This document shows, piece after piece, positions 1 to 64,000 of a stretch of 64,000 nt of DNA. Below the pieces are notes generated by a model. It worked only from the letters and a program-made list of their open reading frames with translations. It was not told the DNA's origin and did not search any database. Both the position numbers and the translations under genes were made by a program. This DNA comes from Propylenella binzhouense. Lineage in GTDB: Bacteria > Pseudomonadota > Alphaproteobacteria > Rhizobiales > Afifellaceae. Each line of letters starts with the position of its first letter. The first letter of the stretch is position 1. The stretch is taken from the NCBI RefSeq assembly GCF_009866965.1, contig NZ_SPKJ01000010.1:1-64000 (forward strand), given 5' to 3'.

Positions 1-570
1 GCGCCGGCGCCGGCCCCCCAGGCCGCGGCCGGCGGCGGGCGGGCGCTCACCGGCAAGGGCTCGTTCGAGGTGGCGGCGCCGCCCTCCGCGATCTGGCGCG
101 CGCTGCTCGATCCGGAGACGCTCCGAAAGGTCGTTCCGGGCGCGCATACGGTGAATGTTGTGGGCGAGAACCATTATCAGGCCGAGGTCTCGCTCGGCGT
201 CGGTCCGATCAAGGGCCGGTTCGTCGCCGACGTGCGCCTCAGCGATCTCGAGACCGAGCGCTTCGCGCGGCTCGCGGGCGGCATGACCGGACCGCTCGGC
301 GGTTCCGAGGGCACCGGGGACGTGACGATCACGCCGACCGATGCCGGGTGCCGGCTCGACTACGTCTATTCCGTCGTCGTGAGCGGCAAGGTCGCCTCCG
401 TCGGCGGGCGCATGATGGAGCGCGCCGCGGAGATCATCATCGGCCAGTTCTTCGAGCGGCTCGCGGCCACGGTCGGCGCGCCGGCGGTCGGCGGAACGGC
501 CTCGGCCCGCGCCGGCGGCCTTGCCGGTGCGCTGGCGTTCCTGCGCAGCCTGCTAGGGAGGGGGCAGTGA
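1..570 (+). CDS. CoxG-like SRPBCC domain, partial (probable C-terminus of a molybdenum hydroxylase large subunit)
   Basis: The reading frame is open from the first base, so the gene begins outside the window. The first 15 residues are an Ala/Pro/Gly-rich linker, followed by a complete CoxG (carbon monoxide dehydrogenase subunit G, SRPBCC/START-like) domain of about 150 residues starting at LTGKGSFEV and containing the typical VVPG turn. CoxG helps cofactor loading or membrane attachment of CO dehydrogenase. A linker in front suggests the domain is fused to the C-terminus of another protein; a xanthine-dehydrogenase-type large subunit is the natural candidate because the FAD and 2Fe-2S subunits follow directly. 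The stop overlaps the next start (GTGA). The fusion is inference; the domain call is firm. Confidence 0.8.
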   Translation, partial: APAPAPQAAAGGGRALTGKGSFEVAAPPSAIWRALLDPETLRKVVPGAHTVNVVGENHYQAEVSLGVGPIKGRFVADVRLSDLETERFARLAGGMTGPLGGSEGTGDVTITPTDAGCRLDYVYSVVVSGKVASVGGRMMERAAEIIIGQFFERLAATVGAPAVGGTASARAGGLAGALAFLRSLLGRGQ

Positions 571-1385
571 AACCGAAAAGCTTCGCCTATGTCCGCCCCG
601 ACAGCGTCGAGGAGGCGGTCGATCTCCTCGCCCAGCACGGCGAGGACGCGCGCATCATCGCCGGGGGGCAGTCGCTCATGGCGATGCTCAACCTGCGGCT
701 CGTCGAGCCGAGCATCCTCGTCGACATCTCGCAGCTGAAGGAGCTCTCGGAGATCGGCGTGCGGGACGGCGCGGTCGAAGTCGGCGCGTCCGTGACCCAG
801 GCGCGGCTGCTCGCCTGGCCGGAGCTCAAGGCCCGGGCACCTTTCATTGCCCTGGCGCTGCCCTGGGTGGGGCATTTCCAGACGCGCAACCGCGGCACCG
901 TCTGCGGCTCGATCGCGCATGCCGATCCGAGCTCCGAGCTGCCGCTCTCGCTCCGGCTTCTCGGCGGCGAGGTCGTGCTGCGGTCGAAGAAGGGCAGCCG
1001 CAAGGTCAAGGCGGAGGCGTTCCAGCAGGGGCTCCTCACGACGGCGCGCCGGCCCGACGAGCTGATCACCGCCGTCCGCTTTCCGGTCGGGGTCGGAGCG
1101 GAGGGCGCCGGCTTCCGCGAGGTGGCGCGCCGGCACGGCGACTTTGCGATCGTGGCGGTCGGTGCGGTAAAGGTCGCCGGCAGCATCAGGGTTGCCGTCG
1201 GCGGCGTGGCCGACCGGCCCGGCTTGCTCGAGCTGCCGGCAGGAGGCTCCGAAGCCGAGCGCAGGCAGGCGATCGAGGACTTCGCCTGGGAGCTCGGCGG
1301 CTACGACGATATCCACGCCAGCGCACGCTACCGGCGCGACCTGGTCCGCCGGCTGGCGCCCATCATCATTTCAGAGGCCGCCTGA
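567..1385 (+). CDS. FAD-binding subunit of a molybdenum hydroxylase (CoxM/CutM type)
   Basis: 272 residues, the usual length for CoxM-type subunits, which carry FAD and pass electrons from the 2Fe-2S subunit to the final acceptor. The N-terminal FAD-binding motif IIAGGQSL lies near residue 30 and the second FAD motif around TVCGSIAHADPSSE near residue 110; a CO dehydrogenase flavoprotein C-terminal domain follows. The GTG start at 567 is chosen because it overlaps the preceding stop as GTGA, has a G-rich Shine-Dalgarno (AGGGAGGGGG), and begins with the family pattern KPKSFAYVRP. A longer reading in the same frame runs antiparallel through the CoxG domain codons and is rejected. Substrate cannot be told from this subunit. 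Confidence 0.92.
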   Translation: MKPKSFAYVRPDSVEEAVDLLAQHGEDARIIAGGQSLMAMLNLRLVEPSILVDISQLKELSEIGVRDGAVEVGASVTQARLLAWPELKARAPFIALALPWVGHFQTRNRGTVCGSIAHADPSSELPLSLRLLGGEVVLRSKKGSRKVKAEAFQQGLLTTARRPDELITAVRFPVGVGAEGAGFREVARRHGDFAIVAVGAVKVAGSIRVAVGGVADRPGLLELPAGGSEAERRQAIEDFAWELGGYDDIHASARYRRDLVRRLAPIIISEAA

Positions 1386-1912
1386 TGCGCCGTATCGAAC
1401 GCGATGAGATCGTTTCCGTCAGCTTCGAGCTGAACGGCAAAAGGGCCGCGGGCACTGCGCAGCCGCGCACGCTCCTGAGCGACTTCCTGCGGCAGACGCT
1501 CGGCGCGACCGGAACGCATGTGGGCTGCGAGCATGGCGTCTGCGGCTGCTGCACGGTCATGATCGACGGCGTGGCGTGCCGGTCCTGCCTCACGCTCGCG
1601 GTGCAGGTCGAGGGCCGCCGCGTGGAGACGGTGGAATCGCTCGCCGGCGACGAGGACCGGCTGAACGCGCTTCAGCGCGCCTTCAACAAGCATCACGCCC
1701 TCCAGTGCGGCTTCTGCACGCCCGGCATCCTGATGTCCTTCACCGACTATCTCGGGCGGAACCCGAAGCCGAGCGAGGACGAGGTGCGCGAGGTGCTCGG
1801 CGGCCACATCTGCCGCTGCACCGGCTATGCCGGGCTGGTGGCGGCCGTCCTCGATGCGGCCCGGGAGATGCGCGGCGAGACCGAGCCGGAAGGCGAGCCG
1901 CATGCCGCCTGA
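1385..1912 (+). CDS. 2Fe-2S subunit of a molybdenum hydroxylase (CoxS/CutS type)
   Basis: 175 residues. The N-terminal plant-ferredoxin-type cluster is bound by the cysteines of GCEHGVCGCC and the following CRSC; the C-terminal four-helix domain binds the second cluster through CGFCTPG and CRCTGY. Both sets are intact. It transfers electrons from the molybdopterin site to the FAD subunit. The start overlaps the stop of the FAD subunit (TGATG), so the three subunits are translationally coupled. Such hydroxylases insert water-derived oxygen into aromatic or N-heteroaromatic rings, or oxidise CO; the catabolic neighbours here favour a ring hydroxylase over CO dehydrogenase, but the active-site loop is outside the window. 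Confidence 0.95.
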   Translation: MRRIERDEIVSVSFELNGKRAAGTAQPRTLLSDFLRQTLGATGTHVGCEHGVCGCCTVMIDGVACRSCLTLAVQVEGRRVETVESLAGDEDRLNALQRAFNKHHALQCGFCTPGILMSFTDYLGRNPKPSEDEVREVLGGHICRCTGYAGLVAAVLDAAREMRGETEPEGEPHAA

Positions 1913-2966
1913 GGATTCGATGGGCGTTGACAGCCAGCCGCCGGCGACCTTCCAGGAGCCGCTCCCGATCGGGAGCTGGCGCGAGATCGCCGACGGCATC
2001 TTCCGCCTCAGCATTCCCGTCCCCTTCCGCGGCCTCCGGCAGGTCAATCTCTGGCTCATCCGCGACGGGTCCGGCTGGACCATGGTCGATTGCGGCTGGG
2101 GCGACCAGGAGACGCGGGACCTGATCACGGCCGCCTGGGACGACATTCTGGGCGGGCGGCCGGTCACGCGGCTGGTGGTGACCCATTTCCATCCCGACCA
2201 CATGGGCAATTGCGCCTGGATCGCGAGCCACTGGAACCTGCTGCCGCACGTGACCCAGACCGAGTGGATGGCGGCAAATCTCGCCGTCCGGAACCTCTAC
2301 AGCGACGATGTCGAGACGCGGGCGCGCTTCTTCGTCCAGAACGGCCTCTCGGAGGAGCTGCTGCAGGTCTTCCACGACGGCGTGATCCTCTATCACCGCG
2401 GCGTCGACCTGCCCGAGCAGTTCTGCCGGCTGCGCGACGGCGAGGACCTCCGGATCGACGGGCGTGACTGGCGGATCATCACGGGCGCCGGGCATTCGCC
2501 CGAGATGGCGACGCTCTACGACCGGGCGCGCGACATCTATCTCGCCGGCGACCAGATCCTGCCGAAGATCACGAGCAATGTGAGCGTCTGGCCCTGGGAG
2601 CCGCTCGCCGACCCCCTCTACGACTTCCTGACCTCGCTCGAGCGGATCGCGACGATCGTGCCGGACAGCGCGATCGTACTGCCCTCGCACCGCGATCCGT
2701 TCCGCGGCCCCCGCCGGCGGGTGGCGGAGCTGAAGGCGCACCATGCCCACCGGCTCGAGGTGCTCAAGGCTGACATGCGCCGGCAGGGCGAGGCCTCGGC
2801 CGGGGCGTGCCTGGCGGCGCTCTTCCAGGGTACGCTTGACGGCCACCAGGTGGCGTTCGCAATGGCCGAGGCGCTGGCGCATCTCAACTACCTCGTCCGG
2901 CGCGGCGAGGCCGAGCGCATCGAACGGTCAGACGGCTCCGTCCGGTTCAAGCTGATCGAAGATTGA
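1902..2966 (+). CDS. Metallo-beta-lactamase-fold hydrolase
   Basis: 354 residues from the ATG at 1902; an ATG at 1920 with a TGAGGA ribosome site is an alternative. The metal-binding signature HFHPDHMGN is present near residue 103, followed by the distal ligands in GHSPEM and PSHRDPF, so a binuclear metal site should be intact. A C-terminal helical segment (winged-helix-like, common in this subgroup) covers the last 80 residues. Enzymes of this type cleave thioesters, lactones or other esters. It overlaps the 2Fe-2S gene by 11 bases and so belongs to the molybdenum-hydroxylase operon; a role in hydrolysing a ring-opened or CoA-bound intermediate is inferred. Confidence 0.85.
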   Translation: MPPEDSMGVDSQPPATFQEPLPIGSWREIADGIFRLSIPVPFRGLRQVNLWLIRDGSGWTMVDCGWGDQETRDLITAAWDDILGGRPVTRLVVTHFHPDHMGNCAWIASHWNLLPHVTQTEWMAANLAVRNLYSDDVETRARFFVQNGLSEELLQVFHDGVILYHRGVDLPEQFCRLRDGEDLRIDGRDWRIITGAGHSPEMATLYDRARDIYLAGDQILPKITSNVSVWPWEPLADPLYDFLTSLERIATIVPDSAIVLPSHRDPFRGPRRRVAELKAHHAHRLEVLKADMRRQGEASAGACLAALFQGTLDGHQVAFAMAEALAHLNYLVRRGEAERIERSDGSVRFKLIED

Positions 2967-2992
2967 ACGAACCACCTTCTGAGGAGGCAAGA

Positions 2993-3463
2993 ATGACCAA
3001 GACCCCGACCCGCGAGCTCGTCACGATCGACGGCGTGAACGTCGTGCTGCAGCGCGACCAGTCGCCCATGATCAACGGCGGCATTCTCGAGATGGCCGAG
3101 ATGTTCCGCATGTTCAACATCTTCGACGAGAAGTTCCAGCCGAGCAACCTGAACCTCGCCGACGGCAAGCCGCTCCGCCTCTACGACGGCAAGACCGTGA
3201 AGGTGGATCTCTCCAAGCGCAGCAAGGAGGACATGGGCTTCTGGCACCGGAACATCGACGCGCACGAGATCATCTTCTGCGTGAAGGGCGCGCTCGACTG
3301 GGAGACCGAGATGGGCGAGCGCACCATGCATCCGGGCGACATGCTGTTCATCCCGCGCGGCATCGCCCACCGCTCCAAGCTGTCGAAGGATTCCGCTGAC
3401 GAGAACGTGCTGATCGAGCTCAAGATCAGCGAGCCGATCGCCTACGTGGCCGAGAACAAGTGA
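2993..3463 (+). CDS. Cupin-domain protein (possible ring-cleavage or small-molecule binding protein)
   Basis: 156 residues with a perfect GAGGAGG ribosome site six bases before the ATG at 2993. The cupin motif 1 region reads WHRNIDAHEIIF and motif 2 reads HPGDMLFIPRGIAH, giving His/Glu/His ligands for a metal. The arrangement recalls 3-hydroxyanthranilate or homogentisate dioxygenase-like cupins, but the protein is shorter than homogentisate dioxygenase, and cupins are functionally diverse. Its position between a metallo-hydrolase and an enol-lactonase-like hydrolase, downstream of a ring hydroxylase, makes a dioxygenase or an isomerase of the same pathway plausible. Function is not established. 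Confidence 0.85.
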   Translation: MTKTPTRELVTIDGVNVVLQRDQSPMINGGILEMAEMFRMFNIFDEKFQPSNLNLADGKPLRLYDGKTVKVDLSKRSKEDMGFWHRNIDAHEIIFCVKGALDWETEMGERTMHPGDMLFIPRGIAHRSKLSKDSADENVLIELKISEPIAYVAENK

Positions 3464-3496
3464 GCCGCGGCTCGCTCAAGAGGACGGTTCGGAACC

Positions 3497-4285
3497 ATGT
3501 TCATTGAATCGAACGGCGTGAAGTTCCACTGCGAGCTGGCCGGCCCGGAAGGCGCGCCCTGGATCACCTTCTCGCACGCGCTCGCCAACAACCTCACGCT
3601 CTGGGACGACGTCGCGGCGAAGCTCAGCGACCGCTATCGCGTCCTGCGCTACGATCATCGCGGCCACGGCCAGACCGAGGCCGTGCCGGGGCCGTACACC
3701 TTCCCGATGCTGATCGAGGACGTGCTCGGGATCTGGGACAAGCTCGGCGTCGATCGCAGCCACTGGGTCGGACTCTCGATCGGCGGCATGATCGGCTACG
3801 GGCTCGGCATCGAGCATCCGGAGCGGCTGCGCACGATCGTGGCCTGCGATTCCCGGCCCGACGCGCCGCCCGACTACGCGGCCTATTTCCAGTCGCGCAT
3901 CGACAAGGCGCGCGAGAAGGGGATGGAAGGCGTCGTCGAGCCCACCATCGAGCGCTGGTTCACCCCGGAGACGCGCGCCAAGAACCCGCCCGTCCTCGAC
4001 AAGGTGCGCAACATGATCCGCACCACCAACCCGGTCGGGCACGAGGGCTGCTGCGAGGCGCTGAAGACGCTTGCCTTCGGTCCTCGGCTCCACGAGATCA
4101 CCGTGCCGACGCTGATCCTGGGCGGCGCCAAGGACAAGGGCGCGCCGCCCGAGGCGCTCGCCGAGGCGGCCGCCAAGATCCCGGGCGCCGAGCACGCCGT
4201 GATCCCCGATGCCGGGCACATCACCGCGCTCGAGAACCCGGACGCCTTCATGGCGGTGCTCGAGGCCTTCCTGGCCAAGCACTGA
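3497..4285 (+). CDS. Alpha/beta hydrolase, 3-oxoadipate enol-lactonase-like
   Basis: 262 residues, the length of PcaD. The oxyanion-hole region, the nucleophile elbow GLSIGGMIG (Ser near residue 96) and the catalytic His in DAGHITALE near the C-terminus are visible, with the acid in the usual strand after LGGAKD. PcaD-type enzymes open 3-oxoadipate enol-lactone, but many paralogues hydrolyse other ring-cleavage lactones or C-C bonds. It follows the cupin gene by 33 bases on the same strand. A second enol-lactonase-like gene is at 53,140, in the other catabolic island, so this copy is probably dedicated to the hydroxylase/cupin pathway. Confidence 0.88.
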   Translation: MFIESNGVKFHCELAGPEGAPWITFSHALANNLTLWDDVAAKLSDRYRVLRYDHRGHGQTEAVPGPYTFPMLIEDVLGIWDKLGVDRSHWVGLSIGGMIGYGLGIEHPERLRTIVACDSRPDAPPDYAAYFQSRIDKAREKGMEGVVEPTIERWFTPETRAKNPPVLDKVRNMIRTTNPVGHEGCCEALKTLAFGPRLHEITVPTLILGGAKDKGAPPEALAEAAAKIPGAEHAVIPDAGHITALENPDAFMAVLEAFLAKH

Positions 4286-4350
4286 GGCTGACACACCAGA
4301 CCGACGCCGCCTGCGGAGCCGCGGGCGGCGTCCTGCCGAACGGATGGATT

Positions 4351-5256
4351 ATGCCGGTACCTGCCCCGAACGAGACCTTCACCGCCACGATGACCGACGG
4401 GCTGGCGGTCCCGATCCGACGCTACGGCCGACCGGGCGGGACGCGCCTCGTCGTCAGCCACGGCAACGGCTTCGCGGTCGATGGCTACCGCGTCTTCTGG
4501 GAGCCGCTCACCGAGCGCTTCGACGTGCTCGTCTTCGACATGCGCAACCACGGCCGGACCGAGCCGACGGGGGCGGACGGCCACCATTACGAGCAGATGG
4601 CGAAGGACATCGAGTCCGTCGCATCCGAGGTCGAGGCGGCCCTCGGGAAGGCGCCGACGGTCGGCGTGTTCCACTCGATGTCGTCGCGCGCGGCGATGAA
4701 GCAGGCCGTGGAGCGCGGCTCCCCCTGGGACGCGCTCGTCCTGTTCGACCCGCCGAACGTGCCGCCGAGGGACCATCCCCTCTACGAAGCGATGCGGGTT
4801 TTCGAGCTGAGGCTGCTCGAGTTCGCCGCCAACAGGCCGGACCGCTTCGCCTCTGTCGGCGAACTCGCCGGGCTCTTCCGCGGGAACAAGGCGAGCAGCC
4901 GCTGGGACGAGCAGGCGAAGGACGACATGGCCGAAGCCGTCCTGCGGCCGCGTCCGAACGGCGAAGGCTATGAGCTGGTCTGCCGGCGCGAGCTGGAGGC
5001 GTCGATCTATCTTGCCGCGCTTACGCTCGATCTCTGGCCGAAGGCGTCGGAGTTCGGCGGGCCGATGAAGATGATCGGCGCGGATCACGAGCTGGTGCCG
5101 AACACCGCGACCGCCAAGGCCAACCATGCGCTCGCGACGGAAAACGGCTACGAATACGAGGCGGTGCCGAAGACCGGCCATCTCCTTCAGATCGAGCAGC
5201 CGGAGGCCTGCCGCGCCGCGATGCTGTCGTTCCTCGAGAAGCTGAAGCTCGCCTGA
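4351..5256 (+). CDS. Alpha/beta hydrolase
   Basis: 301 residues with an alpha/beta-hydrolase core: the HGNGF oxyanion loop near residue 37, a nucleophile elbow HSMSSRAA (Ser near residue 110) that departs from the usual GxSxG because the first Gly is replaced by His, and the catalytic His in KTGHLLQIEQP near residue 275. The acid should be in the GADHELVP loop. It is the last gene of the plus-strand run that starts with the molybdenum hydroxylase. The substrate is unknown; the altered elbow (HSMSS) sets it apart from the enol-lactonase-like gene just upstream. Confidence 0.85.
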   Translation: MPVPAPNETFTATMTDGLAVPIRRYGRPGGTRLVVSHGNGFAVDGYRVFWEPLTERFDVLVFDMRNHGRTEPTGADGHHYEQMAKDIESVASEVEAALGKAPTVGVFHSMSSRAAMKQAVERGSPWDALVLFDPPNVPPRDHPLYEAMRVFELRLLEFAANRPDRFASVGELAGLFRGNKASSRWDEQAKDDMAEAVLRPRPNGEGYELVCRRELEASIYLAALTLDLWPKASEFGGPMKMIGADHELVPNTATAKANHALATENGYEYEAVPKTGHLLQIEQPEACRAAMLSFLEKLKLA

Positions 5257-5392
5257 GGGCGGAGGAAGACGGGCGGCCGCATGTCCGGGCGGCCGCCGCG
5301 CGACCGCTCATCCGGTTCAGTGGAGATCGGCGGCGCATCCCGGTAGAGGCCGGTCCGCGTCCGGCGGATGCCATTCGACAGCAACACGAACA

Positions 5393-5418
5393 GGGCGGCC
5401 GCGCGTGCGCGGCGGCCC
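5393..5418 (-). terminator. Possible terminator hairpin between convergent genes
   Basis: A 12-bp stem with one mismatch and a two-base loop (5393-5404 with 5407-5418) lies just past the stop of the minus-strand ubiX gene. On the minus strand it is followed by a moderately T-rich tract, not a clean run. The rest of the 181-bp convergent gap (5257-5437) is GC-rich with NotI-like palindromes and no gene. Confidence 0.35.
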
Positions 5419-5437
5419 CTGCGTCGTTCCGATCGGC

Positions 5438-6076
5438 TCAGAGCTTGCCGGGGAGAGCGGGCTCGGGCGTGACGGCGGGTTCCTCCCGGCGACGCTCCGC
5501 CGCGACGCCCTCGGTGTCCTCGCGCCACCGCTTCACGATATGCGCGTCGATATCGAAGAGGTCCAGCGCGCGGCCGACCGTCTGGTTGACGATGTCGTCG
5601 ATCGTCTGCGGCCGGTGATAGAAGGCCGGAACCGGCGGCATGACGATCGCGCCGTTGCGCGTCGCCTGGTCCATCAGCGCTATGTGGCCGGCATGGAGCG
5701 GGGTTTCGCGGAAGAGCAGCACGAGGCGCCGCCGCTCCTTCAGGCAGACGTCGGCCGCCCTGACGACGAGCTCGTCGTTGTAGGAATGCGCGATCCCGCT
5801 CAGCGTCTTGGCGGAGCAGGGCGCGACGAACATGCCGAGCGTCTTGAAGGAGCCCGACGAGATGCCGGCGCCGATGTCGCGGAACTGGTAGAGCCGGTCG
5901 GCGAGGGCGCGCACGTCCTCGAGGCTGAAATCCGTCTCCTCGGTGATGGTCCGGGCGGCCGAGGGCGAGATGATGACGTGGCTCTCGATGTCTTCGATGT
6001 GACGGAGCACCTGCAGCGTGCGGATGCCGTAGATCACTCCCGAGGCGCCGGTGAGGGCGACGATCAGGCGCTTCAT
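5438..6076 (-). CDS. ubiX: UbiX/Pad1-type flavin prenyltransferase
   Basis: 212 residues. UbiX joins dimethylallyl phosphate to FMN to make prenylated FMN, the cofactor of UbiD decarboxylases. The FMN-binding start LTGASGVIYG, the CSAKTLSGIA segment near residue 100, RETPLH near residue 135 and PAFYHRP near residue 165 are the family hallmarks and all are intact. It is the only UbiX visible while four UbiD genes lie within 20 kb, so it probably serves them all. It overlaps the upstream maoC-type gene (ATGA), placing it at the end of an operon with the acyl-CoA ligase and the UbiD at 8240. The last 25 residues are a Pro/Glu-rich tail not needed for the fold. Confidence 0.95.
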   Translation of the reverse strand: MKRLIVALTGASGVIYGIRTLQVLRHIEDIESHVIISPSAARTITEETDFSLEDVRALADRLYQFRDIGAGISSGSFKTLGMFVAPCSAKTLSGIAHSYNDELVVRAADVCLKERRRLVLLFRETPLHAGHIALMDQATRNGAIVMPPVPAFYHRPQTIDDIVNQTVGRALDLFDIDAHIVKRWREDTEGVAAERRREEPAVTPEPALPGKL

Positions 6077-6597
6077 GCTCGTTTCTCCGAACGCGGTACG
6101 ACGAGGGTCGGCCGCATCCTCTGGACCAGTTCGCCGCGCTGATTGAAGGTCTCGACCCGCATGACGACCTTGCCGATGTCCGGACGCGAGCGGGACGGCT
6201 CGATGCTCTCGATGGTGGCCGTCACCCGCAGAACGTCGCCCGGACGGACGGCGCGCGGCCAGGCGATCTCGCCGACGCCGGCGCCGACGAGCCCGCCGGC
6301 GATCGGCGTCGCCTGGACGAAGAGACGCATCGTGACCGCCGCCGTGTGCCAGCCGCTGGCGACCAGCATGCCGAAGAAGGTGCTCCGGGCGGCCTCCGGG
6401 TCGGTGTGGAAGGCCTGCGGATCATAGGCGCCGGCGAAGGTCTGGATCTCGGGAAGCGTCATCTCGTAGGCGGTGGAGACGAAGCTCTGGCCCACCGAGA
6501 GGTCCTCGAAGGCGAGCGCCTTCCGATCGTCCTGCGCTGCCGTCTCGCCCATCGTCTCCCGTCCGGGCGGCGGAACGGCCGCCTCGCATGCGCTCAT
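6073..6597 (-). CDS. MaoC-type (R)-hydratase / hot-dog dehydratase
   Basis: 174 residues with a single hot-dog domain. The catalytic loop is DPQAFHTDPEAA near residue 60, carrying the Asp/His pair of MaoC hydratases, and ASGWHTAAVTMR follows as expected. MaoC proteins hydrate or dehydrate enoyl-CoA esters. The gene lies between an acyl-CoA ligase and ubiX in an all-minus operon, so its substrate is likely the CoA ester made by the ligase or a UbiD product. An internal Met at residue 16 could be the true start because the first 15 residues are not part of the fold. Confidence 0.88.
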   Translation of the reverse strand: MSACEAAVPPPGRETMGETAAQDDRKALAFEDLSVGQSFVSTAYEMTLPEIQTFAGAYDPQAFHTDPEAARSTFFGMLVASGWHTAAVTMRLFVQATPIAGGLVGAGVGEIAWPRAVRPGDVLRVTATIESIEPSRSRPDIGKVVMRVETFNQRGELVQRMRPTLVVPRSEKRA

Positions 6598-6604
6598 TCC
6601 CGGG

Positions 6605-8170
6605 TCACGCCATCGCTTGCAGGCTCGGCAGGGATTCGCGAAGCTTGTCCCTGAGGACCTTGCCGCGGTCGCTCTTCGGCAGGCTTTCCGCCATGTAGAC
6701 GCGCTTCGGCACCTTGGCGTGCGGCAGGCGGCTCTTGCAGAATTCCAGGATCTGCTCGGGCGTGACGTCCGGCCGCTTGGGCACCACGACGCAGACGACC
6801 TCCTCCCCGTAGATCGGGTCCGGAACGCCGACCGCCGCGCCCTCGAAGACGAGGTCCGAGGACATCAGCACGTTGTCGATCTCGACCGGCGAGATGTTCA
6901 TGCCGCCGCGGATGATGAGATCCTTGGTCCGGCCGGTCACGGTGATGAAGCCCTCGTCGTCGCGGACGGCGAGGTCGCCGGTCTTGGTGCGCAGCCCCCG
7001 CACCGGCTCAAGGCTGCCGTCGTCCCGGAGCGTGCCGAGGGCGGTCTGCGGGCCGCCGATCGTGACTTCGCCCTCGACGCCCGGCGGGCAGACGTTGCCG
7101 GCCTCGTCGACGATCGCGAATTCCTGGTGCTTGGCCGGCAGGCCGACCGTGCCGCGCTTCCACTTGTAATGCCGGTTGCCGCAGATCCAGCCGGCCTCGG
7201 ACATGCCGTAGAGCTGCAGGAGCTTGATGCCGTACATGGTCTCGAACTTCGTCCACTGCTCGGGGCTGAGCGGCGCCGTCGAGCAGGTCATGAGGCGAAG
7301 CGTGGGGATGTCGTCTCCCGTGTAGCCGAGCGGCTTGTTGAGGAGCATGTTCACCACCGTCGGCACGCCGGCCGAGAAGGTGATGCCGTATTTCTGGATC
7401 CACTCGAAGAAGCGGCTGTGCGAGAAGCGCTTGGCGATGTGGAGCGTGCAGCCGACCTCCAGGAACGGCATGAAGCTCAGGATCTGCGCCGAGTTCCACC
7501 CGAAGGAGCGGTATTCGAGCGTGCGGTCGTCCTCGGTGAGGCCCAGCATGTCGAGGGTGGAAAGGCCGCTCAGCCAGTAGGCCGCGTGGTCGTAGACCAC
7601 CATCTTCGGCCGGCTTGTCGTGCCGGACGTGCAGAAGATGCAGGCGAGGTCGGCGGGCTCGTTGCGCTCCGGCAGGCTTGCCGGATCGGTGCCGGAGGGG
7701 AGCGCCGAAAAGAACGCATCCTCAGGATCGGCCGGCCCGCCATCCGTCCAGCCGGCGAAGCGGATGCAGCGGTAGTCGGCCGCGAGCTGGCTGACGTCGA
7801 TGTCCTTGTGATGCAGGACGAGCTTCGGGTCGGCGAGCCGGGAGAGGTCGATCAGGTGCTCGCTGTTGAGCTCGATGTTGAGCGGGCAGACCACGGCCCC
7901 GAGCCGCCAGATTCCGAGCCAGATGAGGAGCTTCTCGACGCACTCGTCGGACAGGAGCAGGACCTTGTCGCCCTTGCCGACGCCGAGCGCGTTCAGGTGG
8001 CCGGCAATGTCGTCGGCCACCGACTTCAGCTTTCCGAACGCGATCTCCTTGCCCTGATCGAGATCGACGATGGCGCGCTTCATCGGGTCGCGCACCGCGT
8101 ACTTCGCGAGCAGGTCGGCGATCGACTGGAAGGGGATGTCCAGCTGATGGTCGCCGAAGACGTTCTGCAT
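6605..8170 (-). CDS. Acyl-CoA ligase (AMP-binding family)
   Basis: 521 residues. It should activate a carboxylic acid with ATP and CoA through an acyl-adenylate. The phosphate-binding motif CTSGTTSRPK lies near residue 180, the A5 motif YGMSEAG near residue 320, the hinge region TKTGDLAV near residue 395, and the catalytic Lys in DRGKVLRDKL near the C-terminus. A good ribosome site (GGGAGGA) precedes the ATG. It is encoded between a UbiD and a MaoC hydratase, so an aromatic or unsaturated acid is a sensible substrate, but specificity residues cannot be read off with confidence. Confidence 0.92.
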   Translation of the reverse strand: MQNVFGDHQLDIPFQSIADLLAKYAVRDPMKRAIVDLDQGKEIAFGKLKSVADDIAGHLNALGVGKGDKVLLLSDECVEKLLIWLGIWRLGAVVCPLNIELNSEHLIDLSRLADPKLVLHHKDIDVSQLAADYRCIRFAGWTDGGPADPEDAFFSALPSGTDPASLPERNEPADLACIFCTSGTTSRPKMVVYDHAAYWLSGLSTLDMLGLTEDDRTLEYRSFGWNSAQILSFMPFLEVGCTLHIAKRFSHSRFFEWIQKYGITFSAGVPTVVNMLLNKPLGYTGDDIPTLRLMTCSTAPLSPEQWTKFETMYGIKLLQLYGMSEAGWICGNRHYKWKRGTVGLPAKHQEFAIVDEAGNVCPPGVEGEVTIGGPQTALGTLRDDGSLEPVRGLRTKTGDLAVRDDEGFITVTGRTKDLIIRGGMNISPVEIDNVLMSSDLVFEGAAVGVPDPIYGEEVVCVVVPKRPDVTPEQILEFCKSRLPHAKVPKRVYMAESLPKSDRGKVLRDKLRESLPSLQAMA

Positions 8171-8239
8171 CTCTCGTTCCTCCCTCGGAAAGCGGGCGGG
8201 AGCGGCCGTCGCCCTAGCCGGCGCGGCCGCTTCTCTGGC

Positions 8240-9835
8240 TCAGTAGCCGGTGCGCGCCAGGATCTCGGTCCAGCCCTTCATCCGGCCCGTGACGTTGGCG
8301 ATCTGCTCCTTGGACAGGAAGTCCTCGAGCTTCACCCGGTCGACCGGATATTGCGGCCGCAGGAAGTCCTGCTCGTAGCCGTAGGGGACGGTGGCGTCGA
8401 TACCCATGCCGCCCTCGTAGCTCGTGTTCGTGGCCGTCCATTCCTTGTCGCCCGCGGTCATCCGCTCCGCCGGCATGAAGGTCTGGCCGCGGCCGCCCGG
8501 CGTCGGGTTCAGGATGTCCGTGCGCGGGTTCACGCGGGTGGTGAGGCACCACATCACGTCGTCCATCGAGTAGATGTTGGTGTCCTCGCTCACCGCGATC
8601 GCCACGCGCATGCCCTGCGAGGTGGAGAGCAGCGCGGAAAGGAAGTTGCGCTGCCAGCCTTCCTCGATCCGGTTGCGCTTCTTCACCTGGATGATGACGC
8701 CGCCCCAGTCGGTCATGCAGTAGGGAATGTTGACGTCCTGGACGATGCCCGGCTGCATGCGGTTGCAGAGCTCGAACATCGCCGCCTCGCGGATCGAGGT
8801 GTCGATGTTGTGCTCGTCGAGGGTGTGGGCGCCGAGGGCGAAGATGATCGGCTTCGATTCGGGCTTGCGGGTCGTGATCGCGGTGACGTGGAAGGTCGGC
8901 GCGCGATAGGACTTGCCCATGTAGCCGGCCCATTCCGGGTGGAAGTGGTGGCGGCCCTGCGTCTGGTCGGCCTCGGCCTCGGCCGTCTCGAAGCGCTTGT
9001 CGCGCGGATCGATGTAGCCCTCGATCACGACCTCGGCGTCGGCGAGCGCCCACGCGTCGACCGTGCGCGCCTTCACGACGCGGATCGGGAAGCCCTGCGC
9101 GGCGCCGGCCACGCCGAGCTCGTCGCAGCCATAGGGCAGGATCACGTAGTCGAAGGCGGCACCGGCGAGGAGCGTGCAGGCCGCCGGCACGCCGAAGCAG
9201 AAGGTGAGCGGCACGCGCTCCTTCTTGCGATAGGCCTCGCTCACGACCTGCCACATGTGCGAGCCGGGCGAGATCTGGAACGTGCCGACATTGCCCCAGC
9301 GGAAGTTCATGCGGTTGTAGCCGACATCGGTGCCGCCGCCGAACGAGGCGCCGGAGACGACGCGGATGCCGGAGCCGACGGTCATCTCGCTTTCGAGCTC
9401 GGTGTGGCGGATCGGGACGAGGTACTTGTTCACGTCGTCCGGATTCTCGATCACGACTTCCTGGCAGGGCGCCTCGGACTGCGCGATCTCGCGCGGCGGC
9501 AGCGGGTGCGACAGCGCGTAGGCGAGCTTCTGGGTGCGCTCCTTGTCGGAGGCCCAGCCGAACATCTTGTTGATGACCTCGATGTCGCCGAAGAGGTTGG
9601 TGAGGAGCCGGTGGTTCGGCTTTCCCTTCACGTTGTTGAAGAGGACCGGGCAGGACCCGTCCATCAGCTTCTGGAGGCCGGTCAGCTCGAGGTCCGGATT
9701 GACCTCCTTGTCGGTGACCACCAGGTCGCCCTGACGCTCGAGCCATTCGAGCGTGCCGCGCAGATCCTGCAGGTGCTGATTGGCATTCGCCTGGACCGCG
9801 TTTGGCGCGCTCGCTTCCATTCTCACGATGCTCAT
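8240..9835 (-). CDS. UbiD-family (de)carboxylase, divergent motif
   Basis: 531 residues, normal UbiD length. UbiD enzymes use prenylated FMN and a metal to decarboxylate aromatic or alpha,beta-unsaturated acids, or run in reverse. By motif alignment the cofactor Asn and Arg are in YNRMNFR, a metal His in SHMW, and the metal Glu in CDELGVAG. The usual catalytic EGPFGE box is replaced by HHFHPEWAGY: the second Glu is kept but the first corresponds to His. This makes it the outlier among the four UbiDs here. It heads an operon with the CoA ligase, MaoC and ubiX. The ATG has a GGGAGG ribosome site. Confidence 0.9.
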   Translation of the reverse strand: MSIVRMEASAPNAVQANANQHLQDLRGTLEWLERQGDLVVTDKEVNPDLELTGLQKLMDGSCPVLFNNVKGKPNHRLLTNLFGDIEVINKMFGWASDKERTQKLAYALSHPLPPREIAQSEAPCQEVVIENPDDVNKYLVPIRHTELESEMTVGSGIRVVSGASFGGGTDVGYNRMNFRWGNVGTFQISPGSHMWQVVSEAYRKKERVPLTFCFGVPAACTLLAGAAFDYVILPYGCDELGVAGAAQGFPIRVVKARTVDAWALADAEVVIEGYIDPRDKRFETAEAEADQTQGRHHFHPEWAGYMGKSYRAPTFHVTAITTRKPESKPIIFALGAHTLDEHNIDTSIREAAMFELCNRMQPGIVQDVNIPYCMTDWGGVIIQVKKRNRIEEGWQRNFLSALLSTSQGMRVAIAVSEDTNIYSMDDVMWCLTTRVNPRTDILNPTPGGRGQTFMPAERMTAGDKEWTATNTSYEGGMGIDATVPYGYEQDFLRPQYPVDRVKLEDFLSKEQIANVTGRMKGWTEILARTGY

Positions 9836-10035
9836 GGGGATAACCTCCCGTTCCTAATCACGCAATTTGGCGCCTGTTTACCCGTAACGCGTGGTGGGCG
9901 CAACGATCCCTGCGAGGGGCGGTGCGAAATCCTCCCTTTAAAATACAGGCCCCGACGCGTGTCAAAACTCGGTGAGGCGCCGTTGCTCCGGTCACCGTCC
10001 TATGCTGTGTTTTGACGGGAGAACCGCGCTGCGGC

Positions 10036-10067
10036 TAGACCGAACTCGAATTTCGGTATACGTATGC
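10036..10067 (+). promoter_or_regulatory. Promoter/operator element A of the Tau-type ABC operon
   Basis: The core TTTCGGTATACGTATGC (10051-10067) matches 15 of 17 bases of the element before the UbiD gene at 25,597. A TAGACC box 15 bases before TATACG could be the -35, and the similarly placed TAGACA with conserved TCGA is also found in the other copy, so the whole block is shared. It sits 28 bases before the ATG at 10,096. Related elements occur at 22,365, 29,701 and 29,789. Binding protein unknown. Confidence 0.55.
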
Positions 10068-10095
10068 GATAAAAGGATTGGGAGGCGACAGCTCG

Positions 10096-10938
10096 ATGAC
10101 GGCTGCGCGCAAGGGCTTGCAAGTCATACCGGGGGGCGGGGAGGGCAGGCAGGACGCCGTCCGCATCCGCGGACTCGGGTTCAGGCTGCTCGATCGGCAG
10201 AAGCGACCGCTGCCGATCCTGGACAATGTGGATCTCACGCTGAAGGACGGCGAATTCGTCTCGATCGTGGGTCCGTCCGGCTGCGGCAAGAGCACGCTCC
10301 TCAACTTCATCTCCGGTCTCGTGCCGGTGCAGTCGGGCAGCGTGGAGGTATTCGGAGAGCCGCCCGGCGGGAAGGATGCCGCGATCGGCTACGTGTTCCA
10401 GCAGCACGCGCTTCTGCCCTGGCGGCCGGTGCTGACGAACGCGGCGATCGGGCTGGAAGTGGCGGGCGTGCCCAGGGAGGAGCGCAGCCGGCGCGCCAGG
10501 GACATGCTCCGCGTGATGGGTCTCGACGGCTTCGAGGACCATTATCCGCGCGAGATCTCGGGCGGCATGCGCCAGCGCGTCTCGCTCGCGCGGACCCTCG
10601 TCTGCAATCCGCGCCTCATCCTCATGGACGAGCCGTTCGGCGCGCTCGATGCCCAGACAAAGCTGCTCATCCAGGAGATGTTCCTCTCCTACTGGGAAGA
10701 GCACCGCAAGACCGTGCTCTTCGTGACCCACGACCTCGCCGAGGCGATCCTGCTCTCCGACCGCATCCTCGTCATGAGCTCGCGGCCCGGCCGCATCATG
10801 GCCGAGTACGAAGTCGGCATCCAGCGCCCGCGCAATCTCGAGCAGGTGCGCCACCTGCCGCGCTTCACGGAGCTGCACGACAGCATCTGGGAGAACCTCC
10901 GGGCGGAGGCCATGAAGGCCATGCAGGGGAGGGCGTGA
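10096..10938 (+). CDS. ABC transporter ATP-binding protein (TauB/SsuB type)
   Basis: 280 residues from the ATG at 10,096, preceded by GGGAGG. A TTG 18 bases earlier is in frame but lies inside that ribosome site. Walker A is GPSGCGKST near residue 63, the Q-loop VFQQHALLPW follows, the signature is ISGGMRQR, Walker B is LILMDEPFG and the switch His is in VTHDL. Together with the next two genes it makes a nitrate/sulfonate/taurine-type importer. In catabolic islands such systems import aromatic or heteroaromatic acids as well as sulfonates, so the substrate is open. Confidence 0.93.
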   Translation: MTAARKGLQVIPGGGEGRQDAVRIRGLGFRLLDRQKRPLPILDNVDLTLKDGEFVSIVGPSGCGKSTLLNFISGLVPVQSGSVEVFGEPPGGKDAAIGYVFQQHALLPWRPVLTNAAIGLEVAGVPREERSRRARDMLRVMGLDGFEDHYPREISGGMRQRVSLARTLVCNPRLILMDEPFGALDAQTKLLIQEMFLSYWEEHRKTVLFVTHDLAEAILLSDRILVMSSRPGRIMAEYEVGIQRPRNLEQVRHLPRFTELHDSIWENLRAEAMKAMQGRA

Positions 10939-11708
10939 TGGAACAGGACCGCTCGCGCCAGGTGGCGCTCATGAAGCTCGTCCTGCTCGTGGTCGTAATC
11001 GGCGGCTGGGAGCTCGGCGCGCGGACGGGCGTGATCCCCACCTTCTGGACCAGCAGCCCGTCGCTGCTCGCGATCAACTTCTGGGAATCCCTGAAGGCGA
11101 ACGAGATCACCTACCATACCTGGGTGACGATGCAGGAGGCGCTCGCCGGCCTCGCCGCGGGTGCCGCGGTCGGGATCCTGCTCGGGCTCGTGCTCGGCGT
11201 CAGCCGCGTCTTCGGTCCGGCGCTCGAGCCGTTCGTGATCGCGCTGAACAGCCTGCCGCGCGTGGCGCTCGCGCCCCTCATCGTGATGTTCGTCGGCATC
11301 GGCTTCGCGTCGAAGTTCCTGCTCGCCTTCTCGCTGGTGGTCGTGCCGATCATGCTGAACACCTACGAGGGCATCAAATCGGTCGACCCGCAGCTCGTGA
11401 ACATGATGCGGATCATCCATGCGCGCCGCGATCAGGTCTTCTTCAAGGTGCTGCTGCCGAATTGCGTGCCGTGGATCTTCTCCGCGCTCAGGGTCGCGAT
11501 CTCGTTCGCGATCATCGGCGCGATCGTGGGCGAGTTCATCTCGGCGCGCGCCGGCATAGGCTACATGATCGACACCGCCTCGGGCGGCTTCGATACGACG
11601 GGGATGATCATGCCGCTCTTCGTGCTGATGATCCTCGCCTTCGCGCTCGACCGGCTGTTCGTGGCGGCGTCGGACAGGCTGCTGATCTGGCGCGAGGACG
11701 CGCGGTAG
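10938..11708 (+). CDS. ABC transporter permease (TauC/SsuC type)
   Basis: 256 residues, starting with the ATG that overlaps the ATPase stop (TGATG). Six hydrophobic segments are apparent, and the EAA loop contacting the ATPase lies around residues 150-185 (ALNSLPRVALAPLI precedes it). The binding-protein-dependent transport inner-membrane component fold is clear. A much longer reading in the same frame runs antisense-like through the ATPase gene and is not real. Forms one importer with the genes on either side. Confidence 0.93.
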   Translation: MEQDRSRQVALMKLVLLVVVIGGWELGARTGVIPTFWTSSPSLLAINFWESLKANEITYHTWVTMQEALAGLAAGAAVGILLGLVLGVSRVFGPALEPFVIALNSLPRVALAPLIVMFVGIGFASKFLLAFSLVVVPIMLNTYEGIKSVDPQLVNMMRIIHARRDQVFFKVLLPNCVPWIFSALRVAISFAIIGAIVGEFISARAGIGYMIDTASGGFDTTGMIMPLFVLMILAFALDRLFVAASDRLLIWREDAR

Positions 11709-11753
11709 GAACCCCGCGGCCTGGAACAAGCAATTAATCGCAGGGAGGTTGAC

Positions 11754-12800
11754 ATGGGATTTGCAACTGTGACGAGACGGAGCGCGCTCGTCGCGGCGGC
11801 CGTTACGCTCGGTCTCGCCGCGCTCGGAGGACCCTCCGGCGCGCATGCGCAGGACACGACGAAGCTCAGCGTCGGGATCTCGGTGAAGTCGATCTTCGGG
11901 CTGCCGATCGTGGTCGCCCGCGACAAGGGCTTCTTCAAGGAGGAGGGCCTCGAGGTGACCATCGAGTATTTCGCCGGCGGCCCGCCGGCCACCGCGGCGC
12001 TGATGGGCGGCTCGCTGCAGTTTCTGAACGCGGCGTTCGAGAACAACGTGAAGACGGCCAAGCTCGGCCAGCCGATCGTCACGATCATGAACATCCAGTC
12101 GAACTATGCCGGCGCGATCATCATGCGCAAGGACGTGGCGGAGAAGCTCGGCCACAAGCCGGAGGTCGCGGACCTCAAGGGCATGCGGATCGGCACGCTC
12201 GCGCGCGGCGGGTTCACCGACGTTTCGACCCGCTACATCCTGAACGCGGCCGGCCTCGATCCCGACAAGGACGCCGAGCTCATCCCGATTCGCGGCGCCG
12301 ACCGCCAGATCGCGGCCGGGCAGGCGGGCCAGATCGAGGCGGCCATGGTGACCGAGCCCTGGGGCCCGATCGCGGTCGAGGGCATGGATGCGTGGCGCTA
12401 CGTCGTGAACACGACGGTCGGCGAGGGGCCCGAGCTCTTCCAGGACATGGGCTACGTCACGCTCCAGACCACGAAGGACTATATCGCGCAGAACCGCGCG
12501 GTGGCCGAGAAGGTGGTGCGGGCGGTCGTCAAGGCGCAGAACTACATCGCCGACCCGGCGAACGTCGATGACCTTACGGCCATCGCCAAGAAGGAATATG
12601 GGGATGTCGGCGGCGACGCGATGCGGATCTCCGTCGAGCGTCAGGCCAAGACCTACGTGCCGTTCATGAAGGAGAGCATGGTCAAGAAGACGATGGATCT
12701 GCTCGTCCCGAACGGCCTGATCCAGGAACCGGCGCCGGCCTATGCCGAGGTGGTGGACCAGTCCTTCGCCCCGCTGTGGCAGGCCTACGGCGCCAAATAG
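11754..12800 (+). CDS. ABC transporter substrate-binding protein (NMT1/TauA type)
   Basis: 348 residues with an N-terminal export signal carrying a twin Arg (TRRSAL at residues 7-12), a hydrophobic stretch and a cleavage site after AHA near residue 32, so export by Tat is possible. The mature part has the NMT1/THI5 fold with the early motif FGLPIVVARDKGFFKEEGL. It delivers substrate to the permease/ATPase encoded just upstream. An AGGGAGG ribosome site precedes the ATG. Only 24 bases separate it from the following TctC gene, so the two unlike binding proteins are probably co-transcribed, which is unusual. Confidence 0.92.
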   Translation: MGFATVTRRSALVAAAVTLGLAALGGPSGAHAQDTTKLSVGISVKSIFGLPIVVARDKGFFKEEGLEVTIEYFAGGPPATAALMGGSLQFLNAAFENNVKTAKLGQPIVTIMNIQSNYAGAIIMRKDVAEKLGHKPEVADLKGMRIGTLARGGFTDVSTRYILNAAGLDPDKDAELIPIRGADRQIAAGQAGQIEAAMVTEPWGPIAVEGMDAWRYVVNTTVGEGPELFQDMGYVTLQTTKDYIAQNRAVAEKVVRAVVKAQNYIADPANVDDLTAIAKKEYGDVGGDAMRISVERQAKTYVPFMKESMVKKTMDLLVPNGLIQEPAPAYAEVVDQSFAPLWQAYGAK

Positions 12801-12824
12801 TCGAAGATCTCTGGAGGGAACCGA

Positions 12825-13811
12825 ATGATTGAACTTCTTTCGCGCCGCGTGCGCCTGGCCGCCAGGGCTGGCTTCGTAGCCTCCATGGCCCTGGCGTTCG
12901 CCGGTCCGGCGCTTGCCGAATATCCGGACAAGCCGATCAAGCTGATCGTCCCGTTCGCGCAGGGCGGGGCGACCGACCAGGTCGGCCGCATGATCGCGCA
13001 GCCGCTCGAGGAGGTGCTCGGCACCTCGGTCGCCGTCGTGAACCAGGCCGGTGCGGGCGGCGCGGTCGGGCTCGCCAACCTGTCGCGTGCGCGGCCGGAC
13101 GGCTACACGCTCGGCATCGGCTCCGATTCGAGCCTCGCCGCGCGTCCGCTGATGACGGAGAGCGGCTATACCAGCGAGAGCTTCGCGCCGATCGCGCGCC
13201 TGGTCGAGGCGCCGACCGGCTTCGCGGTCGCGTCCAACAGCAAGTACCAGGACCTGAAGAGCCTCGTCGAGGCGATGAAGTCCGGGCAGAAGGTCACCTG
13301 GTCGAGCCCGGGCGTCGGCTCGGGGCCCCATCTGGCGGCCGAGACCTTCTTCGAGAAGTTCGGCGTTCAGGCCACGCACATCAACGCGCAGAGCGGCAAG
13401 GAAGCCCTCGTGAAGCTTCTCTCCGGCGAGGTCGACTTCGTGTCGGCGGCCGGGTCGAACTTTCCGGCCATGGTGTCGGAGAACGAGGGCGCGATCAAGG
13501 TGCTCGGCCTTGCCGGCGAGAAGCGCTGGCCGCGCATGCCCGACATCCCGACCTTCAAGGAGGAGGGCTTCGACTTCATCCGCTCGCAATGGTTCGGGCT
13601 CGTGGCGCCCGCCGGCACGCCGGAGGATGTCGTGAACAAGCTCGCCACCGAGGTCGAGAAGATCATGAACAACCCGGAGAGCGACAAGCTCCTCGCCAAC
13701 TTCCACTTCAGCAGCGCCTATCAGGGCCCGGAGAAGTTCGCCGAGCAGATCCAGATCGAAAGCAAGGAGCTCGCGCCGGTCCTGCAGCGGATCGGGATGG
13801 CGAAGAAGTAG
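12825..13811 (+). CDS. Tripartite tricarboxylate transporter binding protein (TctC/Bug family), module 1
   Basis: 328 residues with a Sec signal peptide ending at ALA near residue 31. The mature protein opens with the hallmark YPDKPIKLIVPF and the ligand loop GGATD, followed by GAGGAVG, both typical of Bug-type receptors that bind a carboxylate group through main-chain and water contacts. It should feed the TctB/TctA permease encoded 75 bases downstream. In proteobacteria, related receptors serve terephthalate, isophthalate and other dicarboxylates, which fits the UbiD neighbour. A hairpin after the gene may lower expression of the membrane subunits relative to the receptor. Confidence 0.93.
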   Translation: MIELLSRRVRLAARAGFVASMALAFAGPALAEYPDKPIKLIVPFAQGGATDQVGRMIAQPLEEVLGTSVAVVNQAGAGGAVGLANLSRARPDGYTLGIGSDSSLAARPLMTESGYTSESFAPIARLVEAPTGFAVASNSKYQDLKSLVEAMKSGQKVTWSSPGVGSGPHLAAETFFEKFGVQATHINAQSGKEALVKLLSGEVDFVSAAGSNFPAMVSENEGAIKVLGLAGEKRWPRMPDIPTFKEEGFDFIRSQWFGLVAPAGTPEDVVNKLATEVEKIMNNPESDKLLANFHFSSAYQGPEKFAEQIQIESKELAPVLQRIGMAKK

Positions 13812-13831
13812 CAGTTCTCGCACCATCGGAA

Positions 13832-13856
13832 GTCGCCGCCTCCGGGCGGCGGCTTT
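13832..13856 (+). terminator. Hairpin between tctC and tctB (partial terminator)
   Basis: A 9-bp stem (13832-13840 with 13845-13853, one G-T pair) and a four-base loop is followed by TTTCC. It lies 20 bases past the tctC stop and 30 bases before tctB, a place where a leaky terminator would give more binding protein than permease. Confidence 0.5.
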
Positions 13857-13886
13857 CCATTGAGGATCGGCAGGCTATTAGACTAG

Positions 13887-14333
13887 ATGAGCAAAGTCTT
13901 TCATCATCCTGATTCCGTTGCGGGTCTGGTATTGATAGTGGTGGGCGGAATCGCCACCTATCTCTCCTACCAGATCGCGCCCGGCCCGGACGTCCTGACG
14001 CTGCCGCCGAATTTCTTTCCGCTGCTCTGCACCATCGGCGTCGTCCTCATCGGGATCGCCATGATGGTCCAGGCGGCGTGGGCGGCGCCCGTCCCCTTTC
14101 CAGCGCTCGTCGATGCGCGCGCGGTCGCCGTCTTCGCGCTGATGCTCGTCTACTTCCTGACCTTCGAGAGCGTCGACTTCCGGCTCGGTTCGTGGGTCTT
14201 CATGCTCGCCACCATGCTGGCGATGGGGTGCCGCAGCATTCCGCAGCTCGTGATCCTGCCGCTCGCCTTCGTCGCCGCGGTCTACGTCGTCTTCAGTTCC
14301 ATCTTCAGCATCCTGCTACCCACATGGATCTGA
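13887..14333 (+). CDS. TTT small membrane subunit (TctB, DUF1468)
   Basis: 148 residues with four hydrophobic segments, the length and topology of TctB. The small subunit assembles with TctA in the inner membrane. Spacing between tctC and this gene contains a hairpin; its 3' end overlaps the tctA start by 10 bases, so the two membrane subunits are coupled. Sequence is poorly conserved in this family, so the call rests on length, topology and position between tctC and tctA. Confidence 0.85.
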   Translation: MSKVFHHPDSVAGLVLIVVGGIATYLSYQIAPGPDVLTLPPNFFPLLCTIGVVLIGIAMMVQAAWAAPVPFPALVDARAVAVFALMLVYFLTFESVDFRLGSWVFMLATMLAMGCRSIPQLVILPLAFVAAVYVVFSSIFSILLPTWI

Positions 14334-15865
14334 TCTCCGCACAGGATTTCGCGGCGGGTCTCTCGATCCTCCTCGATCCCTACGTCCACGTCTTCCTGAT
14401 CGTGGGCGCCTTCGTCGGCATGGTCTTCGGCGCCGCGCCGGGCCTGACGGCTCCGGCCGCGGTCGCCCTCATGCTGCCGCTCACCTACGGACTCGGGCTC
14501 AATGCCTCGCTCGCGCTCCTGCTGGGGATCTATTGCAGCGGCTATTTCGCCGGCTCGATCCCGGCGATCCTGATCAACACCCCCGGCACGCCGGGCAATG
14601 CCGCGACGGCGCTCGACGGCTACCAGATGGCGAAGCTCGGGGAGGGCGACCGGGCGATCACGACGGCGATCATCGCCTCCTTCCTCGGCGGCCTCGTCTC
14701 GATGCTGCTTCTCTCCGGGGTCGCGCCGGTGCTCGCCCAGGTGGCGCTGAGCTTCACCTCGGTCGAATATTTCTCGCTCGCCCTGCTCGGCATCGTCTGC
14801 GTCGCCGGCATCTCGACGGGTTCCCTGCTCAAGGGCTGCGCGGGCGCGCTGATCGGGATCTTCATCTCCACCGTCGGGCTCGATCCGACCAGCGGCGTGC
14901 CGCGCTTCACCTTCGGAATCCCGGATCTTCTCGCCGGCATCCCGCTCATTCCGGCGCTGATCGGACTCTTCGCGATCTCCGAGATGCTGATGAAGTCCTT
15001 CCGCTCGAACGTGGCGCAGGAATTCCTGACGAGCGAGCGCAGGGCTTCGGTCGGCAACGTCGTCCGCGACTTCGCGCGGAACAAGTGGCTCGCGCTGAAA
15101 TCCGCCTTGATGGGCACCTTCATCGGGCTCCTGCCCGGGACCGGCCCCGCCATCGCCTCCTGGGTCGCTTACGGCGAGGCGCTCCGCACGAAGCGGGAGG
15201 GCGACAAGTTCGGCCATGGCGAAGTGAAGGGCGTGATCGCCTGCGAGGTCTCCAACAATGCGGTGACCGGCGGCGCGATGATCCCGCTGCTGACGCTCGG
15301 CATTCCCGGAGATCCGGTGACGGCCATCCTGATCGGCGCGCTGATGATCCAGGGCATCGAGCCCGGGCCGTTCTTCATTCGCGACCACGGCTCCGTGTTC
15401 ATCTCGATCCTGATCCTGCTGTTCGTCTCCAATATCTGGATGGTGGTGCTCGGCCTGATGGCGCGCAGAGGTGCCGCCCAGGTCGTCCGCGTGCCGGCGC
15501 ACATCCTGGTGCCGACGATCTCGGTGCTTGCGGCGGCCGGCGGCTTCGCCATCAACAGCAGCAGCTTCGATGTCATGCTGACCGTGCTCTTCGGCGGCGT
15601 CGGCTTCCTGATGGTGCGCTACCACTTCCCGGTCGCGACCGTGGTGCTCGGCCTGGTGCTCGGGCCGATCCTGGAGAGCAATCTCCGCAATGCGCTGGTC
15701 CGCAGCGATATGGACCCGACGGTCTTCTTCACCCGGCCGATCAGCGCCGCGATCCTCCTTGCGATCGTGGTGCTCCTGTTCGTCTGGGGACGCGAGGACA
15801 GGCGTCAGCGGCGGCTCGTTTCCGCCGAACTCGGTGAAGATGTGGCGGAGGCCCGGGAATCATGA
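14324..15865 (+). CDS. TTT large membrane subunit (TctA), module 1
   Basis: 513 residues, normal TctA length, with about 12 hydrophobic segments. The two pseudo-symmetric TctA motifs are present: GAAPGLTAPA near residue 37 with INTPGTPGNAATALDG after it, and LPGTGPAIASWVAYG near residue 270 with ITLGIPGD-like sequence (TLGIPGDPVTA) near residue 325. The ATG at 14,324 lies within the tctB 3' end. Its stop overlaps the start of the cyclodeaminase-like gene (ATGA), tying transport and metabolism into one transcript. Confidence 0.94.
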   Translation: MDLISAQDFAAGLSILLDPYVHVFLIVGAFVGMVFGAAPGLTAPAAVALMLPLTYGLGLNASLALLLGIYCSGYFAGSIPAILINTPGTPGNAATALDGYQMAKLGEGDRAITTAIIASFLGGLVSMLLLSGVAPVLAQVALSFTSVEYFSLALLGIVCVAGISTGSLLKGCAGALIGIFISTVGLDPTSGVPRFTFGIPDLLAGIPLIPALIGLFAISEMLMKSFRSNVAQEFLTSERRASVGNVVRDFARNKWLALKSALMGTFIGLLPGTGPAIASWVAYGEALRTKREGDKFGHGEVKGVIACEVSNNAVTGGAMIPLLTLGIPGDPVTAILIGALMIQGIEPGPFFIRDHGSVFISILILLFVSNIWMVVLGLMARRGAAQVVRVPAHILVPTISVLAAAGGFAINSSSFDVMLTVLFGGVGFLMVRYHFPVATVVLGLVLGPILESNLRNALVRSDMDPTVFFTRPISAAILLAIVVLLFVWGREDRRQRRLVSAELGEDVAEARES

Positions 15866-16926
15866 GTGAAGTTCTTCTTCTGCGGCCGAACGAGCTTCTG
15901 GGTCTCGTTAGCATGGCCGAGGCGATCGATGCGGTCGCCGCCGCCTATGCCGGCGGCTCGGAATATCCGGTCATCAACGCGCCGCGCCGGCGCGTGCACT
16001 CCCCCGAGGGCGTCCGGGTCAGCAATTTCCCCGGCGGCGTCCACGCGCTCGGCGTGATCGGCTCGCAGACCCGGGCGGAGCTCGTCGGGCACGCCGACGC
16101 CCATCAGCAATATCTCCGGCGGGAACCGCCGGTCTTCGTGCTGAACGATTCGAACACCGGCGAGCTGCTTGCGATCCTCGTCGGCGAGATACCGGAGAAG
16201 GAGCTCGGTCCGTCCAGCCTGATGGCAATGCGGACCGGCGCCACGAGCGGGGTCGGATTTCGCCACCTCGTGCGCGAGGATGCGAAGCTCGCCGGGCTGT
16301 TCGGCTCCGGCGGGCAGGCCTCCCATCAGCTGCAGGCGCTCCTCACCGAGCGGCCCGGCATCGAGCGCGTGCGGGTCTTCGGGCGCGATCAGGCCAACCG
16401 GGAGCGCTTCGCGGAGGAGTACGGCGCGCGCTTCGGCGTCGCGATCGAACCCGTCGCATCGGCGGAGGCGGTCATCGACGGCGCCGACGTGGTCGTCTGC
16501 GCGACCAACACCTCGACCGTGCTCTTCGATGGCGATCTGCTGCAGCCGGGCCAGCACATCACCGGCATCATCGGCTCGAACATGCAGCTCGTCGAGGGCG
16601 GGTTCCTGAAGACGGTGCGGCGCGAGCTCGACGACCGCACCGCCGAGAAGGCCGACCTGATCGTCGCCAATCTCCGCGACAGCGTGATGGCGGAGAAGCA
16701 GGGCGACCTCTACCAGCCGATCGAGAAGGGTCTCATCCGCTTCGAGGATATCGTCGATCTCGGCGAGGTCGCGCTCGGCCGGCATCCCGGCCGCACGGCA
16801 CCCGACCAGCTCACCTATCACAAGAACAACAATGGCACCGGCGCGGCGGATCTCGCGATCGCGATGCTCGCGTTCCGCAAGGCGCGCGAGCTCGGCCGCG
16901 GCATGCCGCTTGCCCTCGCGGCCTGA
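15862..16926 (+). CDS. Ornithine cyclodeaminase / mu-crystallin family protein, module 1
   Basis: 354 residues. The NAD(P)-binding Rossmann segment carries LFGSGGQASHQ near residue 147, preceded by the substrate-region motif MRTGATSGVG near residue 123. Family members are ornithine or other amino-acid cyclodeaminases, ketimine reductases, alanine dehydrogenases or opine-type dehydrogenases, so the exact reaction is not known. It overlaps tctA (ATGA) and is followed by a UbiD decarboxylase gene 36 bases on. The same three-part company (TTT, this family, UbiD) occurs again at 18.6-24.6 kb, which argues for a linked, non-ornithine function in the same pathway. Confidence 0.85.
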   Translation: MSEVLLLRPNELLGLVSMAEAIDAVAAAYAGGSEYPVINAPRRRVHSPEGVRVSNFPGGVHALGVIGSQTRAELVGHADAHQQYLRREPPVFVLNDSNTGELLAILVGEIPEKELGPSSLMAMRTGATSGVGFRHLVREDAKLAGLFGSGGQASHQLQALLTERPGIERVRVFGRDQANRERFAEEYGARFGVAIEPVASAEAVIDGADVVVCATNTSTVLFDGDLLQPGQHITGIIGSNMQLVEGGFLKTVRRELDDRTAEKADLIVANLRDSVMAEKQGDLYQPIEKGLIRFEDIVDLGEVALGRHPGRTAPDQLTYHKNNNGTGAADLAIAMLAFRKARELGRGMPLALAA

Positions 16927-16962
16927 GCCGCTGCCAGCCGAACTCACAGGAGAAAGTCGCGT

Positions 16963-18492
16963 ATGAGCGTTGCACGTAAGCCGGTCGCCTTCGGAGACCA
17001 GCGCGGTTGGATCGATGCGCTCCGGGAGGCCGGCGAGCTCAGGGAGATCGGGGCGGAGGTCGACTGGAACTGCGAGCTCGGCACGATCGTGCGGCTCGCC
17101 CAGGGGCCGGGCGACGGGCCGGCGATGCTCTTCAACAACATCAAGGACTACAACGGTCCGGAAAGCCGCTGCGGCCAGCTCTTTGCAAACGGACTCGGCT
17201 CCTACAGCCGGCTTGCGATGATGCTGGGCATGCCGCGGGAGACCTCCGCGCGCGAGCTCGTGCGGGTCGCCCGCACCATCATGCAGGAGCGCATAAAGCC
17301 GGTCACCGTCGCGACCGGGCCCGTCAAGGACGTCATCCTCAAGGGCGACGACATCGACCTCTTCGACTTCCCGAGCCCGCATTGGAACAGGGTCGACGGC
17401 GGCCGCTACATCATCACCTATGCCGGCTGCGTCACCCGTCACCCGGTCACCGGCGTCATGAATGTCGGCATCTATCGCGGCATGCTCGCAAGCAGGACCG
17501 AAATCCCGATGCTGATCTGGCGCGCGCAGCACATCGGAAACCACTTCACCGCCTACGAGCAGGCCGGGCTGAAGGAGATGCCGATCGCCTTCGTCATGGG
17601 CTGGGAGCCGGCCATGGGCTTCTGCGCCGGCCAGCCGGTGCCGCCGGGCGTCTGCGAATATGACGTGATGGGCGGCATACGCGGCGAGCCGGTGGAGCTC
17701 GTGAAGTGCGAGACGGTCGACCTCGAGGTGCCGGCGAGCGCGGAGATCGTGATCGAGGGCGTGATCAGCACGGATCCGAAGGATTTCGTGATGGAGGGTC
17801 CGTTCGCCGAGTTCACGGGCTATGTGGCGGGCGACCGTTCGCCGAAGCCGACCTGCCGCGTCACCTGCATCACCCACCGCAACAAGCCGGTCATGTCGGG
17901 CGCGATCGAGGGTTCGCTCCCCGGCAGCTATTCCGAGAACGCGGTCTGCAGCTCCATCATGCGGGCGGGCACCGCCTGGAACGTGCTCGACAATGCCGGC
18001 GTGCCGGGGGTGACCGACGTGTTCTGCCCGCCGGTCCAGGTGGGCATCAACCTGCTCGTCTCCATCAAGCAGACCTATCGCAACCAGGCGAAGCAGGTGG
18101 CGAACGCGATCTGGGGCTCGTCGGCAGCCCATGTGCGCTACAAGCACATCACGGTCGTCGACGACGACATCGACATCCACGATTATGCCGCCGTCGACTG
18201 GGCGATCGCCTACCGGGTGAACGCCGGCGAGGACGACGTGATCATCATGCCGTCGACCTTCGGGGCGGGGCTCGACCCTTCCACGCGGCGGCGCGACCGC
18301 AACGCCGCCCTTTTCGGGACCGGCAAGTGGAATCGCGTGCTGATCGACGCGACCATCAACCTCGACTACGACCCGGACCCGGACCTCGGTGGCGCACGGT
18401 TTCCCCCGACCGTCTGGCCGTCCGAGGAGGACGAGGCGAAGGCGCGGGCGCGCTGGGAGGAGCTCGGGCTCGCCGCAGCGAAGCGGGGCTGA
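16963..18492 (+). CDS. UbiD-family (de)carboxylase, module 1
   Basis: 509 residues. Prenyl-FMN/metal site residues are all visible by motif: Asn and Arg in NVGIYR (about residues 168-173 by family numbering), His in AQHIGNHF, Glu in VCEYDVMG, and the catalytic box EGPFAEFTGY with both Glu kept. It resembles the UbiD at 25,597 more than the other two (both share WRAQ, VKCET, VPASAEIVIEG). It ends the operon tctC-tctB-tctA-cyclodeaminase-ubiD and is followed by a strong terminator. The imported acid is therefore the likely substrate; whether it is decarboxylated free or as a CoA ester is not decided. Confidence 0.94.
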   Translation: MSVARKPVAFGDQRGWIDALREAGELREIGAEVDWNCELGTIVRLAQGPGDGPAMLFNNIKDYNGPESRCGQLFANGLGSYSRLAMMLGMPRETSARELVRVARTIMQERIKPVTVATGPVKDVILKGDDIDLFDFPSPHWNRVDGGRYIITYAGCVTRHPVTGVMNVGIYRGMLASRTEIPMLIWRAQHIGNHFTAYEQAGLKEMPIAFVMGWEPAMGFCAGQPVPPGVCEYDVMGGIRGEPVELVKCETVDLEVPASAEIVIEGVISTDPKDFVMEGPFAEFTGYVAGDRSPKPTCRVTCITHRNKPVMSGAIEGSLPGSYSENAVCSSIMRAGTAWNVLDNAGVPGVTDVFCPPVQVGINLLVSIKQTYRNQAKQVANAIWGSSAAHVRYKHITVVDDDIDIHDYAAVDWAIAYRVNAGEDDVIIMPSTFGAGLDPSTRRRDRNAALFGTGKWNRVLIDATINLDYDPDPDLGGARFPPTVWPSEEDEAKARARWEELGLAAAKRG

Positions 18493-18535
18493 GCTCCCGG
18501 TCAGCCTTTCTCCGGAATCGATCCCGGATCGGGAA

Positions 18536-18565
18536 GGGCCGGCGGTTCGCGCCGGCCCTTTTCTT
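18536..18565 (+). terminator. Rho-independent terminator after the module 1 operon
   Basis: A perfect 9-bp GC stem (18536-18544 with 18550-18558) with the loop GTTCG is followed by TTTTC. It lies 44 bases after the plus-strand UbiD stop and before the convergent TctA-TctB gene, so it closes the module 1 transcript. Confidence 0.85.
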
Positions 18566-18592
18566 TGGGTGTCCCCTTTTCTCTGGGTGTCC

Positions 18593-20593
18593 TCAGAGGC
18601 CGAACAGGCCTTTCGGCCAGGGCACGTGGAGGACCCGGATGAAAAGGAGATAGGAGAGCCCCCACGTCGCCGCGGCCGTGGCGAGGGAGGGCAGCCACTT
18701 CATGCGGAACTCCACGATCATGCAGGCGAGCATCCAGACGAACAGCGCAGGGAGCGGCCCGATCAGAGCGGCGATCACGAGATAGAGCCCGAGCCAGGCG
18801 AAATACACCAGCGACCGCCTGACGATGACCGGCAGGGTCAGGTCCTCGTGGCTGATCCCGAGATCCATGTCGGCGCCCACCGGCTCCGGCTCGGCCGACT
18901 TCACCTCGACGAAGAGGCGGGTCGCAAGATAGCCGGCGAGGAACAGGATGCCTGCGAAGGAGACGATCTCCGGGATGATCCGCGCGCCGAACGGCCACCG
19001 CCACATGTCGGCGAGGGCGACCACCAGGAGGGCGAGCGCGGCTCCGGCGAAGAGGGTGTCCCAGCCGAGGCGCCCGGGCAGGAAGCCGAAGGCGAGCTTG
19101 CGGGGCGGGCGCCCGCGGCGGCGGAGGAAGATGCCGGCGACGGGCGCGAGCAGGCCCCAGGCGGTGACCACCAGCGTGGCGATAACGAGCGGTCTCGCGA
19201 ACAGTCCGAGCCCGTAGATCTGGATGGAGGTGAAGAGATAGCGCTCGATCAGCGTCCCCAGCACGAAGCCGAGGAGAAGCGGCGGCCGCGGCCATTGCAG
19301 CGAGCGCATCAGGTAGCCGACCGCGCCGGCGCCGAAAAGGACGAAGATGTCGCCCCAGTCGTTGGAGCCCTGGAACGCGCCGACGAAGGTGATCGCGAGG
19401 ATCACCGGCGCCAGATAGCCGATCGGGATGAGCGCGATCTTCGCCATCCGGTGGGCGAACGCGAAGCAGATGGCGGCGCCCATCAGGTTCGCGACCGCAA
19501 GGCTCCAGATCATCGTGTAGGTGACGTCGAGATGCTTGCCGAGCATGTCCGGACCCGGGACGATGCCCTGCATCAGGAAGGCGCCGAGCAGGATCGCCAT
19601 GCCGGCGGAGCCGGGCACGCCGAAGGCGAGTGTGGGCACCAGCGCGCCGCCCTCCTTGGCGTTGTTGGCCGCCTCGCTCGCGATGACGCCGCGGACGTCG
19701 CCCTTGCCGAACGTGTCGGACGCGCCTTTCACCGATTTCGCCGCGGAGCCGTAGGCGATCCAGTCGATCACGGCGGATCCGAGGCCCGGAACGGCGCCCA
19801 TGATGGACCCGATGGTCGAGCTCCGCATCACCGTGCCGAGATTGCGCAGGACGTCCTTGATCCCGTCCCACTGGCCGCGCGTGGACATCGGCTCCTTGCC
19901 GGCGATGGCGGTGCGCCGGACCACGAGGTCGGCGATCTCCGGTATGGCGAAGAGCCCGAGCGCGAAGGGGACGATCGGGATGCCTTCCCAGAGATAGATC
20001 GAGCCGAAGGTCCAGCGGAGCGTGCCGGACTGGTAGTCCTCGCCGACCATGGAGAGGAGCAGGCCGAAACAGGCGACCGCGAGGCCGCGCAGCATGTAGC
20101 GGCCGCTGAGCGCGGCGGCGAGGGAAAGGCCGAAGACGCAGAACGCGAGCATTTCCGGCGCGCCCACGAAGAGGAGGGCGGGGCGGATCACGGGGAGCGT
20201 CGCCGCGAGGAGCAGGGCGCCGAAGAGGCCGCCGACGAGCGAGGCCGCGAACGAGGCGCCGAGCGCCCGCCCGGCCTCGCCGCGCTTCGCCATCGGGAAG
20301 CCGTCGAGCACCGTCGCCGCCGAGCCGACCGAGCCGGGCACACCGAAGAGCACGGCCGGGATCGCGTCGGAGGTTGCGACCACGGCATGCATGCCGATCA
20401 GCATGGCGAGCGCGGTGTAGGGGTCCATGTGATAGGTGAAGGGAAGGAGCAGCGTGAGGCCGACCAGCCCCCCGAGCCCCGGGACGATGCCGAGGACGAG
20501 CCCGCCGAGCACGCCGGCCGTCAGCATCACGAGCCTGAGGGGATCGGCGATGTTCCCCAGCGCGGCCCAGGCGGCCGTAAGCATGCCCGACAT
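18593..20593 (-). CDS. TctA-TctB fusion protein (TTT permease), module 2
   Basis: 666 residues from the ATG at 20,593 with a GGAGGAA ribosome site; upstream frame extension belongs to shadow sequence of the UbiD gene. Residues 1 to about 500 are TctA (VPGLGGLVGLTLLLP, VLFGVPGSVGSAATVLDGFP, VPGLGSAVIDWIAYG, FGVPGSAGMA). The last 150 residues add four further hydrophobic segments after an Arg-rich linker (RRRGRPPRK), with the size and topology of TctB. No separate tctB gene is near. The protein probably works with the TctC-type receptor at 22,451, encoded divergently beyond the UbiD gene. Confidence 0.88.
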   Translation of the reverse strand: MSGMLTAAWAALGNIADPLRLVMLTAGVLGGLVLGIVPGLGGLVGLTLLLPFTYHMDPYTALAMLIGMHAVVATSDAIPAVLFGVPGSVGSAATVLDGFPMAKRGEAGRALGASFAASLVGGLFGALLLAATLPVIRPALLFVGAPEMLAFCVFGLSLAAALSGRYMLRGLAVACFGLLLSMVGEDYQSGTLRWTFGSIYLWEGIPIVPFALGLFAIPEIADLVVRRTAIAGKEPMSTRGQWDGIKDVLRNLGTVMRSSTIGSIMGAVPGLGSAVIDWIAYGSAAKSVKGASDTFGKGDVRGVIASEAANNAKEGGALVPTLAFGVPGSAGMAILLGAFLMQGIVPGPDMLGKHLDVTYTMIWSLAVANLMGAAICFAFAHRMAKIALIPIGYLAPVILAITFVGAFQGSNDWGDIFVLFGAGAVGYLMRSLQWPRPPLLLGFVLGTLIERYLFTSIQIYGLGLFARPLVIATLVVTAWGLLAPVAGIFLRRRGRPPRKLAFGFLPGRLGWDTLFAGAALALLVVALADMWRWPFGARIIPEIVSFAGILFLAGYLATRLFVEVKSAEPEPVGADMDLGISHEDLTLPVIVRRSLVYFAWLGLYLVIAALIGPLPALFVWMLACMIVEFRMKWLPSLATAAATWGLSYLLFIRVLHVPWPKGLFGL

Positions 20594-20644
20594 CCGTGTT
20601 CCTCCGATCGCGCTCCTTCTCGGGGAGCATCCACAGCGTTGCGA

Positions 20645-20676
20645 AACGAAAGGCGCCCCCGGTTGGCCGGGGGCGC
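20645..20676 (-). terminator. Terminator-like hairpin between UbiD and TctA-TctB (minus strand)
   Basis: A perfect 10-bp GC stem (20653-20662 with 20667-20676) and a four-base loop is followed, reading the minus strand, by CTTTCGTTTCG. It sits directly after the stop of the UbiD gene and 60 bases before the TctA-TctB start, so it can attenuate transcription into the permease gene. Confidence 0.7.
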
Positions 20677-20682
20677 GCTCCG

Positions 20683-22326
20683 CTAATCCTTCACGCGACG
20701 CACTTCCGTGTTCATCGGCACGTCGCTCCGCCTCTGCTGGGCGATGATGTCGCCCGTGGTCCAGTAGTCGCTCGCCACCGCCCGTTCGGCCATCTGCTCG
20801 AGATTGGCGTCCCATTCGCCGAGCGAATAGCCGTACCACGGCGTCTGCGGCTTGAGCTCCGGAAGGCCGAGTTCCTCCCAGATGTGCCGCGCGTTCTCCA
20901 TGTACTCCTGCTTGGGCAGCGAGATCGGGGGGAACGGCTCCTTGAGCGTCGCGTCGAAGAGGACGGAGGCGTCCTCGCCGCCGTTCCGCTCGCTGCGGGG
21001 CCCGTGGCCCTGGTCCCGGTGCTTCATCACCTCCATGTCGAGCGCGGGATTGCAGCGGTAGGAGAGCGCCCAGAGGATCGAATCGGCATTGTCGACGTCG
21101 ATGTCGTCGTCGACCGCGATGACGTACTTGCCGATCGCCCGGTGCTGGCTCGCCAGTCCGTAGAGCGCCCGCCAGATCTCCACGCGCGGGGTGCCCTTCT
21201 CGACATGGATGAGGACGACCTTGCGGATATTGGTGAGCGGTTCGTGCAGGCTCACCTTCTTGACGCAGCGAAGCCCCAGTCCCTCGCGCAGATGGTCGAG
21301 CAGGAGCGGCTCCATCGCGACCCGCTTGATGAGGCTCGATTCGCTCGGCGTGACCTGGCTGATGATCGAGGTCAGGATCGCATCGCGCCGGCGCGTGATC
21401 GCCGTCACGTCCATGAAGGCGTTGAATTCCTGCAGGTTGACGTGGCCGTGGCTCTCGCCGAAGGGCGCTTCCGGCTCCAGGCAGTCGGTGTGGATGTAGC
21501 CCTCGATGACGATCTCCGCCTCGGCGGGGACGAGCAGATCGACCGTCTTCGCCTTCACCACGTTGAGCGGCGAACCGGCGAGCGCGCCCGCCACGTGGAA
21601 TTCGTCGAGCCTCTCGGGGAGCTTCATGGTCGAGGTGAAGGTGACGACCGGCGGTGCGCCGAGCACGACCGCCGCCGGCATCGGCTCGCCGCGCTCCTTG
21701 TACTTCAGCCAGTGCGTGTAGATGCCGGGCCTCAGCTCGAGCGAGGGATTCATGCCCATCCGCCGGCGCGACTTTATCTGCCCGCGATAGTTGCCCATGT
21801 TCTGGACCCCGGTGTCGGGGTCCTTGGTGATGTACTGGGAGAGCGTTGTGTAGGGCGCGTTGTCCCAGCCCGGCGTCGAGATCGGAACCGGGATGCCGTC
21901 GAGCGCGGCGCCGGGGCGGTCGAGGTCGTCGCCGACCGTCACGATCTCGTGGCAAGGGGCGTTCTCCACGACCCTCGGCGGGATGGGGTTGGCCGCAGCC
22001 CGGCTCCAGGTCGCGGCGATCTCGTTCAGTTCGCAGCCGAGCCCGATCCGGTAGATCTCGCGGCTGGCGGCGAGGGCGCCGACGACGACGGGAATGTCGT
22101 ACTTCTTTCCCTTGCTGTCGACGACGTTGGTGAACAGGAACGCCTTGCGCTGCGCCTCGCTGAAGCCGCCGCGGAACTGCCAGCGGACCAGCGGGTGCAT
22201 CTCGGTGTCCTTGTTGATCGGCCGGTCGACTCTGATGAGCAGCCCGGCCTCCTCGAGGGCCTTCAGATGCCGATGGAGATCCGGGTAGGCCGCGCCGGCC
22301 TCCCCAGTTGCCGCCTCTTTGAGCAT
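20683..22326 (-). CDS. UbiD-family (de)carboxylase, module 2
   Basis: 547 residues from the ATG at 22,326, which has GGAAGGGAG in front; an earlier in-frame Met adds 27 unlikely residues rich in Lys/Asp/Gln. Motifs: Asn and Arg in NMGNYRG, His in YTHWLKY, Glu in LDEFHVAG, and the catalytic box EAPFGESHGH with both Glu present but Ala for Gly and SHGH for the usual TGYY. It belongs to a different UbiD subgroup from the genes at 16,963 and 25,597. Divergent from the TctC gene at 22,451 with a shared upstream element between them. Confidence 0.93.
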   Translation of the reverse strand: MLKEAATGEAGAAYPDLHRHLKALEEAGLLIRVDRPINKDTEMHPLVRWQFRGGFSEAQRKAFLFTNVVDSKGKKYDIPVVVGALAASREIYRIGLGCELNEIAATWSRAAANPIPPRVVENAPCHEIVTVGDDLDRPGAALDGIPVPISTPGWDNAPYTTLSQYITKDPDTGVQNMGNYRGQIKSRRRMGMNPSLELRPGIYTHWLKYKERGEPMPAAVVLGAPPVVTFTSTMKLPERLDEFHVAGALAGSPLNVVKAKTVDLLVPAEAEIVIEGYIHTDCLEPEAPFGESHGHVNLQEFNAFMDVTAITRRRDAILTSIISQVTPSESSLIKRVAMEPLLLDHLREGLGLRCVKKVSLHEPLTNIRKVVLIHVEKGTPRVEIWRALYGLASQHRAIGKYVIAVDDDIDVDNADSILWALSYRCNPALDMEVMKHRDQGHGPRSERNGGEDASVLFDATLKEPFPPISLPKQEYMENARHIWEELGLPELKPQTPWYGYSLGEWDANLEQMAERAVASDYWTTGDIIAQQRRSDVPMNTEVRRVKD

Positions 22327-22364
22327 GGGGCTCCCTTCCTGCTTGTCCTGCTTGTCGTGAGGGC

Positions 22365-22386
22365 TCGATTTGGTAATATCGTATCC
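22365..22386 (+). promoter_or_regulatory. Shared upstream element C in the UbiD/tctC divergent region
   Basis: TCGATTTGGTAATATCGTAT lies in the middle of the 124-bp divergent gap. It matches the element upstream of the acyl-CoA ligase (29701-29730, minus strand) at nearly every position over 22 bases (CYCGAT, TTGGYA, TATCGTAT) and shares TCGA, TTTGGTA and GTAT with elements A and B. It is placed to act on both divergent genes. Regulator unknown. Confidence 0.55.
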
Positions 22387-22450
22387 ATATGTGCCATTGC
22401 TGTTCAACAGCCCTTGAGGGCCAGCGGCACTTTCATCGGGAGGAATTCGG

Positions 22451-23473
22451 ATGCGATCCTGGCTAAAATGGGCCGCCGCGGCGGCGACCTCGCTTGCGCT
22501 CCTGGGCGGGCCGGCGGCCGCGCAGGACAGCTTTTATGCCGGCAAGACGATCACCCTCATCGTGCCTGCGAGCGCCGGCGGCTCGTACGGAATCTATGCC
22601 CAGCTCGTCGCGGACGCGCTCACGAAGCACATTCCGGGCAATCCGCAGGTTCTGCCGCAATATGTCGGCGGGGCCGGCGGCATGCGCGCCTCCAACCAGG
22701 TGGCCAATACCGCCGAGACGGACGGCACGGTCATCTACCTGATGCATCAGAACGCGCCGAGCCAGCAGCTGCTCTCGCCCGATCAGGTGAGCTACGACGC
22801 CGGCAAGTTCATCCCGATCGGCGTCATTTCGGCGCTGAACAGCGCGATGGCGATCCGCAACGACGCGCCGGCCACGGACCTGGCGGGCTTCAAGCAGAAG
22901 GAGGTGCTGATCGGCACCACCGGCCGCGGCTCGTACCAGTACGTGATCCCGACGCTGCTGAACAGCTTCCAGGACACCAAGTTCAAGGTGATCACGACCT
23001 ATCCCGGCACCGGCGAGACGATGCTCGCCGTCGACCGCGGCGAGGTGCACGGCATGCTGTCGAGCCTGCTCACCTTCCAGGAGAGCCGGCCGGACTGGGT
23101 GACGGGCAAGGGCGACGCCAAGCTCGTCTTCCAGATCGGCGAGACCCGTGATCCCGCGATCCCGGATGTCCCGCTTCTGCGGGAACTCGCCGCTTCGGAC
23201 GAGGAGAAGCAGCTCTACCGCTTCATGTCGGCCGCCAACAGCATCGGCCGCGGCCTCGTGTTCCCCGCCGGCGTGCCGGAGGATCGCGTCGCGATGGTGC
23301 GCACGGCGCTCCAGGAGGTGCTGAAGGATCCGGACTTCCAGGCGCTGGCGAAGAAGCGCGGGATCCCGCTTTCGTCCGCCTCGGCGGAGGAGATGAAGAC
23401 GATCATCGACGGCATTCTCGCGACGCCGAAGGAGGTCGTCGAGAAGGCCCGCCAGTACATGACCGAGGGCTAG
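22451..23473 (+). CDS. TctC/Bug-family binding protein, module 2
   Basis: 340 residues with a Sec signal (cleavage after AAA near residue 24). The mature start FYAGKTITLIVPASAGGSYGIYA has the Bug core but the ligand loop reads SAGGSYG in place of the common GGATD, which suggests a ligand unlike that of module 1. A later motif IGTTGRGSYQY replaces the usual domain-closing loop. This subgroup is often annotated as a TTT receptor. It stands alone, with a strong terminator after it, then the second cyclodeaminase-like gene. Confidence 0.88.
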   Translation: MRSWLKWAAAAATSLALLGGPAAAQDSFYAGKTITLIVPASAGGSYGIYAQLVADALTKHIPGNPQVLPQYVGGAGGMRASNQVANTAETDGTVIYLMHQNAPSQQLLSPDQVSYDAGKFIPIGVISALNSAMAIRNDAPATDLAGFKQKEVLIGTTGRGSYQYVIPTLLNSFQDTKFKVITTYPGTGETMLAVDRGEVHGMLSSLLTFQESRPDWVTGKGDAKLVFQIGETRDPAIPDVPLLRELAASDEEKQLYRFMSAANSIGRGLVFPAGVPEDRVAMVRTALQEVLKDPDFQALAKKRGIPLSSASAEEMKTIIDGILATPKEVVEKARQYMTEG

Positions 23474-23497
23474 GGCCCGATCTGCGACGCGGCGCGG

Positions 23498-23530
23498 AGG
23501 CGGAGCGGCAAGCTCCGCCTTCTTCTTTCC
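23498..23530 (+). terminator. Rho-independent terminator after module 2 tctC
   Basis: A perfect 9-bp stem (23498-23506 with 23512-23520), five-base loop GGCAA and a T-rich tail TCTTCTTTCC. It lies between tctC and the cyclodeaminase-like gene, mirroring the hairpin after tctC in module 1. Confidence 0.8.
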
Positions 23531-23558
23531 TGACGGCAGATCGGATCGGACCGGAGCG

Positions 23559-24629
23559 ATGACCCTTCTCATCAACAACGACGTGACCGCGCGTGTCCTC
23601 GACATGGGCGAGGCGGTCGCGGCTATGGAGAACGCGCTTCTCCAGCACGCGCGGGGACAGGCGACCTTCCAGCCGCGGGTGGACCTCTGGTCGCCGACCG
23701 CGAAGGACGGCGACTATTATCGCTGGGGGCACCTTCTGGGCGCGATGGCGGATCCGCCGACGCTTGCCCTCCGCTTCAAGTCGGACATCCTCAAATGGAC
23801 CGACTATAGCGGCGTGAAGACCGAGGAATGGTTCTGCATGGAGCCGGGCCGGTACTGCGGCTTCATCATCCTCATCGATACCTCCAACGGGGAGATCATC
23901 GGCCTTCTGAACGACGGCGTCCTCCAGCACGTCCGGGTCGGCGCGACGGCGGGCGTCGGCGCGAAATACCTGGCGCGGAAGGACGCCTGCGTGCTCGGCG
24001 TGCTCGGGTCCGGCGGCATGGCCCGCACCTATACGGAGGCGCTCGCCGTCGCCCGCGAGCTTCAGGAGGTCCGCGTCTACAGCCCGACGCCGAAGAACCG
24101 CGAGGCCTTCGCGGAGGAGATGGGCGAGAAGCTCGGGATCCGCGTGGTGCCATGCGACAGCGCCGCGTCGGCGCTCAAGGACGTCGACATGGTGGCGACC
24201 TGCACGGATTCCCGCGTGCCGGTCTACACGGCCGACATGCTGAAGCTCCACCGGCCCGGCGTGTTCCTGGTGCGCTGCCGCTACGACGAGATGGACGACG
24301 CCACCTTCGAGGCCGTCGACAAGGTGTTCGTCAACGCCACCGGCGCCTATACCGACCTCGTCATCGGCACGGAGGAGGAGCGCGCCCGGCGGCCGACTGA
24401 CAGCGCCTATCGCCGCCGGTACAAGACGACCTCCTACGGCATGCTCGCCGACGTGATCGCCGGGAAGATCGAGGGCCGGACCTCGGACGGGGAGACCATC
24501 TTCTATCACAACACCTCGGCCGGCCTGCAGTTCGCGGCCATCGGGCGGCTCGTCTACGAGCGGGCGAGGGCGGCCCGTCTGGGCATGCCGATCCCGATCG
24601 ACTGGTTCACCCAGGACATCCGGAACTGA
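23559..24629 (+). CDS. Ornithine cyclodeaminase / mu-crystallin family protein, module 2
   Basis: 356 residues. The Rossmann motif VLGSGGMARTY is near residue 148, preceded by HVRVGATAGVG near residue 127. It is a distant paralogue of the protein at 15,862 and shares the overall family fold only; the N-terminal substrate domain differs strongly (it contains WTDYSGVKTEEWFC). Enzyme activity cannot be assigned. It is separated from tctC by a terminator and from the convergent methyltransferase by 37 bases. Its repeated pairing with TTT and UbiD genes is the main clue to function. Confidence 0.82.
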   Translation: MTLLINNDVTARVLDMGEAVAAMENALLQHARGQATFQPRVDLWSPTAKDGDYYRWGHLLGAMADPPTLALRFKSDILKWTDYSGVKTEEWFCMEPGRYCGFIILIDTSNGEIIGLLNDGVLQHVRVGATAGVGAKYLARKDACVLGVLGSGGMARTYTEALAVARELQEVRVYSPTPKNREAFAEEMGEKLGIRVVPCDSAASALKDVDMVATCTDSRVPVYTADMLKLHRPGVFLVRCRYDEMDDATFEAVDKVFVNATGAYTDLVIGTEEERARRPTDSAYRRRYKTTSYGMLADVIAGKIEGRTSDGETIFYHNTSAGLQFAAIGRLVYERARAARLGMPIPIDWFTQDIRN

Positions 24630-24666
24630 GCGGCGGCCCGGTCCGCCTTCGCCGGCCGGGCCCGCC

Positions 24667-25263
24667 TCACGCGCGCTTGCGGGCGACGAGATCGACGAGC
24701 GCGGACATGCCGGTGTGGCGCTTCCCCTCCGAGACGAGGCTGTCATGCTCGTCGAGGAGCAGGATGTCCATGTCCGAGAAGCGCTCTTCGAGCAGCGCGC
24801 GCGTGTAGAGATTCTCGAGCACGCCAGGGCCGCCGGTCCTGTACTCGAGCTGCTTCGGGCCGTAGCCGGTGAGGAGGAGCAGGCCGCCCGGCCGCAGCGT
24901 CTTCTTGAAGCCGGCGAAGCACTTGTCCCTGAGCGGTGGCGGCGTGAACTGGATGAAGATCGCGGCGACGACGTCGAAGGCCTCTGCCTCCCAGTCCCAG
25001 CTCTCGATGTCGGCCTGGACGAAGGTCGGGTGGACGCCGCGCGCCTCCGCGAGCTTGCGCGCCTTCGCGATCGCCACGCCCGAGGCATCCATCGAAACCA
25101 CGTCGAGCCCCTGTTCGGCGAGCCATACGCCGTTCCGCCCCTCGCCGTCGGCGACGGCGAGCGCGCGCTGTCCCGGCTTCAGCAGGTGCGCCTGGGCCTT
25201 CAGGAAGGCGTTCGGTTCGGTGCCGAACAGGTACTCGTCTCCGGCATAGCGTTCGTCCCACAT
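24667..25263 (-). CDS. Class I SAM-dependent methyltransferase (TehB-like)
   Basis: 198 residues from the ATG at 25,263, which follows GGAAGGAA; a GTG 18 bases upstream is possible. The SAM-binding motif I is ADGEGRNGVWLAE near residue 40, with the acidic residue at the end of the second strand in VVSMDASG and motif post-I in DVVAAIF. The start WDERYAGDEYLFG is typical of the thiopurine/TehB-like group that methylates small thiols, tellurite or unknown metabolites. It sits alone between catabolic operons and is probably not part of the UbiD pathway. Confidence 0.88.
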   Translation of the reverse strand: MWDERYAGDEYLFGTEPNAFLKAQAHLLKPGQRALAVADGEGRNGVWLAEQGLDVVSMDASGVAIAKARKLAEARGVHPTFVQADIESWDWEAEAFDVVAAIFIQFTPPPLRDKCFAGFKKTLRPGGLLLLTGYGPKQLEYRTGGPGVLENLYTRALLEERFSDMDILLLDEHDSLVSEGKRHTGMSALVDLVARKRA

Positions 25264-25596
25264 TGCGGCTTTCCTTCCCACTCCCGGCGCGTTCCGAGGC
25301 TATTCTGCATCCCAAGCCGGAAATCAAGCGGCCGCCGAAAAGCTGCCGCGGAGGCGGCCGCAACCGGCTCAAAGTCCCGCAAAATCGAGGTTCGATCGCC
25401 GTAGACAGAAATCGAGCTTTTGGTATAGGTATGCAAGAATGTGGGCGGCGACGGTCTGGCGCGGTCTGCATCCGTCAACAAGGCCGCAGTTCACCACCCG
25501 AGAATCCAGAGAAGGGACCGGTCGAATGACCGGCTGCGGCACTGGCCGCGGTGGAAGGACGGCCGGCCCGGGAAGGACGTACCAGTGAGAGGAGCC
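25264..25596. other. 333-bp gene-free upstream region
   Basis: Lies between the minus-strand methyltransferase and the plus-strand UbiD gene. It holds a perfect 9-bp inverted repeat (25328-25336 with 25353-25361) and promoter/operator element B (25402-25434). The frame of the UbiD gene stays open back to 25,441, but that stretch is Arg/Pro/His-rich with no ribosome site and is taken as untranslated leader of about 160 bases. Confidence 0.6.
25402..25434 (+). promoter_or_regulatory. Promoter/operator element B of the UbiD gene at 25,597
   Basis: The core TTTTGGTATAGGTATGC (25418-25434) matches element A at 10,051 at 15 of 17 positions, and the flanking TAGACA, GAA and TCGA are shared as well with one base of length difference. 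TAGACA and TATAGG, 16 bases apart, could be the -35 and -10, giving transcription from about 25,436 and a leader of about 160 bases. Confidence 0.55.
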
Positions 25597-27132
25597 ATGA
25601 ACGCGAATCCGGAAATTTCGAATCGCCTGAAGCCCCGGAGCTTCGGCGACCTGCGCGGCTGGATCGAGGCGCTCCGCCAGGAGGGCGAACTGCACGAGAT
25701 CGATGCCCAGGTCGACTGGGACGGCGAGATCGGCGCGATCGCCCGCCGCGTCTTCGGTCAGGGCAAGGGCCCGGCGCTCCTCTTCAAGAACATCAAGGGC
25801 TACGGACCGGGGGATGACGTCTGGTCGAACCAGCTCTTCACCGGCGGCCTGTCCAACTATTCGCGCATCGCGATGATGCTGGGGCTGCCGAAGGACGCGC
25901 CGGTCACCGACCTCGTGCTCGCCACCCAGCACTATTTCGCCCAGCGCGTGAAGCCGGAGACGGTGCAGACCGGCCCGGTGAAGGAGCTCATCTTCAAGGG
26001 CGACGACATCAACCTCTACAAGCTCCCCGTGCCGCGCTGGCATGGGCTCGACGGCGGCCGGTACATCAACACCTACCAGGGCACCGTCACGATCGACCCG
26101 GATACCGGACAGCACAATATCGGCATCTATCGCGGCATGATCGGCCAGCGCGACACGCTGCCGGTCCTGCTCTGGCGGGCCCAGAACTGGGGCGTGCATT
26201 TCCAGAAATGGGCCGACCGCGGCATGAAGATGCCGGTGGCGCATGTCTATGGCTGGGAGCCCTGCCTGCCCTATTGCGCATCCGCGCCGATCCCGACCGG
26301 CGTGTCGGAATACGAGGTGATGGGCGCGATCCGCGGCGCGCCGGTGCCGCTCGTGAAGTGCGAGACGAGCGACATCATGGTGCCGGCGAGCGCCGAGATC
26401 GTCATCGAGGGCTTCATCGATCCGGATCCGTCGACCTTCGAGATGGAAGGGCCGTTCGGCGAGTACACCGGCTATTTCGGTGGCGACCAGGGGCCGAAGC
26501 ACGTGACGAAGGTGACCTGCGTCACCATGCGGCGTAACCCCATCTATCGCGGCACGCTCGAGGGCACGCTGCCGAAGCGGCTCAACGAGAACTCCATGAC
26601 GAGCTCGGTGCAGCGCGCCGGCGTCGCCTGGAACGTGCTGAAGGCCGCGGGCGTGCCCGGCGTCACCGACGTGCACTGCCCGGCCGCCAACAACGGCACG
26701 ACCCTCGTCATCCAGCTTCGCCAGACCTATCGCGGCCAGGCCAAGCAGGCGGCGGCGGCGATCTGGGGATCGAACGCGGCGCATCTGCGCTACAAGAACA
26801 TCTGGGTGGTCGACGACGACATCGACATCCACGATTACGGTTCGATCGACTGGGCCTTCGCCTACCGGGTGAACGCCGCCGAGGACGACATCGTGTTCTT
26901 CCCGGCCACGTTCGGCTCGCTGCTCGATCCGTCCACCCGCCTCGAATACCGCGATCCGATCAAGTTCGGCACGGGCAAGTGGTGCCGTGTCCTCATCGAC
27001 GCGACCCGCAATCTCGATTTCGAGCCGCAGAAGCAGTATGGCGGTGATCGCTTCCCGCCCACGGTTGTTCCGCTGCCGGAGCATTCCGATGTCGTGGAGC
27101 GGCGCTGGAAGGATTACGGCTTCGAGGACTGA
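25597..27132 (+). CDS. UbiD-family (de)carboxylase
   Basis: 511 residues from the ATG at 25,597 (ribosome site GAGAGGAG). Close relative of the UbiD at 16,963. Motifs: Asn and Arg in NIGIYRG, Glu in VSEYEVMG, catalytic box EGPFGEYTGY complete. At the position where the 16,963 protein has the His of AQHIGNHF this one reads AQNWGVHF, so a metal-site His appears to be Asn unless the His four residues on takes its place. It has its own promoter element and a terminator, and is followed by a TSUP-type permease gene. Substrate unknown. Confidence 0.93.
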   Translation: MNANPEISNRLKPRSFGDLRGWIEALRQEGELHEIDAQVDWDGEIGAIARRVFGQGKGPALLFKNIKGYGPGDDVWSNQLFTGGLSNYSRIAMMLGLPKDAPVTDLVLATQHYFAQRVKPETVQTGPVKELIFKGDDINLYKLPVPRWHGLDGGRYINTYQGTVTIDPDTGQHNIGIYRGMIGQRDTLPVLLWRAQNWGVHFQKWADRGMKMPVAHVYGWEPCLPYCASAPIPTGVSEYEVMGAIRGAPVPLVKCETSDIMVPASAEIVIEGFIDPDPSTFEMEGPFGEYTGYFGGDQGPKHVTKVTCVTMRRNPIYRGTLEGTLPKRLNENSMTSSVQRAGVAWNVLKAAGVPGVTDVHCPAANNGTTLVIQLRQTYRGQAKQAAAAIWGSNAAHLRYKNIWVVDDDIDIHDYGSIDWAFAYRVNAAEDDIVFFPATFGSLLDPSTRLEYRDPIKFGTGKWCRVLIDATRNLDFEPQKQYGGDRFPPTVVPLPEHSDVVERRWKDYGFED

Positions 27133-27156
27133 CCGTCCCGGCCACAATCTTCTCCC

Positions 27157-27185
27157 GGGGCGGCGCGAGCCGCCCCTTTCCATTT
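27157..27185 (+). terminator. Rho-independent terminator after UbiD
   Basis: A perfect 8-bp stem (27157-27164 with 27169-27176), loop GCGA, then TTTCCATTTT. It lies 24 bases past the UbiD stop and 20 bases before the TSUP permease start. Confidence 0.75.
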
Positions 27186-27204
27186 TGATGCGAGAGAGCG
27201 GATC

Positions 27205-27951
27205 GTGACGGACCTCGAAATCCTGGCTGTGATGGCGCTTGCCCTTGGCGCGGGAAGCATGGTGAAGGGTGCCACCGGGATCGGCATCCCGGTCGTTGCG
27301 CTGCCGATCCTGGCGACCGTGGTGGGCCTGCCCCATGCGATTGCGGTGCAGACCATCCCGGTGCTCTTCACGAATATCTGGCAGGTCTGGCAGTTCCGGA
27401 AGGTCTGGCCCGAGCTGAAGCCGCTCAAGTTTCTCTTTCTCGGGGGGCTCGTCGGCATCCCGCTCGGGACGCTGCTGCTCACCATCATCCCGGAGCGCGC
27501 GCTGTCCGGCATGCTCGCGCTGCTCCTCTTCCTCTATATCGGGCTCAAGGTCTCCAAGCCCCACTTCGTCCTCTCCATGGATGCCGGGCAGCGGCTTGCG
27601 CCGGTCGCAGGCGTCGCGGCGGGGACGATGCAGGCCGCAACGGGCGTTTCCGCGCCCGTCAGCATCACCTTCCTTCATTCGCTGAAGCTCACCCGGAACG
27701 GCTATCTGTTCGCCGTCGCGCTCCTCTTCGCGCTCTTCTCGGTCATCCAGATCCCGTCGCTGCTGATCGCGGGCGTGATGACCGGACCGATCCTGGTGCA
27801 GGGGCTCCTGTCCATGATTCCGGTGCTGATCTGCATGCCGCTCGGCGCCTGGATCGGACGCCGCCTGTCGCAGCGCACCTTCGACTATCTGGTGCTGGTG
27901 CTCCTCTCGGTCGTCGGCGTCCAGCTCCTGGTCGAGGCGATCTGGGGCTAG
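27205..27951 (+). CDS. TSUP-family permease (TauE/SafE)
   Basis: 248 residues with about eight hydrophobic segments and the family motif GAGSMVKGATGIGIPV near the N-terminus, repeated in weaker form as GTMQAATGVSAPV in the second half. TauE/SafE proteins move sulfonates, sulfite or small organic anions, often outward. The GTG start is the first reasonable codon, with GAGAGAGCG in front. It may be transcribed with the UbiD gene by read-through of the intervening terminator. Its stop overlaps, on the opposite strand, the stop of the acyl-CoA ligase. Confidence 0.88.
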   Translation: MTDLEILAVMALALGAGSMVKGATGIGIPVVALPILATVVGLPHAIAVQTIPVLFTNIWQVWQFRKVWPELKPLKFLFLGGLVGIPLGTLLLTIIPERALSGMLALLLFLYIGLKVSKPHFVLSMDAGQRLAPVAGVAAGTMQAATGVSAPVSITFLHSLKLTRNGYLFAVALLFALFSVIQIPSLLIAGVMTGPILVQGLLSMIPVLICMPLGAWIGRRLSQRTFDYLVLVLLSVVGVQLLVEAIWG

Positions 27952-29594
27952 CCGGCCGCCTGCAGCGCGCGGAGCGCCCGGCGATCGATCTTCATGAGGG
28001 TGGTGCGGGGCAGCTGGTCGACGAAGCGGAACTCGGCGGGAACCTTGTAGCCGCCGAGGCGCCGGACGTTCGCCTTCAGCTCGTCGATGAGGGCATCGCT
28101 CGCTTCGGCGCCCTGGCGGAGCACGGCGAAGGCCCGCGGCTTCGTCAGCCCGTCGCCGTCCTCGAATGCGACGACGGCGGCCTCCAGGATCGCCGGGTGC
28201 TCGGTGATGGCCGCCTCGATCTCGATCGGCGAAACCCAGAGCCCGCTCACCTTGAAGACGTCGTTGTCGCGGCCCGAGAACCAGAAGAAGCCGTCCTCGT
28301 CGAAGGTGAGATTGTCGCCTGTCCGGGTCCACGGCCCGACGAAGGTCTCGCGGGACTTGTCGAACTTTCGCCAGTAGAAGAAGCACGAGGTGCGGCTCTT
28401 CACCCAGGCCTCGCCCGGCACGTTGGGCTCCGTCACGTCCTCCCCGTCCGGGCCGACGAGGCGGATCTCGTAGCCGAAGACCGGCTTGCCGAGGCTGCCG
28501 CGCTTGGAATCCTTCTGGCGGTTGGCGATCCACTCGTAGGTGATCTCCGAGCTGCCGATCGAATCGAGGATCTCCAGCCCGAAGGCCGCCTCGAACCGGT
28601 CGAACACCTCCGGCGGGATCTTCTCCGAGGCGCTCACCACCAGGCCGACCGAGCCGAAGTCCGGGTGGAGGTCGTTCGCCCGGCAGTGCTCGAGCAGGTT
28701 CTTGATGACGGTCGGCACCGTGATGAGCTTGGTGGCGCGCGTGCTCGTCACCGCCTCGATCACCGCGTCCGGGCTCGGCGGCCGGCGCTGCAGGACGGCG
28801 GTCGCTCCGAAGGCGAGCGGAATCAGCACGCCCGGCCAGAGCCCGTGCGTGAAGTACTTCTTCGAAGTGGCGAAGACGACGTCATCGGCGCTGTATTCCC
28901 AGAACGCGCCCTGGCGCGAGGGCACCAGGAAGAAGTCGTGGCAGAGATGGGTGATGCCCTTGGCGGTGCCGGTGGTCCCGCCCGAATAGAACATGTAGCA
29001 GACGTCGTTGCAGTGCCGGAGCGGGCAGGGCGCTTCGCCGGCGGCGGCGGTCACCGCCGCCGCATCGACCACGGTCCGCCCGCCGACCGCGCCGGATTCG
29101 ATCGCGACCGGGGGTCGCACGAGGATGGTCGAAAGGCCGGGCGGGAGCTCTGGGGCGATCTCGGCGAGCTTCGGAAGCTGCTCGGAATCGATGAAGAGGG
29201 CGCGGGAATCGGTGTCCCGGATGAAATAGAGAAGGTCCTTGGTCTTGTAGAGGTCCGAGACCACGGCCGGCACGATGCCCGCCTGCACGGCGCCGAGCCA
29301 GACGGCGAGATATTCGATGCTGTCGGTGCCGAAGAGGAGAATGCGCTCGCCGGGGCGCAGCCCGAGATCGGCGAGGCCGCGTGCGGTGCGCGCGACGAGC
29401 GCCCGCAGCTCGCGATAGCTCATGGGAGCGCCGTCGACGAGCAGGGCTGGCTTGTCGTCGGCAGGGCCGCCGGCATGCCGGCCGAGCAGCACGGAAACCG
29501 GATTGAAGTATTCGGGGATCTCCGGATCGCGCCAGGTGCGCCACTCGCTCGAATAGATCCGGTCATCGAAACGCGTTTCGGCCCGCGTGATCAT
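27948..29594 (-). CDS. Acyl-CoA ligase, benzoate-CoA ligase-like
   Basis: 548 residues. Motifs: phosphate loop YSGGTTGTAKG near residue 205, A5 region SIGSSEITYE near residue 340, hinge TRTGDNLTFDEDGFF near residue 420, and the catalytic Lys in LMKIDRRALR near the C-terminus. The N-terminal part (EYFNPVSVLLGRHA, ILLFGTDSIEYLAVWLGA) matches the benzoate/4-hydroxybenzoate-CoA ligase style. It would make an aryl-CoA from an imported acid. Transcribed alone towards the TSUP gene, divergent from the TRAP operon; its upstream region carries element D. Confidence 0.92.
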   Translation of the reverse strand: MITRAETRFDDRIYSSEWRTWRDPEIPEYFNPVSVLLGRHAGGPADDKPALLVDGAPMSYRELRALVARTARGLADLGLRPGERILLFGTDSIEYLAVWLGAVQAGIVPAVVSDLYKTKDLLYFIRDTDSRALFIDSEQLPKLAEIAPELPPGLSTILVRPPVAIESGAVGGRTVVDAAAVTAAAGEAPCPLRHCNDVCYMFYSGGTTGTAKGITHLCHDFFLVPSRQGAFWEYSADDVVFATSKKYFTHGLWPGVLIPLAFGATAVLQRRPPSPDAVIEAVTSTRATKLITVPTVIKNLLEHCRANDLHPDFGSVGLVVSASEKIPPEVFDRFEAAFGLEILDSIGSSEITYEWIANRQKDSKRGSLGKPVFGYEIRLVGPDGEDVTEPNVPGEAWVKSRTSCFFYWRKFDKSRETFVGPWTRTGDNLTFDEDGFFWFSGRDNDVFKVSGLWVSPIEIEAAITEHPAILEAAVVAFEDGDGLTKPRAFAVLRQGAEASDALIDELKANVRRLGGYKVPAEFRFVDQLPRTTLMKIDRRALRALQAAG

Positions 29595-29700
29595 CTGGTG
29601 CTCCCGCCCTTTCGCTCGTATCGTTCTGCGGTCGGCCGGAGGGAGCGTCTGCCGCGTTGGTGAGCGCGCGCAACCGCTTCACTCCTGACCCGCCCAAGAA

Positions 29701-29730
29701 GCATACAAATACGATAATGCCAATATCGGG
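29701..29730 (-). promoter_or_regulatory. Shared upstream element D of the acyl-CoA ligase
   Basis: Read on the minus strand it contains CGATATTGGCATTATCGTAT, then TTGTATGC. It is almost the same as element C (22365-22386) and ends with the GTATGC seen in A and B. It lies 107 bases upstream of the ligase start. Confidence 0.5.
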
Positions 29731-29784
29731 GCCCCGCCCGGCCGCGGCGAGCCAGGGTCGCCGGCGCGGCCGAGGCAGCAAATC

Positions 29785-29806
29785 GGCATTTTGGTACTTG
29801 ACAGCT
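29785..29806 (+). promoter_or_regulatory. Shared upstream element E of the TRAP operon
   Basis: GGCATTTTGGTACTTGACAGC contains TTTTGGTA (29789-29796), as in element B, and an overlapping TTGACA that could be a -35. It lies about 185 bases before the TRAP permease start. It is the weakest of the five copies because the GTATGC half is missing. Confidence 0.4.
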
Positions 29807-29871
29807 TGAATTCGGGATGGTCCAGTTCGGCACGAGTAGCCGCAAAGAGCTGCAGCGCGGGAGGAGGCCGG

Positions 29872-29973
29872 ATGTCGACATCGACACACCGCAGCGCCGA
29901 TCAGTCCCGGTCGGCCGCAGCCCGACTTGCGGTCCGTTCCGCGTCAAGTCGATCGTCCGGAAAAGCGAGTTAG
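29872..29973 (+). CDS. Possible 33-residue leader peptide before the TRAP permease
   Basis: An ATG at 29,872 follows a very strong ribosome site (GGGAGGAGG) and opens a 33-codon frame rich in Ser, Arg and Ala that ends in TAG directly against the ATG of the TRAP permease, in the same frame. The permease itself has only a weak ribosome site. This fits a translated leader coupled to the permease, or a chance frame. There is no recognisable domain. Confidence 0.3.
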   Translation: MSTSTHRSADQSRSAAARLAVRSASSRSSGKAS

Positions 29974-31935
29974 ATGTCCGATAGCAGCGAGACCCTCGGC
30001 CAGCGCCTCATCTTCGTCGGCATGGTTCTGGCCGGAATCTGGTCGATCGTCCAGATCGCGTTCGCCTTCCTGACGAGCTACGACGATCTCGTGCTGCTTC
30101 CGCTCCATCTGGCGTTCGCCCTCGCGGTGACCTTCGCGCTCATCCCCGCGATCCCGCCGAAGGAGAAGATCGACGAGGGCGGCGAACTGGTGCGGCGGCG
30201 AAGCCGGATCGACGTCGCCGTCAGCGTGGTGGTCATCCTCGCGAGCATCGCCATCGCCGCCTACTACATGCTCAATGTCGGCCGGCTCGTGCTCCGGATC
30301 CCGCAGGTCGACGAGCTCACGCTCGGCGACACAATGGTGGGCATTGCCGTGGTCGTGTTCGTCGTCGAGGCGGCGCGCCGCACGGCCGGCCTCGGCATGA
30401 CGGTGGTCGTGCTGATCTTCATCGCCTATGCCTTCGTCGGGCCAAGCCTGCCGCTCGGCTTCCGTCATTCCGGCCTGTCCCTCACCGAATTCATCGACCT
30501 CCAGACGCTCACGACGGACGGCATATTCGGCGTGCCGACCGGCGTCTCGGCGACCTACGTGTTCTATTTCATCCTGTTCGGCGCGTTCCTCGACGCGTCC
30601 GGCGGCGGCAGGCTCTTCATCGATCTCGCGACCACCGCCACGGGCCGCTATCGCGGCGGCGCGGCGAAGGCGGCGACCACCGCCTCCGCGCTGATGGGCA
30701 TGACGAGCGGCAGCGCGGTCGCGAACGTGATGGGCACCGGCATCTTCACGATCCCGCTCATGAAGCGCACGGGCTACGCCCCGCACGTCGCCGGCTCAGT
30801 CGAGGCGCTCGCCTCCACCGGCGGGCAGATCATGCCGCCTTTGATGGGCGCCGCCGCCTTCATCATCGCGCAGAATCTCGGCCTGCCCTACAGCCGTATC
30901 GTCTCCGCCGCCGTCATCCCGGCCGCGATCTACTACCTCGCGGTGCTGATCGCGGTCGATCTGGAGGCCCGTTACCGGAAGATCCAGCCGATCCCGGCCG
31001 CCGACCAGGTGCCGCTCCGGCAGAGCCTGATGCGGCTCCATCTCCTGCTGCCGCTCGTCTATCTCGTCTATTCGGTGATGGTCGGGCGCCAGCTGATGAT
31101 GGCTGCGGTGGAATCGATCGGCGTCGTGCTGGTGGTGAGCCTCTTCTCCGCAGCGACCCGGATCGGCCCGCGCGGGATCCTGAAGGCGCTCGCCGATGGC
31201 GGTTCGCGCGCCATCATGGTGGCGATCCCCTGCGCCGCCGCCGGCATCATCGTCGGCATCGTGGTCCAGACGGGAATCGGCGTCCGGTTCACCGAGCTGC
31301 TCGTCGGCCTTTCGCGGGACAACCTCCTCATCTGCCTGCTCGCGGTCTCCGCCGGCTGCATCATCATGGGGATGGGGCTTCCCACGACCGCCGCCTACAT
31401 CATGGGCGCGACGCTGTTCGTGCCGGCGCTCGCCAAGCTCGGCATCAACCCGCTCGCGGCGCACTTCTTCGTCTTCTACTTCGCGTGCCTCTCGATGATC
31501 ACGCCGCCGGTCGCCCTGGCGAGCTATGCCGCGGCCTCGATCGCCGGGGCGTCCGCCTCGCGGGTCGGATGGACGACGGTCCGGTTCGGCCTGCCGGCGT
31601 TCCTCGTGCCGTTCGCCTTCGTCGTGCAGCCCGCCATGATCCTCGAGGGCAGCATGACGGTGGCCGCGGTGTCGTTCGTGACCGCTCTCATCGGCGTCTA
31701 CGCGCTCGCGGCCGGCAATGTCGGCTATCTGAGACGCAAGAACCGGCCGGTCGAGGGTGCGCTGCTCATCGCCGCGGCGATCGCGCTCATCTATCCTTCG
31801 CTCTGGATCAGCCTCGCCGGAGGCCTCGTCCTCGTCCTCGTCTACGTCTGGCAGGGCAGGGAAGGCTCCGCGCCGGAGCTCGGAACATCGACCAGCGGCG
31901 AGGCCGCCAAGACCGTATTGAAAGGGAGGACTTGA
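29974..31935 (+). CDS. TRAP transporter fused 4TM-12TM permease (TAXI type)
   Basis: 653 residues, the length of fused DctQM-like permeases that partner TAXI receptors. About 16 or more hydrophobic segments; the DctM-type core includes GMTSGSAVANVMGTG near residue 245, GGQIMPPLMGAAAFI near residue 290 and MGMGLPTTAAYIMGA near residue 470, all family signatures. It moves an organic acid with a sodium gradient. Its stop overlaps the start of the TAXI receptor (TGATG). The function in this locus is uptake of a carboxylate alongside the TTT and ABC systems. Confidence 0.93.
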   Translation: MSDSSETLGQRLIFVGMVLAGIWSIVQIAFAFLTSYDDLVLLPLHLAFALAVTFALIPAIPPKEKIDEGGELVRRRSRIDVAVSVVVILASIAIAAYYMLNVGRLVLRIPQVDELTLGDTMVGIAVVVFVVEAARRTAGLGMTVVVLIFIAYAFVGPSLPLGFRHSGLSLTEFIDLQTLTTDGIFGVPTGVSATYVFYFILFGAFLDASGGGRLFIDLATTATGRYRGGAAKAATTASALMGMTSGSAVANVMGTGIFTIPLMKRTGYAPHVAGSVEALASTGGQIMPPLMGAAAFIIAQNLGLPYSRIVSAAVIPAAIYYLAVLIAVDLEARYRKIQPIPAADQVPLRQSLMRLHLLLPLVYLVYSVMVGRQLMMAAVESIGVVLVVSLFSAATRIGPRGILKALADGGSRAIMVAIPCAAAGIIVGIVVQTGIGVRFTELLVGLSRDNLLICLLAVSAGCIIMGMGLPTTAAYIMGATLFVPALAKLGINPLAAHFFVFYFACLSMITPPVALASYAAASIAGASASRVGWTTVRFGLPAFLVPFAFVVQPAMILEGSMTVAAVSFVTALIGVYALAAGNVGYLRRKNRPVEGALLIAAAIALIYPSLWISLAGGLVLVLVYVWQGREGSAPELGTSTSGEAAKTVLKGRT

Positions 31936-32948
31936 TGGCAGTCATGATTGCACCCTCGCGCCGGCAGTTCGTCGCCGGAACGCTAGCCGCTTCCACGATG
32001 CTCGCGGGCGGCCGCGCCTTTGCCCAGGCGCAGAGCGTCGATATCGGGACGATGGCCGCCGGCAGCTCCTGGTACCAGTACGGCATCCAGATGGCGCAGT
32101 TCCTGAAGGATGCGCTCCCCGCCGGCGGGACCGTCAACGTGCGCCCCTATGCGGCTGCCGTCGGCAACGTGAAGCTGATCAATGCCGGCGAGAAGATCCA
32201 GGTCGGCATGACGTTCAGCTGCAACCTGCGCTGGGCGCGCGCCAAGATGACCGACGTGCAGGACGCGACCGCCGAGAACGTGCGGGCGCTCGCCGGCAGC
32301 CTCGACCAGTACTACCTCGTGATCGTCACCAAGGCCGGCTCGGGCTTCGCCGACGTCTCGGCGGCGCTCGCCGCCAAGAAGCCCGTCCGCTTCACCTGCC
32401 TGCAGCCGGGCTCGCTCGGCGCGGTCACGACCGACATGCTGCTGCGCGCCCACGGCATCGACGAGGCGACGCTGAAGAGCTGGGGCGGCTCCATCAACCG
32501 CGGCGCGCTCGAGGCGGCGGCCTCCGCCCTGGTCGAGGACAAGGCGGACGTCTGGGTGCAGCCGGCCGCGGTCGGCCACCCGAAGGTGCAGGAGATCGCC
32601 TACAGCTACGACGTGGAATGGTGCACGATCGCCGATCCTGCCATGCAGAAGATGGTCGATCTCGGCTATCAGCGCGCGGTGCTGCCGAAGGGGTCGTTCG
32701 ACGACATGAAGAGCGACATGGTCTATCCGGGCGCGACCACCGTGCTGATCGTCAACAAGGACATGTCGGACGACCTCGCCTACGGCCTGACGAAGCAGCT
32801 CATCGACAATGCCGCCGCGCTCAAGGAGCAGAACAAGGCGCTGTCGCCGTTCGACCCGAAGGTTGCATGGAAGAGCGAAAACATCGGCGGCGTCCCGCTG
32901 CATCCCGGCGCGGAGCGCGCCTATCGCGAAGCGGGCATGATGGGTTGA
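31935..32948 (+). CDS. TAXI-family TRAP substrate-binding protein
   Basis: 337 residues from the ATG overlapping the permease stop; GGGAGGA is in front. The signal carries a Tat-like SRRQFV at residues 8-13 and a cleavage site near AFA at residue 30. The mature start IGTMAAGSSWYQYG is the TAXI hallmark. It should bind the substrate of the fused TRAP permease; characterised TAXI receptors bind dicarboxylates or glutamate-like ligands, but most are unknown. A longer frame upstream is out-of-frame shadow of the permease gene. Confidence 0.93.
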   Translation: MAVMIAPSRRQFVAGTLAASTMLAGGRAFAQAQSVDIGTMAAGSSWYQYGIQMAQFLKDALPAGGTVNVRPYAAAVGNVKLINAGEKIQVGMTFSCNLRWARAKMTDVQDATAENVRALAGSLDQYYLVIVTKAGSGFADVSAALAAKKPVRFTCLQPGSLGAVTTDMLLRAHGIDEATLKSWGGSINRGALEAAASALVEDKADVWVQPAAVGHPKVQEIAYSYDVEWCTIADPAMQKMVDLGYQRAVLPKGSFDDMKSDMVYPGATTVLIVNKDMSDDLAYGLTKQLIDNAAALKEQNKALSPFDPKVAWKSENIGGVPLHPGAERAYREAGMMG

Positions 32949-32959
32949 AGCGCGGGGCA

Positions 32960-32994
32960 GGGCGGGCCGAACCCGCCCGCCCCCGAAGGGGTTG
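32960..32994 (+). terminator. Tandem hairpins between the TRAP and Liv operons
   Basis: A 7-bp perfect stem (32960-32966 with 32972-32978) is followed by a short CCCC/GGGG stem and TTGTT. It lies in the 59-bp gap between the TAXI receptor stop and the Liv-type receptor start and may separate the two transcripts. Confidence 0.45.
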
Positions 32995-33007
32995 TTGGGA
33001 GGAGCCG

Positions 33008-34201
33008 ATGAAGAAGAAGCTTGCCGCGTTTGCGGGGCTCGCCGCACTGGCGGGCGCCCTGTGCTCGTCCGCCGCGATGGCGCAGGAGGAGATCAAGGTC
33101 GGATTGCTGCTGCCCTACAAGGGCGTGTTCGCCCAGCTCGGCGAGGACATCGACCGCGCCTGGGAACTGGCGCTCGAGCAGCGCGGCGGCATGGCGGCGG
33201 GACGGAAGATCGTTCTCGTCAAGGCGGACACGGAGGCCGATCCGACCGTGGGCGTCAGGGTCGCCAACCGGCTGATCAGGTCGGACGGCGTCGACGTGCT
33301 GGCGGGCACGGTCAGCTCCGCGGTCGCGCTCGCAGTCTCGGACCTGTCCAAGCGCACCAAGACGCCGCTCGTGCTCGCGCTTGCGGTCGCCGACGAGCTC
33401 AACGCCGAGAACTGCCACCCCTATGCCATCCGTTCCGGCTTCAGCGCGCATGCCCTGCAGGAGGGTTCGGGCGCCTACTGGGCGAACGAACTGCAGGACA
33501 AGACGGCGGTCACGCTCGGTCCGGACTATGCCGCCGGCAGGGCCATGATCCGCGGCTTCGTGGACGGCTTCACCGCGAATGGCGGGACCGTGAAGGACCA
33601 GTACTGGACGGTGTTCCGCCAGACCAAGGACTGGGGTCCGGTCTATGCCAAGGCGAAGGATTCCGGCGCCGCGATGGTCTACGCCTGGTATGCGGGCGCG
33701 GAATCGATCCAGGCGGTGAAGCAGCATGCCGAGTTCGGCCTGCAGGACACGATGCCGCTCCGCGGCGACCAGTGGCTCTACGATTCGGCGCTCTGGTCGG
33801 CGATGGGCAAGGATACGGTCCTCGGTGCGCGCTACGCCACCGTCTACACCTCGGCCGCCGGTACGCCCGCGAGCGACGCCTTCGTGAAGGCCTATTCCGA
33901 GAAGTACGGCATGGTGCCGAACGTGACGGCCGGTCTCGGCTATGACAACGCGCTCGCCGTGCTCGACGGCATCGAGGCGGTGAAGGGCGATGTCTCCGAC
34001 GGGAAGGCCTATGTCGACGCCATCCGGGGCCTCACGATCGATGCGCCGCGCGGCAGGATCACCTTCAGCGATGCGAACAGCGCCCAGCTGGAGAAGCTCT
34101 ATCTGGTCGAGGTCGCCGAGGAGGGCGGCAAGCTCGTCGAGAAGCTGGTGAAGACGATCGAGCCGGGGAAGGATCTGCCCGGCTGCAAGATGGACGGATG
34201 A
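33008..34201 (+). CDS. Branched-chain-amino-acid-type ABC substrate-binding protein (LivK-like)
   Basis: 397 residues with a Sec signal peptide ending near AMA at residue 23. The mature start IKVGLLLPYKGVFAQLGEDI and the AGTVSSAVALAVSD segment are typical of periplasmic binding protein type 1 (Peripla_BP_6). In catabolic islands, receptors of this class often bind aromatic acids. It heads a five-gene Liv-type importer. The ATG at 33,008 follows GGGAGGAGCC. Confidence 0.93.
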   Translation: MKKKLAAFAGLAALAGALCSSAAMAQEEIKVGLLLPYKGVFAQLGEDIDRAWELALEQRGGMAAGRKIVLVKADTEADPTVGVRVANRLIRSDGVDVLAGTVSSAVALAVSDLSKRTKTPLVLALAVADELNAENCHPYAIRSGFSAHALQEGSGAYWANELQDKTAVTLGPDYAAGRAMIRGFVDGFTANGGTVKDQYWTVFRQTKDWGPVYAKAKDSGAAMVYAWYAGAESIQAVKQHAEFGLQDTMPLRGDQWLYDSALWSAMGKDTVLGARYATVYTSAAGTPASDAFVKAYSEKYGMVPNVTAGLGYDNALAVLDGIEAVKGDVSDGKAYVDAIRGLTIDAPRGRITFSDANSAQLEKLYLVEVAEEGGKLVEKLVKTIEPGKDLPGCKMDG

Positions 34202-34220
34202 GCGGGCCGGGCGCGCAGCC

Positions 34221-35099
34221 GTGGACACGCTCGCCATCAATGTCCTGAACGGGCTCCAGCTCAGCATGCTGGCATTCCTGCTGGCGCTCGGGCTGACGCT
34301 CATCTTCGGGATGATGGACTATCTGAACCTGGCGCACGGTGCCTTCTACACGATCGGCGCCTATGCCGGGTTCAGCGTGGCGCGCTTCAGCGGCTCGTTC
34401 TGGCTCGCGCTCGCCGTGGCGTTTCTCGTGCCCGCGCTCCTCGGCGCGCTCTTCCAGTACTTCATGCTGAAGCCGCTGGTGAGGGGAGGGCGGTCGACCC
34501 ATCTCGACATCGCCCTCTTCACGCTTGGCCTTTCCTTCGCGGTGATCGGGGTGGTCGAGATGGTCTATGGCGCCGGATACGACACGATCGCGACGCCCGG
34601 CTATCTGAGCGGCTCGGTGTCCGTGTTCGGCGTCGGCTACCCGACCTACCGGCTCTTCATCATCGCTCTCGGCGTCGCCGTCGGGGCGGGCGTCTGGCTC
34701 GTGATGGACCGCTCCACCATCGGCGCGACGGTGCGCGCCGCGGTCGACGACCACGACATGACGGTCGGGATGGGGGTGAACGTCGACCGGCTCTTCGCGC
34801 TCGTCTTCGGCTTCGGGGCGGGGCTCGCCGGGCTCGCCGGCGCCGTGGCGGCGCCCGTCCTCAGCGTCTATTCCCACATGGGGATGGACATCCTGATCCT
34901 GACGCTGATCGTGGTGATCGCGGGCGGGCTCGGCTCGATCATGGGCTCCTTCGTCGCCGCCCTGGCGATCGGCCTCATCAACACCTTCGCGCAGGCCTAC
35001 CTGCCGGGCCTCGAGAGCTTCGCCATGTACATCTTCCTGGCGCTGATCCTCGCGTTCAACCCGGGCGGCTTCTTCCGCGTCGCACGTTCGGCCGGATGA
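34221..35099 (+). CDS. Liv-type ABC permease 1 (LivH-like)
   Basis: 292 residues from a GTG start; eight or so hydrophobic segments. The LivH signature GMMDYLNLAHGAFYTIGAY is near residue 33 and the coupling region with GLAGLAGAVAAPV is near residue 200. Its stop overlaps the next permease start (ATGA). It pairs with the following permease to form the membrane channel of the importer. Confidence 0.92.
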   Translation: MDTLAINVLNGLQLSMLAFLLALGLTLIFGMMDYLNLAHGAFYTIGAYAGFSVARFSGSFWLALAVAFLVPALLGALFQYFMLKPLVRGGRSTHLDIALFTLGLSFAVIGVVEMVYGAGYDTIATPGYLSGSVSVFGVGYPTYRLFIIALGVAVGAGVWLVMDRSTIGATVRAAVDDHDMTVGMGVNVDRLFALVFGFGAGLAGLAGAVAAPVLSVYSHMGMDILILTLIVVIAGGLGSIMGSFVAALAIGLINTFAQAYLPGLESFAMYIFLALILAFNPGGFFRVARSAG

Positions 35100-36094
35100 C
35101 GGCCGGGAGTGCAGAAGGCCGGGTCCCGCCGGTTCCGGCCTCGGCACGGAGCGAGCGCCTCCCGGTGGTTGCGGCGCTCGCCGTCGCGCTCGCGCTGCTT
35201 GCGGCGCTTCCTTTCGTGGCGAGCGACTATCTCGTCGTGCTCGGCACCGAGATCCTGATCCTCGCGCTCTTCGCGGTCTCGACGAATCTCCTGCTCGGCT
35301 ACATGGGCTACGTCTCGCTCGGCCAGGCCGCCTATTTCGGGTTCGGCGCCTACGGGCTCGCGGCCCTCACCCTGCTCTGGGAATGGCCGACCGTGCCCGC
35401 GATGCTTGTCACGCTCGCCGGATCGGCGGTCTTCGCGATCGCGCTCGGTTCGCTCTGCCTGCGGACGAGCGGCGTGCGCTTTCTCCTCATCACGCTCGCC
35501 TTCTCGCAGATGCTCTATGCGGTCCTGGTGAGGACGCCCCAGATGGGCGGCGACAACGGCATCGTGGGAATCCCCCGGCCCGAGCTGGATGCCTGGGGGA
35601 TCGATCTGTGGGCGACAGTTCCGTTCTACTACTACGTCCTCGTCCTCTTCGGGCTGACCCTCCTGATCCTCTACCGCTTCATCAAGTCGCCGTTCGGCAG
35701 CGTGATCGTGGCGGTGCGGGAGAACGAGATGCGGGCGCGGGCGCTCGGCTACGAGGTCTGGGCGAACAAGCTCGCCTGCCTGACCGTCGCCGGCATGGCC
35801 GCCGCGCTGGCCGGCATGCTGCAGGCGCAGAACCTCTCCTTCGCGAGCCCCGAGCTCGCTTCCTGGCGGGTCTCGGCCGAGGTGCTGCTGATGGTCATCA
35901 TCGGCGGCTGGCGGAGCTTTCTCGGGCCGGCGATCGGCGCCCTCGTCTTCATCGCGATCCGCGAGGGCCTGAGCGTCGTCACGGAGCACTATCTGCTGTT
36001 CTTCGGTCTCTTCTTCATGGCGGCGGTCGCGCTCTTCCGGGAAGGCGTTTCGGGCGGGCTCGATGCGGTCCTGGCGAAGGTGCGGCGGCGGTGA
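35096..36094 (+). CDS. Liv-type ABC permease 2 (LivM-like)
   Basis: 332 residues, about ten hydrophobic segments, with the LivM signature NLLLGYMGYVSLGQAAYFGFGAYG near residues 65-90 and the coupling loop around VRENEMRARALGYEV near residue 215. Starts within the LivH stop and ends overlapping the LivG start (GTGA). N-terminal 20 residues are Pro/Ala-rich and cytoplasmic. Confidence 0.92.
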   Translation: MTAGSAEGRVPPVPASARSERLPVVAALAVALALLAALPFVASDYLVVLGTEILILALFAVSTNLLLGYMGYVSLGQAAYFGFGAYGLAALTLLWEWPTVPAMLVTLAGSAVFAIALGSLCLRTSGVRFLLITLAFSQMLYAVLVRTPQMGGDNGIVGIPRPELDAWGIDLWATVPFYYYVLVLFGLTLLILYRFIKSPFGSVIVAVRENEMRARALGYEVWANKLACLTVAGMAAALAGMLQAQNLSFASPELASWRVSAEVLLMVIIGGWRSFLGPAIGALVFIAIREGLSVVTEHYLLFFGLFFMAAVALFREGVSGGLDAVLAKVRRR

Positions 36095-36837
36095 GCGCGC
36101 TGGTGGTCGCCGGGCTCCGCAAGACCTTCGGGGCGCTCCGGGTGACGGACGGCATCGATCTCGCCGTGCCGGAGGGCGAGCGGCGCGGCATCATCGGGCC
36201 GAACGGCGCCGGCAAGACGACCTTCTTCAACATCATCTCCGGATGGCTGCCGCCCGATGCCGGTCGGGTTGAGGTGTTCGGGCGCGACATCACGCGCCTT
36301 CCGCCGGCGCATATCGCCCATCTCGGCGTGCGCCGGTCGTTCCAGAAGAGCGCGCTCTTCGACGCGCTGAGCGTGGAGGAGAATCTCCGGCTCGCCGTCC
36401 AGGCGACCGATCCCTCGCGCTTCGATGCCTGGGGCCGCATCGGGCGCCACCGCCGCGTCCTGGAGGCGGCGCGGAGCCTTGCCGAGCGGGTCGGGCTCGC
36501 CGACGAGCTCGGACGCCGGGCCGGCGAACTCTCCTACGGGCGCAAGCGCCAGCTCGAGATCGCTCTGGCGCTTGCCGAGAAGCCGCGCATCCTGCTTCTG
36601 GACGAGCCGGCCGCCGGTGCCTCGCCCTACGAGCGCCGGCTTCTCGCGGATCTCCTGCGCGACCTTCCGCGCGACATCACGATCATGCTCGTCGAGCACG
36701 ACCTCGATCTCGTCTTCAATCTCTGCGACCGGATTTCCGTGCTCGTTCGCGGCAGCGTGCTGATGACCGGGACGCCGGAGGAGGTCGGCGCGAGCGGTGA
36801 GGTGCAGGCCGCCTATCTCGGAACGGCCCATGCTTGA
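36091..36837 (+). CDS. Liv-type ABC ATP-binding protein (LivG-like)
   Basis: 248 residues from a GTG start that overlaps the LivM stop. Walker A is GPNGAGKTT near residue 36, the signature is LSYGRKRQLEIA (Tyr/Arg in place of the usual GGQ), Walker B LLLDEPAAG and the switch His in VEHDLDLVF. A long frame extending upstream through the LivM gene is rejected. Works with the second ATPase that overlaps its 3' end. Confidence 0.93.
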   Translation: MSALVVAGLRKTFGALRVTDGIDLAVPEGERRGIIGPNGAGKTTFFNIISGWLPPDAGRVEVFGRDITRLPPAHIAHLGVRRSFQKSALFDALSVEENLRLAVQATDPSRFDAWGRIGRHRRVLEAARSLAERVGLADELGRRAGELSYGRKRQLEIALALAEKPRILLLDEPAAGASPYERRLLADLLRDLPRDITIMLVEHDLDLVFNLCDRISVLVRGSVLMTGTPEEVGASGEVQAAYLGTAHA

Positions 36838-37528
36838 GCTCGCCGGCGTCGACGCCTTCTACGGCGACAGCCACGTGCTGCAGGACGTGAGCTTCGCGGT
36901 TCGCGCCGGTGCCTGCTTCGGCCTGCTCGGCCGGAACGGCGTCGGCAAGACGACCACGCTGCGCACGGTGCTCGGCTATTTGCGGGCGCGGAACGGCACC
37001 ATCCGCTTCGACGGCGAGGCGATCGAAGGCCGGCCGACCTACGAGATCGTCCGCCGCGGCATCAGCTACGTGCCGGAGGATCGCGGCATCTTCCGCAGCC
37101 TGACCGTGGAGGAGCATCTCCGCGTCGCGGACCGGGCCGCGGGCCGTCACGAGCGGCTGAGCGTGGAGGAGGTCTATGGCCTCTTTCCGCGGCTCGCCGA
37201 GCGCCGGCGCAATCTCGGGGGCCAGCTTTCCGGCGGCGAGCAGCAGATGCTCGCGATCGCGCGGGCGCTCGTCGGCTCCTCCCGCTTCGTGATCATGGAC
37301 GAACCCACGGAGGGGCTCGCGCCGGTCGTCATCGAGCAGATCTCGCAGGCGATCCGGCGGCTGCGCGCGAACGGAACGACCATGCTCCTCGTCGAGACGA
37401 ACTTCCACGTGGCGCGGGCCGTCTGCGACGAATGCTGCCTGCTCGACCGCGGCCGTGTGGTCTTCCAGGGCGCGATGGCGGAGCTTGCCCCGGATTCGGA
37501 GATCGTGAAAAGCTTCATCGGCGTGTGA
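36830..37528 (+). CDS. Liv-type ABC ATP-binding protein (LivF-like)
   Basis: 232 residues, starting at the ATG inside the 3' end of the LivG gene. Walker A is GRNGVGKTT near residue 36, signature LSGGEQQMLAIARA near residue 128, Walker B FVIMDEPTEG. All motifs are intact. It completes the five-gene importer 33,008-37,528; no catabolic enzyme follows directly, so its substrate is inferred only from the surrounding super-locus. Confidence 0.93.
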   Translation: MLELAGVDAFYGDSHVLQDVSFAVRAGACFGLLGRNGVGKTTTLRTVLGYLRARNGTIRFDGEAIEGRPTYEIVRRGISYVPEDRGIFRSLTVEEHLRVADRAAGRHERLSVEEVYGLFPRLAERRRNLGGQLSGGEQQMLAIARALVGSSRFVIMDEPTEGLAPVVIEQISQAIRRLRANGTTMLLVETNFHVARAVCDECCLLDRGRVVFQGAMAELAPDSEIVKSFIGV

Positions 37529-37549
37529 GGCGCTTAGGAGACGGCCGGC

Positions 37550-38155
37550 ATGGACACCGGGATGCGGCAGGTCGCGCCGGCGGCTGAGCGGAACAAGGAG
37601 CCGATCCTCACAATCCTCCGGCGCGCGCTGCCGGAAAGCGGCCGGGTCCTGGAGATCGCGAGCGGCACCGGACAGCACGTCGTCCATTTCGCCGGCGCCT
37701 ATCCGGAGATCGAGTGGCAGCCGAGCGAGCGCGATCCGCGCATGCTGCCTTCGATCTCGGCCTGGGTCGAGACGAGCGGCCTCGCCAATGTGCGGGCGCC
37801 GATCGTGCTCGACGTCTGCGCGGGAGCGTGGCCGGCCGGCCCGTTCGACGCGATCCTGTGCATCAACATGGTGCACATCTCGCCCTGGCGCGCGACCCTC
37901 TGCCTGATGGAGGGTGCGGGGGCGCATCTGCGCGCAAGCGGGCTTCTCTATCTCTACGGCCCGTTCCGCCGGAGCGGCGTGCCGACGGCGCCGAGCAACG
38001 AAGCCTTCGACGCGCAGCTCGGACGTTCCGATCCGGAATGGGGGCTCCGCGATCTCGATGCGGTGGAAGCGGCCGCGGCCGGGTCCGGCCTCGCGCTCGA
38101 GAAGGTGGTCGAGATGCCTGCGAACAATCTGTCGCTCCTCTTCCGGCGCGTCTGA
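37550..38155 (+). CDS. DUF938 family protein (SAM-methyltransferase fold)
   Basis: 201 residues. The pattern RNKEPILTILRRALP, then the SAM-binding EIASGTGQHVVHFA near residue 36 and WQPSERDP near residue 57 are diagnostic of DUF938, a widely conserved methyltransferase-fold family without a settled substrate. It lies 21 bases after the Liv ATPase on the same strand and may be carried on that transcript by chance. Confidence 0.88.
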   Translation: MDTGMRQVAPAAERNKEPILTILRRALPESGRVLEIASGTGQHVVHFAGAYPEIEWQPSERDPRMLPSISAWVETSGLANVRAPIVLDVCAGAWPAGPFDAILCINMVHISPWRATLCLMEGAGAHLRASGLLYLYGPFRRSGVPTAPSNEAFDAQLGRSDPEWGLRDLDAVEAAAAGSGLALEKVVEMPANNLSLLFRRV

Positions 38156-38307
38156 CGCGCAGAGGCGGCGCCTTGCCCGCCCTGCTCCATGGCGCCGGCG
38201 GACCGTCCCCTTCATAATGGCGCCGGGCGGCGCGACGGCCCGTCCGCCTTGCGGCCGTTCCGCGCGCTGCCGCATCTTGGGCGCAAGACATAAGCGGGGG
38301 AGGTCCG

Positions 38308-38604
38308 ATGGCGCTCAGAGAGATCGTGAAGGGCGGATTCCTCGTCGGGGTCGCGCTCGGCGCAGGCGCGGCGGTGGTCGGCCCCGTGGTCTGGCGGACC
38401 GCGCGGCCCTATGCCAAGTCCGCCCTGCGGGCGGGGCTCGAGGGATATGCCGCCGCGCGGGTCGCGGCGGCGCGCATGGGCGAGGAGGTCGAGGACCTCG
38501 TCGCCGAGGTCCTGCACGAGATGACCGAGGCGGAAGCCGGGGCGGGCGAGGCCGGCGCCGGGGCTGCTGACGCGGCGGCGGAAGCGTCGGAGCAGGCGGG
38601 CTGA
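38308..38604 (+). CDS. Small DUF5132-like membrane-associated protein
   Basis: 98 residues: one hydrophobic N-terminal segment (GGFLVGVALGAGAAVVGPVVW), then an amphipathic helix with YAKSALRAGLEGYAAAR and an acidic, Ala/Glu-rich tail. This layout matches DUF5132-type proteins, which are typically found beside HMA_2-domain proteins and P-type ATPases, as here. GGGGGAGG precedes the ATG. Its role in metal transport is not known; it may act as a small accessory subunit. Confidence 0.7.
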   Translation: MALREIVKGGFLVGVALGAGAAVVGPVVWRTARPYAKSALRAGLEGYAAARVAAARMGEEVEDLVAEVLHEMTEAEAGAGEAGAGAADAAAEASEQAG

Positions 38605-38606
38605 CG

Positions 38607-39077
38607 ATGCGCGGCCGCATCCGCCATCAGCTGCCCGGCCGCGTCCGGATCGGCCTCGAAAGGCCGCTGCCGGACGTGGCGGCACTCACCGACGCCGCCC
38701 GCGCCATCGCAAGCGTCCCGGGCGTGGAGCAGGTCGAGTTCCGGCCGGAGACCGCAAGCCTGCTGCTCCGCCACAGGGGCAGGTTCGAGCCGCTTGCCGC
38801 CGCCCTGGAGGAGGCGGGGCTGCTCTTGCTCGCGCCCGCCGAGCCGGTCGCGCCCATCGACCCCGTCGGCGAAACCTTCGAGCGGCTGGAGCGGGCGGAG
38901 GACCTCGTCGGCCGGCTGACGGGCGGCCGCGCGGATCTCTGGAGCATCGCCTATCTCGGGCTCGTCGCAGGCGGGCTGGTGCAGCTGGCACGCGGCCGGG
39001 TGGCCGGCCCCGCCGTCACGCTGTTCGGGCAGGCGGCTAGCCTGGCGCTTTCGCGCTCCGTCCGCCGCGGGCGATGA
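38607..39077 (+). CDS. HMA_2-domain protein
   Basis: 156 residues. The start RIRHQLPGRVRIGL resembles the N-terminus of the P-type ATPase encoded convergently (VRHHIPGRTRLVV); both are HMA_2-type ferredoxin-like domains without the CxxC metal site of classical heavy-metal domains. The C-terminal third carries one or two hydrophobic segments. The gene is two bases from the DUF5132-like gene and its last 41 bases overlap the 3' end of the ATPase gene on the other strand. Confidence 0.72.
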   Translation: MRGRIRHQLPGRVRIGLERPLPDVAALTDAARAIASVPGVEQVEFRPETASLLLRHRGRFEPLAAALEEAGLLLLAPAEPVAPIDPVGETFERLERAEDLVGRLTGGRADLWSIAYLGLVAGGLVQLARGRVAGPAVTLFGQAASLALSRSVRRGR

Positions 39078-41979
39078 TCCTCCGCCCCTCGGCGAGCGCG
39101 AAGGAGGTCCCCGCGAGCGCGCCTGCCGCAAGCAGGTCGCCCGGGGCTGGAGGCGCGATTCCGAGGAGCCGCCTGAGCGGCGGGAGGAGGAAGGGGACGG
39201 CGAGCAGCGCCGCGGCTGCCGCGAGAAATGCCTCGAGCCGGCGTTCGGACGCCAGCAGCGCCGCGTCCGCGCCCGGGGACCGGTCGCGCAGCGTCCAGGC
39301 GTGGGCGATCTGGGCGAGCGCGAGCGTCGTGAAGGTGGCCGTGCGCGCCCGCGGTCCGAGCCCCGCGCGCGCCATGGTGGTGAAGTGGGCGGCAAGCGCG
39401 GCGGCGGCAATTCCGGCGCCGTCGAGGCCGATACCGGCCGCTTCCCCGCGCGTGAAATAGCCTGCGTCCACGGCGCGGGGCGGACGCGCCAGGACGTCGC
39501 CGCGCGGCTCGGCGAGCGCGAGCCCTATGGCGGGCAGGATGTCGGTGACGAGGTTGAGCCAGAACAGCTCCATCGGCGCCTCGAGCTCGCCCCTGCCGTG
39601 CAGGGCCTCCGTCAGCATCACGAGCACTTCCGAGAAATTGGTGGCAAGCAGGTAGCGCACCGAGTTCCGCACATTGTCGTCGGTCGCCCGGCCCCGCGCG
39701 ATGGCGCGGGCGAGTTCCCGCAGGTCGTCGTCCGCGATGACGATGTCGGCGACCTCGCGGGCGACGTCGGTGCCGTTCCTGCCCATGGCGACCCCGACCG
39801 CCGCGGCCCGCAGGGCCGGGCCGTCATTGACGCCGTCTCCGATCATCGCGACCCGGCGCCCCGCCCCCTGGAGCGCCTGCACGATGCGCAGCTTGTCCGA
39901 GGGGCTCACCCGCGCGAACACCGAGGTCCTGAGCGCGAGCTCGCCGAGCGCCGCATCGTCGAGACGGCCGATCTGCGCGCCGTCGGCGATGTTGACGATG
40001 CTGGTGCGCGACAGGTCGAGCGCCTGGGCGACCGAGAGCGCCGTCGCCGGCTGGTCGCCCGTGATCATGACGGTGCGCACGCCGGCGCGGTGGAGAATGC
40101 CGATCGCCTCGCGCGCCTCCATGCGCACGGGATCGGCGAGCGCGATCAGTCCGAGCCAGACGAGATCCTGCGGCTGGTCGTGGTCGAGCGCGCTCGCGGC
40201 CTGCGCCACGCCGAGGACGCGCAGCCCCTTCCGTGCGAGCGCGCCGTTCGCCTCGAGGATGCTCTCCCGCCGCTCCGGCGTGAGCGGCCGGGCCCCGCCT
40301 TGGATCAGTTCGGTTCCGGAAAGCGCGAGGAGCTCGTCCGGTGCGCCTTTGAGCGCGATATAGGGCGCGCCATTCAGGGCGTGCTCGGTCGCCATCCAGC
40401 GCCGCCGGGCGTCCCGGCTCCTGGCCGCGCGGATCGGGGCGAGATCCTGCAGCCCGTCTGGGTCTAGCCCGAGATCGGCGGCGAAGCGGAGAAGCGCGAG
40501 CTCCGTCGCCGTACCGGAAAGGCGGCCGAGCCTCGCCTCGTTGCAGAGCGTGACCGCCCGCGCGAGCGCCTCGAGGTCGGGCTGCTCCGCCGTCGGCCAG
40601 CGCTCCCCCGGCGCAAGCTCCCGCGTCTCGCCGCCGAGATGGATCGCGGCGACCGCCATCCGGTTCTCGGTCAGCGTGCCGGTCTTGTCGAGGCAGATCG
40701 TGTCGACGGTTCCGATCGCCTCGACCGCCGGCAGCGCCCGGACGAAGGCGCCTTCCCGCTCCATGGCGCGCGCGCCGAGGGCGAGGGCGGTCGTCGCCAC
40801 CGCCGGCAGGCCTTCCGGAATGGCCGAAACGGCGAGCGCGATCGCGCTCTTCGCCATCGCCACGAAGGGCTCGCCGCGGATCAGGCCGATCCCCATCACG
40901 AGCCCCGATATCGCGATGCAGCCGGCCGCGAGGCGCACGCCGAGCGAGGCAAGCGCCTCCTCGCTCGCCGGCCGCGGCGGCGTCGCGTTGCCGATCAGGC
41001 CGCGCGTCCACGCCATCTCCGTGTTCGTCCCAGTCCGGAAGATGACGGCGCGGGCATTGCCGCCGGTGACGACGGTGCCGCCGTGAACGATGTTCCGCCG
41101 GTCGGCGACTCCGGACGGCGCGGTCTCCATCGCGTCGGCCGTCTTTTCCGCGGGCAGGCTCTCGCCGGTCAGGACGGCCTCGTCGAGCGCGACGTCGTTG
41201 GCCTCCAGCACGCGCGCATCCGCCGGCACGATCGAGCTCGGCGAGAGGAGAACGACGTCGCCGGGGACGACGTCGCGTCCGCGGATGCGGATCGTCTTGC
41301 CCGCGCGGCAGACCGTTGCCTCGTGCTCGATCGGCCGCGAAAGCCGGCGGATGAGCCGCTCCGTCGCGTCCTCGGAGGAAAAGCCGATCGCCGCGTTGAC
41401 GAAGACGACCCCGATCGTGACGGCCGCGTCCACGATGCCGCCGGTGGCGAGCGAGAGCACCGCGGAGCCGGCCAGGAGGGCGACCGGCACCGTCGTAAGC
41501 TGCGACAGCAGCATTTCGCCGCGCGAGCGGCCTTCCGGCTCCGGCATGGCGTTCGGGCCGAATGCCGCGAGCCGGTCGCGCGCCTCCTCGCACGAGATCC
41601 CGCGCGGCGTGCTGCCGAGGCCGGCGAGCGCATCCGGGATGCTCTGCCTGGCGATTGCGTCCGGCGAGATCGGCCCGGGATCGGCTGCCCCGGAGATCGG
41701 GTGGCGCCCGGCCGGGCCGCATTCGCGGTCCGCGATGGAGGGTTCGGGACTTTGCTCGGAAAGGGCCGCGGCGACGCATGCGGCGAGCGCGGCGGGGTTC
41801 AGGTCCCGGCCGTGCCTGAGAAGAAGGGTCCTCGTGAGGGGATTGGCGGATGCGACCCGCCCGTGATGGGCCGAGAGCGCCGATTCGAGCCGCCGCAGGC
41901 CGCCTGGCTCCGGCCAGGCCGAAACGACGAGCCGCGTGCGGCCGGGAATGTGGTGGCGGACGACAACGGCCTCGTTCAT
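39037..41979 (-). CDS. Cation-transporting P-type ATPase with N-terminal HMA_2 domain (P2-like)
   Basis: 980 residues. An HMA_2 domain (residues 1-75) and a linker precede a full P-type core: actuator LTGES near residue 272, M4 motif SAIPEGLPAV near residue 390, phosphorylation site DKTGTLTEN near residue 435, nucleotide domain KGAPDEL, hinge GDGVNDGPAL near residue 705, and a cation-ATPase C-terminal membrane domain. The IPEGLP motif is that of P2 (calcium/manganese-type) pumps, not the CPC of heavy-metal P1B pumps, so the HMA_2 plus P2 combination is notable. Transcribed after the CDF gene, 80 bases downstream of it. Confidence 0.92.
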   Translation of the reverse strand: MNEAVVVRHHIPGRTRLVVSAWPEPGGLRRLESALSAHHGRVASANPLTRTLLLRHGRDLNPAALAACVAAALSEQSPEPSIADRECGPAGRHPISGAADPGPISPDAIARQSIPDALAGLGSTPRGISCEEARDRLAAFGPNAMPEPEGRSRGEMLLSQLTTVPVALLAGSAVLSLATGGIVDAAVTIGVVFVNAAIGFSSEDATERLIRRLSRPIEHEATVCRAGKTIRIRGRDVVPGDVVLLSPSSIVPADARVLEANDVALDEAVLTGESLPAEKTADAMETAPSGVADRRNIVHGGTVVTGGNARAVIFRTGTNTEMAWTRGLIGNATPPRPASEEALASLGVRLAAGCIAISGLVMGIGLIRGEPFVAMAKSAIALAVSAIPEGLPAVATTALALGARAMEREGAFVRALPAVEAIGTVDTICLDKTGTLTENRMAVAAIHLGGETRELAPGERWPTAEQPDLEALARAVTLCNEARLGRLSGTATELALLRFAADLGLDPDGLQDLAPIRAARSRDARRRWMATEHALNGAPYIALKGAPDELLALSGTELIQGGARPLTPERRESILEANGALARKGLRVLGVAQAASALDHDQPQDLVWLGLIALADPVRMEAREAIGILHRAGVRTVMITGDQPATALSVAQALDLSRTSIVNIADGAQIGRLDDAALGELALRTSVFARVSPSDKLRIVQALQGAGRRVAMIGDGVNDGPALRAAAVGVAMGRNGTDVAREVADIVIADDDLRELARAIARGRATDDNVRNSVRYLLATNFSEVLVMLTEALHGRGELEAPMELFWLNLVTDILPAIGLALAEPRGDVLARPPRAVDAGYFTRGEAAGIGLDGAGIAAAALAAHFTTMARAGLGPRARTATFTTLALAQIAHAWTLRDRSPGADAALLASERRLEAFLAAAAALLAVPFLLPPLRRLLGIAPPAPGDLLAAGALAGTSFALAEGRRIIARGGRSAKAPG

Positions 41980-42059
41980 TCCGCGCAGCGCCCCCTCCAG
42001 GCTCGCCCCGCCGGTCCCTCGGCGGCCGCCATCGCATTGCCGTCAATGCGGCCCGCCGA

Positions 42060-43007
42060 TCAAGCCGGCTTCGTGGCGGAAATCGTCGCAGGACCGCCGG
42101 CCCTGCCCAGCCGGCGGGGCTTCATGAACACGCGCCTCACCTCCGGGTGGCCCGCCTCGATCCGGGCCGTGATGCCGCGCGCCGCGGCTTCGATCTCGTC
42201 GCCGCCGAGCTCGTCCCGGAAGTCGATGCCGAGCGCGACGAGGACGTCGTTCGGACCGAGATGGAACGTCAGCACCTCGTCGACCTGCGCGACGCGCGGG
42301 TCGCTCTCGGCAATCCTCCGGATGCCCGCCACCAGCTCCGGGGAAGCGCTCTCGCCGGTGAGGAGGCTGCGGGTCTCGTTGGCGAGGAACACCGCCGTCA
42401 GCACGAGCAGCGCCCCGATGGCGACCGAGGCCCAGCCGTCGAAGACCGGCATCTCCAGGATCTCGGCCGCCGCAAGGCCCAGAAGGGCGACGACCAGTCC
42501 GATCAGGGCCGCGAAATCTTCGAGAAGGACGGCGAAGATGCCCGGATCCTTGCTCGCGCGGATCGTCGCGAGGCTGGGATTCCGGCCGGTCGCGTGCCGG
42601 AACTCGCGCCAGGCGACGCGGAACGACAGGCCTTCGAAGATGATCGCGGCGCCGAGCACCGCGAAGTTCACCCAGGCATCCTCCACCGGATGCGGCTCGG
42701 CGATCTTGCGGATGCCCTCGTAGATGGAGAACGCGCCGCCGAGCGCGAAGATCAGCAGCGCCACCACGAAGGCCCAGAAGTAGAGCTCCATCCCGTGTCC
42801 GAGCGGGTGCCTCGGAGTGGCCGGGCGGGCGGCGCGCTTGATGCCGAGAAGGAGGAGGCCCTGGTTGCCCGTGTCGACGGAGGAGTGGATCGCCTCGCTC
42901 AGCATCGCGCTCGACCCGGTATAGAGGCTCGCGGCGAACTTGGTGACTGCAATGGCGAGATTGCCCGCCAGGGCGGCGTAGATCACCTTGCGCGAATTGC
43001 CCGCCAT
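42060..43007 (-). CDS. Cation diffusion facilitator (CDF) family transporter
   Basis: 315 residues from the ATG at 43,007 (ribosome site GGAGGAA); upstream in-frame sequence is Pro-rich and rejected. Six hydrophobic segments; the second contains HSSVD (HxxxD metal site) and the fifth carries Asp/Glu in LLEDFAALIG, fitting the group that exports Zn, Mn, Co or Fe. A cytoplasmic ferredoxin-like C-terminal domain follows (VDEVLTFHLGPNDVLV). It is the first gene of a two-gene operon with the P2-like ATPase, so both probably handle the same divalent metal. Confidence 0.9.
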   Translation of the reverse strand: MAGNSRKVIYAALAGNLAIAVTKFAASLYTGSSAMLSEAIHSSVDTGNQGLLLLGIKRAARPATPRHPLGHGMELYFWAFVVALLIFALGGAFSIYEGIRKIAEPHPVEDAWVNFAVLGAAIIFEGLSFRVAWREFRHATGRNPSLATIRASKDPGIFAVLLEDFAALIGLVVALLGLAAAEILEMPVFDGWASVAIGALLVLTAVFLANETRSLLTGESASPELVAGIRRIAESDPRVAQVDEVLTFHLGPNDVLVALGIDFRDELGGDEIEAAARGITARIEAGHPEVRRVFMKPRRLGRAGGPATISATKPA

Positions 43008-43142
43008 TCCGTTCCTCCACGATGTGTCGGCTGCCGCTTCAACTCTAGAATGGCGAGGCGGTGGGAACGATCCGGGCGGGCCGGGATCGCAGCCGGAGAG
43101 CCCCGCGTTCATGCTCCGGGAGACGTGAACGGGGAGCTTGAA

Positions 43143-43541
43143 ATGCAGTCACGGTGGATGGCGGTAGTGGTGGCGGCGTCGGTTCTCGCGGTCGGCGCCG
43201 CGGGCGAGCCGCGTGCAGCCCCGCGCGCGGGCAATACCGATCCTCCGCAGGGGTCCTTCGACGGCCGGTGGTCGGTTCTCCTGGAGACGACGGGCGGAGG
43301 CTGCGCGTCCCGCCGTCGCGTGGCCGTCACGGTGAGGGCAGGGCGGGTGAGCTACGAGGATTACGAGCACGTGACGGCGGAGGGGCGCATCTTCGCGAGC
43401 GGCCGGGTGCGCGTCCGGTTCAACTACGAGGGCGACAGGCTGGATGCGACCGGCTCCGTCAAGGCGGGCGTCGGAGCGGGAAGCTGGGTGTCCCCGACCG
43501 AGAACTGCGAAGGCTCGTGGAACGCGCAGAAGGAGCGCTAG
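43143..43541 (+). CDS. Small exported protein of unknown function
   Basis: 132 residues with a signal peptide (hydrophobic residues 7-20, cleavage after the AAG/RAA region). The mature part begins GSFDGRWSVLLET and looks all-beta, with two Cys (GGGCASR and ENCEGSW) that could form a disulfide. Short lipocalin-like or heme-associated periplasmic proteins in alphaproteobacteria show the same style, but I do not recognise the family with certainty. GGGGAG precedes the ATG. Divergent from the CDF gene. Confidence 0.7.
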   Translation: MQSRWMAVVVAASVLAVGAAGEPRAAPRAGNTDPPQGSFDGRWSVLLETTGGGCASRRRVAVTVRAGRVSYEDYEHVTAEGRIFASGRVRVRFNYEGDRLDATGSVKAGVGAGSWVSPTENCEGSWNAQKER

Positions 43542-43739
43542 GAAGATCGGACCCTTCTGAGCGCGGGAGCGGCACGTGGCCGGCCGGCGGGCCGCAAGCG
43601 CCGCTCGCATCCGGCCCTTTCCGAGCTTGAGAGCGGTGCGCTTCGTCCGCCATAGTACCGCGGGGGAAGGTCCGCCGCCCGCAGGATGCCGTCCGGAGAG
43701 GGCGGCTGCAGGCGGCGGCGATGAGCGGGGGAGGAGAGA

Positions 43740-44438
43740 ATGGGGGGCGTTTCCATCCGGATTGCCGTGTTGGCGCTCGCTCTCGGTCTGGCGGTACCGC
43801 CTGATCCGGCGCCCGCGCAGAGTGCCGCCGAACGGCGCGAGCAGCTCGCGCAGATCCGCGAACGGATGTCGGATCCGGATCCGCTGATGCGGCTCGCCTA
43901 TCTCGAGGAATATGCGGAGGCGAAGGACCAGACCGTCACCATGCTGGCCGTGCGGTATGCGCTGTCGTCGGACGATCCCGATCTGAGGGCGACGGCCCTC
44001 CGTCTCTATGTCGCGAGCCTCGAATCGCTCGATCTCGAGGTGGAGCTGCCGGACGCGTTCCATGCCGCCTACCCGCCCGACAGCACGGACGAGCGGGTTC
44101 TCGAGGCGAAGGAGCGGGAGCCGATCTTTGCCTTCGTCTACGGGGCGAAGGTGATCCGCCTGAAGGTGACGAATTTCGACTTCGGCAGCGGCCGGCTCGA
44201 GGTGGCGGCGATGAACGGCCTCAGCGAGCTCGACCAGCAATTCTCGGGGGAGGGCCAAGTGCGCGGAACGACGCTCACGGTCAACGCACGGGTCCAGCTG
44301 AGCGGGGGCGGGCGCAGCTTCGAGCCTCGCTGCTCCTTCATTCTGACGCCCGGATCCGACCTCGTGCTGAGCGGCGAAGCGGCCTGCCAGACCGGGCCCA
44401 CCTATCCGAATGCGAAGGTCTCGATGCCGATGTTCTGA
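43740..44438 (+). CDS. Exported protein of unknown function
   Basis: 232 residues. Signal peptide of about 26 residues (cleavage near APA-QS). Residues 30-100 look like helical repeat (HEAT-like) sequence with RMSDPDPLMRLAYLEEY and SSDDPDLRATALRLYV; the rest is beta-rich with one Cys pair (EPRCSF, EAACQT). GGGGGAGGAG precedes the ATG. No known family recognised. It ends two bases from the stop of the convergent protease gene, as part of an unfamiliar four-gene envelope neighbourhood. Confidence 0.7.
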   Translation: MGGVSIRIAVLALALGLAVPPDPAPAQSAAERREQLAQIRERMSDPDPLMRLAYLEEYAEAKDQTVTMLAVRYALSSDDPDLRATALRLYVASLESLDLEVELPDAFHAAYPPDSTDERVLEAKEREPIFAFVYGAKVIRLKVTNFDFGSGRLEVAAMNGLSELDQQFSGEGQVRGTTLTVNARVQLSGGGRSFEPRCSFILTPGSDLVLSGEAACQTGPTYPNAKVSMPMF

Positions 44439-44440
44439 CC

Positions 44441-45490
44441 TCAATCGAGCGTCAGCGGTCCGATCGCGAACTGCTCGGCCTCGCGCGGACCGCTGAAGGT
44501 CAGCTGCAGCGACGAGGCCGTGACCGGCGGGGTCCGGCAGGCGAGCCTCTCCGATCCCGGGTCGGCACGGCAGAAGCCGACGGAACGGAACGCGCCCGCT
44601 CCGGAAAGCGGGGCGATGCTGATCTCGAGTGCGTCCGGCACCGAGGCGCCCGGCGCGGCGGTCCGCTCGACCTCGATCCGGGAAAAGGAGATCGGCTCGG
44701 GGAAGCGGAGGACGACCCGGACGCGGCCCGCGACGGGCGCGACCCGCCAGAGGGCGCCCGGCCGCAGCAGATTGCGCGGACCTTCGGCCGGATCCGGCGT
44801 GGCGCCGATCGCGGTCTCGAGGATTGCGCGCTCGGCGCGCCGCGGCGCTTCGTTCCTGGTCCGGTGCGATGCCAGCGCCTTCACGATATCGAACCGCAGC
44901 GCTATGGCGAGATTGTCCTCCTCGACGGCCTCGATCAGGAGGCCGAGCGGCGTCGCCTCGGCGGTCGCATCGAGTACTGCGCTTCCGCTCATGCCCTGTA
45001 CGATCCGGTCTTCCCGGCGCATCGGAACGACGGCGAAGACCGCGCCGGCACGCTCGTCCATCGAGGCGGCCCTGCGCTCGACACGCATCGTGCGGGTTTC
45101 GCCCTCGACGCTGGTGGTGAGAAACCCCTCGCGCCAGCTCTCGAGCCTCGCGTCAAGGCGGTCGAGGCCGAGCCGCGAGTTCGTGCAGATGCGGTCCTTC
45201 TCCGTGGTGGCGACGTCGAGGAACGCGAGATCGACGTCCGGGTCCGGCTGCACCGGGTTCAGCGCCTCGCGCTCGAAGCCGCGCCGGTCGATCACGATGG
45301 CATCCGAAAGCGTCCCGTCCGCCTTGGCGACGACATGGGCCGGCGTCGCGATGCGGCAGATGCCGTCCTGCGAGACGTGGAGCCAGGCGTGACCGAAGCC
45401 GCGCTCGGTCCGGACCCGGACCGTTTCCGCCTGGGTCGGTCCGGCGCTCTGGAGGAGCGCAGAGAGGGCGAGGATCGCGATCGGTCTCAT
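44441..45490 (-). CDS. Exported trypsin-like serine protease with C-terminal beta domain
   Basis: 349 residues from the ATG that overlaps the preceding stop. Signal peptide of 21 residues (cleavage after TQA). A chymotrypsin-fold triad is visible: His52 in TPAHVVA, Asp87 in DVDLAF, Ser168 in GMSGSA. The GMSGSA box lacks the final Gly-Pro of classical GDSGGP and is HtrA-like. After residue 225 comes a domain of about 120 residues with the flavour of a discoidin (F5/8 type C) sandwich (SFSRIEVERT). It probably acts in the periplasm. I do not know a named family with this domain pair. Confidence 0.78.
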   Translation of the reverse strand: MRPIAILALSALLQSAGPTQAETVRVRTERGFGHAWLHVSQDGICRIATPAHVVAKADGTLSDAIVIDRRGFEREALNPVQPDPDVDLAFLDVATTEKDRICTNSRLGLDRLDARLESWREGFLTTSVEGETRTMRVERRAASMDERAGAVFAVVPMRREDRIVQGMSGSAVLDATAEATPLGLLIEAVEEDNLAIALRFDIVKALASHRTRNEAPRRAERAILETAIGATPDPAEGPRNLLRPGALWRVAPVAGRVRVVLRFPEPISFSRIEVERTAAPGASVPDALEISIAPLSGAGAFRSVGFCRADPGSERLACRTPPVTASSLQLTFSGPREAEQFAIGPLTLD

Positions 45491-46443
45491 GCGACCGGCT
45501 TCCTCTTCTGCAGGCCGGCGAGGGCGGCGAAGAGCTGCACGATCACGATCGCGGCCGCGGCGACGATCTGCACGCCGACGAGGTTCGGATCGTTGAGGGA
45601 CTGGGTGAAGGTGGACACCGCGATCGTCTCGGGCGCCGCGTTCGGGCCGGGGGTGAAGATGCGCAGGAGCGGCGCTTCCGTCGAGGCGGCGACGAAGAGG
45701 CCGAGCTCGGAATCCGGCCGGATGATTCCCCACCAGTCCTGCTCGCGGACCGGCAGCGCGCGATCGGCTTCGACGAAGCCGCCGGCCGGCAGATCGAGGG
45801 TCTCGATGCTGTAGAGGCCGCCCTGCAGGCCGATGCCGAGCCAGGATTCGATCGCCCGGCCGTAGATCGCGAGCTCTCCTTCGAGAAGGGCGGCCGGAGC
45901 GGGCGTCATCATGTCCGGCTGTCCGCGAAGCACCTCCCCGAACCGGGCAGGTCCCCAGATCGGCATGTGCTCGACGAGCCAGGGCCCGCACGCGTCGGGA
46001 TCGGAGACGAGCGTCGCGAACGTCCCGAGCGGGTGGACCGCCCCGTCCTCGGCCTCGATCCTTCCGGCGCCGCCTTCGAGGTCGGACGCGATCACGATCG
46101 CCAGCGATCCGCTCTGGCTGCGCCGGTAGGAGACGCTGCTCCCGAGCCGCGGCTGCACGACGCCGCCGATGCAGGCGGGATCGGCGTCGTCGGTCGCCAG
46201 CATCAGGCCGGAAACGGCGAACGAGGCGACGTCTGCGTTGGAGACGACGAACGAGGCCTGTTCCGTGCGTGCCTTCAGGATCAGGAGGGGCCGCGGCGAG
46301 GGCAGCGTCGCCAGGAACGCGACATAGGCAAGGGTGGCCGCAAGTGTCGCGGCCATCACGCGTGCGAGCGGCTTCGTCCAGACGGCGGCGAGAGCGGCCC
46401 GTGCGGGATCGACCAGACGGACCGCTTGCGACCAGCGGCTCAA
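45487..46443 (-). CDS. Membrane-anchored envelope protein of unknown function
   Basis: 318 residues. A hydrophobic segment near residues 28-47 and a second near the C-terminus (residues 287-309) with a Lys/Arg tail give a protein anchored at both ends with a 235-residue periplasmic region. The periplasmic part contains one Cys pair (PACIGG, PDACGP) and no recognisable motif. It overlaps both neighbours by four bases, so the three genes from 47,162 to 44,441 are one translationally coupled operon. Confidence 0.75.
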   Translation of the reverse strand: MSRWSQAVRLVDPARAALAAVWTKPLARVMAATLAATLAYVAFLATLPSPRPLLILKARTEQASFVVSNADVASFAVSGLMLATDDADPACIGGVVQPRLGSSVSYRRSQSGSLAIVIASDLEGGAGRIEAEDGAVHPLGTFATLVSDPDACGPWLVEHMPIWGPARFGEVLRGQPDMMTPAPAALLEGELAIYGRAIESWLGIGLQGGLYSIETLDLPAGGFVEADRALPVREQDWWGIIRPDSELGLFVAASTEAPLLRIFTPGPNAAPETIAVSTFTQSLNDPNLVGVQIVAAAAIVIVQLFAALAGLQKRKPVA

Positions 46444-47162
46444 GGAAGCCAGATGCGCAGTGTGTCGACTGCCGCCTTCCCGACAAGGCCGCGCCGCTCG
46501 AGCGCGAGCGTGTAGAGCCCCGGTCCGATGGCGGCGGGCAGCTCGATCGCGCAGATGCGCGTGTAGCTCACCGCGATACCGTCCCTGGTCGGCTCGCAGG
46601 CGGTGGCCGCGAGGGCGGCGCCGTCCGTGCCGGAGAGCTTCGCCCTGGCGCGCATGTCGCCGACATTGAGATAGACGAAGAGCGTGCGCGGCCCCTCAGG
46701 GCTCGCGTCTCCGCGCGCCGGCAGCAGCACGCCCGGCTCGCCGGCTTCGCAGTCCTTGACGAGTGAGGCGCGCACCAGGACGTCCTCGCCCTCATAGGCG
46801 CGCAGCGCGTCGAGGTGGTGCGACGGGAACGCGAGCCGCGCCGAGCCGGCCGAGACCCGGCTCGCATCGTAGCGGTTGAGCGCCCAGTAGCGCCCGTCGC
46901 GCGTGGTCACCCGGGCGCAGAGCGAGTCCCCGATGCTGCGGTCGCCGAGATAGGCGGCCACCTGTTCCGGCGCGAACGGCTTCGCGTGGTGGCCGAGCCG
47001 CGCTCCGACGACGAACTGGGCGGAGATCTTCGCGCCGCCGAGCCGCTCCACGAATCCGGCGTCCGGTGCGGCGAGCGGCACGACCGCCTCCTCGGCGGAG
47101 GCGCCGCCGGAAGCGAGAACGGTCGCGGCGACGAGGACATGCGCAAGGAAGCGTGACAGCAT
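46440..47162 (-). CDS. Exported protein of unknown function, first gene of the protease operon
   Basis: 240 residues with a Sec signal (cleavage after ASA near residue 23). The mature part is beta-rich with four Cys (SLCARV, KDCEAG, TACEPT, RICAIE), fitting two disulfides in the periplasm. Its last residues (GLYTLALERRGLVGKAAVDTLRIW) look like the edge of an immunoglobulin-like sandwich. No family recognised. The gene is preceded by a 243-bp gap with no other feature and GGGAGGGAG in front of the start. Confidence 0.72.
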   Translation of the reverse strand: MLSRFLAHVLVAATVLASGGASAEEAVVPLAAPDAGFVERLGGAKISAQFVVGARLGHHAKPFAPEQVAAYLGDRSIGDSLCARVTTRDGRYWALNRYDASRVSAGSARLAFPSHHLDALRAYEGEDVLVRASLVKDCEAGEPGVLLPARGDASPEGPRTLFVYLNVGDMRARAKLSGTDGAALAATACEPTRDGIAVSYTRICAIELPAAIGPGLYTLALERRGLVGKAAVDTLRIWLP

Positions 47163-47405
47163 TCGAGGGACTCCCTCCCGAAGCCTGCCGGGACACGCAC
47201 GAAAAAACCCGGACCATCCTGAAAATCATGGTGCCGGCTCACAAAATCAAGGGATCGATCGGCGGACGGCCGGCTCCCGCCGCGAGGCGGTCGCGCCCGT
47301 TCCCCTCGCGGGATCATGCGGGACGGCTTCCCGCCGGTGCCGGCCGGGTTCGCCGGCGGCCGCAAGCCGCCATTCGGCGCGCCTGCGGCCAGAGATCGGA
47401 TCGGC

Positions 47406-47996
47406 TCAGAGGTCGAAGAAGACGGTCTCCTTCTCGCCCTGCATATGGATGTCGAAATGGTAGACCACGCCGATCGGCATGTCCTCGCGGCGCGCCACGA
47501 GCGTCTCCCGCCGTGCCTCCGGAACCGTGTCCAGCACCGGATCCTTCGCGTTCGCCTCCACCTCGTCGGAGAAGTAGATGCGGGTATAAAGGTGGCTGAG
47601 CTGGCCCCGCATGAACAGGATCACGTTGATGTGCGGCGCCTGCACGCCGTCCACGGAGCCGGGCTTCACGGTCTCGAAGAGGAAGCGGTTCTGCGGATCG
47701 GTGCCGGTCCCGTACCGGCCGTATCCGGTGAAGACGCTGTTGGAGCTGCGGCCGTCCTCCGGATGGAGGTAGCGGCCTTCCGAATCCGCCTGCCAGATCT
47801 CGATCATCGCGTCGTCGATCGGGTCGCCGTTGCCGTCGAACACGCGCCCGGTCACGTGGATGCGGTCGCCGGTGCAGAGTTCGTCGGCGACCTTGCCGCC
47901 GGCGATGGCGGTGAAGGGATAGCCGTACTGCTCCGCCGTCAGCCCGTAGGCGAAGTACGGCCCGACCGTCTGCGAGGGAGTCTGCTTCATGGTCAT
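47406..47996 (-). CDS. pcaG: Protocatechuate 3,4-dioxygenase alpha subunit
   Basis: 196 residues, normal for PcaG. It starts with PSQTVGPYFAYGL, the family opening, and has the beta-sandwich segments GRVFDGNGDPIDDAMIEIWQAD and GVQAPHINVILFMRG that match the catalytic beta subunit but without the iron-binding Tyr/His set. It forms the (alpha-beta) oligomer with PcaH and cleaves protocatechuate between its hydroxyls to 3-carboxy-cis,cis-muconate. Start overlaps the PcaH stop (ATGA). No other pca ring-fission gene is next to it in the window. Confidence 0.95.
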   Translation of the reverse strand: MTMKQTPSQTVGPYFAYGLTAEQYGYPFTAIAGGKVADELCTGDRIHVTGRVFDGNGDPIDDAMIEIWQADSEGRYLHPEDGRSSNSVFTGYGRYGTGTDPQNRFLFETVKPGSVDGVQAPHINVILFMRGQLSHLYTRIYFSDEVEANAKDPVLDTVPEARRETLVARREDMPIGVVYHFDIHMQGEKETVFFDL

Positions 47997-48703
47997 TTCG
48001 GCGTCTCCATCGGCGTCTCGTAGCGGCCGCGGAGCACGATGTCGAAGATGTAGCCGAGCGCGAAGCCCGGCTCCGTCACGTCGATCGAGAAGTCCGAGAT
48101 GAGGCGCTCGCGGGCGCCCGCCGGCGAACTCAGATAGATCGGGTCGAGGTCGAGAAGCGGATCGCCGGGGAAATACATCTGGGTGACGAGCCGCGTCGCG
48201 ATCGACGGGCCGAGCAGCGAGAAGTGGATGTGGTTCGGCCGCCAGGCATTGTGGTGGTTGCCCCAGGGATAGGCCCCGGGCTTGATCGTGTAGAACCGGT
48301 AGCGGCCGTCATCGTCGGTCACGCAGCGGCCGCCGCCGAAGAAGTTCGGGTCGAGCGGCGCGAGGTGCTGGTCGACCTTGTGGATGTAGCGGCCCGCGGC
48401 GTTCGCCTGCCACACCTCGACGAGCGTGTTGCGGACGGGGCGTCCGTCCTCGTCGAGCACGCGTCCGGTGACGACGATGCGCTCGCCGAGCGGCTCGCCG
48501 TTCTTCGCGCCGTTCTTGGTCAGGTCCGCGTCGAGCGGCCCGACCCTCTCGTGGCCGTAGACCGGGCCGGTCAGTTCCGAAAGCGTGTGCTTCAGCGGAA
48601 CGAGCGGCTTGGTCGGCGCGCGGAGCACCGTGGATTTGTAGTCGGGAAAAAGAAGCGGAGGATGCGCTTCCCAATCGCGCATCCGATAGCCAGCGGCGGT
48701 CAT
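47993..48703 (-). CDS. pcaH: Protocatechuate 3,4-dioxygenase beta subunit
   Basis: 236 residues from the ATG at 48,703 (GGGAGGG ribosome site); an earlier in-frame start is not supported. The ferric-iron ligands are in place: Tyr in AGRYIHK, Tyr in GAYPWGN, and the two His of RPNHIHFS. N-terminal GPVYGHERVGPLDADL is typical. This is the catalytic subunit of intradiol cleavage in the beta-ketoadipate pathway. The regulator and the later pca genes are not adjacent; enol-lactonase-like genes exist at 3,497 and 53,140. Confidence 0.95.
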   Translation of the reverse strand: MTAAGYRMRDWEAHPPLLFPDYKSTVLRAPTKPLVPLKHTLSELTGPVYGHERVGPLDADLTKNGAKNGEPLGERIVVTGRVLDEDGRPVRNTLVEVWQANAAGRYIHKVDQHLAPLDPNFFGGGRCVTDDDGRYRFYTIKPGAYPWGNHHNAWRPNHIHFSLLGPSIATRLVTQMYFPGDPLLDLDPIYLSSPAGARERLISDFSIDVTEPGFALGYIFDIVLRGRYETPMETPK

Positions 48704-48825
48704 GGCGCCCTCCCAGTTCGGTCCTGGTGAGATAGCGCCCGCGACGGCCACGGGCGATGCCGGAAACCGGGATTCGCCTGACCGTCAGGGACGAGGGCCG
48801 CTGCCGCAGCCCTCCGCTCCGGATG

Positions 48826-49014
48826 CTACTGAAGCTGGCGAACGACCTCCTCGGTCGGTTCGCTCACCAGAATTCTCACCAGCTTGCCTTCCTCCGCGAC
48901 GGCGAGCCTCAGAAGCGTTCCGTTCGGGCTCTCCTGGATGGTGACGACCTGGTCCGCCTTGACGCGGATAAGGCCGCCGCCCGCCTTGGCGAGATGGAGC
49001 GTGAGAAACCGCAT
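48826..49014 (-). CDS. Small FlbD-like protein
   Basis: 62 residues from the ATG at 49,014, which has GGAAGGA ten bases ahead. The sequence pattern (hydrophobic start, KADQVVTIQESPNGTLLRL, then VRILVSEPTEEVVRQL) is that of the small flagellar-associated FlbD family and similar single-domain beta proteins. No flagellar gene is nearby. An in-frame GTG at 49,149 or 49,176 would add 45-54 low-complexity residues (Lys/Arg, Pro, Ala, Glu), which look disordered; both versions are possible. Confidence 0.6.
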   Translation of the reverse strand: MRFLTLHLAKAGGGLIRVKADQVVTIQESPNGTLLRLAVAEEGKLVRILVSEPTEEVVRQLQ

Positions 49015-49332
49015 CGAGTCTGATCCTTCCGATCCGTTTGGGGTAGCAGATGGCCCGGCGACTTCATCGCGCTCGGGAAGTGCCCCGGCCGGCTCCGCCT
49101 TCGGCGCAGGGCTCGCCTTCTGGTTCGTCCGAGATCTGCGTTTGGCCACGTAACCTCGCCGGTTGCCCGGCCGCACCCGGCGGAGAGCCGGATCGGCCGA
49201 AGGTGCTCACATAACGCCAGCGCGCCGGCCGTAACCGGTTCGCTGCGGTGCAGCATGGGTAGCATCGATGAGCCGAGAAAGTAAACGCGGCGCCGCCTCT
49301 TTCTGCGCCCGCGCGCTCGCTTTCCGGCCGGA
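49015..49332. other. 318-bp stretch without a confident gene
   Basis: Holds the possible N-terminal extension of the FlbD-like protein (to 49,149 or 49,176). The remainder shows no recognisable coding or hairpin signal. Confidence 0.5.
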
Positions 49333-49791
49333 TCAGGGAGCCCGGGAATTCTCGTAGAAGGTGACGCAGACCGGCCGGTCGGCGCGCAGCACCGTCTGCT
49401 GGCGGAAGCGGGCAAGATAGTCCTCCCCGATCTCCCGCAGTGCAATATCGGCCGCGCGCTCCCGCGGATGCAGCACCACGAGCACCTTCGACCGCTCGGC
49501 CTCGGTGTGTCCCGTCGCCTCGTCCAGCCAGTGGCCGCGCGCATCGTGGACCGTGAAGCCGTCCCTGAAGCGCGGCGCCACCGCCTCTGCGACGAAGGCG
49601 TTCCAGGCCCGCTCGCTCACCTCGCGCCCGCCGGGCATGCCGCGTCCGAGGAAGAGCCGCGTCTCCTGCCAGGCCGAACCCGTGCAGGACGCGGTATCGC
49701 CGGGCGGCTCGCGGCTCGTGCTCGCGCAGCCGGCGAGGAGGAGGGCGGCGACGAGAAGACCCGCCGAAGGGCGGAGGCGGGGGCGGCTCAT
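49333..49791 (-). CDS. DUF3574 lipoprotein
   Basis: 152 residues from the ATG at 49,791. An N-terminal signal with lipobox LLAGC (Cys near residue 20) marks a lipoprotein. The rest (RLFLGRGMPGGREVSERAWNAFV, FTVHDARGHW, ERSKVLVVLHP) is the DUF3574 pattern, a family of small periplasmic proteins of unknown role. Start overlaps the stop of the excalibur-domain gene upstream (ATGA), so the two are co-translated. Confidence 0.85.
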   Translation of the reverse strand: MSRPRLRPSAGLLVAALLLAGCASTSREPPGDTASCTGSAWQETRLFLGRGMPGGREVSERAWNAFVAEAVAPRFRDGFTVHDARGHWLDEATGHTEAERSKVLVVLHPRERAADIALREIGEDYLARFRQQTVLRADRPVCVTFYENSRAP

Positions 49792-50147
49792 ATCCGCTCG
49801 CAGGCGATGCCGTCGCCGTCCCGGTCGAGCCGTCGCCAGTAGCCGGGCTCGCCGCGTCGGGCCGGCGCGACGTCCAGCATGCGCGCCACGCCGCAATTCG
49901 ATGCGGCGGCGACGTGCCTGAGCGTCGTCGTCGGCGGCCAGGGGGAGAGCGTGGCCAGCGTCAGATAGAGCACGAATCCCGCGGCCACGCCCCAGAGCGC
50001 CAGTCTCAGCATCGGCTTGGCGCGCCGGATCGCCTGCGCCCGCGCATAGGCGCGGCTCACCCGCCGGAACCGCCGTTTCAGGTCGGCGAGCGCCGCTTCC
50101 GGGTCCCGCCCGCTCTCGACGCGCCATCCGTCCGGCAGACCGCCCAT
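49788..50147 (-). CDS. Membrane protein with C-terminal excalibur calcium-binding domain
   Basis: 119 residues from the ATG at 50,147 (GGAGGAG ribosome site). The N-terminal half is cytoplasmic and basic (LKRRFRRVSRAYARAQA), one membrane segment follows (about residues 50-68), and the periplasmic tail carries the excalibur domain NCGVARML ... DRDGDGIACE, a short calcium-binding EF-like loop with paired Cys. Such proteins are usually anchored extracytoplasmic factors; function unknown. Confidence 0.82.
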   Translation of the reverse strand: MGGLPDGWRVESGRDPEAALADLKRRFRRVSRAYARAQAIRRAKPMLRLALWGVAAGFVLYLTLATLSPWPPTTTLRHVAAASNCGVARMLDVAPARRGEPGYWRRLDRDGDGIACERI

Positions 50148-50419
50148 GGCTCCTCCTCGAACGCAGCCTCGCGCATGCGATGCTAAGACGGGTTTAATGA
50201 GCCGGCATTCATCGGGCACGCGCGGGAAGTCGCCGGTGATCGCTTGGGGCCGCGTCGATCATCTCCTGAAACGCATGCTGAACCATTGACAATCTAGTCA
50301 GCACCTTGCGCCCGGCGCTGCCATTTAGGGGCGTCGGCCATGGGTTACCCGAGCGACGAGCGCAGCAGTCGCCTGCTGCTTGGCCAGCGCGGCTACCGCA
50401 ATGTCAACGTTGTGACGGA

Positions 50420-51106
50420 TCACGTTTCATCAGGAGGGCTTGTCGCCGAGCGAAGCTTTGGAGGAGCAAGGACTGCGAGTTCCCGTGCCCCTGTGCCGCC
50501 TTTTTCGAAGACCGACGGCATTCCTGGCGGGAGCGGAACGCGGTGCGCGTTCAACATCATCGCTACCATCGTGTAGTAACCGATCAGCGCTGTCAGCTCC
50601 ACTATGCCGCGATTGCCCCAGCGCCGAAGCACTGCCCGGTAGGTCTCGTCTTCTACCTCTCCAGACATCTGCAGCTGACAAGTGAACTTGTAGACATCAG
50701 CTGCGCTTTCGTCGAGGTGCGGCTCATTGCCGTCGCGAATGGCGTCGACCACCCGATCTGCGACGCCGGCCTCCTTGGCAGCCCGCGCGTGCACGCCCCA
50801 TTCGACCTCGCTGTTCCAACGCTTGGCGGAAGCTATGATAGCCAGCTCCTTCAAATCGACAGGGAGAACCGTGCGGTAACGCACGAATTCGCCCAGCCGC
50901 TGCCAGCGGTCAGCCAACTCGGGACTGTGAATGACAGCCCGCAATGGACCGACCATCATGCCGCGCGGCCCCTTTACGACTTCGTCATAGACCTTCTGCT
51001 GCTGCGGCGACATTTGCGCGCGGTCGGGAAGAGGAATGCGTCCTTCCCGGCCAGGATCGTTTGCTCGGTCGTCGGTCGCCCCAACCTGGCTATCGTTGAC
51101 CGTCAT
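50420..51106 (-). CDS. Carboxymuconolactone decarboxylase family protein
   Basis: 228 residues. The all-helical CMD core runs from about residue 45 to 185, with the EVEWGVHARAAKEAG segment supplying the conserved Glu/His; the redox CxxC of AhpD-type members is absent, as in PcaC-type enzymes. Members decarboxylate gamma-carboxymuconolactone or act as peroxidase partners; this long version is a common companion of CoA-transferase genes in aromatic clusters. It is the last gene of the minus operon GST, CaiB, CMD. Codon use here is clearly less GC-biased than before 50.2 kb. Confidence 0.85.
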   Translation of the reverse strand: MTVNDSQVGATDDRANDPGREGRIPLPDRAQMSPQQQKVYDEVVKGPRGMMVGPLRAVIHSPELADRWQRLGEFVRYRTVLPVDLKELAIIASAKRWNSEVEWGVHARAAKEAGVADRVVDAIRDGNEPHLDESAADVYKFTCQLQMSGEVEDETYRAVLRRWGNRGIVELTALIGYYTMVAMMLNAHRVPLPPGMPSVFEKGGTGARELAVLAPPKLRSATSPPDET

Positions 51107-51114
51107 AAGCCCGC

Positions 51115-52311
51115 CTATTCCGCGCTTTTCGGTGCTTGGCTGAGCTCCGCCAGTATCTCGTCCGTATGCTCGCCAAGCAGTGGCGGCGGACGATCAAAGC
51201 TCAGTGGCGCATTCGCGAAGCGCATGGGGCTCACAACCTGTGGCACCTCGTCGCTCAAGGGGTGCTTGAACGTGCGTAGCATCTGTCGGTGCTTGACTTG
51301 TTCGTCGGCGAAGACCCGCGGAACCGTGTTAATCGGCCCGCAGGGGACGTCCGCGTCGCCGAGCGCCGCGATCCAATGGTCGAGCGGCTTTTCCAGAAGC
51401 ACGGCCGAGATGAGCGGATGCAGAATCTCGAGGTTTCGTACGCGCTCGACATTGGTCGCGAAGCGAGGATCTTCGGCCAGCTCGGTACGTTGGATGGCCT
51501 TGGAGAAACGGCGGAACTGCTCATCGTTGCCGACCGCCAGTACAATGTACCCGTCCTTAACCGCGAACACGTCCTGCGGCTGGATGTTCGGATGCTTGTT
51601 TCCCCTACGCGTTGGGGCGTTGCCGGACACCAGGTAGTTCATGGCCTGGTTGGAAAGCGTGGCGACGGCAACGTCCAGCATTCCGAGGTCGATCCACTCG
51701 CCCTGGCGGGTCTCGTAACGTCGCGCCAAAGCGGCGAGGATCGCTATCGTGGCATACATGCCGGTCATGATGTCGATGATCGGCACGCCGATCTTCTGCG
51801 GACCGCCGCCAGGGCAGTCGTCGCGCTCGCCGGTGACGCTCATCAGCCCGCCCATCGCCTGGATCATGAAATCGTAGGCGACTTGGTCCTTGCGCGGCCC
51901 GTCGAGCCCGAAGCCGGTGATCGAGCAGTAGATGAGTCCCGGATTGAGCTCCTTCAGCTCCTCGTAGCCAAGCCCGTAGCGAGGCAACGTGCCAACCTTG
52001 AAATTCTCCAATAGAACGTCGGAGCGCGCGGCGAGTGCGCGTACAAGCTGCACGTCCGTCTCATTGGAGAGATCAATCTCGATCGAGCGCTTCCCTCGGT
52101 TGACCGAAAGAAAGTAACCTGATTCCAGGGTGTCTTTGCCGTTTCGGTCCTTCAAGTAAGGCGGACCCCAGCCACGGGTATCGTCGCCCGCGCCCTTCCG
52201 CTCCCCCTTGATCACATCGGCACCCAGGTCGGCCAAGATCTGGCTCGACCAGGGGCCCGCCATGATGCGGCTCAGGTCGAGCACACGGATATGCGAAAGT
52301 GGACCGCTCAT
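51115..52311 (-). CDS. CaiB/BaiF family (class III) CoA-transferase
   Basis: 398 residues, full length for the family. The start RVLDLSRIMAGPWSSQILADLGADVIK and the catalytic Asp in VAYDFMIQAMGGLMSVTG (near residue 165) are present, with GHWIDLG-type (GEWIDLGMLD) sequence following. It moves CoA between an acyl-CoA donor and a carboxylic acid. It overlaps the GST stop by four bases, so activation by CoA transfer and glutathione chemistry are coupled here. Confidence 0.93.
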   Translation of the reverse strand: MSGPLSHIRVLDLSRIMAGPWSSQILADLGADVIKGERKGAGDDTRGWGPPYLKDRNGKDTLESGYFLSVNRGKRSIEIDLSNETDVQLVRALAARSDVLLENFKVGTLPRYGLGYEELKELNPGLIYCSITGFGLDGPRKDQVAYDFMIQAMGGLMSVTGERDDCPGGGPQKIGVPIIDIMTGMYATIAILAALARRYETRQGEWIDLGMLDVAVATLSNQAMNYLVSGNAPTRRGNKHPNIQPQDVFAVKDGYIVLAVGNDEQFRRFSKAIQRTELAEDPRFATNVERVRNLEILHPLISAVLLEKPLDHWIAALGDADVPCGPINTVPRVFADEQVKHRQMLRTFKHPLSDEVPQVVSPMRFANAPLSFDRPPPLLGEHTDEILAELSQAPKSAE

Positions 52312-52994
52312 CGGCCCACACTGAGGAAATTGACGGGCGAAACGAAGTCGTCGAACGACCCGTTGACAACGAGCGGCGAAAGATCGTCTTCAGGCTCGGT
52401 CCGGACGACGCTCGGTCGCTGCGATACCTGCGCGTGCCATTTGGCAAGCGCGGGGAACGCCTCCCGCCAATGGCTCTTGAGAAAGCGGAAGTCCAGCTGC
52501 CCTATGGCGCAGATGATCGCGATATGCCCGATGCCGAAAGGAATTGCCTCGAGCTCGCTCGCCTCCTGCTCAAGCAGAGCGAAGCTCGCCCGGAGCTTCC
52601 GGTCGAAGGCGGAGGTGATGACCACATAGGGCCCGCCGGGCCGCATCTCCTCGTTACGCCACAATATTTGGATATCGGTCATGCCGTCGCCCAGAGCCTG
52701 CCAGCGCAGTTGACGAAAACGGGGCTGACCCTCCTCGGGAAAAAGACGCAAGCCGGAATGCAGCGTATCGAGATACTCGCAGATGACTCGAGAATCGAAG
52801 AGGGCAGTACCGTCTTCGAGGACGAGTGTCGGGATCTTTCCCAACGGGTTGCCCTTAAGCACCTTCTCGTTCGGGTCGCCGGCATAGACGACTACCGAAC
52901 GCTCACACTCAACCCGGTCGAGGAGCCCGGTTTCGTGCAGCACGATCATGACCTTTCTGACGAAAGGCGAGCGTGGCGACCAATGCAGCCTCAC
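52308..52994 (-). CDS. Glutathione S-transferase family protein
   Basis: 228 residues with the thioredoxin-like N-domain (SPRSPFVRKVMIVLHE; NPLGKIPTLVLEDG; LFDSRVICEYLD with the glutathione-binding Asp-Ser-Arg variant of ES) and an all-helical C-domain. First gene of the minus-strand operon 52,994-50,420. GSTs in aromatic clusters dehalogenate, isomerise or open epoxides; the reaction here is unknown. A good minus-strand promoter lies 66-94 bases upstream. Confidence 0.88.
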   Translation of the reverse strand: MRLHWSPRSPFVRKVMIVLHETGLLDRVECERSVVVYAGDPNEKVLKGNPLGKIPTLVLEDGTALFDSRVICEYLDTLHSGLRLFPEEGQPRFRQLRWQALGDGMTDIQILWRNEEMRPGGPYVVITSAFDRKLRASFALLEQEASELEAIPFGIGHIAIICAIGQLDFRFLKSHWREAFPALAKWHAQVSQRPSVVRTEPEDDLSPLVVNGSFDDFVSPVNFLSVGR

Positions 52995-53059
52995 AGATCA
53001 CGACCCTTCTGGAATTCGCCCATGCCCTCGGGCCCTTGGCTCACTGGTCAACTCTGCCG

Positions 53060-53107
53060 AAGCTAAAGAGCGATCAGAGTAAAGTCAATCGTACAGACAT
53101 TTGGTCT
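53060..53107 (-). promoter_or_regulatory. Probable promoter and inverted repeat of the GST-CaiB-CMD operon
   Basis: Minus-strand TTGACT (53083-53088) and TAGCTT (53060-53065) are 17 bases apart, a good sigma-70 spacing. Just upstream of the -35, AGAC and GTCT (53095-53098 and 53104-53107) form an inverted repeat that could bind a regulator such as the GntR protein encoded 900 bases away. Confidence 0.45.
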
Positions 53108-53139
53108 AAAGCGTCTGAGGGTCGCTGGCGCAGGGCGCC

Positions 53140-53931
53140 TCAACCGAGAAAGTCGAGAAGGTGGCGGTTGACCGTCTCGGGCTGCTCGTAGTTCGGTATG
53201 TGCCCGGCATCCGGGATGATATGCATGACCGCACAGGGGATGGCCTCGCGCAGCCTCGCCATGGAGATGGGCATGTTGCCGTCGTTGGCGCCCGCCATGA
53301 CGAGGGTCGGAACGCCAATCCCCGCCAGTACATCGGTGAAGTCAAAATTCTGCAGGGCTCGCGCGCAAGCGATGTACCCTTCCAGCGACATCCCTGCTGC
53401 TGCATCGCGCGGCTTCCTTGCCCTCCCGGCCTCCCGAAATGCGGGGCTGAACCAGCGTGCAATGGTAAGGTCGGCCAGCCCCGACATGCCGAGCCGGCGC
53501 GCATCAACAATGCGGTCCTCCCAGGTCTTGGCGCCGCCCGGTGCAGTAGCTGACTGACCATCGAGAAACACCAGCTTCTCCACCCTCTCCGGGTGACGCG
53601 AGACGAGATGGAGGCCGGTCGGCACACCCATGGAGAGGCCGACAAAAACGCACGACGGCACCCCGAAGTAGTCCATCAGTGCCAGCAAGTCGCTGCCCAA
53701 CTGGTCGAACGTACAGGGCGCCTGCGGAACGCTGCTCTTTCCATGTCCGCGTTGGTCGTAGCGAAGGATGCGATAGCGACCGCGCAGAGCAGCGACTTGG
53801 GCATCCCAAATAGTGACGTCGGTCAGCATGGAATTGCTGAAAATGATCCAGGGCGCGTCCTGTTTCGGACCGTCGAGTCGGCAGCGAAAGGCCAGCCCGT
53901 CATGTTCAACGAAAATATCCTCGCCGGTCAC
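53140..53931 (-). CDS. Alpha/beta hydrolase, 3-oxoadipate enol-lactonase-like
   Basis: 263 residues, PcaD length. Nucleophile elbow VGLSMGVPTG (Ser near residue 98), catalytic acid in GANDGNMP near residue 215 and His in DAGHIPNYEQPE near residue 244. The overall pattern (YDQRGHGKSSVP, HPERVEKLVFLD) is close to PcaD/PcaL-type enol-lactonases, but not proof of substrate. Transcribed on its own, before the GntR gene region, on the same strand. A second copy of the type is at 3,497. Confidence 0.88.
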   Translation of the reverse strand: MTGEDIFVEHDGLAFRCRLDGPKQDAPWIIFSNSMLTDVTIWDAQVAALRGRYRILRYDQRGHGKSSVPQAPCTFDQLGSDLLALMDYFGVPSCVFVGLSMGVPTGLHLVSRHPERVEKLVFLDGQSATAPGGAKTWEDRIVDARRLGMSGLADLTIARWFSPAFREAGRARKPRDAAAGMSLEGYIACARALQNFDFTDVLAGIGVPTLVMAGANDGNMPISMARLREAIPCAVMHIIPDAGHIPNYEQPETVNRHLLDFLG

Positions 53932-54026
53932 ACCGCCTCCCGCGAAATCGCCTAGGCCGCACTTAGATCAAAAACTCATGCTTGTAGGTTGTTCCGAAGC
54001 AATCAGGACTCCGCTGTTGAAAGCCC

Positions 54027-54770
54027 CTAGCGGAGCTTGATGTCGAAGCGGACGACCTTGCCGTCGTAGATGCCCAGCGCGATCAGCACGGCAGTGCCTT
54101 TCTTGTCCACGGCACGGCGGTAGACATAGGCGACAGGCGCGTTGAGCGGGATGGATAGAGACTCCGCGGTCTCCATGTCCGCAGTGCCGATCGTCAGTGT
54201 CTGAAGGGCATCGACGATCGTGACGCCTTTGACGTCGTTGATCAGCTGCAGCGCCGTCTTCGTCTCGATATCCTTCTGCGTGATCTTGTTGCGCAGACGC
54301 TCGTCGATATAGACGTCCGTGAGAAGGAAGGGCACGTCGTGGCGCCAGTGACGCCGGCGCAGATGCCTGTAGGCCGGCGCGAGCTCGCCGATCATGTAGG
54401 GCACGTCTTCGAGCACGACATTGGGCTCGTCACTGAGCACCTCGATCGTCGCAGAGGTGCTCGGCCGCAGGAGCCCCGACCAGTCGGTGCCCACAGCGCA
54501 CCACAGCTCCTCGCGCGGCCGACGCCGGACGAAAGTGCCCTTTGCGCGAAAACGCTCGATCAGCCCCTCGTCCTCCAGGATGTCGAGCGCCTGCCGGATC
54601 GTCGCGCGCGCCACGCCGCAATCGACGGAAAGCTCCTCCACGGTCGGGGTCTGCTTGCCGACGGGCCACTGACCGGAATCGATGCGCTGCCGGAATAGTG
54701 TCGCCAGCTGGATGTAGCGCGATACCGCGCTGCGACTGAAGTCGAGCGCCTTTCGCTGCGGAATGCTCAT
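54027..54770 (-). CDS. GntR-family transcriptional regulator (HutC/UTRA type)
   Basis: 247 residues. The winged-helix GntR domain covers residues 15-80 (VGKQTPTVEELSVDCGVARATIRQALDILEDEGLIERFRAKGTFV), and a UTRA ligand-binding domain follows to the C-terminus (YRHLRRRHWRHDVPFLLTDVYID). It is the only transcription factor in the window. It is encoded inside the second catabolic island and is the natural candidate to bind the repeats near 55,816, 58,107, 60,249 and 53,095, with a pathway acid or CoA ester as ligand. Confidence 0.93.
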   Translation of the reverse strand: MSIPQRKALDFSRSAVSRYIQLATLFRQRIDSGQWPVGKQTPTVEELSVDCGVARATIRQALDILEDEGLIERFRAKGTFVRRRPREELWCAVGTDWSGLLRPSTSATIEVLSDEPNVVLEDVPYMIGELAPAYRHLRRRHWRHDVPFLLTDVYIDERLRNKITQKDIETKTALQLINDVKGVTIVDALQTLTIGTADMETAESLSIPLNAPVAYVYRRAVDKKGTAVLIALGIYDGKVVRFDIKLR

Positions 54771-54975
54771 CTGTTCAAACGGCCCTCTATTTTGCGTAGA
54801 CTGCTCGTCGGCACACTGCGACTCAAATACGGTCTGCCACTCACGCTTGCATCATCGCCTTGACGTCGACGCTTAGTGCTTGTGGGAATGCACAAACTCA
54901 ACACGGCAATGCCAAAGACGGGTAGGGAACGGGCTACGCACCCAGAACACTTTTACCAAGCACAGTGGACCGGCG

Positions 54976-55737
54976 CTACCAACCGCGGAAAACCGGCGCT
55001 CGTTTCTCCACCGCCGCGCGGATCGCCTCACGCGCATCTTCGGTTGCCATGAGCTTGGTGCTGAACTGCTGCTCTAGCTCATAGCCTTCGTCTACCTGCA
55101 TGAACTCCACCCGATTGAGCGCTTCTTTGCCTAGCCGAAGGCCGAGCGGTGCCTTTTTCGCGATGACAGAGGCCAGTTCCTCGGCAGTTCCGCTCAGCCT
55201 ATCGCCCGGCACAACCTGCTGCACGAATCCGAGGCGGTAGGCCTCTGCGGCATCAATCGGCTGTCCTGTGAAGAACATGCGCCGCAGTAGGCCCTGAGGC
55301 AGGTGGCGGCCCATGTGAGCCGTGCCGCCGCATCGGCCGACATTGATTTCCGGAAGACCGAAGGTTGCCTTTTCCGCGGCGATGCGAACGTCACAGACCG
55401 AGGCCAGCACGCACCCCGCGCCGAGCGCGGGGCCGTTCACCGCCGCGATGACCGGCATCGCCGCGCCGCGAACTGCGGCGAACATGTGCCGCACAATCTT
55501 GGCGCGCGCTGCATCGTCCTCGACCCTCGCGCCCAGAAATTCATTCAAGTCGAGCCCGGCGCAGAAGGCGCGATTCCCCGCGCCGGTGAGAACAACGACG
55601 TTGACGTCTGTCCAATCTTCCATGCCGGCGAACAGGTGGCCGATCTCCTCATAGAGCTTGATGGTGAGCGCGTTGACCGGCGGCCTGTCGATGGTGATCC
55701 AAGCGATTCCATTCGCCCTTTCGACGTTCAGCGTCAT
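54976..55737 (-). CDS. Enoyl-CoA hydratase/isomerase family protein
   Basis: 253 residues from the ATG at 55,737; a TTG nine bases earlier is an alternative. Crotonase fold with the oxyanion segments RAFCAGLDLNEF near residue 60 and NGPALGAGCVLAS near residue 105; the usual Glu of hydratases in GLPEINVGRCGG is present near residue 132. The first ten residues read MTLNVERANG. It is divergent from the FadB-like gene across a 218-bp region carrying a perfect inverted repeat and tandem repeats. Confidence 0.92.
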   Translation of the reverse strand: MTLNVERANGIAWITIDRPPVNALTIKLYEEIGHLFAGMEDWTDVNVVVLTGAGNRAFCAGLDLNEFLGARVEDDAARAKIVRHMFAAVRGAAMPVIAAVNGPALGAGCVLASVCDVRIAAEKATFGLPEINVGRCGGTAHMGRHLPQGLLRRMFFTGQPIDAAEAYRLGFVQQVVPGDRLSGTAEELASVIAKKAPLGLRLGKEALNRVEFMQVDEGYELEQQFSTKLMATEDAREAIRAAVEKRAPVFRGW

Positions 55738-55815
55738 CGGCTCCAATCCAAGCTCTTGTCATCGTAGCGTTCCCTGTTCCCAGGGAGCAGCGGAATGCGT
55801 ACCGACAATATGGAC

Positions 55816-55843
55816 CGCTATAGAATAAAAAGCTAGTTCTATA
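55816..55843. promoter_or_regulatory. Operator-like element with perfect inverted repeat
   Basis: TATAGAA (55819-55825) and TTCTATA (55837-55843) form a perfect 7-bp inverted repeat around TAAAAAGCTAG. The string CGCTATA-(2 bases)-ATAAAAAGCTAG (55816-55836) recurs at 58107-58129 with two more bases between the halves, and the inner part recurs reversed at 60258-60267. It lies in the divergent gap between the crotonase and FadB-like genes and could control both. Confidence 0.6.
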
Positions 55844-55885
55844 TATGATAGGCTGCTGACATTCTCCGCGCCGGGATCTGGCTCC

Positions 55886-55937
55886 CCTCCACAACGACCC
55901 TCCACAACGACCCTCCACAACGACCCTCCACAACGAA
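55886..55937 (+). repeat. Four tandem copies of a 13-bp repeat in the leader of the FadB-like gene
   Basis: The unit CCTCCACAACGAC is repeated at 55886-55898, 55899-55911, 55912-55924 and, with the last base changed, 55925-55937. The array ends 18 bases before the ATG of the FadB-like gene. Because 13 is not a multiple of three, copy change would shift any frame through it and change the leader length. Confidence 0.9.
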
Positions 55938-55955
55938 AAGAGATCCGGACTGGAC

Positions 55956-58028
55956 ATGACGACCGATTCCTGGGAGTTCGTGCGCCTGAAGTTCCGACCT
56001 GTAGGCGAGCGGCGGATCGCTCTCCTCACAATAGACCGCCCACCGGTCAATGCCGGTTCGGTCGGGGTTCGCCGCGATCTGCTCGCGGCATTGTCGTCGC
56101 TTGACGCAGACAAAGACCTTGCGGGTGTCGTGCTTAGCGGCGCAAATGGCAATTTCCTAGCTGGCTCCGACATCCGAGAGTTTGACGCTGCTCCGCAGGA
56201 ACCGCATTTGCCGGAAGTGATCGCCCTTGTCGAACGGCTACCGGTGCCGGTGGTCGCAGTGATCGAAGGGGCGGCACTTGGGGGCGGCTACGAGTTGGCA
56301 CTTGGCTGCGATTACAGACTGGCGGGGCCGAACGCGGTCGTCGGGCTGCCGGAGGTGACGCTCGGCCTTATCCCGGGAGCGGGCGGCACGTTCAAGCTCC
56401 CTCGTCTCGTTGGGGTCGCGGCGGCGATAAGACTTGTCACGTCGGGTTGCCGCCTCAAGGCGGAGGAAGCCGCTCGGCTTGGTATGGTCGACGCCGTCAA
56501 GGCGGGTAACTTAATCAAGGCTGCCGAAAGCCTGATCGTAGGCGGGCTGCAGAAGCGTGTTCTCCGCGATTTCCCTTTGCAGAGCGGTGACAACGCCGAC
56601 ATTGCTGCCGCCCAGGAGGCGGCGCTCCGCAGCGCTTCAGGTTCGGTCGCCGTCAGCGAAGCGATCGAAGCGGTGAAAGCTTCAGCCACTGCGGACGCCG
56701 AGACGGCGCTTGCCGCTGAGCGCGAAGCATCGCTCCGACTGAGGCGCGGTCCGCAATCGCAAGCGCTCAGGCATCTCTTCCTGGCAGAGCGCGTCGCGGC
56801 TCGCCCACCGGAAGGCGCGACCGCCGGCACAATCTCCAAAGTGGGAATCGCCGGCGCCGGCCGCATGGGGGTGGGCATCGCCCTCGCCTTCGCCAGCCTC
56901 GGATTCGAAGTGCGGCTCGCCGAGCAGAGTACCGAGGTACTTGCGGCCGCTGAAAAGTCACTCGCCGATGGCGCCGAGCAGATGGCCAAGCGCGGCCGCG
57001 CGAAATCGGCCGGTGCTGTCACCGACCGCATATCCGCCGGCCCGCTTACAGATATGGCCGACTGCGACCTTGTGGTGGAGGCGATTACCGAGGACATGGA
57101 CGCCAAGATCGCGCTCTTCGCCGACCTTGCGAGAACCGTCCCAAGCACGACCATCCTCGCAAGCAACACCTCGTATCTCGACATCGACCAAATCGCCGCC
57201 GCAGTTCCCTCCCACCCGGAGCGCGTGGCGGGGCTGCACTTCTTCAACCCCGCCCACATCATGCGCCTGGTTGAGGTCGTGCAGGCGGAGAAGACGTCCG
57301 TGGACGTGCTCGCGACGCTTCTCGCCGTCTGCCGCAGGCTCGGCAAGGTGCCCGTCGTCGCGCGGGTCGGCGAAGGCTTCATCGGCAACCGCATCTTCAA
57401 CGCCTACCGCACGCAAGCGGAGTTCCTGCTGGAGGAAGGCGCCTATCCGGAGGATATCGACCGGGCCATGACCGATTTCGGCATGGCGATGGGCCCCTTC
57501 GCGGTGTTCGACCTCGCGGGGCTCGACGTCGCCTGGGCCATGCGCAAACGCCTGGCGTCGACGCGCCGACGCGACGCCCGTTACGTCACCATCCCCGACA
57601 TGCTGTGCGAGGAAGGACGGTTCGGACGTAAGATCGGCAAGGGCTGGTACGATTATGCCAGCGGCGGTGCGATGCCGGATCCGCGTGTCCGCGAGATGAT
57701 CAATGCCGCCTCGCAGGCAAAGGGCATCGAGCGGCAACCGATCCCACCTGACACGATCCGCGCGCGCCTGCTCGCAGCAATGATCAACGAAGCGGCCTTG
57801 GTGCTTGCTGAAGGAATCGCTGCTCGTTCTTCCGACGTCGATCTGGTGCTCGTGAACGGCTATGGTTTTCCGGCACTCAAAGGCGGATTGCTGCATTGGG
57901 CCGCGCGGCAGCCGCGCGAGGATCTGCTCGCATCGATTGCGCAGATGGCAAAGGCAAGCGGCCCCGGTGTCCGCGTCGCACCCAATCTGGAGGAGGTGCT
58001 CCACCAAGCCACCTGCTCTGAACTATGA
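55956..58028 (+). CDS. Bifunctional enoyl-CoA hydratase / 3-hydroxyacyl-CoA dehydrogenase (FadB/FadJ-like)
   Basis: 690 residues. An N-terminal crotonase domain (residues 1-190; oxyanion segments GNFLAGSDIREF and EGAALGGGYELALG, catalytic Glu region GLPEVTLGLIPGAGG) is joined by a linker to a 3-hydroxyacyl-CoA dehydrogenase: NAD site VGIAGAGRMG near residue 296, the catalytic His in GLHFFNPAHIMRLVEVV near residue 430, and the C-terminal domain to the end. It performs two successive beta-oxidation-like steps on a CoA thioester. Tandem repeats and an operator-like element lie in its leader. Divergent from the GntR-side genes. Confidence 0.93.
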   Translation: MTTDSWEFVRLKFRPVGERRIALLTIDRPPVNAGSVGVRRDLLAALSSLDADKDLAGVVLSGANGNFLAGSDIREFDAAPQEPHLPEVIALVERLPVPVVAVIEGAALGGGYELALGCDYRLAGPNAVVGLPEVTLGLIPGAGGTFKLPRLVGVAAAIRLVTSGCRLKAEEAARLGMVDAVKAGNLIKAAESLIVGGLQKRVLRDFPLQSGDNADIAAAQEAALRSASGSVAVSEAIEAVKASATADAETALAAEREASLRLRRGPQSQALRHLFLAERVAARPPEGATAGTISKVGIAGAGRMGVGIALAFASLGFEVRLAEQSTEVLAAAEKSLADGAEQMAKRGRAKSAGAVTDRISAGPLTDMADCDLVVEAITEDMDAKIALFADLARTVPSTTILASNTSYLDIDQIAAAVPSHPERVAGLHFFNPAHIMRLVEVVQAEKTSVDVLATLLAVCRRLGKVPVVARVGEGFIGNRIFNAYRTQAEFLLEEGAYPEDIDRAMTDFGMAMGPFAVFDLAGLDVAWAMRKRLASTRRRDARYVTIPDMLCEEGRFGRKIGKGWYDYASGGAMPDPRVREMINAASQAKGIERQPIPPDTIRARLLAAMINEAALVLAEGIAARSSDVDLVLVNGYGFPALKGGLLHWAARQPREDLLASIAQMAKASGPGVRVAPNLEEVLHQATCSEL

Positions 58029-58106
58029 CCGCCTGCCTACTTTGACGAAGCGTGGGATGTCTCTTTCGTGCTGCGGAGCCCGTCGCTCTCGCCGATCACG
58101 CTCTTG

Positions 58107-58129
58107 CGCTATATCGTATAAAAAGCTAG
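58107..58129 (+). promoter_or_regulatory. ATAAAAAGCTAG element upstream of the second GST gene
   Basis: CGCTATA-TCGT-ATAAAAAGCTAG matches the element at 55816-55836 except for two extra bases between its halves. It lies 105 bases before the ATG at 58,235 and just upstream of a TTGACT at 58142-58147, a possible -35. Confidence 0.55.
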
Positions 58130-58234
58130 ACAAACGATCTTTTGACTGCTACGGACCATCGGACGCTAGGCTGGACACGTGCTGACACCGACAGTTGGAG
58201 CGAAGGTTGTAGCGCTTGCAGAACTGGATTAGCT

Positions 58235-59053
58235 ATGGCCGAGCTCGTCCTCTATGGTGCACCGCAATCCACCTGCTCGCAGCGCGTTCGCTTCGCGCTG
58301 AACGCCAAGGCTTTACCCTTCGAGGAGTTGCAGCTTGACCTCGGCAGGGGCGACCAACTGACCCCGGATTACCTGAAGATCAATCCAAACGCCGTGGTTC
58401 CTACACTGGTTCACAACGGTGAGCCGATCGTCGACTCCGCCGTCATCCTGGAATATCTCGACGAAATCTCTCCGGAGCCGGTTTGCTTTACACCGCCGGA
58501 TGCACTTGGAAGAGCGCGCATGCGTTCTCTCATGCGCTTCATCGACGAGGTGCCCAGCTCGGCAGTGCGTATTCCTTCGTACAACCTTGCCTTCCTCCCG
58601 CGTTTTCAGGCCATGACCGAAGAGGAGTTCCTCGCCGAGGCAAATTCGAAGCCACTCCGCAAGGAATTCCTGCTGAAAATGGGCCGCACGGGCTTCCCCA
58701 AGCCGGAGATGGACTCTGCGCTCGACCGCCTCTTTCGTGCGGTGAAACGGATGGACGAGGCGATCACGGGAAGCGGAGGCCCGTGGATGATGGGCAGCGT
58801 CATCACACTCGCTGACATCGCGATGATGCCGAGCGTCGTGCGCATGGAAGACATCAATCTTGACTATCTATGGGACGGACGGCCGAACATCCCGTGCTGG
58901 CTTGACCTGATCCGCACGCATCCGGCCTTCGAGCCAACCTACTATTTCGGTTCGCTTTTGACAGAGAAATACTCGCATTTGGCGGAGATGAAGAGGACCA
59001 AGAGCGGTAGGTCGGAGTTAGAGCGGATCAGCGGCTCTGCCGAGGGTCGGTGA
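58235..59053 (+). CDS. Glutathione S-transferase family protein
   Basis: 272 residues from the ATG at 58,235; earlier in-frame starts add a Cys-rich unlikely stretch. Thioredoxin-like N-domain LVLYGAPQSTCSQRVRFAL with the serine/cysteine active-site region, NPNAVVPTLVHNG and the glutathione motif IVDSAVILEYLDE. The helical C-domain carries DIAMMPSVVRM. Distant from the GST at 52,308. A role in reductive dehalogenation or isomerisation in the same aromatic route is possible, not shown. Confidence 0.88.
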   Translation: MAELVLYGAPQSTCSQRVRFALNAKALPFEELQLDLGRGDQLTPDYLKINPNAVVPTLVHNGEPIVDSAVILEYLDEISPEPVCFTPPDALGRARMRSLMRFIDEVPSSAVRIPSYNLAFLPRFQAMTEEEFLAEANSKPLRKEFLLKMGRTGFPKPEMDSALDRLFRAVKRMDEAITGSGGPWMMGSVITLADIAMMPSVVRMEDINLDYLWDGRPNIPCWLDLIRTHPAFEPTYYFGSLLTEKYSHLAEMKRTKSGRSELERISGSAEGR

Positions 59054-59131
59054 AAGTTTACAGGCAATCGGGCCCGCTATTGCGATAGCCGTCCTCACAG
59101 GACTCTTCGGCGCCGGCTTCAGGGGGCAGCG

Positions 59132-60067
59132 CTATTGGGGGATTATGACCTGGCGAGCGCTGCCGCCGGCCTTCTGCCGGTCCCATGCCTCTCGTATGTC
59201 GCAAAGCGGCAGGCATTGTGTAGGCAGCACAAGCTCGCCGGCTGAAGCCAGATTGCAAAGCGCCTGATACGCCGCCGCCTGCTCGGCATGAGGAGCACGG
59301 TAGTAGGCGAAGCCCATCAGATCGATCGAGTTACGGAGCACCGATTGAACGGGCAGCCTGATGCTCGTTCCTGCGCGGGCGCCGATTTGCACGATCCGTC
59401 CGCCGATTCCCATCAGCGGAAGGCAGGCTTCGCAGGGGGCTCCGTTGAGGTAGTCAACGACGATATCGATATCCCGGCCTGCTGCCTGCTGAAAGGCGCG
59501 CGTAAGATCGCTTCCGCCGGAGATATCGACAGTCGCGTCCGCGCCGAGCATTCGCGCCGTCTCCAATGCTTCCGGACTACGGCCTACAGCGACGATTCTC
59601 CCCGCTCCAAGACGTCTCGCGGCTGCGACTGCGATCAGCCCGCTTGTGCCCGTCGCTCCGAGGACGAGGACCGTTTCCCCGGGGCGGATCTTCGCCCTCC
59701 ATGACAAAGGAAGCCAAGCCGCGAGGCCCGCATTCCCTATCGCGGCGGCAAGATCATCGCGAACGCCGCTGGGAACGGGCAGGCCGAACTCAGGCCGAAC
59801 GATCGTCCTCTCGGCCATGGAGCCGAAAGGCGACACGATCGCCATGGCGTTGAAGAATTGCTTCTTTCCGTCTTTGGTCTGCCCGACACATTCCATCCCC
59901 AGCACGAAGGGATAGGTTTTTGGGCTCAAGTAGTGCCGACCTTCGGCGACGGCGATGTCCAGATTCGTCAATGCGGCCGCACAGACTTGCACCGTCTCTC
60001 CAGACGTTGGATCGGGAAAGTCGCCGTATTCGGGGGTCTTGGACTCGCCGATCAGAGCAGCTTTCAT
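59132..60067 (-). CDS. Zinc-independent MDR oxidoreductase (quinone oxidoreductase-like)
   Basis: 311 residues of the medium-chain dehydrogenase/reductase family. The catalytic GroES-like domain lacks the zinc Cys/His set; the NADPH-binding Rossmann motif is VLVLGATGTSGLIAV near residue 133, as in zeta-crystallin/quinone oxidoreductases that reduce enones. It would reduce a double bond or quinone in the pathway. Divergent from the hydrolase at 60,351, sharing a 283-bp upstream region with the GCTAG-type element. Confidence 0.88.
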   Translation of the reverse strand: MKAALIGESKTPEYGDFPDPTSGETVQVCAAALTNLDIAVAEGRHYLSPKTYPFVLGMECVGQTKDGKKQFFNAMAIVSPFGSMAERTIVRPEFGLPVPSGVRDDLAAAIGNAGLAAWLPLSWRAKIRPGETVLVLGATGTSGLIAVAAARRLGAGRIVAVGRSPEALETARMLGADATVDISGGSDLTRAFQQAAGRDIDIVVDYLNGAPCEACLPLMGIGGRIVQIGARAGTSIRLPVQSVLRNSIDLMGFAYYRAPHAEQAAAYQALCNLASAGELVLPTQCLPLCDIREAWDRQKAGGSARQVIIPQ

Positions 60068-60248
60068 GGTGCGCCTTTCGTCTTGATTTCATAAGCGTCA
60101 AAAAGTCAGATGATGAGATGACACTCTGGTCGCCCTGAGGGGATAAGGCGGGACCGCGCTATCGCTTCGCGCAAGCTGAAAATGCGGACGATGCGCCGCA
60201 GGTTCGAAGGGCTTGCCGCACTCACATCTACCCCGTATAGGCCATTAG

Positions 60249-60275
60249 GTCAATCTTCTAGCTTTTACCCTTGAC
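60249..60275. promoter_or_regulatory. CTAGCTTTTA element flanked by an inverted repeat
   Basis: CTAGCTTTTA (60258-60267), the reverse complement of the AAAAGCTAG core at 55,826 and 58,119 (one A shorter), is flanked by GTCAA (60249-60253) and TTGAC (60271-60275). It sits in the divergent gap of the MDR and hydrolase genes, directly against the hydrolase promoter. Confidence 0.5.
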
Positions 60276-60300
60276 AGACGGTCGAGCGGAACGGTAGGTG
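60271..60300 (+). promoter_or_regulatory. Probable promoter of the hydrolase-dioxygenase operon
   Basis: TTGACA (60271-60276) and TAGGTG (60295-60300), 18 bases apart, give a sigma-70-like promoter about 50 bases ahead of the start at 60,351. Confidence 0.45.
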
Positions 60301-60350
60301 TCATTCGCTACCGCCGATCGGATAATGGTGAGCAGCGAGGTCTTTCAGTT

Positions 60351-61235
60351 ATGTCTCAGTCTTACGAAAGCATTTGGTCTCATCTGACGGGAGTTGCGTT
60401 CAAGCAAGACTGGATAGACGCCGGTGGTGTATCGACACGGTTCGTTCAAGCCGGCGACCCGCACAATCCGACGGTCATATTCATCCACGGCATAGGCGGC
60501 AGCTGGGAGGCCTTCTGCGCCAATATCGGTCCCTTCTCCGAGCACTTCCAAGTCATAGCGTTCGACAATGTCGGTGCAGGCTTTTCCGAAAAGCCGGACA
60601 AGCCGCTATACGCGATGTCGGACTATGTCGCCCAACTGCACGGCATCTACGACGCGCTGGGGATTGCCAAAGCTTCCCTGATCGGCGTTTCGATGGGGGC
60701 ATGGTGCGCGATAAACTTTACCCACGCCTATCCGGACAAGGTTGACCGCTTGGTCGTTGCGGCTGCCTCCGGCATGAAACGCCCCGCCGATTTCCAGTCC
60801 ACAGCCATCACGAGCATACGAGATGAGAGGGCGAAGGCGATTGAAAATCCCAGCTGGGACAATATCGCCTACATTTTCAGGGATCTCATTCACAATCCCG
60901 ACAAACGAATCCCCGATCTGATCAAGCTGCGCCAGGCCATATACATGCAGCCGGAGATGAAGGCGTCCATGCAGCGCATTCTGGCGATTACCGCTACGGA
61001 GCACTTCAACGAAAGTGCTTTGTCGGACGATCAATGGCGCACGATCAAGCACCATGTGCTCTTGCTCGATTCCGCCGACGATAGCGAGCATTTCCGCAGG
61101 AACACTCAGCGGGCCCACAAGCTGCTGTCGAATTCCGAAATCTGGCCGATTACGGGTGTGGCACACTGGCCACAATTCGAGGCGGCGGAGCAATTCAATC
61201 CTAAAGTCATCTCGTTTCTGAAGTCGGCCGCTTAG
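60351..61235 (+). CDS. Alpha/beta hydrolase, meta-cleavage product hydrolase type (MhpC-like)
   Basis: 294 residues. Oxyanion region FIHGIGGSWEAF near residue 46, nucleophile elbow IGVSMGAWC (Ser near residue 115), catalytic His in GVAHWPQFE near residue 275. The FDNVGAGFSEKP segment is typical of hydrolases that cleave the C-C bond of ring-opened meta-cleavage products. The extradiol dioxygenase follows five bases after its stop, an arrangement that supports this assignment. Confidence 0.9.
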   Translation: MSQSYESIWSHLTGVAFKQDWIDAGGVSTRFVQAGDPHNPTVIFIHGIGGSWEAFCANIGPFSEHFQVIAFDNVGAGFSEKPDKPLYAMSDYVAQLHGIYDALGIAKASLIGVSMGAWCAINFTHAYPDKVDRLVVAAASGMKRPADFQSTAITSIRDERAKAIENPSWDNIAYIFRDLIHNPDKRIPDLIKLRQAIYMQPEMKASMQRILAITATEHFNESALSDDQWRTIKHHVLLLDSADDSEHFRRNTQRAHKLLSNSEIWPITGVAHWPQFEAAEQFNPKVISFLKSAA

Positions 61236-61240
61236 CTGTC

Positions 61241-62137
61241 ATGGCCGCGCGACCGAAAACGTTCAGGCTGGCATACCTGGATTTTGTGTCCGACGACTTG
61301 CAGAAAGAGTGCGAATTCTACACCAATGTTGTCGGACTGATCCGAACCGAGTCGGGAAATGCCTCCGAGGCCTTTCTTACGCTGGGGTACGATCACCACA
61401 ACATATCAATCCGGGATGGAAGCCCGAGCGGACTCTCGGCGATCGGGTATCAGTTGGCAGCCGAAGTCTCGTTGAACGACGTGGACCGTCTCTTGCGGGA
61501 TCACGGGCTCCGGCCGACGCGAAAGCGCGACGAACGGCCTGGCGTGAGCGACCTGCTGGAGGTCGAAGCGGTGCCGGGCCACACCGTCCATTTCTTTTCC
61601 GACATGGACGCCCCCGCGCCCGGGTTTTCCGAGAGGGGGATTGCACCTATACGCCTCGGTCACGTTGCCGTGCTGACCCAGCAGGCCGGGAAGCTTAATA
61701 CCTTCTACCGAGAGCTTCTGGGCTTCTACCCGACAGACACGCTGGGTGCTGCTCAATTCTACACCTGCAACCATGACCACCATGTGCTGAACATCATAGA
61801 CGTCCCCTCGGCCGCGCCGCGAGTTCACCATGTCGCGTTCGAGTTGCGAGATTATGCCGCGCACGCGCGCGCGTCAGATGTTCTGGCGACCCACAACTAT
61901 CCGGTTCTTTGGGGGCCGACACGACATACGTCCGGCCACAACATCTCCAGCTATTTCTTTGATACGCAGCGCAAGCTCCTAGAGCTCTACGCGCAGATGG
62001 ACGTTTACTGGCCCGATTTGGACATGATGGAGCCGCGTCCGTGGCACCTCCAGAGCCCAATGCGTCCGCAGGTACGGGCTCCTGGCGATGATGCGAATTG
62101 GAAGACCGTCTTCAAGTTCGGCTTGTCCCAGGGGTGA
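61241..62137 (+). CDS. Extradiol ring-cleavage dioxygenase (VOC superfamily, catechol 2,3-dioxygenase-like)
   Basis: 298 residues of two VOC modules. The C-terminal module carries the ferrous iron ligands: His in LGHVAVLT near residue 142, His in RVHHVAFEL near residue 190 and Glu in KLLELYAQ near residue 247. This is the layout of catechol 2,3-dioxygenase/BphC-type enzymes that open a catechol next to a hydroxyl, and the adjacent hydrolase would then process the product. Shared operon with the hydrolase gene. Confidence 0.92.
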   Translation: MAARPKTFRLAYLDFVSDDLQKECEFYTNVVGLIRTESGNASEAFLTLGYDHHNISIRDGSPSGLSAIGYQLAAEVSLNDVDRLLRDHGLRPTRKRDERPGVSDLLEVEAVPGHTVHFFSDMDAPAPGFSERGIAPIRLGHVAVLTQQAGKLNTFYRELLGFYPTDTLGAAQFYTCNHDHHVLNIIDVPSAAPRVHHVAFELRDYAAHARASDVLATHNYPVLWGPTRHTSGHNISSYFFDTQRKLLELYAQMDVYWPDLDMMEPRPWHLQSPMRPQVRAPGDDANWKTVFKFGLSQG

Positions 62138-62238
62138 GCAGAAAATTGGGCTACATCATCCGCTCCGGGGGCGACCGTCTTGGGCCGGAAAGAGGCGGAT
62201 CAAGAAGAAATCGTCCTCTAGCGGGGTAGGAGTCTTTT

Positions 62239-63402
62239 GTGCACGGAATGTCCGACACTGATCGCTCACTCGAAGTATCAGGGCTTACCAAGGTCTACGC
62301 CCAGGGCGGACCTAATCCTGGCGGCGTCCGTGACGCGACATTTTCTCTTCCCCCGGGGGCCTTCTTCACGCTGCTCGGGCCCAGCGGGTGCGGGAAGACA
62401 ACGACTTTGCGGTGCATCGCGGGCTTAGAGACGCCTGATTCGGGCACCATCCGCCTCGGTCGAAGGACATTTTTCGACATCGGCAAGGGCGTTGACGTTC
62501 CTTTGAATCGCCGCCGCATCGGTATGGTCTTCCAGTCCTATGCGGTTTGGCCGCACATGACCGTCTTCAACAATGTGGCCTTTCCCTTGCGAGTCTCAAA
62601 GACCCGCTTCGGGCACGACGAGATCAAGCGGCTCGTGATGAAAGCCTTGGCCTCGGTGGACCTGGCTTCATTCGCCGATAGATCCGCGACGCGGCTGTCG
62701 GGTGGGCAGCAGCAAAGGGTGGCGCTCGCCCGTGCGATCGTCCTGGAGCCGACATTGCTGCTGCTCGACGAGCCTCTTTCGAATCTGGACGCAAGTCTTC
62801 GTGAGGCGATGCGGGTTGAGCTCAAGCGCCTTCAGGAGCAGATGGGTGTCACGACGATCTACGTGACGCACGATCAGGCGGAGGCGCTCGAGCTGTCCGA
62901 TTCCATCGCCGTAATGAACCACGGCAAGATCGTGCAACTTGGGTCACCGGATGACGTCTACTTCCGTCCCCAGGATCCGTTTATCGCGAGCTTTGTTGGC
63001 TCGACCAATCTCTTCAGCGCCAAGGCTCTCGAGGCGATCTCCGCGAAGGCCGTCGGCACGGTCATGGCGGGCAAGTGGACGATCAAGTGCAGCTTCGCAA
63101 GCGCGGCCGCCGCGTCGGGCAATGTCCGCATCTCCATCAGACCGGAAGCCATCTCACTTCACCCGCCGAGCCTTTCCCGCGACGAAGCGCTCAACCACTT
63201 CACCGGAACAGTGACCATGACACGTTTCTCCGGCAAGTCGCGGCGCTGCAGCGTCGAGGCGGCGGGGCTGACGATTCAAGTCGAAGCTGGTGCCGACGCA
63301 CAGTGGCAGGAAGGGGACGAGGTGCTTCTGGCGTTTTCCCCAAAAGACACTATCGGCTTTCCCGATGCCGAAAGCTCAGGCGCTTTGACATCCGCAGGCT
63401 GA
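62239..63402 (+). CDS. ABC transporter ATP-binding protein (PotA/FbpC/MalK type)
   Basis: 387 residues from the GTG at 62,239, six bases after TAGGAG; the Met three codons on is too close to have its own site. Walker A LLGPSGCGKTT near residue 45, Q-loop VFQSYAVWPH, signature RLSGGQQQRVALARA, Walker B LLLLDEPLS, switch His VTHDQAEAL, then a TOBE-like C-domain of about 140 residues. It belongs to the CUT1/iron/polyamine class and should partner permeases beyond the window and the binding protein at 63,727. Confidence 0.92.
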   Translation: MHGMSDTDRSLEVSGLTKVYAQGGPNPGGVRDATFSLPPGAFFTLLGPSGCGKTTTLRCIAGLETPDSGTIRLGRRTFFDIGKGVDVPLNRRRIGMVFQSYAVWPHMTVFNNVAFPLRVSKTRFGHDEIKRLVMKALASVDLASFADRSATRLSGGQQQRVALARAIVLEPTLLLLDEPLSNLDASLREAMRVELKRLQEQMGVTTIYVTHDQAEALELSDSIAVMNHGKIVQLGSPDDVYFRPQDPFIASFVGSTNLFSAKALEAISAKAVGTVMAGKWTIKCSFASAAAASGNVRISIRPEAISLHPPSLSRDEALNHFTGTVTMTRFSGKSRRCSVEAAGLTIQVEAGADAQWQEGDEVLLAFSPKDTIGFPDAESSGALTSAG

Positions 63403-63726
63403 GCAAATTGCACTGGGACGGAACCGACATGCATCCGGCTGCTCGGCATCGGATCGCCCATGACATGGAGCGCTGACGCGCGGCGGCTACACAAAGGCCC
63501 CGGGGCCGGATCGGCGGATGAACCGGCCGCAGGCTCGGCAGAAGCGGCGGCATCGCGACGCGTGTCGCGAGCGGGCTTCGCAGGCCGAGCAAGTCGACGT
63601 GTGCTCACGACACTCTAGGAATAAATTCGCGCCGCCGCTTCTAAAACGAAAAGGTCAATTGAAAAGCCTATTGACTTTTATGGCGGATCGCAGAACCTTT
63701 CAACGCTGGAACGGGAGGAACAGATA
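63403..63726. other. 324-bp gap upstream of the binding-protein gene
   Basis: Contains a perfect 7-bp palindrome around GCGT (63553-63570), and near the next gene an inverted repeat GTCAAT/ATTGAC (63654-63675) with ten bases between, overlapping a TTGACT (63671-63676) that may be the -35 of the binding-protein promoter. No gene is seen here. Confidence 0.5.
63654..63675 (+). promoter_or_regulatory. GTCAAT/ATTGAC inverted repeat before the binding-protein gene
   Basis: A perfect 6-bp inverted repeat with a ten-base spacer containing GAAAAGCC. Its right arm forms part of the TTGACT -35-like box. The GTCAA/TTGAC arms are shared with the 60,249-60,275 site. It lies about 50 bases before the gene at 63,727. 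Confidence 0.4.
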
Positions 63727-64000
63727 ATGGTCGGGAAATGCCTCAGAATCGGAACCCTCGCAGGCATCCTCTCCTTCTTGTGCGGAGTGCCTTCGACAGT
63801 GCTCGCCGCGGACCAAGCTCTCGTCGACGCGGCCAAGAAAGAAGGCAAGGTCGTGTGGTATTCCGTCCTGATTCCTCAGGCAGATCGGCCGGCCGCTGTC
63901 GTCCGCGTTCGAGGAAAAGTACGGGATTGAAGTCGAACTGGTCAACAGCGATCCGCCAGGCATGTCGGCGCGCGTCAGAAATGAGCTCCCCGCCGGCAAA
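63727..64000 (+). pseudogene. Frameshifted, partial periplasmic binding protein of the iron/polyamine ABC class
   Basis: The frame at 63,727 opens with a signal peptide (cleavage near VLA-AD, residue 27) and DQALVDAAKKEGKVVWYSV, the usual start of FbpA/AfuA-type receptors, then hits a stop at 63,928-63,930. The frame two bases on continues the same protein (SSAFEEKYGIEVELVNSDPP and on to the window edge at 64,000). The break is explained by a duplicated GGCC around 63,888-63,895: with one copy removed the sequence reads through as QADRPLSSAFEEKYG. Either a real mutation or a read error; only the N-terminus is inside the window. Confidence 0.72.

Follow-up and report, generated by a model that had tools for sequence, protein, structure and literature searches.

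UbiD enzymes and TTT transporters are a conserved unit, and the Propylenella binzhouense DNA analysed here (64,000 nucleotides, the window) combines the two in a pair of adjoining modules, each of which also holds a cyclodeaminase/ketimine-reductase-like gene of the ornithine cyclodeaminase/mu-crystallin (OCD) family. The preliminary description saw TTT, cyclodeaminase and UbiD as linked in a three-part system. Our data uphold the UbiD-TTT pair but not, at the level of orthologues, the inclusion of OCD. The region is probably an aromatic/heteroaromatic acid catabolic island of interchangeable units, with the OCD proteins as separate accessories rather than a conserved third component of UbiD-TTT. 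The parts are known; their arrangement is new.

Module 1 has all five of its genes on the plus strand, in the order tctC1-tctB1-tctA1-OCD1-UbiD_A:

12825-13811, plus strand: tctC1, TTT (Bug) solute-binding protein (PF03401, 183.5 bits)
13887-14333, plus strand: tctB1, small TTT membrane subunit (PF07331, 44.8 bits)
14324-15865, plus strand: tctA1, large TTT membrane subunit (PF01970, 465.8 bits; start set at ATG 14324 from a reading of the sequence)
15862-16926, plus strand: OCD1, cyclodeaminase/ketimine-reductase-like (PF02423, 121 bits)
16963-18492, plus strand: UbiD_A, prFMN-dependent (de)carboxylase family (PF01977, 208 bits)

The TTT encoded here is complete, with TctC, TctB and TctA all present, and the nearest solved relatives of TctC1 are Bug proteins and the terephthalate-binding protein. 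A hairpin at 13835-13853 separates tctC1 from tctB1. Because the last 4 bp of tctA1 are also the first of OCD1, and only 36 bp, with AGGAG ahead of the UbiD_A start, separate OCD1 from UbiD_A, module 1 is very probably a single operon; this layout makes co-expression of TTT, OCD1 and UbiD_A very likely. The position of OCD1 between tctA1 and UbiD_A within one operon speaks against the island reading.

Module 2 encodes its TTT as a TctC and a TctA-TctB fusion and is divided between the strands:

18593-20593, minus strand: TctA-TctB fusion, TctAB2 (PF01970, 420 bits, and weak PF07331; start taken from the MSGML reading)
20653-20676, minus strand: terminator-like hairpin between UbiD_B and the TctA-TctB fusion (10 GC pairs and a T-rich tail)
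20683-22407, minus strand: UbiD_B (PF01977, 187 bits; likely start, the ATG at 22326)
22451-23473, plus strand: tctC2, TTT (Bug) solute-binding protein (PF03401, 37.7 bits, cut-off 27)
23496-23522, plus strand: terminator-like hairpin between tctC2 and OCD2 (11 pairs and a T-rich tail, dG -24.6 kcal/mol)
23559-24629, plus strand: OCD2, cyclodeaminase/ketimine-reductase-like (PF02423, 132 bits)

Pfam matches were obtained for every part, so the genes named in the preliminary description are present in both modules; the TctB part of the fusion, at 28.2 bits, falls just below its cut-off of 29.1. Relatives of the fusion (45-52% identical) adjoin relatives of UbiD_B. TctC2 has a 44% identical relative adjoining one OCD2 orthologue (locus L112) and 32-34% identical relatives beside UbiD_B relatives. 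The hairpins lie inside both gene pairs and make co-expression less certain in module 2 than in module 1. Attenuation at these sites is only suggested, since the total of terminator-like sites across the region is no higher than in shuffled sequence. The two hairpins stand out by their intergenic position and strength alone. A promoter scan found none.

The modules had been described as divergent, reflecting functional recurrence and not recent duplication, and the comparison of their parts agrees. Identity is 30% between UbiD_A and UbiD_B, 26% between OCD1 and OCD2, 25% between TctC1 and TctC2 and 35% between TctA1 and TctAB2, and the modules were thus assembled separately. Had one TTT-OCD-UbiD set recently been duplicated in tandem, the same gene families would lie side by side, as they do; but with matching parts so far apart, and with fusion state and gene order differing as well, such a duplication is ruled out for practical purposes. 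Elsewhere in the same genome (locus L064), the genes beside a UbiD_B-like gene are those closest to TctC1 (59%) and TctA1 (68%), which again suggests mixing and matching of TTT and UbiD parts.

Both sets do occur side by side, as the preliminary description stated, but two further UbiD genes of the window had been overlooked. They and their surroundings are as follows:

5438-8170, minus strand: neighbours of UbiD_D, namely a UbiX flavin prenyltransferase, a MaoC-like hydratase and an acyl-CoA ligase
8240-9835, minus strand: UbiD_D, phthaloyl-CoA decarboxylase homologue (matches 8pmk and 8oz5 with 843 bits over 509 aa)
10078-12800, plus strand: ABC transporter of NitT/TauT type, located between UbiD_D and module 1 (ATPase, NMT1-like binding protein and a permease assigned from an ORF reading)
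25441-27132, plus strand: UbiD_C, the third UbiD, just beyond the coordinates first described (PF01977, 215 bits)

With UbiD_C and UbiD_D included, "one trio, two copies" gives way to four UbiDs, several transporters and one aromatic-acid island. UbiD_C begins 815 bp past OCD2. Its identity to UbiD_A is 57%, and only these two could represent an older duplicate pair. Pairwise identity among UbiD_A, UbiD_B and UbiD_D is just 26-30%. All four proteins have N- and C-terminal UbiD domains (PF01977) above the cut-off. The catalytic R...E-x4-E motifs are found in UbiD_A (NVGIYR/EGPFAE), UbiD_B (NMGNYR/EAPFGE) and UbiD_C (NIGIYR/EGPFGE); they are absent from UbiD_D, a protein that matches the solved phthaloyl-CoA decarboxylase over its full length (residues 22-530). 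The UbiX gene itself (5438-6076) scores above its cut-off. On the 3' side of the modules lie genes for a benzoate-CoA-ligase-family protein (above cut-off) and a fused TRAP permease, and a protocatechuate-3,4-dioxygenase-like gene pair; Mo-hydroxylase subunits also belong to the gene context. Given the phthaloyl-CoA decarboxylase homologue, the benzoate-CoA ligase family, the dioxygenase-like pair and the Mo-hydroxylase subunits, the whole stretch looks like a region of aromatic-acid catabolism.

The association of UbiD with TTT extends beyond the window. By profile matches the genome contains 10 UbiD, 4 OCD, 31 TctA and 33 TctC genes. TctA lies within 10 kb of seven of the ten UbiDs, against 1.16 expected; four of the seven sit inside the window, and on regrouping, four of seven separate places are near TctA. 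Plasmids of Neorhizobium and Sinorhizobium (Rhizobiaceae) carry relatives of UbiD_B together with UbiX, TctC2-like and TctAB2-like genes and without OCD. This recurrence, together with the proximity in our genome, establishes UbiD and TTT as a conserved unit. The plasmid clusters (UbiD, UbiX, TctC, TPP-enzyme and TctA) resemble the window, with the UbiD_B homologue at 51-52% identity and UbiX at 71-73% to the window UbiX; they differ in having no OCD within the 21 kb fetched, Mo-hydroxylase genes adjoining instead. UbiD_A homologues on plasmids reached only 34% identity, and no orthologue of UbiD_A was found, a further point against the island reading. The solved structure nearest to UbiD_B is 6h6v/6h6x (148 bits), the former being that of HmfF, the 2,5-furandicarboxylate decarboxylase of the UbiD family. 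UbiD_B is nonetheless distant from HmfF, and the transporter here is a TTT; no HmfF cluster with OCD was found in the literature searched. Phthalate-type acids, namely terephthalate and isophthalate, are imported by TTT (PMC13040137), in agreement with the UbiD-TTT pairing. All known o-phthalate clusters hold UbiD/UbiX genes (PMC13040137), and the window is like the anaerobic phthalate clusters in that UbiD_D, close to the solved phthaloyl-CoA decarboxylase, lies beside UbiX and a CoA ligase. It is unlike them in modules 1 and 2, where TTT and OCD-like genes accompany other UbiD subgroups, and in that no succinyl-CoA:phthalate CoA-transferase could be identified adjoining UbiD_D. Many UbiD enzymes exist and few have known substrates, and a transporter fixed beside UbiD narrows the substrate.

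If the island reading is right, the TTT transporters would, to judge by their family, carry organic acids inward, and the UbiD enzymes, to judge by theirs and by the motifs in UbiD_A, UbiD_B and UbiD_C, would remove (or add) a carboxyl group with prenylated FMN (prFMN). From its family, the single UbiX could supply prFMN to all four UbiDs. OCD1 and OCD2 would be NAD(P)H-dependent reductases with the fold of Delta1-pyrroline-2-carboxylate reductase, most likely with an imported amino or N-heterocyclic acid as the source of the imine or keto compound that they reduce. The substrates from which these intermediates derive would be their own and often different ones.

The fold of the two proteins fits such a role. 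Both OCD1 and OCD2 pass the PF02423 cut-off, and their AlphaFold models (pLDDT 84 and 87) match, over the full length, the Delta1-pyrroline-2-carboxylate reductase 6t3e and other imine reductases. The top fold matches, which include Delta1-pyrroline-2-carboxylate/piperideine-2-carboxylate reductases and the alanine dehydrogenase AF1665, have a TM of about 0.75, but their identity to OCD1 and OCD2 is 27% or less. Neither protein reached an NCBIfam equivalog cut-off, the best scores being 154 of 417 bits for OCD1 and 126 of 409 for OCD2. Members of the OCD/mu-crystallin family have a conserved lysine in the N-terminal substrate domain. Lys74 is invariant among the orthologues in the OCD2 clade, whereas in the OCD1 clade none of the columns ahead of residue 113 reaches 80% Lys; with residue equivalence taken at the level of sequence, this suggests that OCD1 may have lost or altered the usual family chemistry.

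Unlike the UbiD-TTT pair, the OCD link did not survive at the level of orthologues. UbiD or TTT was found in 0/20 fetched flanks of OCD1 orthologues (57-69% identity, 20 loci, another order), and UbiD was near 0/8 OCD2 orthologues (60-75% identity, 8 loci); the flank was below 5 kb at 8 of the former loci and 3 of the latter, some ended by contig ends, and with longer flanks only the counts are 0/12 and 0/5. The transporter near the OCD2 orthologues was TctC in two cases, a branched-chain ABC in three and TRAP in one. TTT without UbiD thus accompanied OCD2 orthologues at two of eight loci and UbiD at none, so that this gene goes with TTT without UbiD at least as often as with it. The preliminary description had named such an outcome as refuting the linkage, and by that criterion a fixed three-gene system is refuted. 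A fixed TTT-OCD-UbiD trio, with both partners kept around OCD1 and OCD2, was accordingly rejected at this level.

Away from the orthologues the picture is different. UbiD_B orthologues at 68-70% identity were found near OCD2-like genes. In other subgroups UbiD was close to 22/36 of the loci that are 36-46% identical to OCD2, and to 7/10 of those 48-51% identical to OCD1; these fractions describe a biased sample, some regions having been taken after the link was noticed or for having OCDs near TctA/UbiD. Across five whole genomes, 23 of 63 OCD-like loci were near UbiD versus 9.3 expected, an enrichment of about two-fold; the pooled P overstates the case because a single family supplied four of the five genomes and synteny is shared by many of the loci. 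The single-contig genome alone gave 5/18 versus 2.5 expected (P = 0.12). The UbiD-OCD association is looser than that of UbiD with TTT and is suggestive but unproven. The more-than-expected proximity of UbiD to OCD-like genes from other subgroups, and the repeated meeting of the three families on the OCD tree, also run counter to the island reading. Contig scanning with OCD2 as query returned only 3 loci, and OCD1 and OCD2 each had one distant match on plasmids.

One could ascribe the trio to chance, the genome having 31 TctA genes and the window being a UbiD/TTT-rich island that acquired two OCD-like genes by transfer. Two of the four OCDs here have both a UbiD and a TctA within 10 kb, which is improbable under random placement (P = 0.0015) but much less so once the island is counted a single time (P = 0.048). 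Transfer would suit OCD1: among 398 genomes sampled from the phylum only its own contained it, the 20 listed from the same order giving no strong match, and its orthologues are common in another order, where they occupy a quite different conserved block (Gld-type ABC / OCD / TauE / isochorismatase-like). The overlap of OCD1 with tctA1, typical of translational coupling, and the five-genome enrichment argue the other way, and we regard chance as an unlikely explanation.

Somewhat less unlikely, though still well short of probable, is a loose pathway that begins with uptake by TTT of an N-heteroaromatic acid (of pyrrole-, pyridine- or indole-carboxylate type) and its decarboxylation by UbiD, a cyclic imine that arises later being reduced by OCD. 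With gene order and subgroups reshuffled between lineages, families would keep the trio where orthologues do not. UbiD and TTT do occur within 10 kb of OCD at about seven places on the OCD tree, in a biased sample. Against this, each of three congeneric genomes for which the lists were complete had a single OCD near UbiD and TctA (P = 0.14-0.22), the orthologues of OCD1 and OCD2 are never with UbiD, and the OCD1 clade is without the conserved N-terminal lysine. Pyrrole-2-carboxylate (PMC7976604) and indole-3-carboxylate (PMC8988006) are UbiD substrates, which favours the pathway, as does the binding of quinolinate by Bug27/Bug69 (PMC11452294). The papers on the indole- and pyrrole-carboxylate UbiDs do not mention genomic context, and a literature search for UbiD, ornithine cyclodeaminase and TTT found no paper describing the trio.

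The island reading keeps our preference, and the contrast between a solid UbiD-TTT pair and a loose OCD partner shows which pair deserves testing first. An imine reductase beside UbiD would point to nitrogen-containing acids. If true, the loose OCD-UbiD association would add to UbiD pathways a reduction that the literature searched does not describe for them. A bolder reading, to which we give a low probability, is that UbiD and OCD-type imine reductases are recurrent partners, repeatedly brought together with TTT, and that N-containing (hetero)aromatic acids are processed by a route so far undescribed: import, decarboxylation by UbiD, an imine perhaps handled by RidA, and reduction by OCD. 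RidA acts on imines/enamines. A collinear cluster in four genomes (L172-L175), consisting of TctC, a TctA-TctB fusion, UbiD, an EutA-like gene, a RidA-family gene, OCD and an NMT1-like gene, is the clearest meeting of the three families and favours the loose pathway, and in a Binatia MAG (L049) UbiD and OCD, again in its favour, are just 123 bp apart.

UbiD_D, together with the UbiX, MaoC-like and acyl-CoA ligase genes beside it, is likely to form a phthalate-type decarboxylation set. UbiD_C is a paralogue of UbiD_A, the UbiD gene of module 1, so that module 2 is flanked on both sides by one UbiD subgroup.

5438-8170, minus strand: UbiX, MaoC-like and acyl-CoA ligase genes
8240-9835, minus strand: UbiD_D, phthaloyl-CoA decarboxylase homologue (843 bits to the solved structure 8pmk)
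25441-27132, plus strand: UbiD_C, paralogue of UbiD_A (57%)

At 27948-31935, a fused TRAP permease adjoins a benzoate-CoA-ligase-family protein (above cut-off); TAXI-TRAP systems take up o-phthalate in denitrifiers (PMC13040137). The TTT repertoire of the whole P. binzhouense genome is large, with 31 TctA and 33 TctC matches, as compared with 2-12 TctA in the other eleven genomes counted.

Cyclodeaminase-like (OCD) and UbiD genes also meet at other loci, in some of them together with TTT genes. A cluster collinear across four genomes, all of one genus (L172-L175, e.g. L172:2627-14962), runs TctC, TctA-TctB fusion, UbiD, EutA-like, RidA-family, OCD, NMT1-like; L179, with a related OCD, likewise groups TctA, UbiD and OCD. 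In a Candidatus Binatia MAG (L049:8358-11092), UbiD is directly followed, after 123 bp, by an OCD-like gene, and the pair adjoins Mo-hydroxylase and branched-chain ABC genes.

Genes resembling OCD2 of module 2, mostly in tandem pairs, lie close to a UbiD_B orthologue (68-70%) at L131-L138, L081 and L083, an arrangement conserved within one family; many also adjoin thiamine-diphosphate-enzyme-like genes. At L078, L079, L140-L144 and L149, an OCD2-like gene is close to a phthaloyl-CoA-decarboxylase-like UbiD (34-36% to UbiD_D), several with a CoA ligase or NMT1-like binding protein as well.

Finally, third-position GC of genes falls from ~0.9 to ~0.74 at 50000-64000, which suggests a stretch of different origin or different expression.
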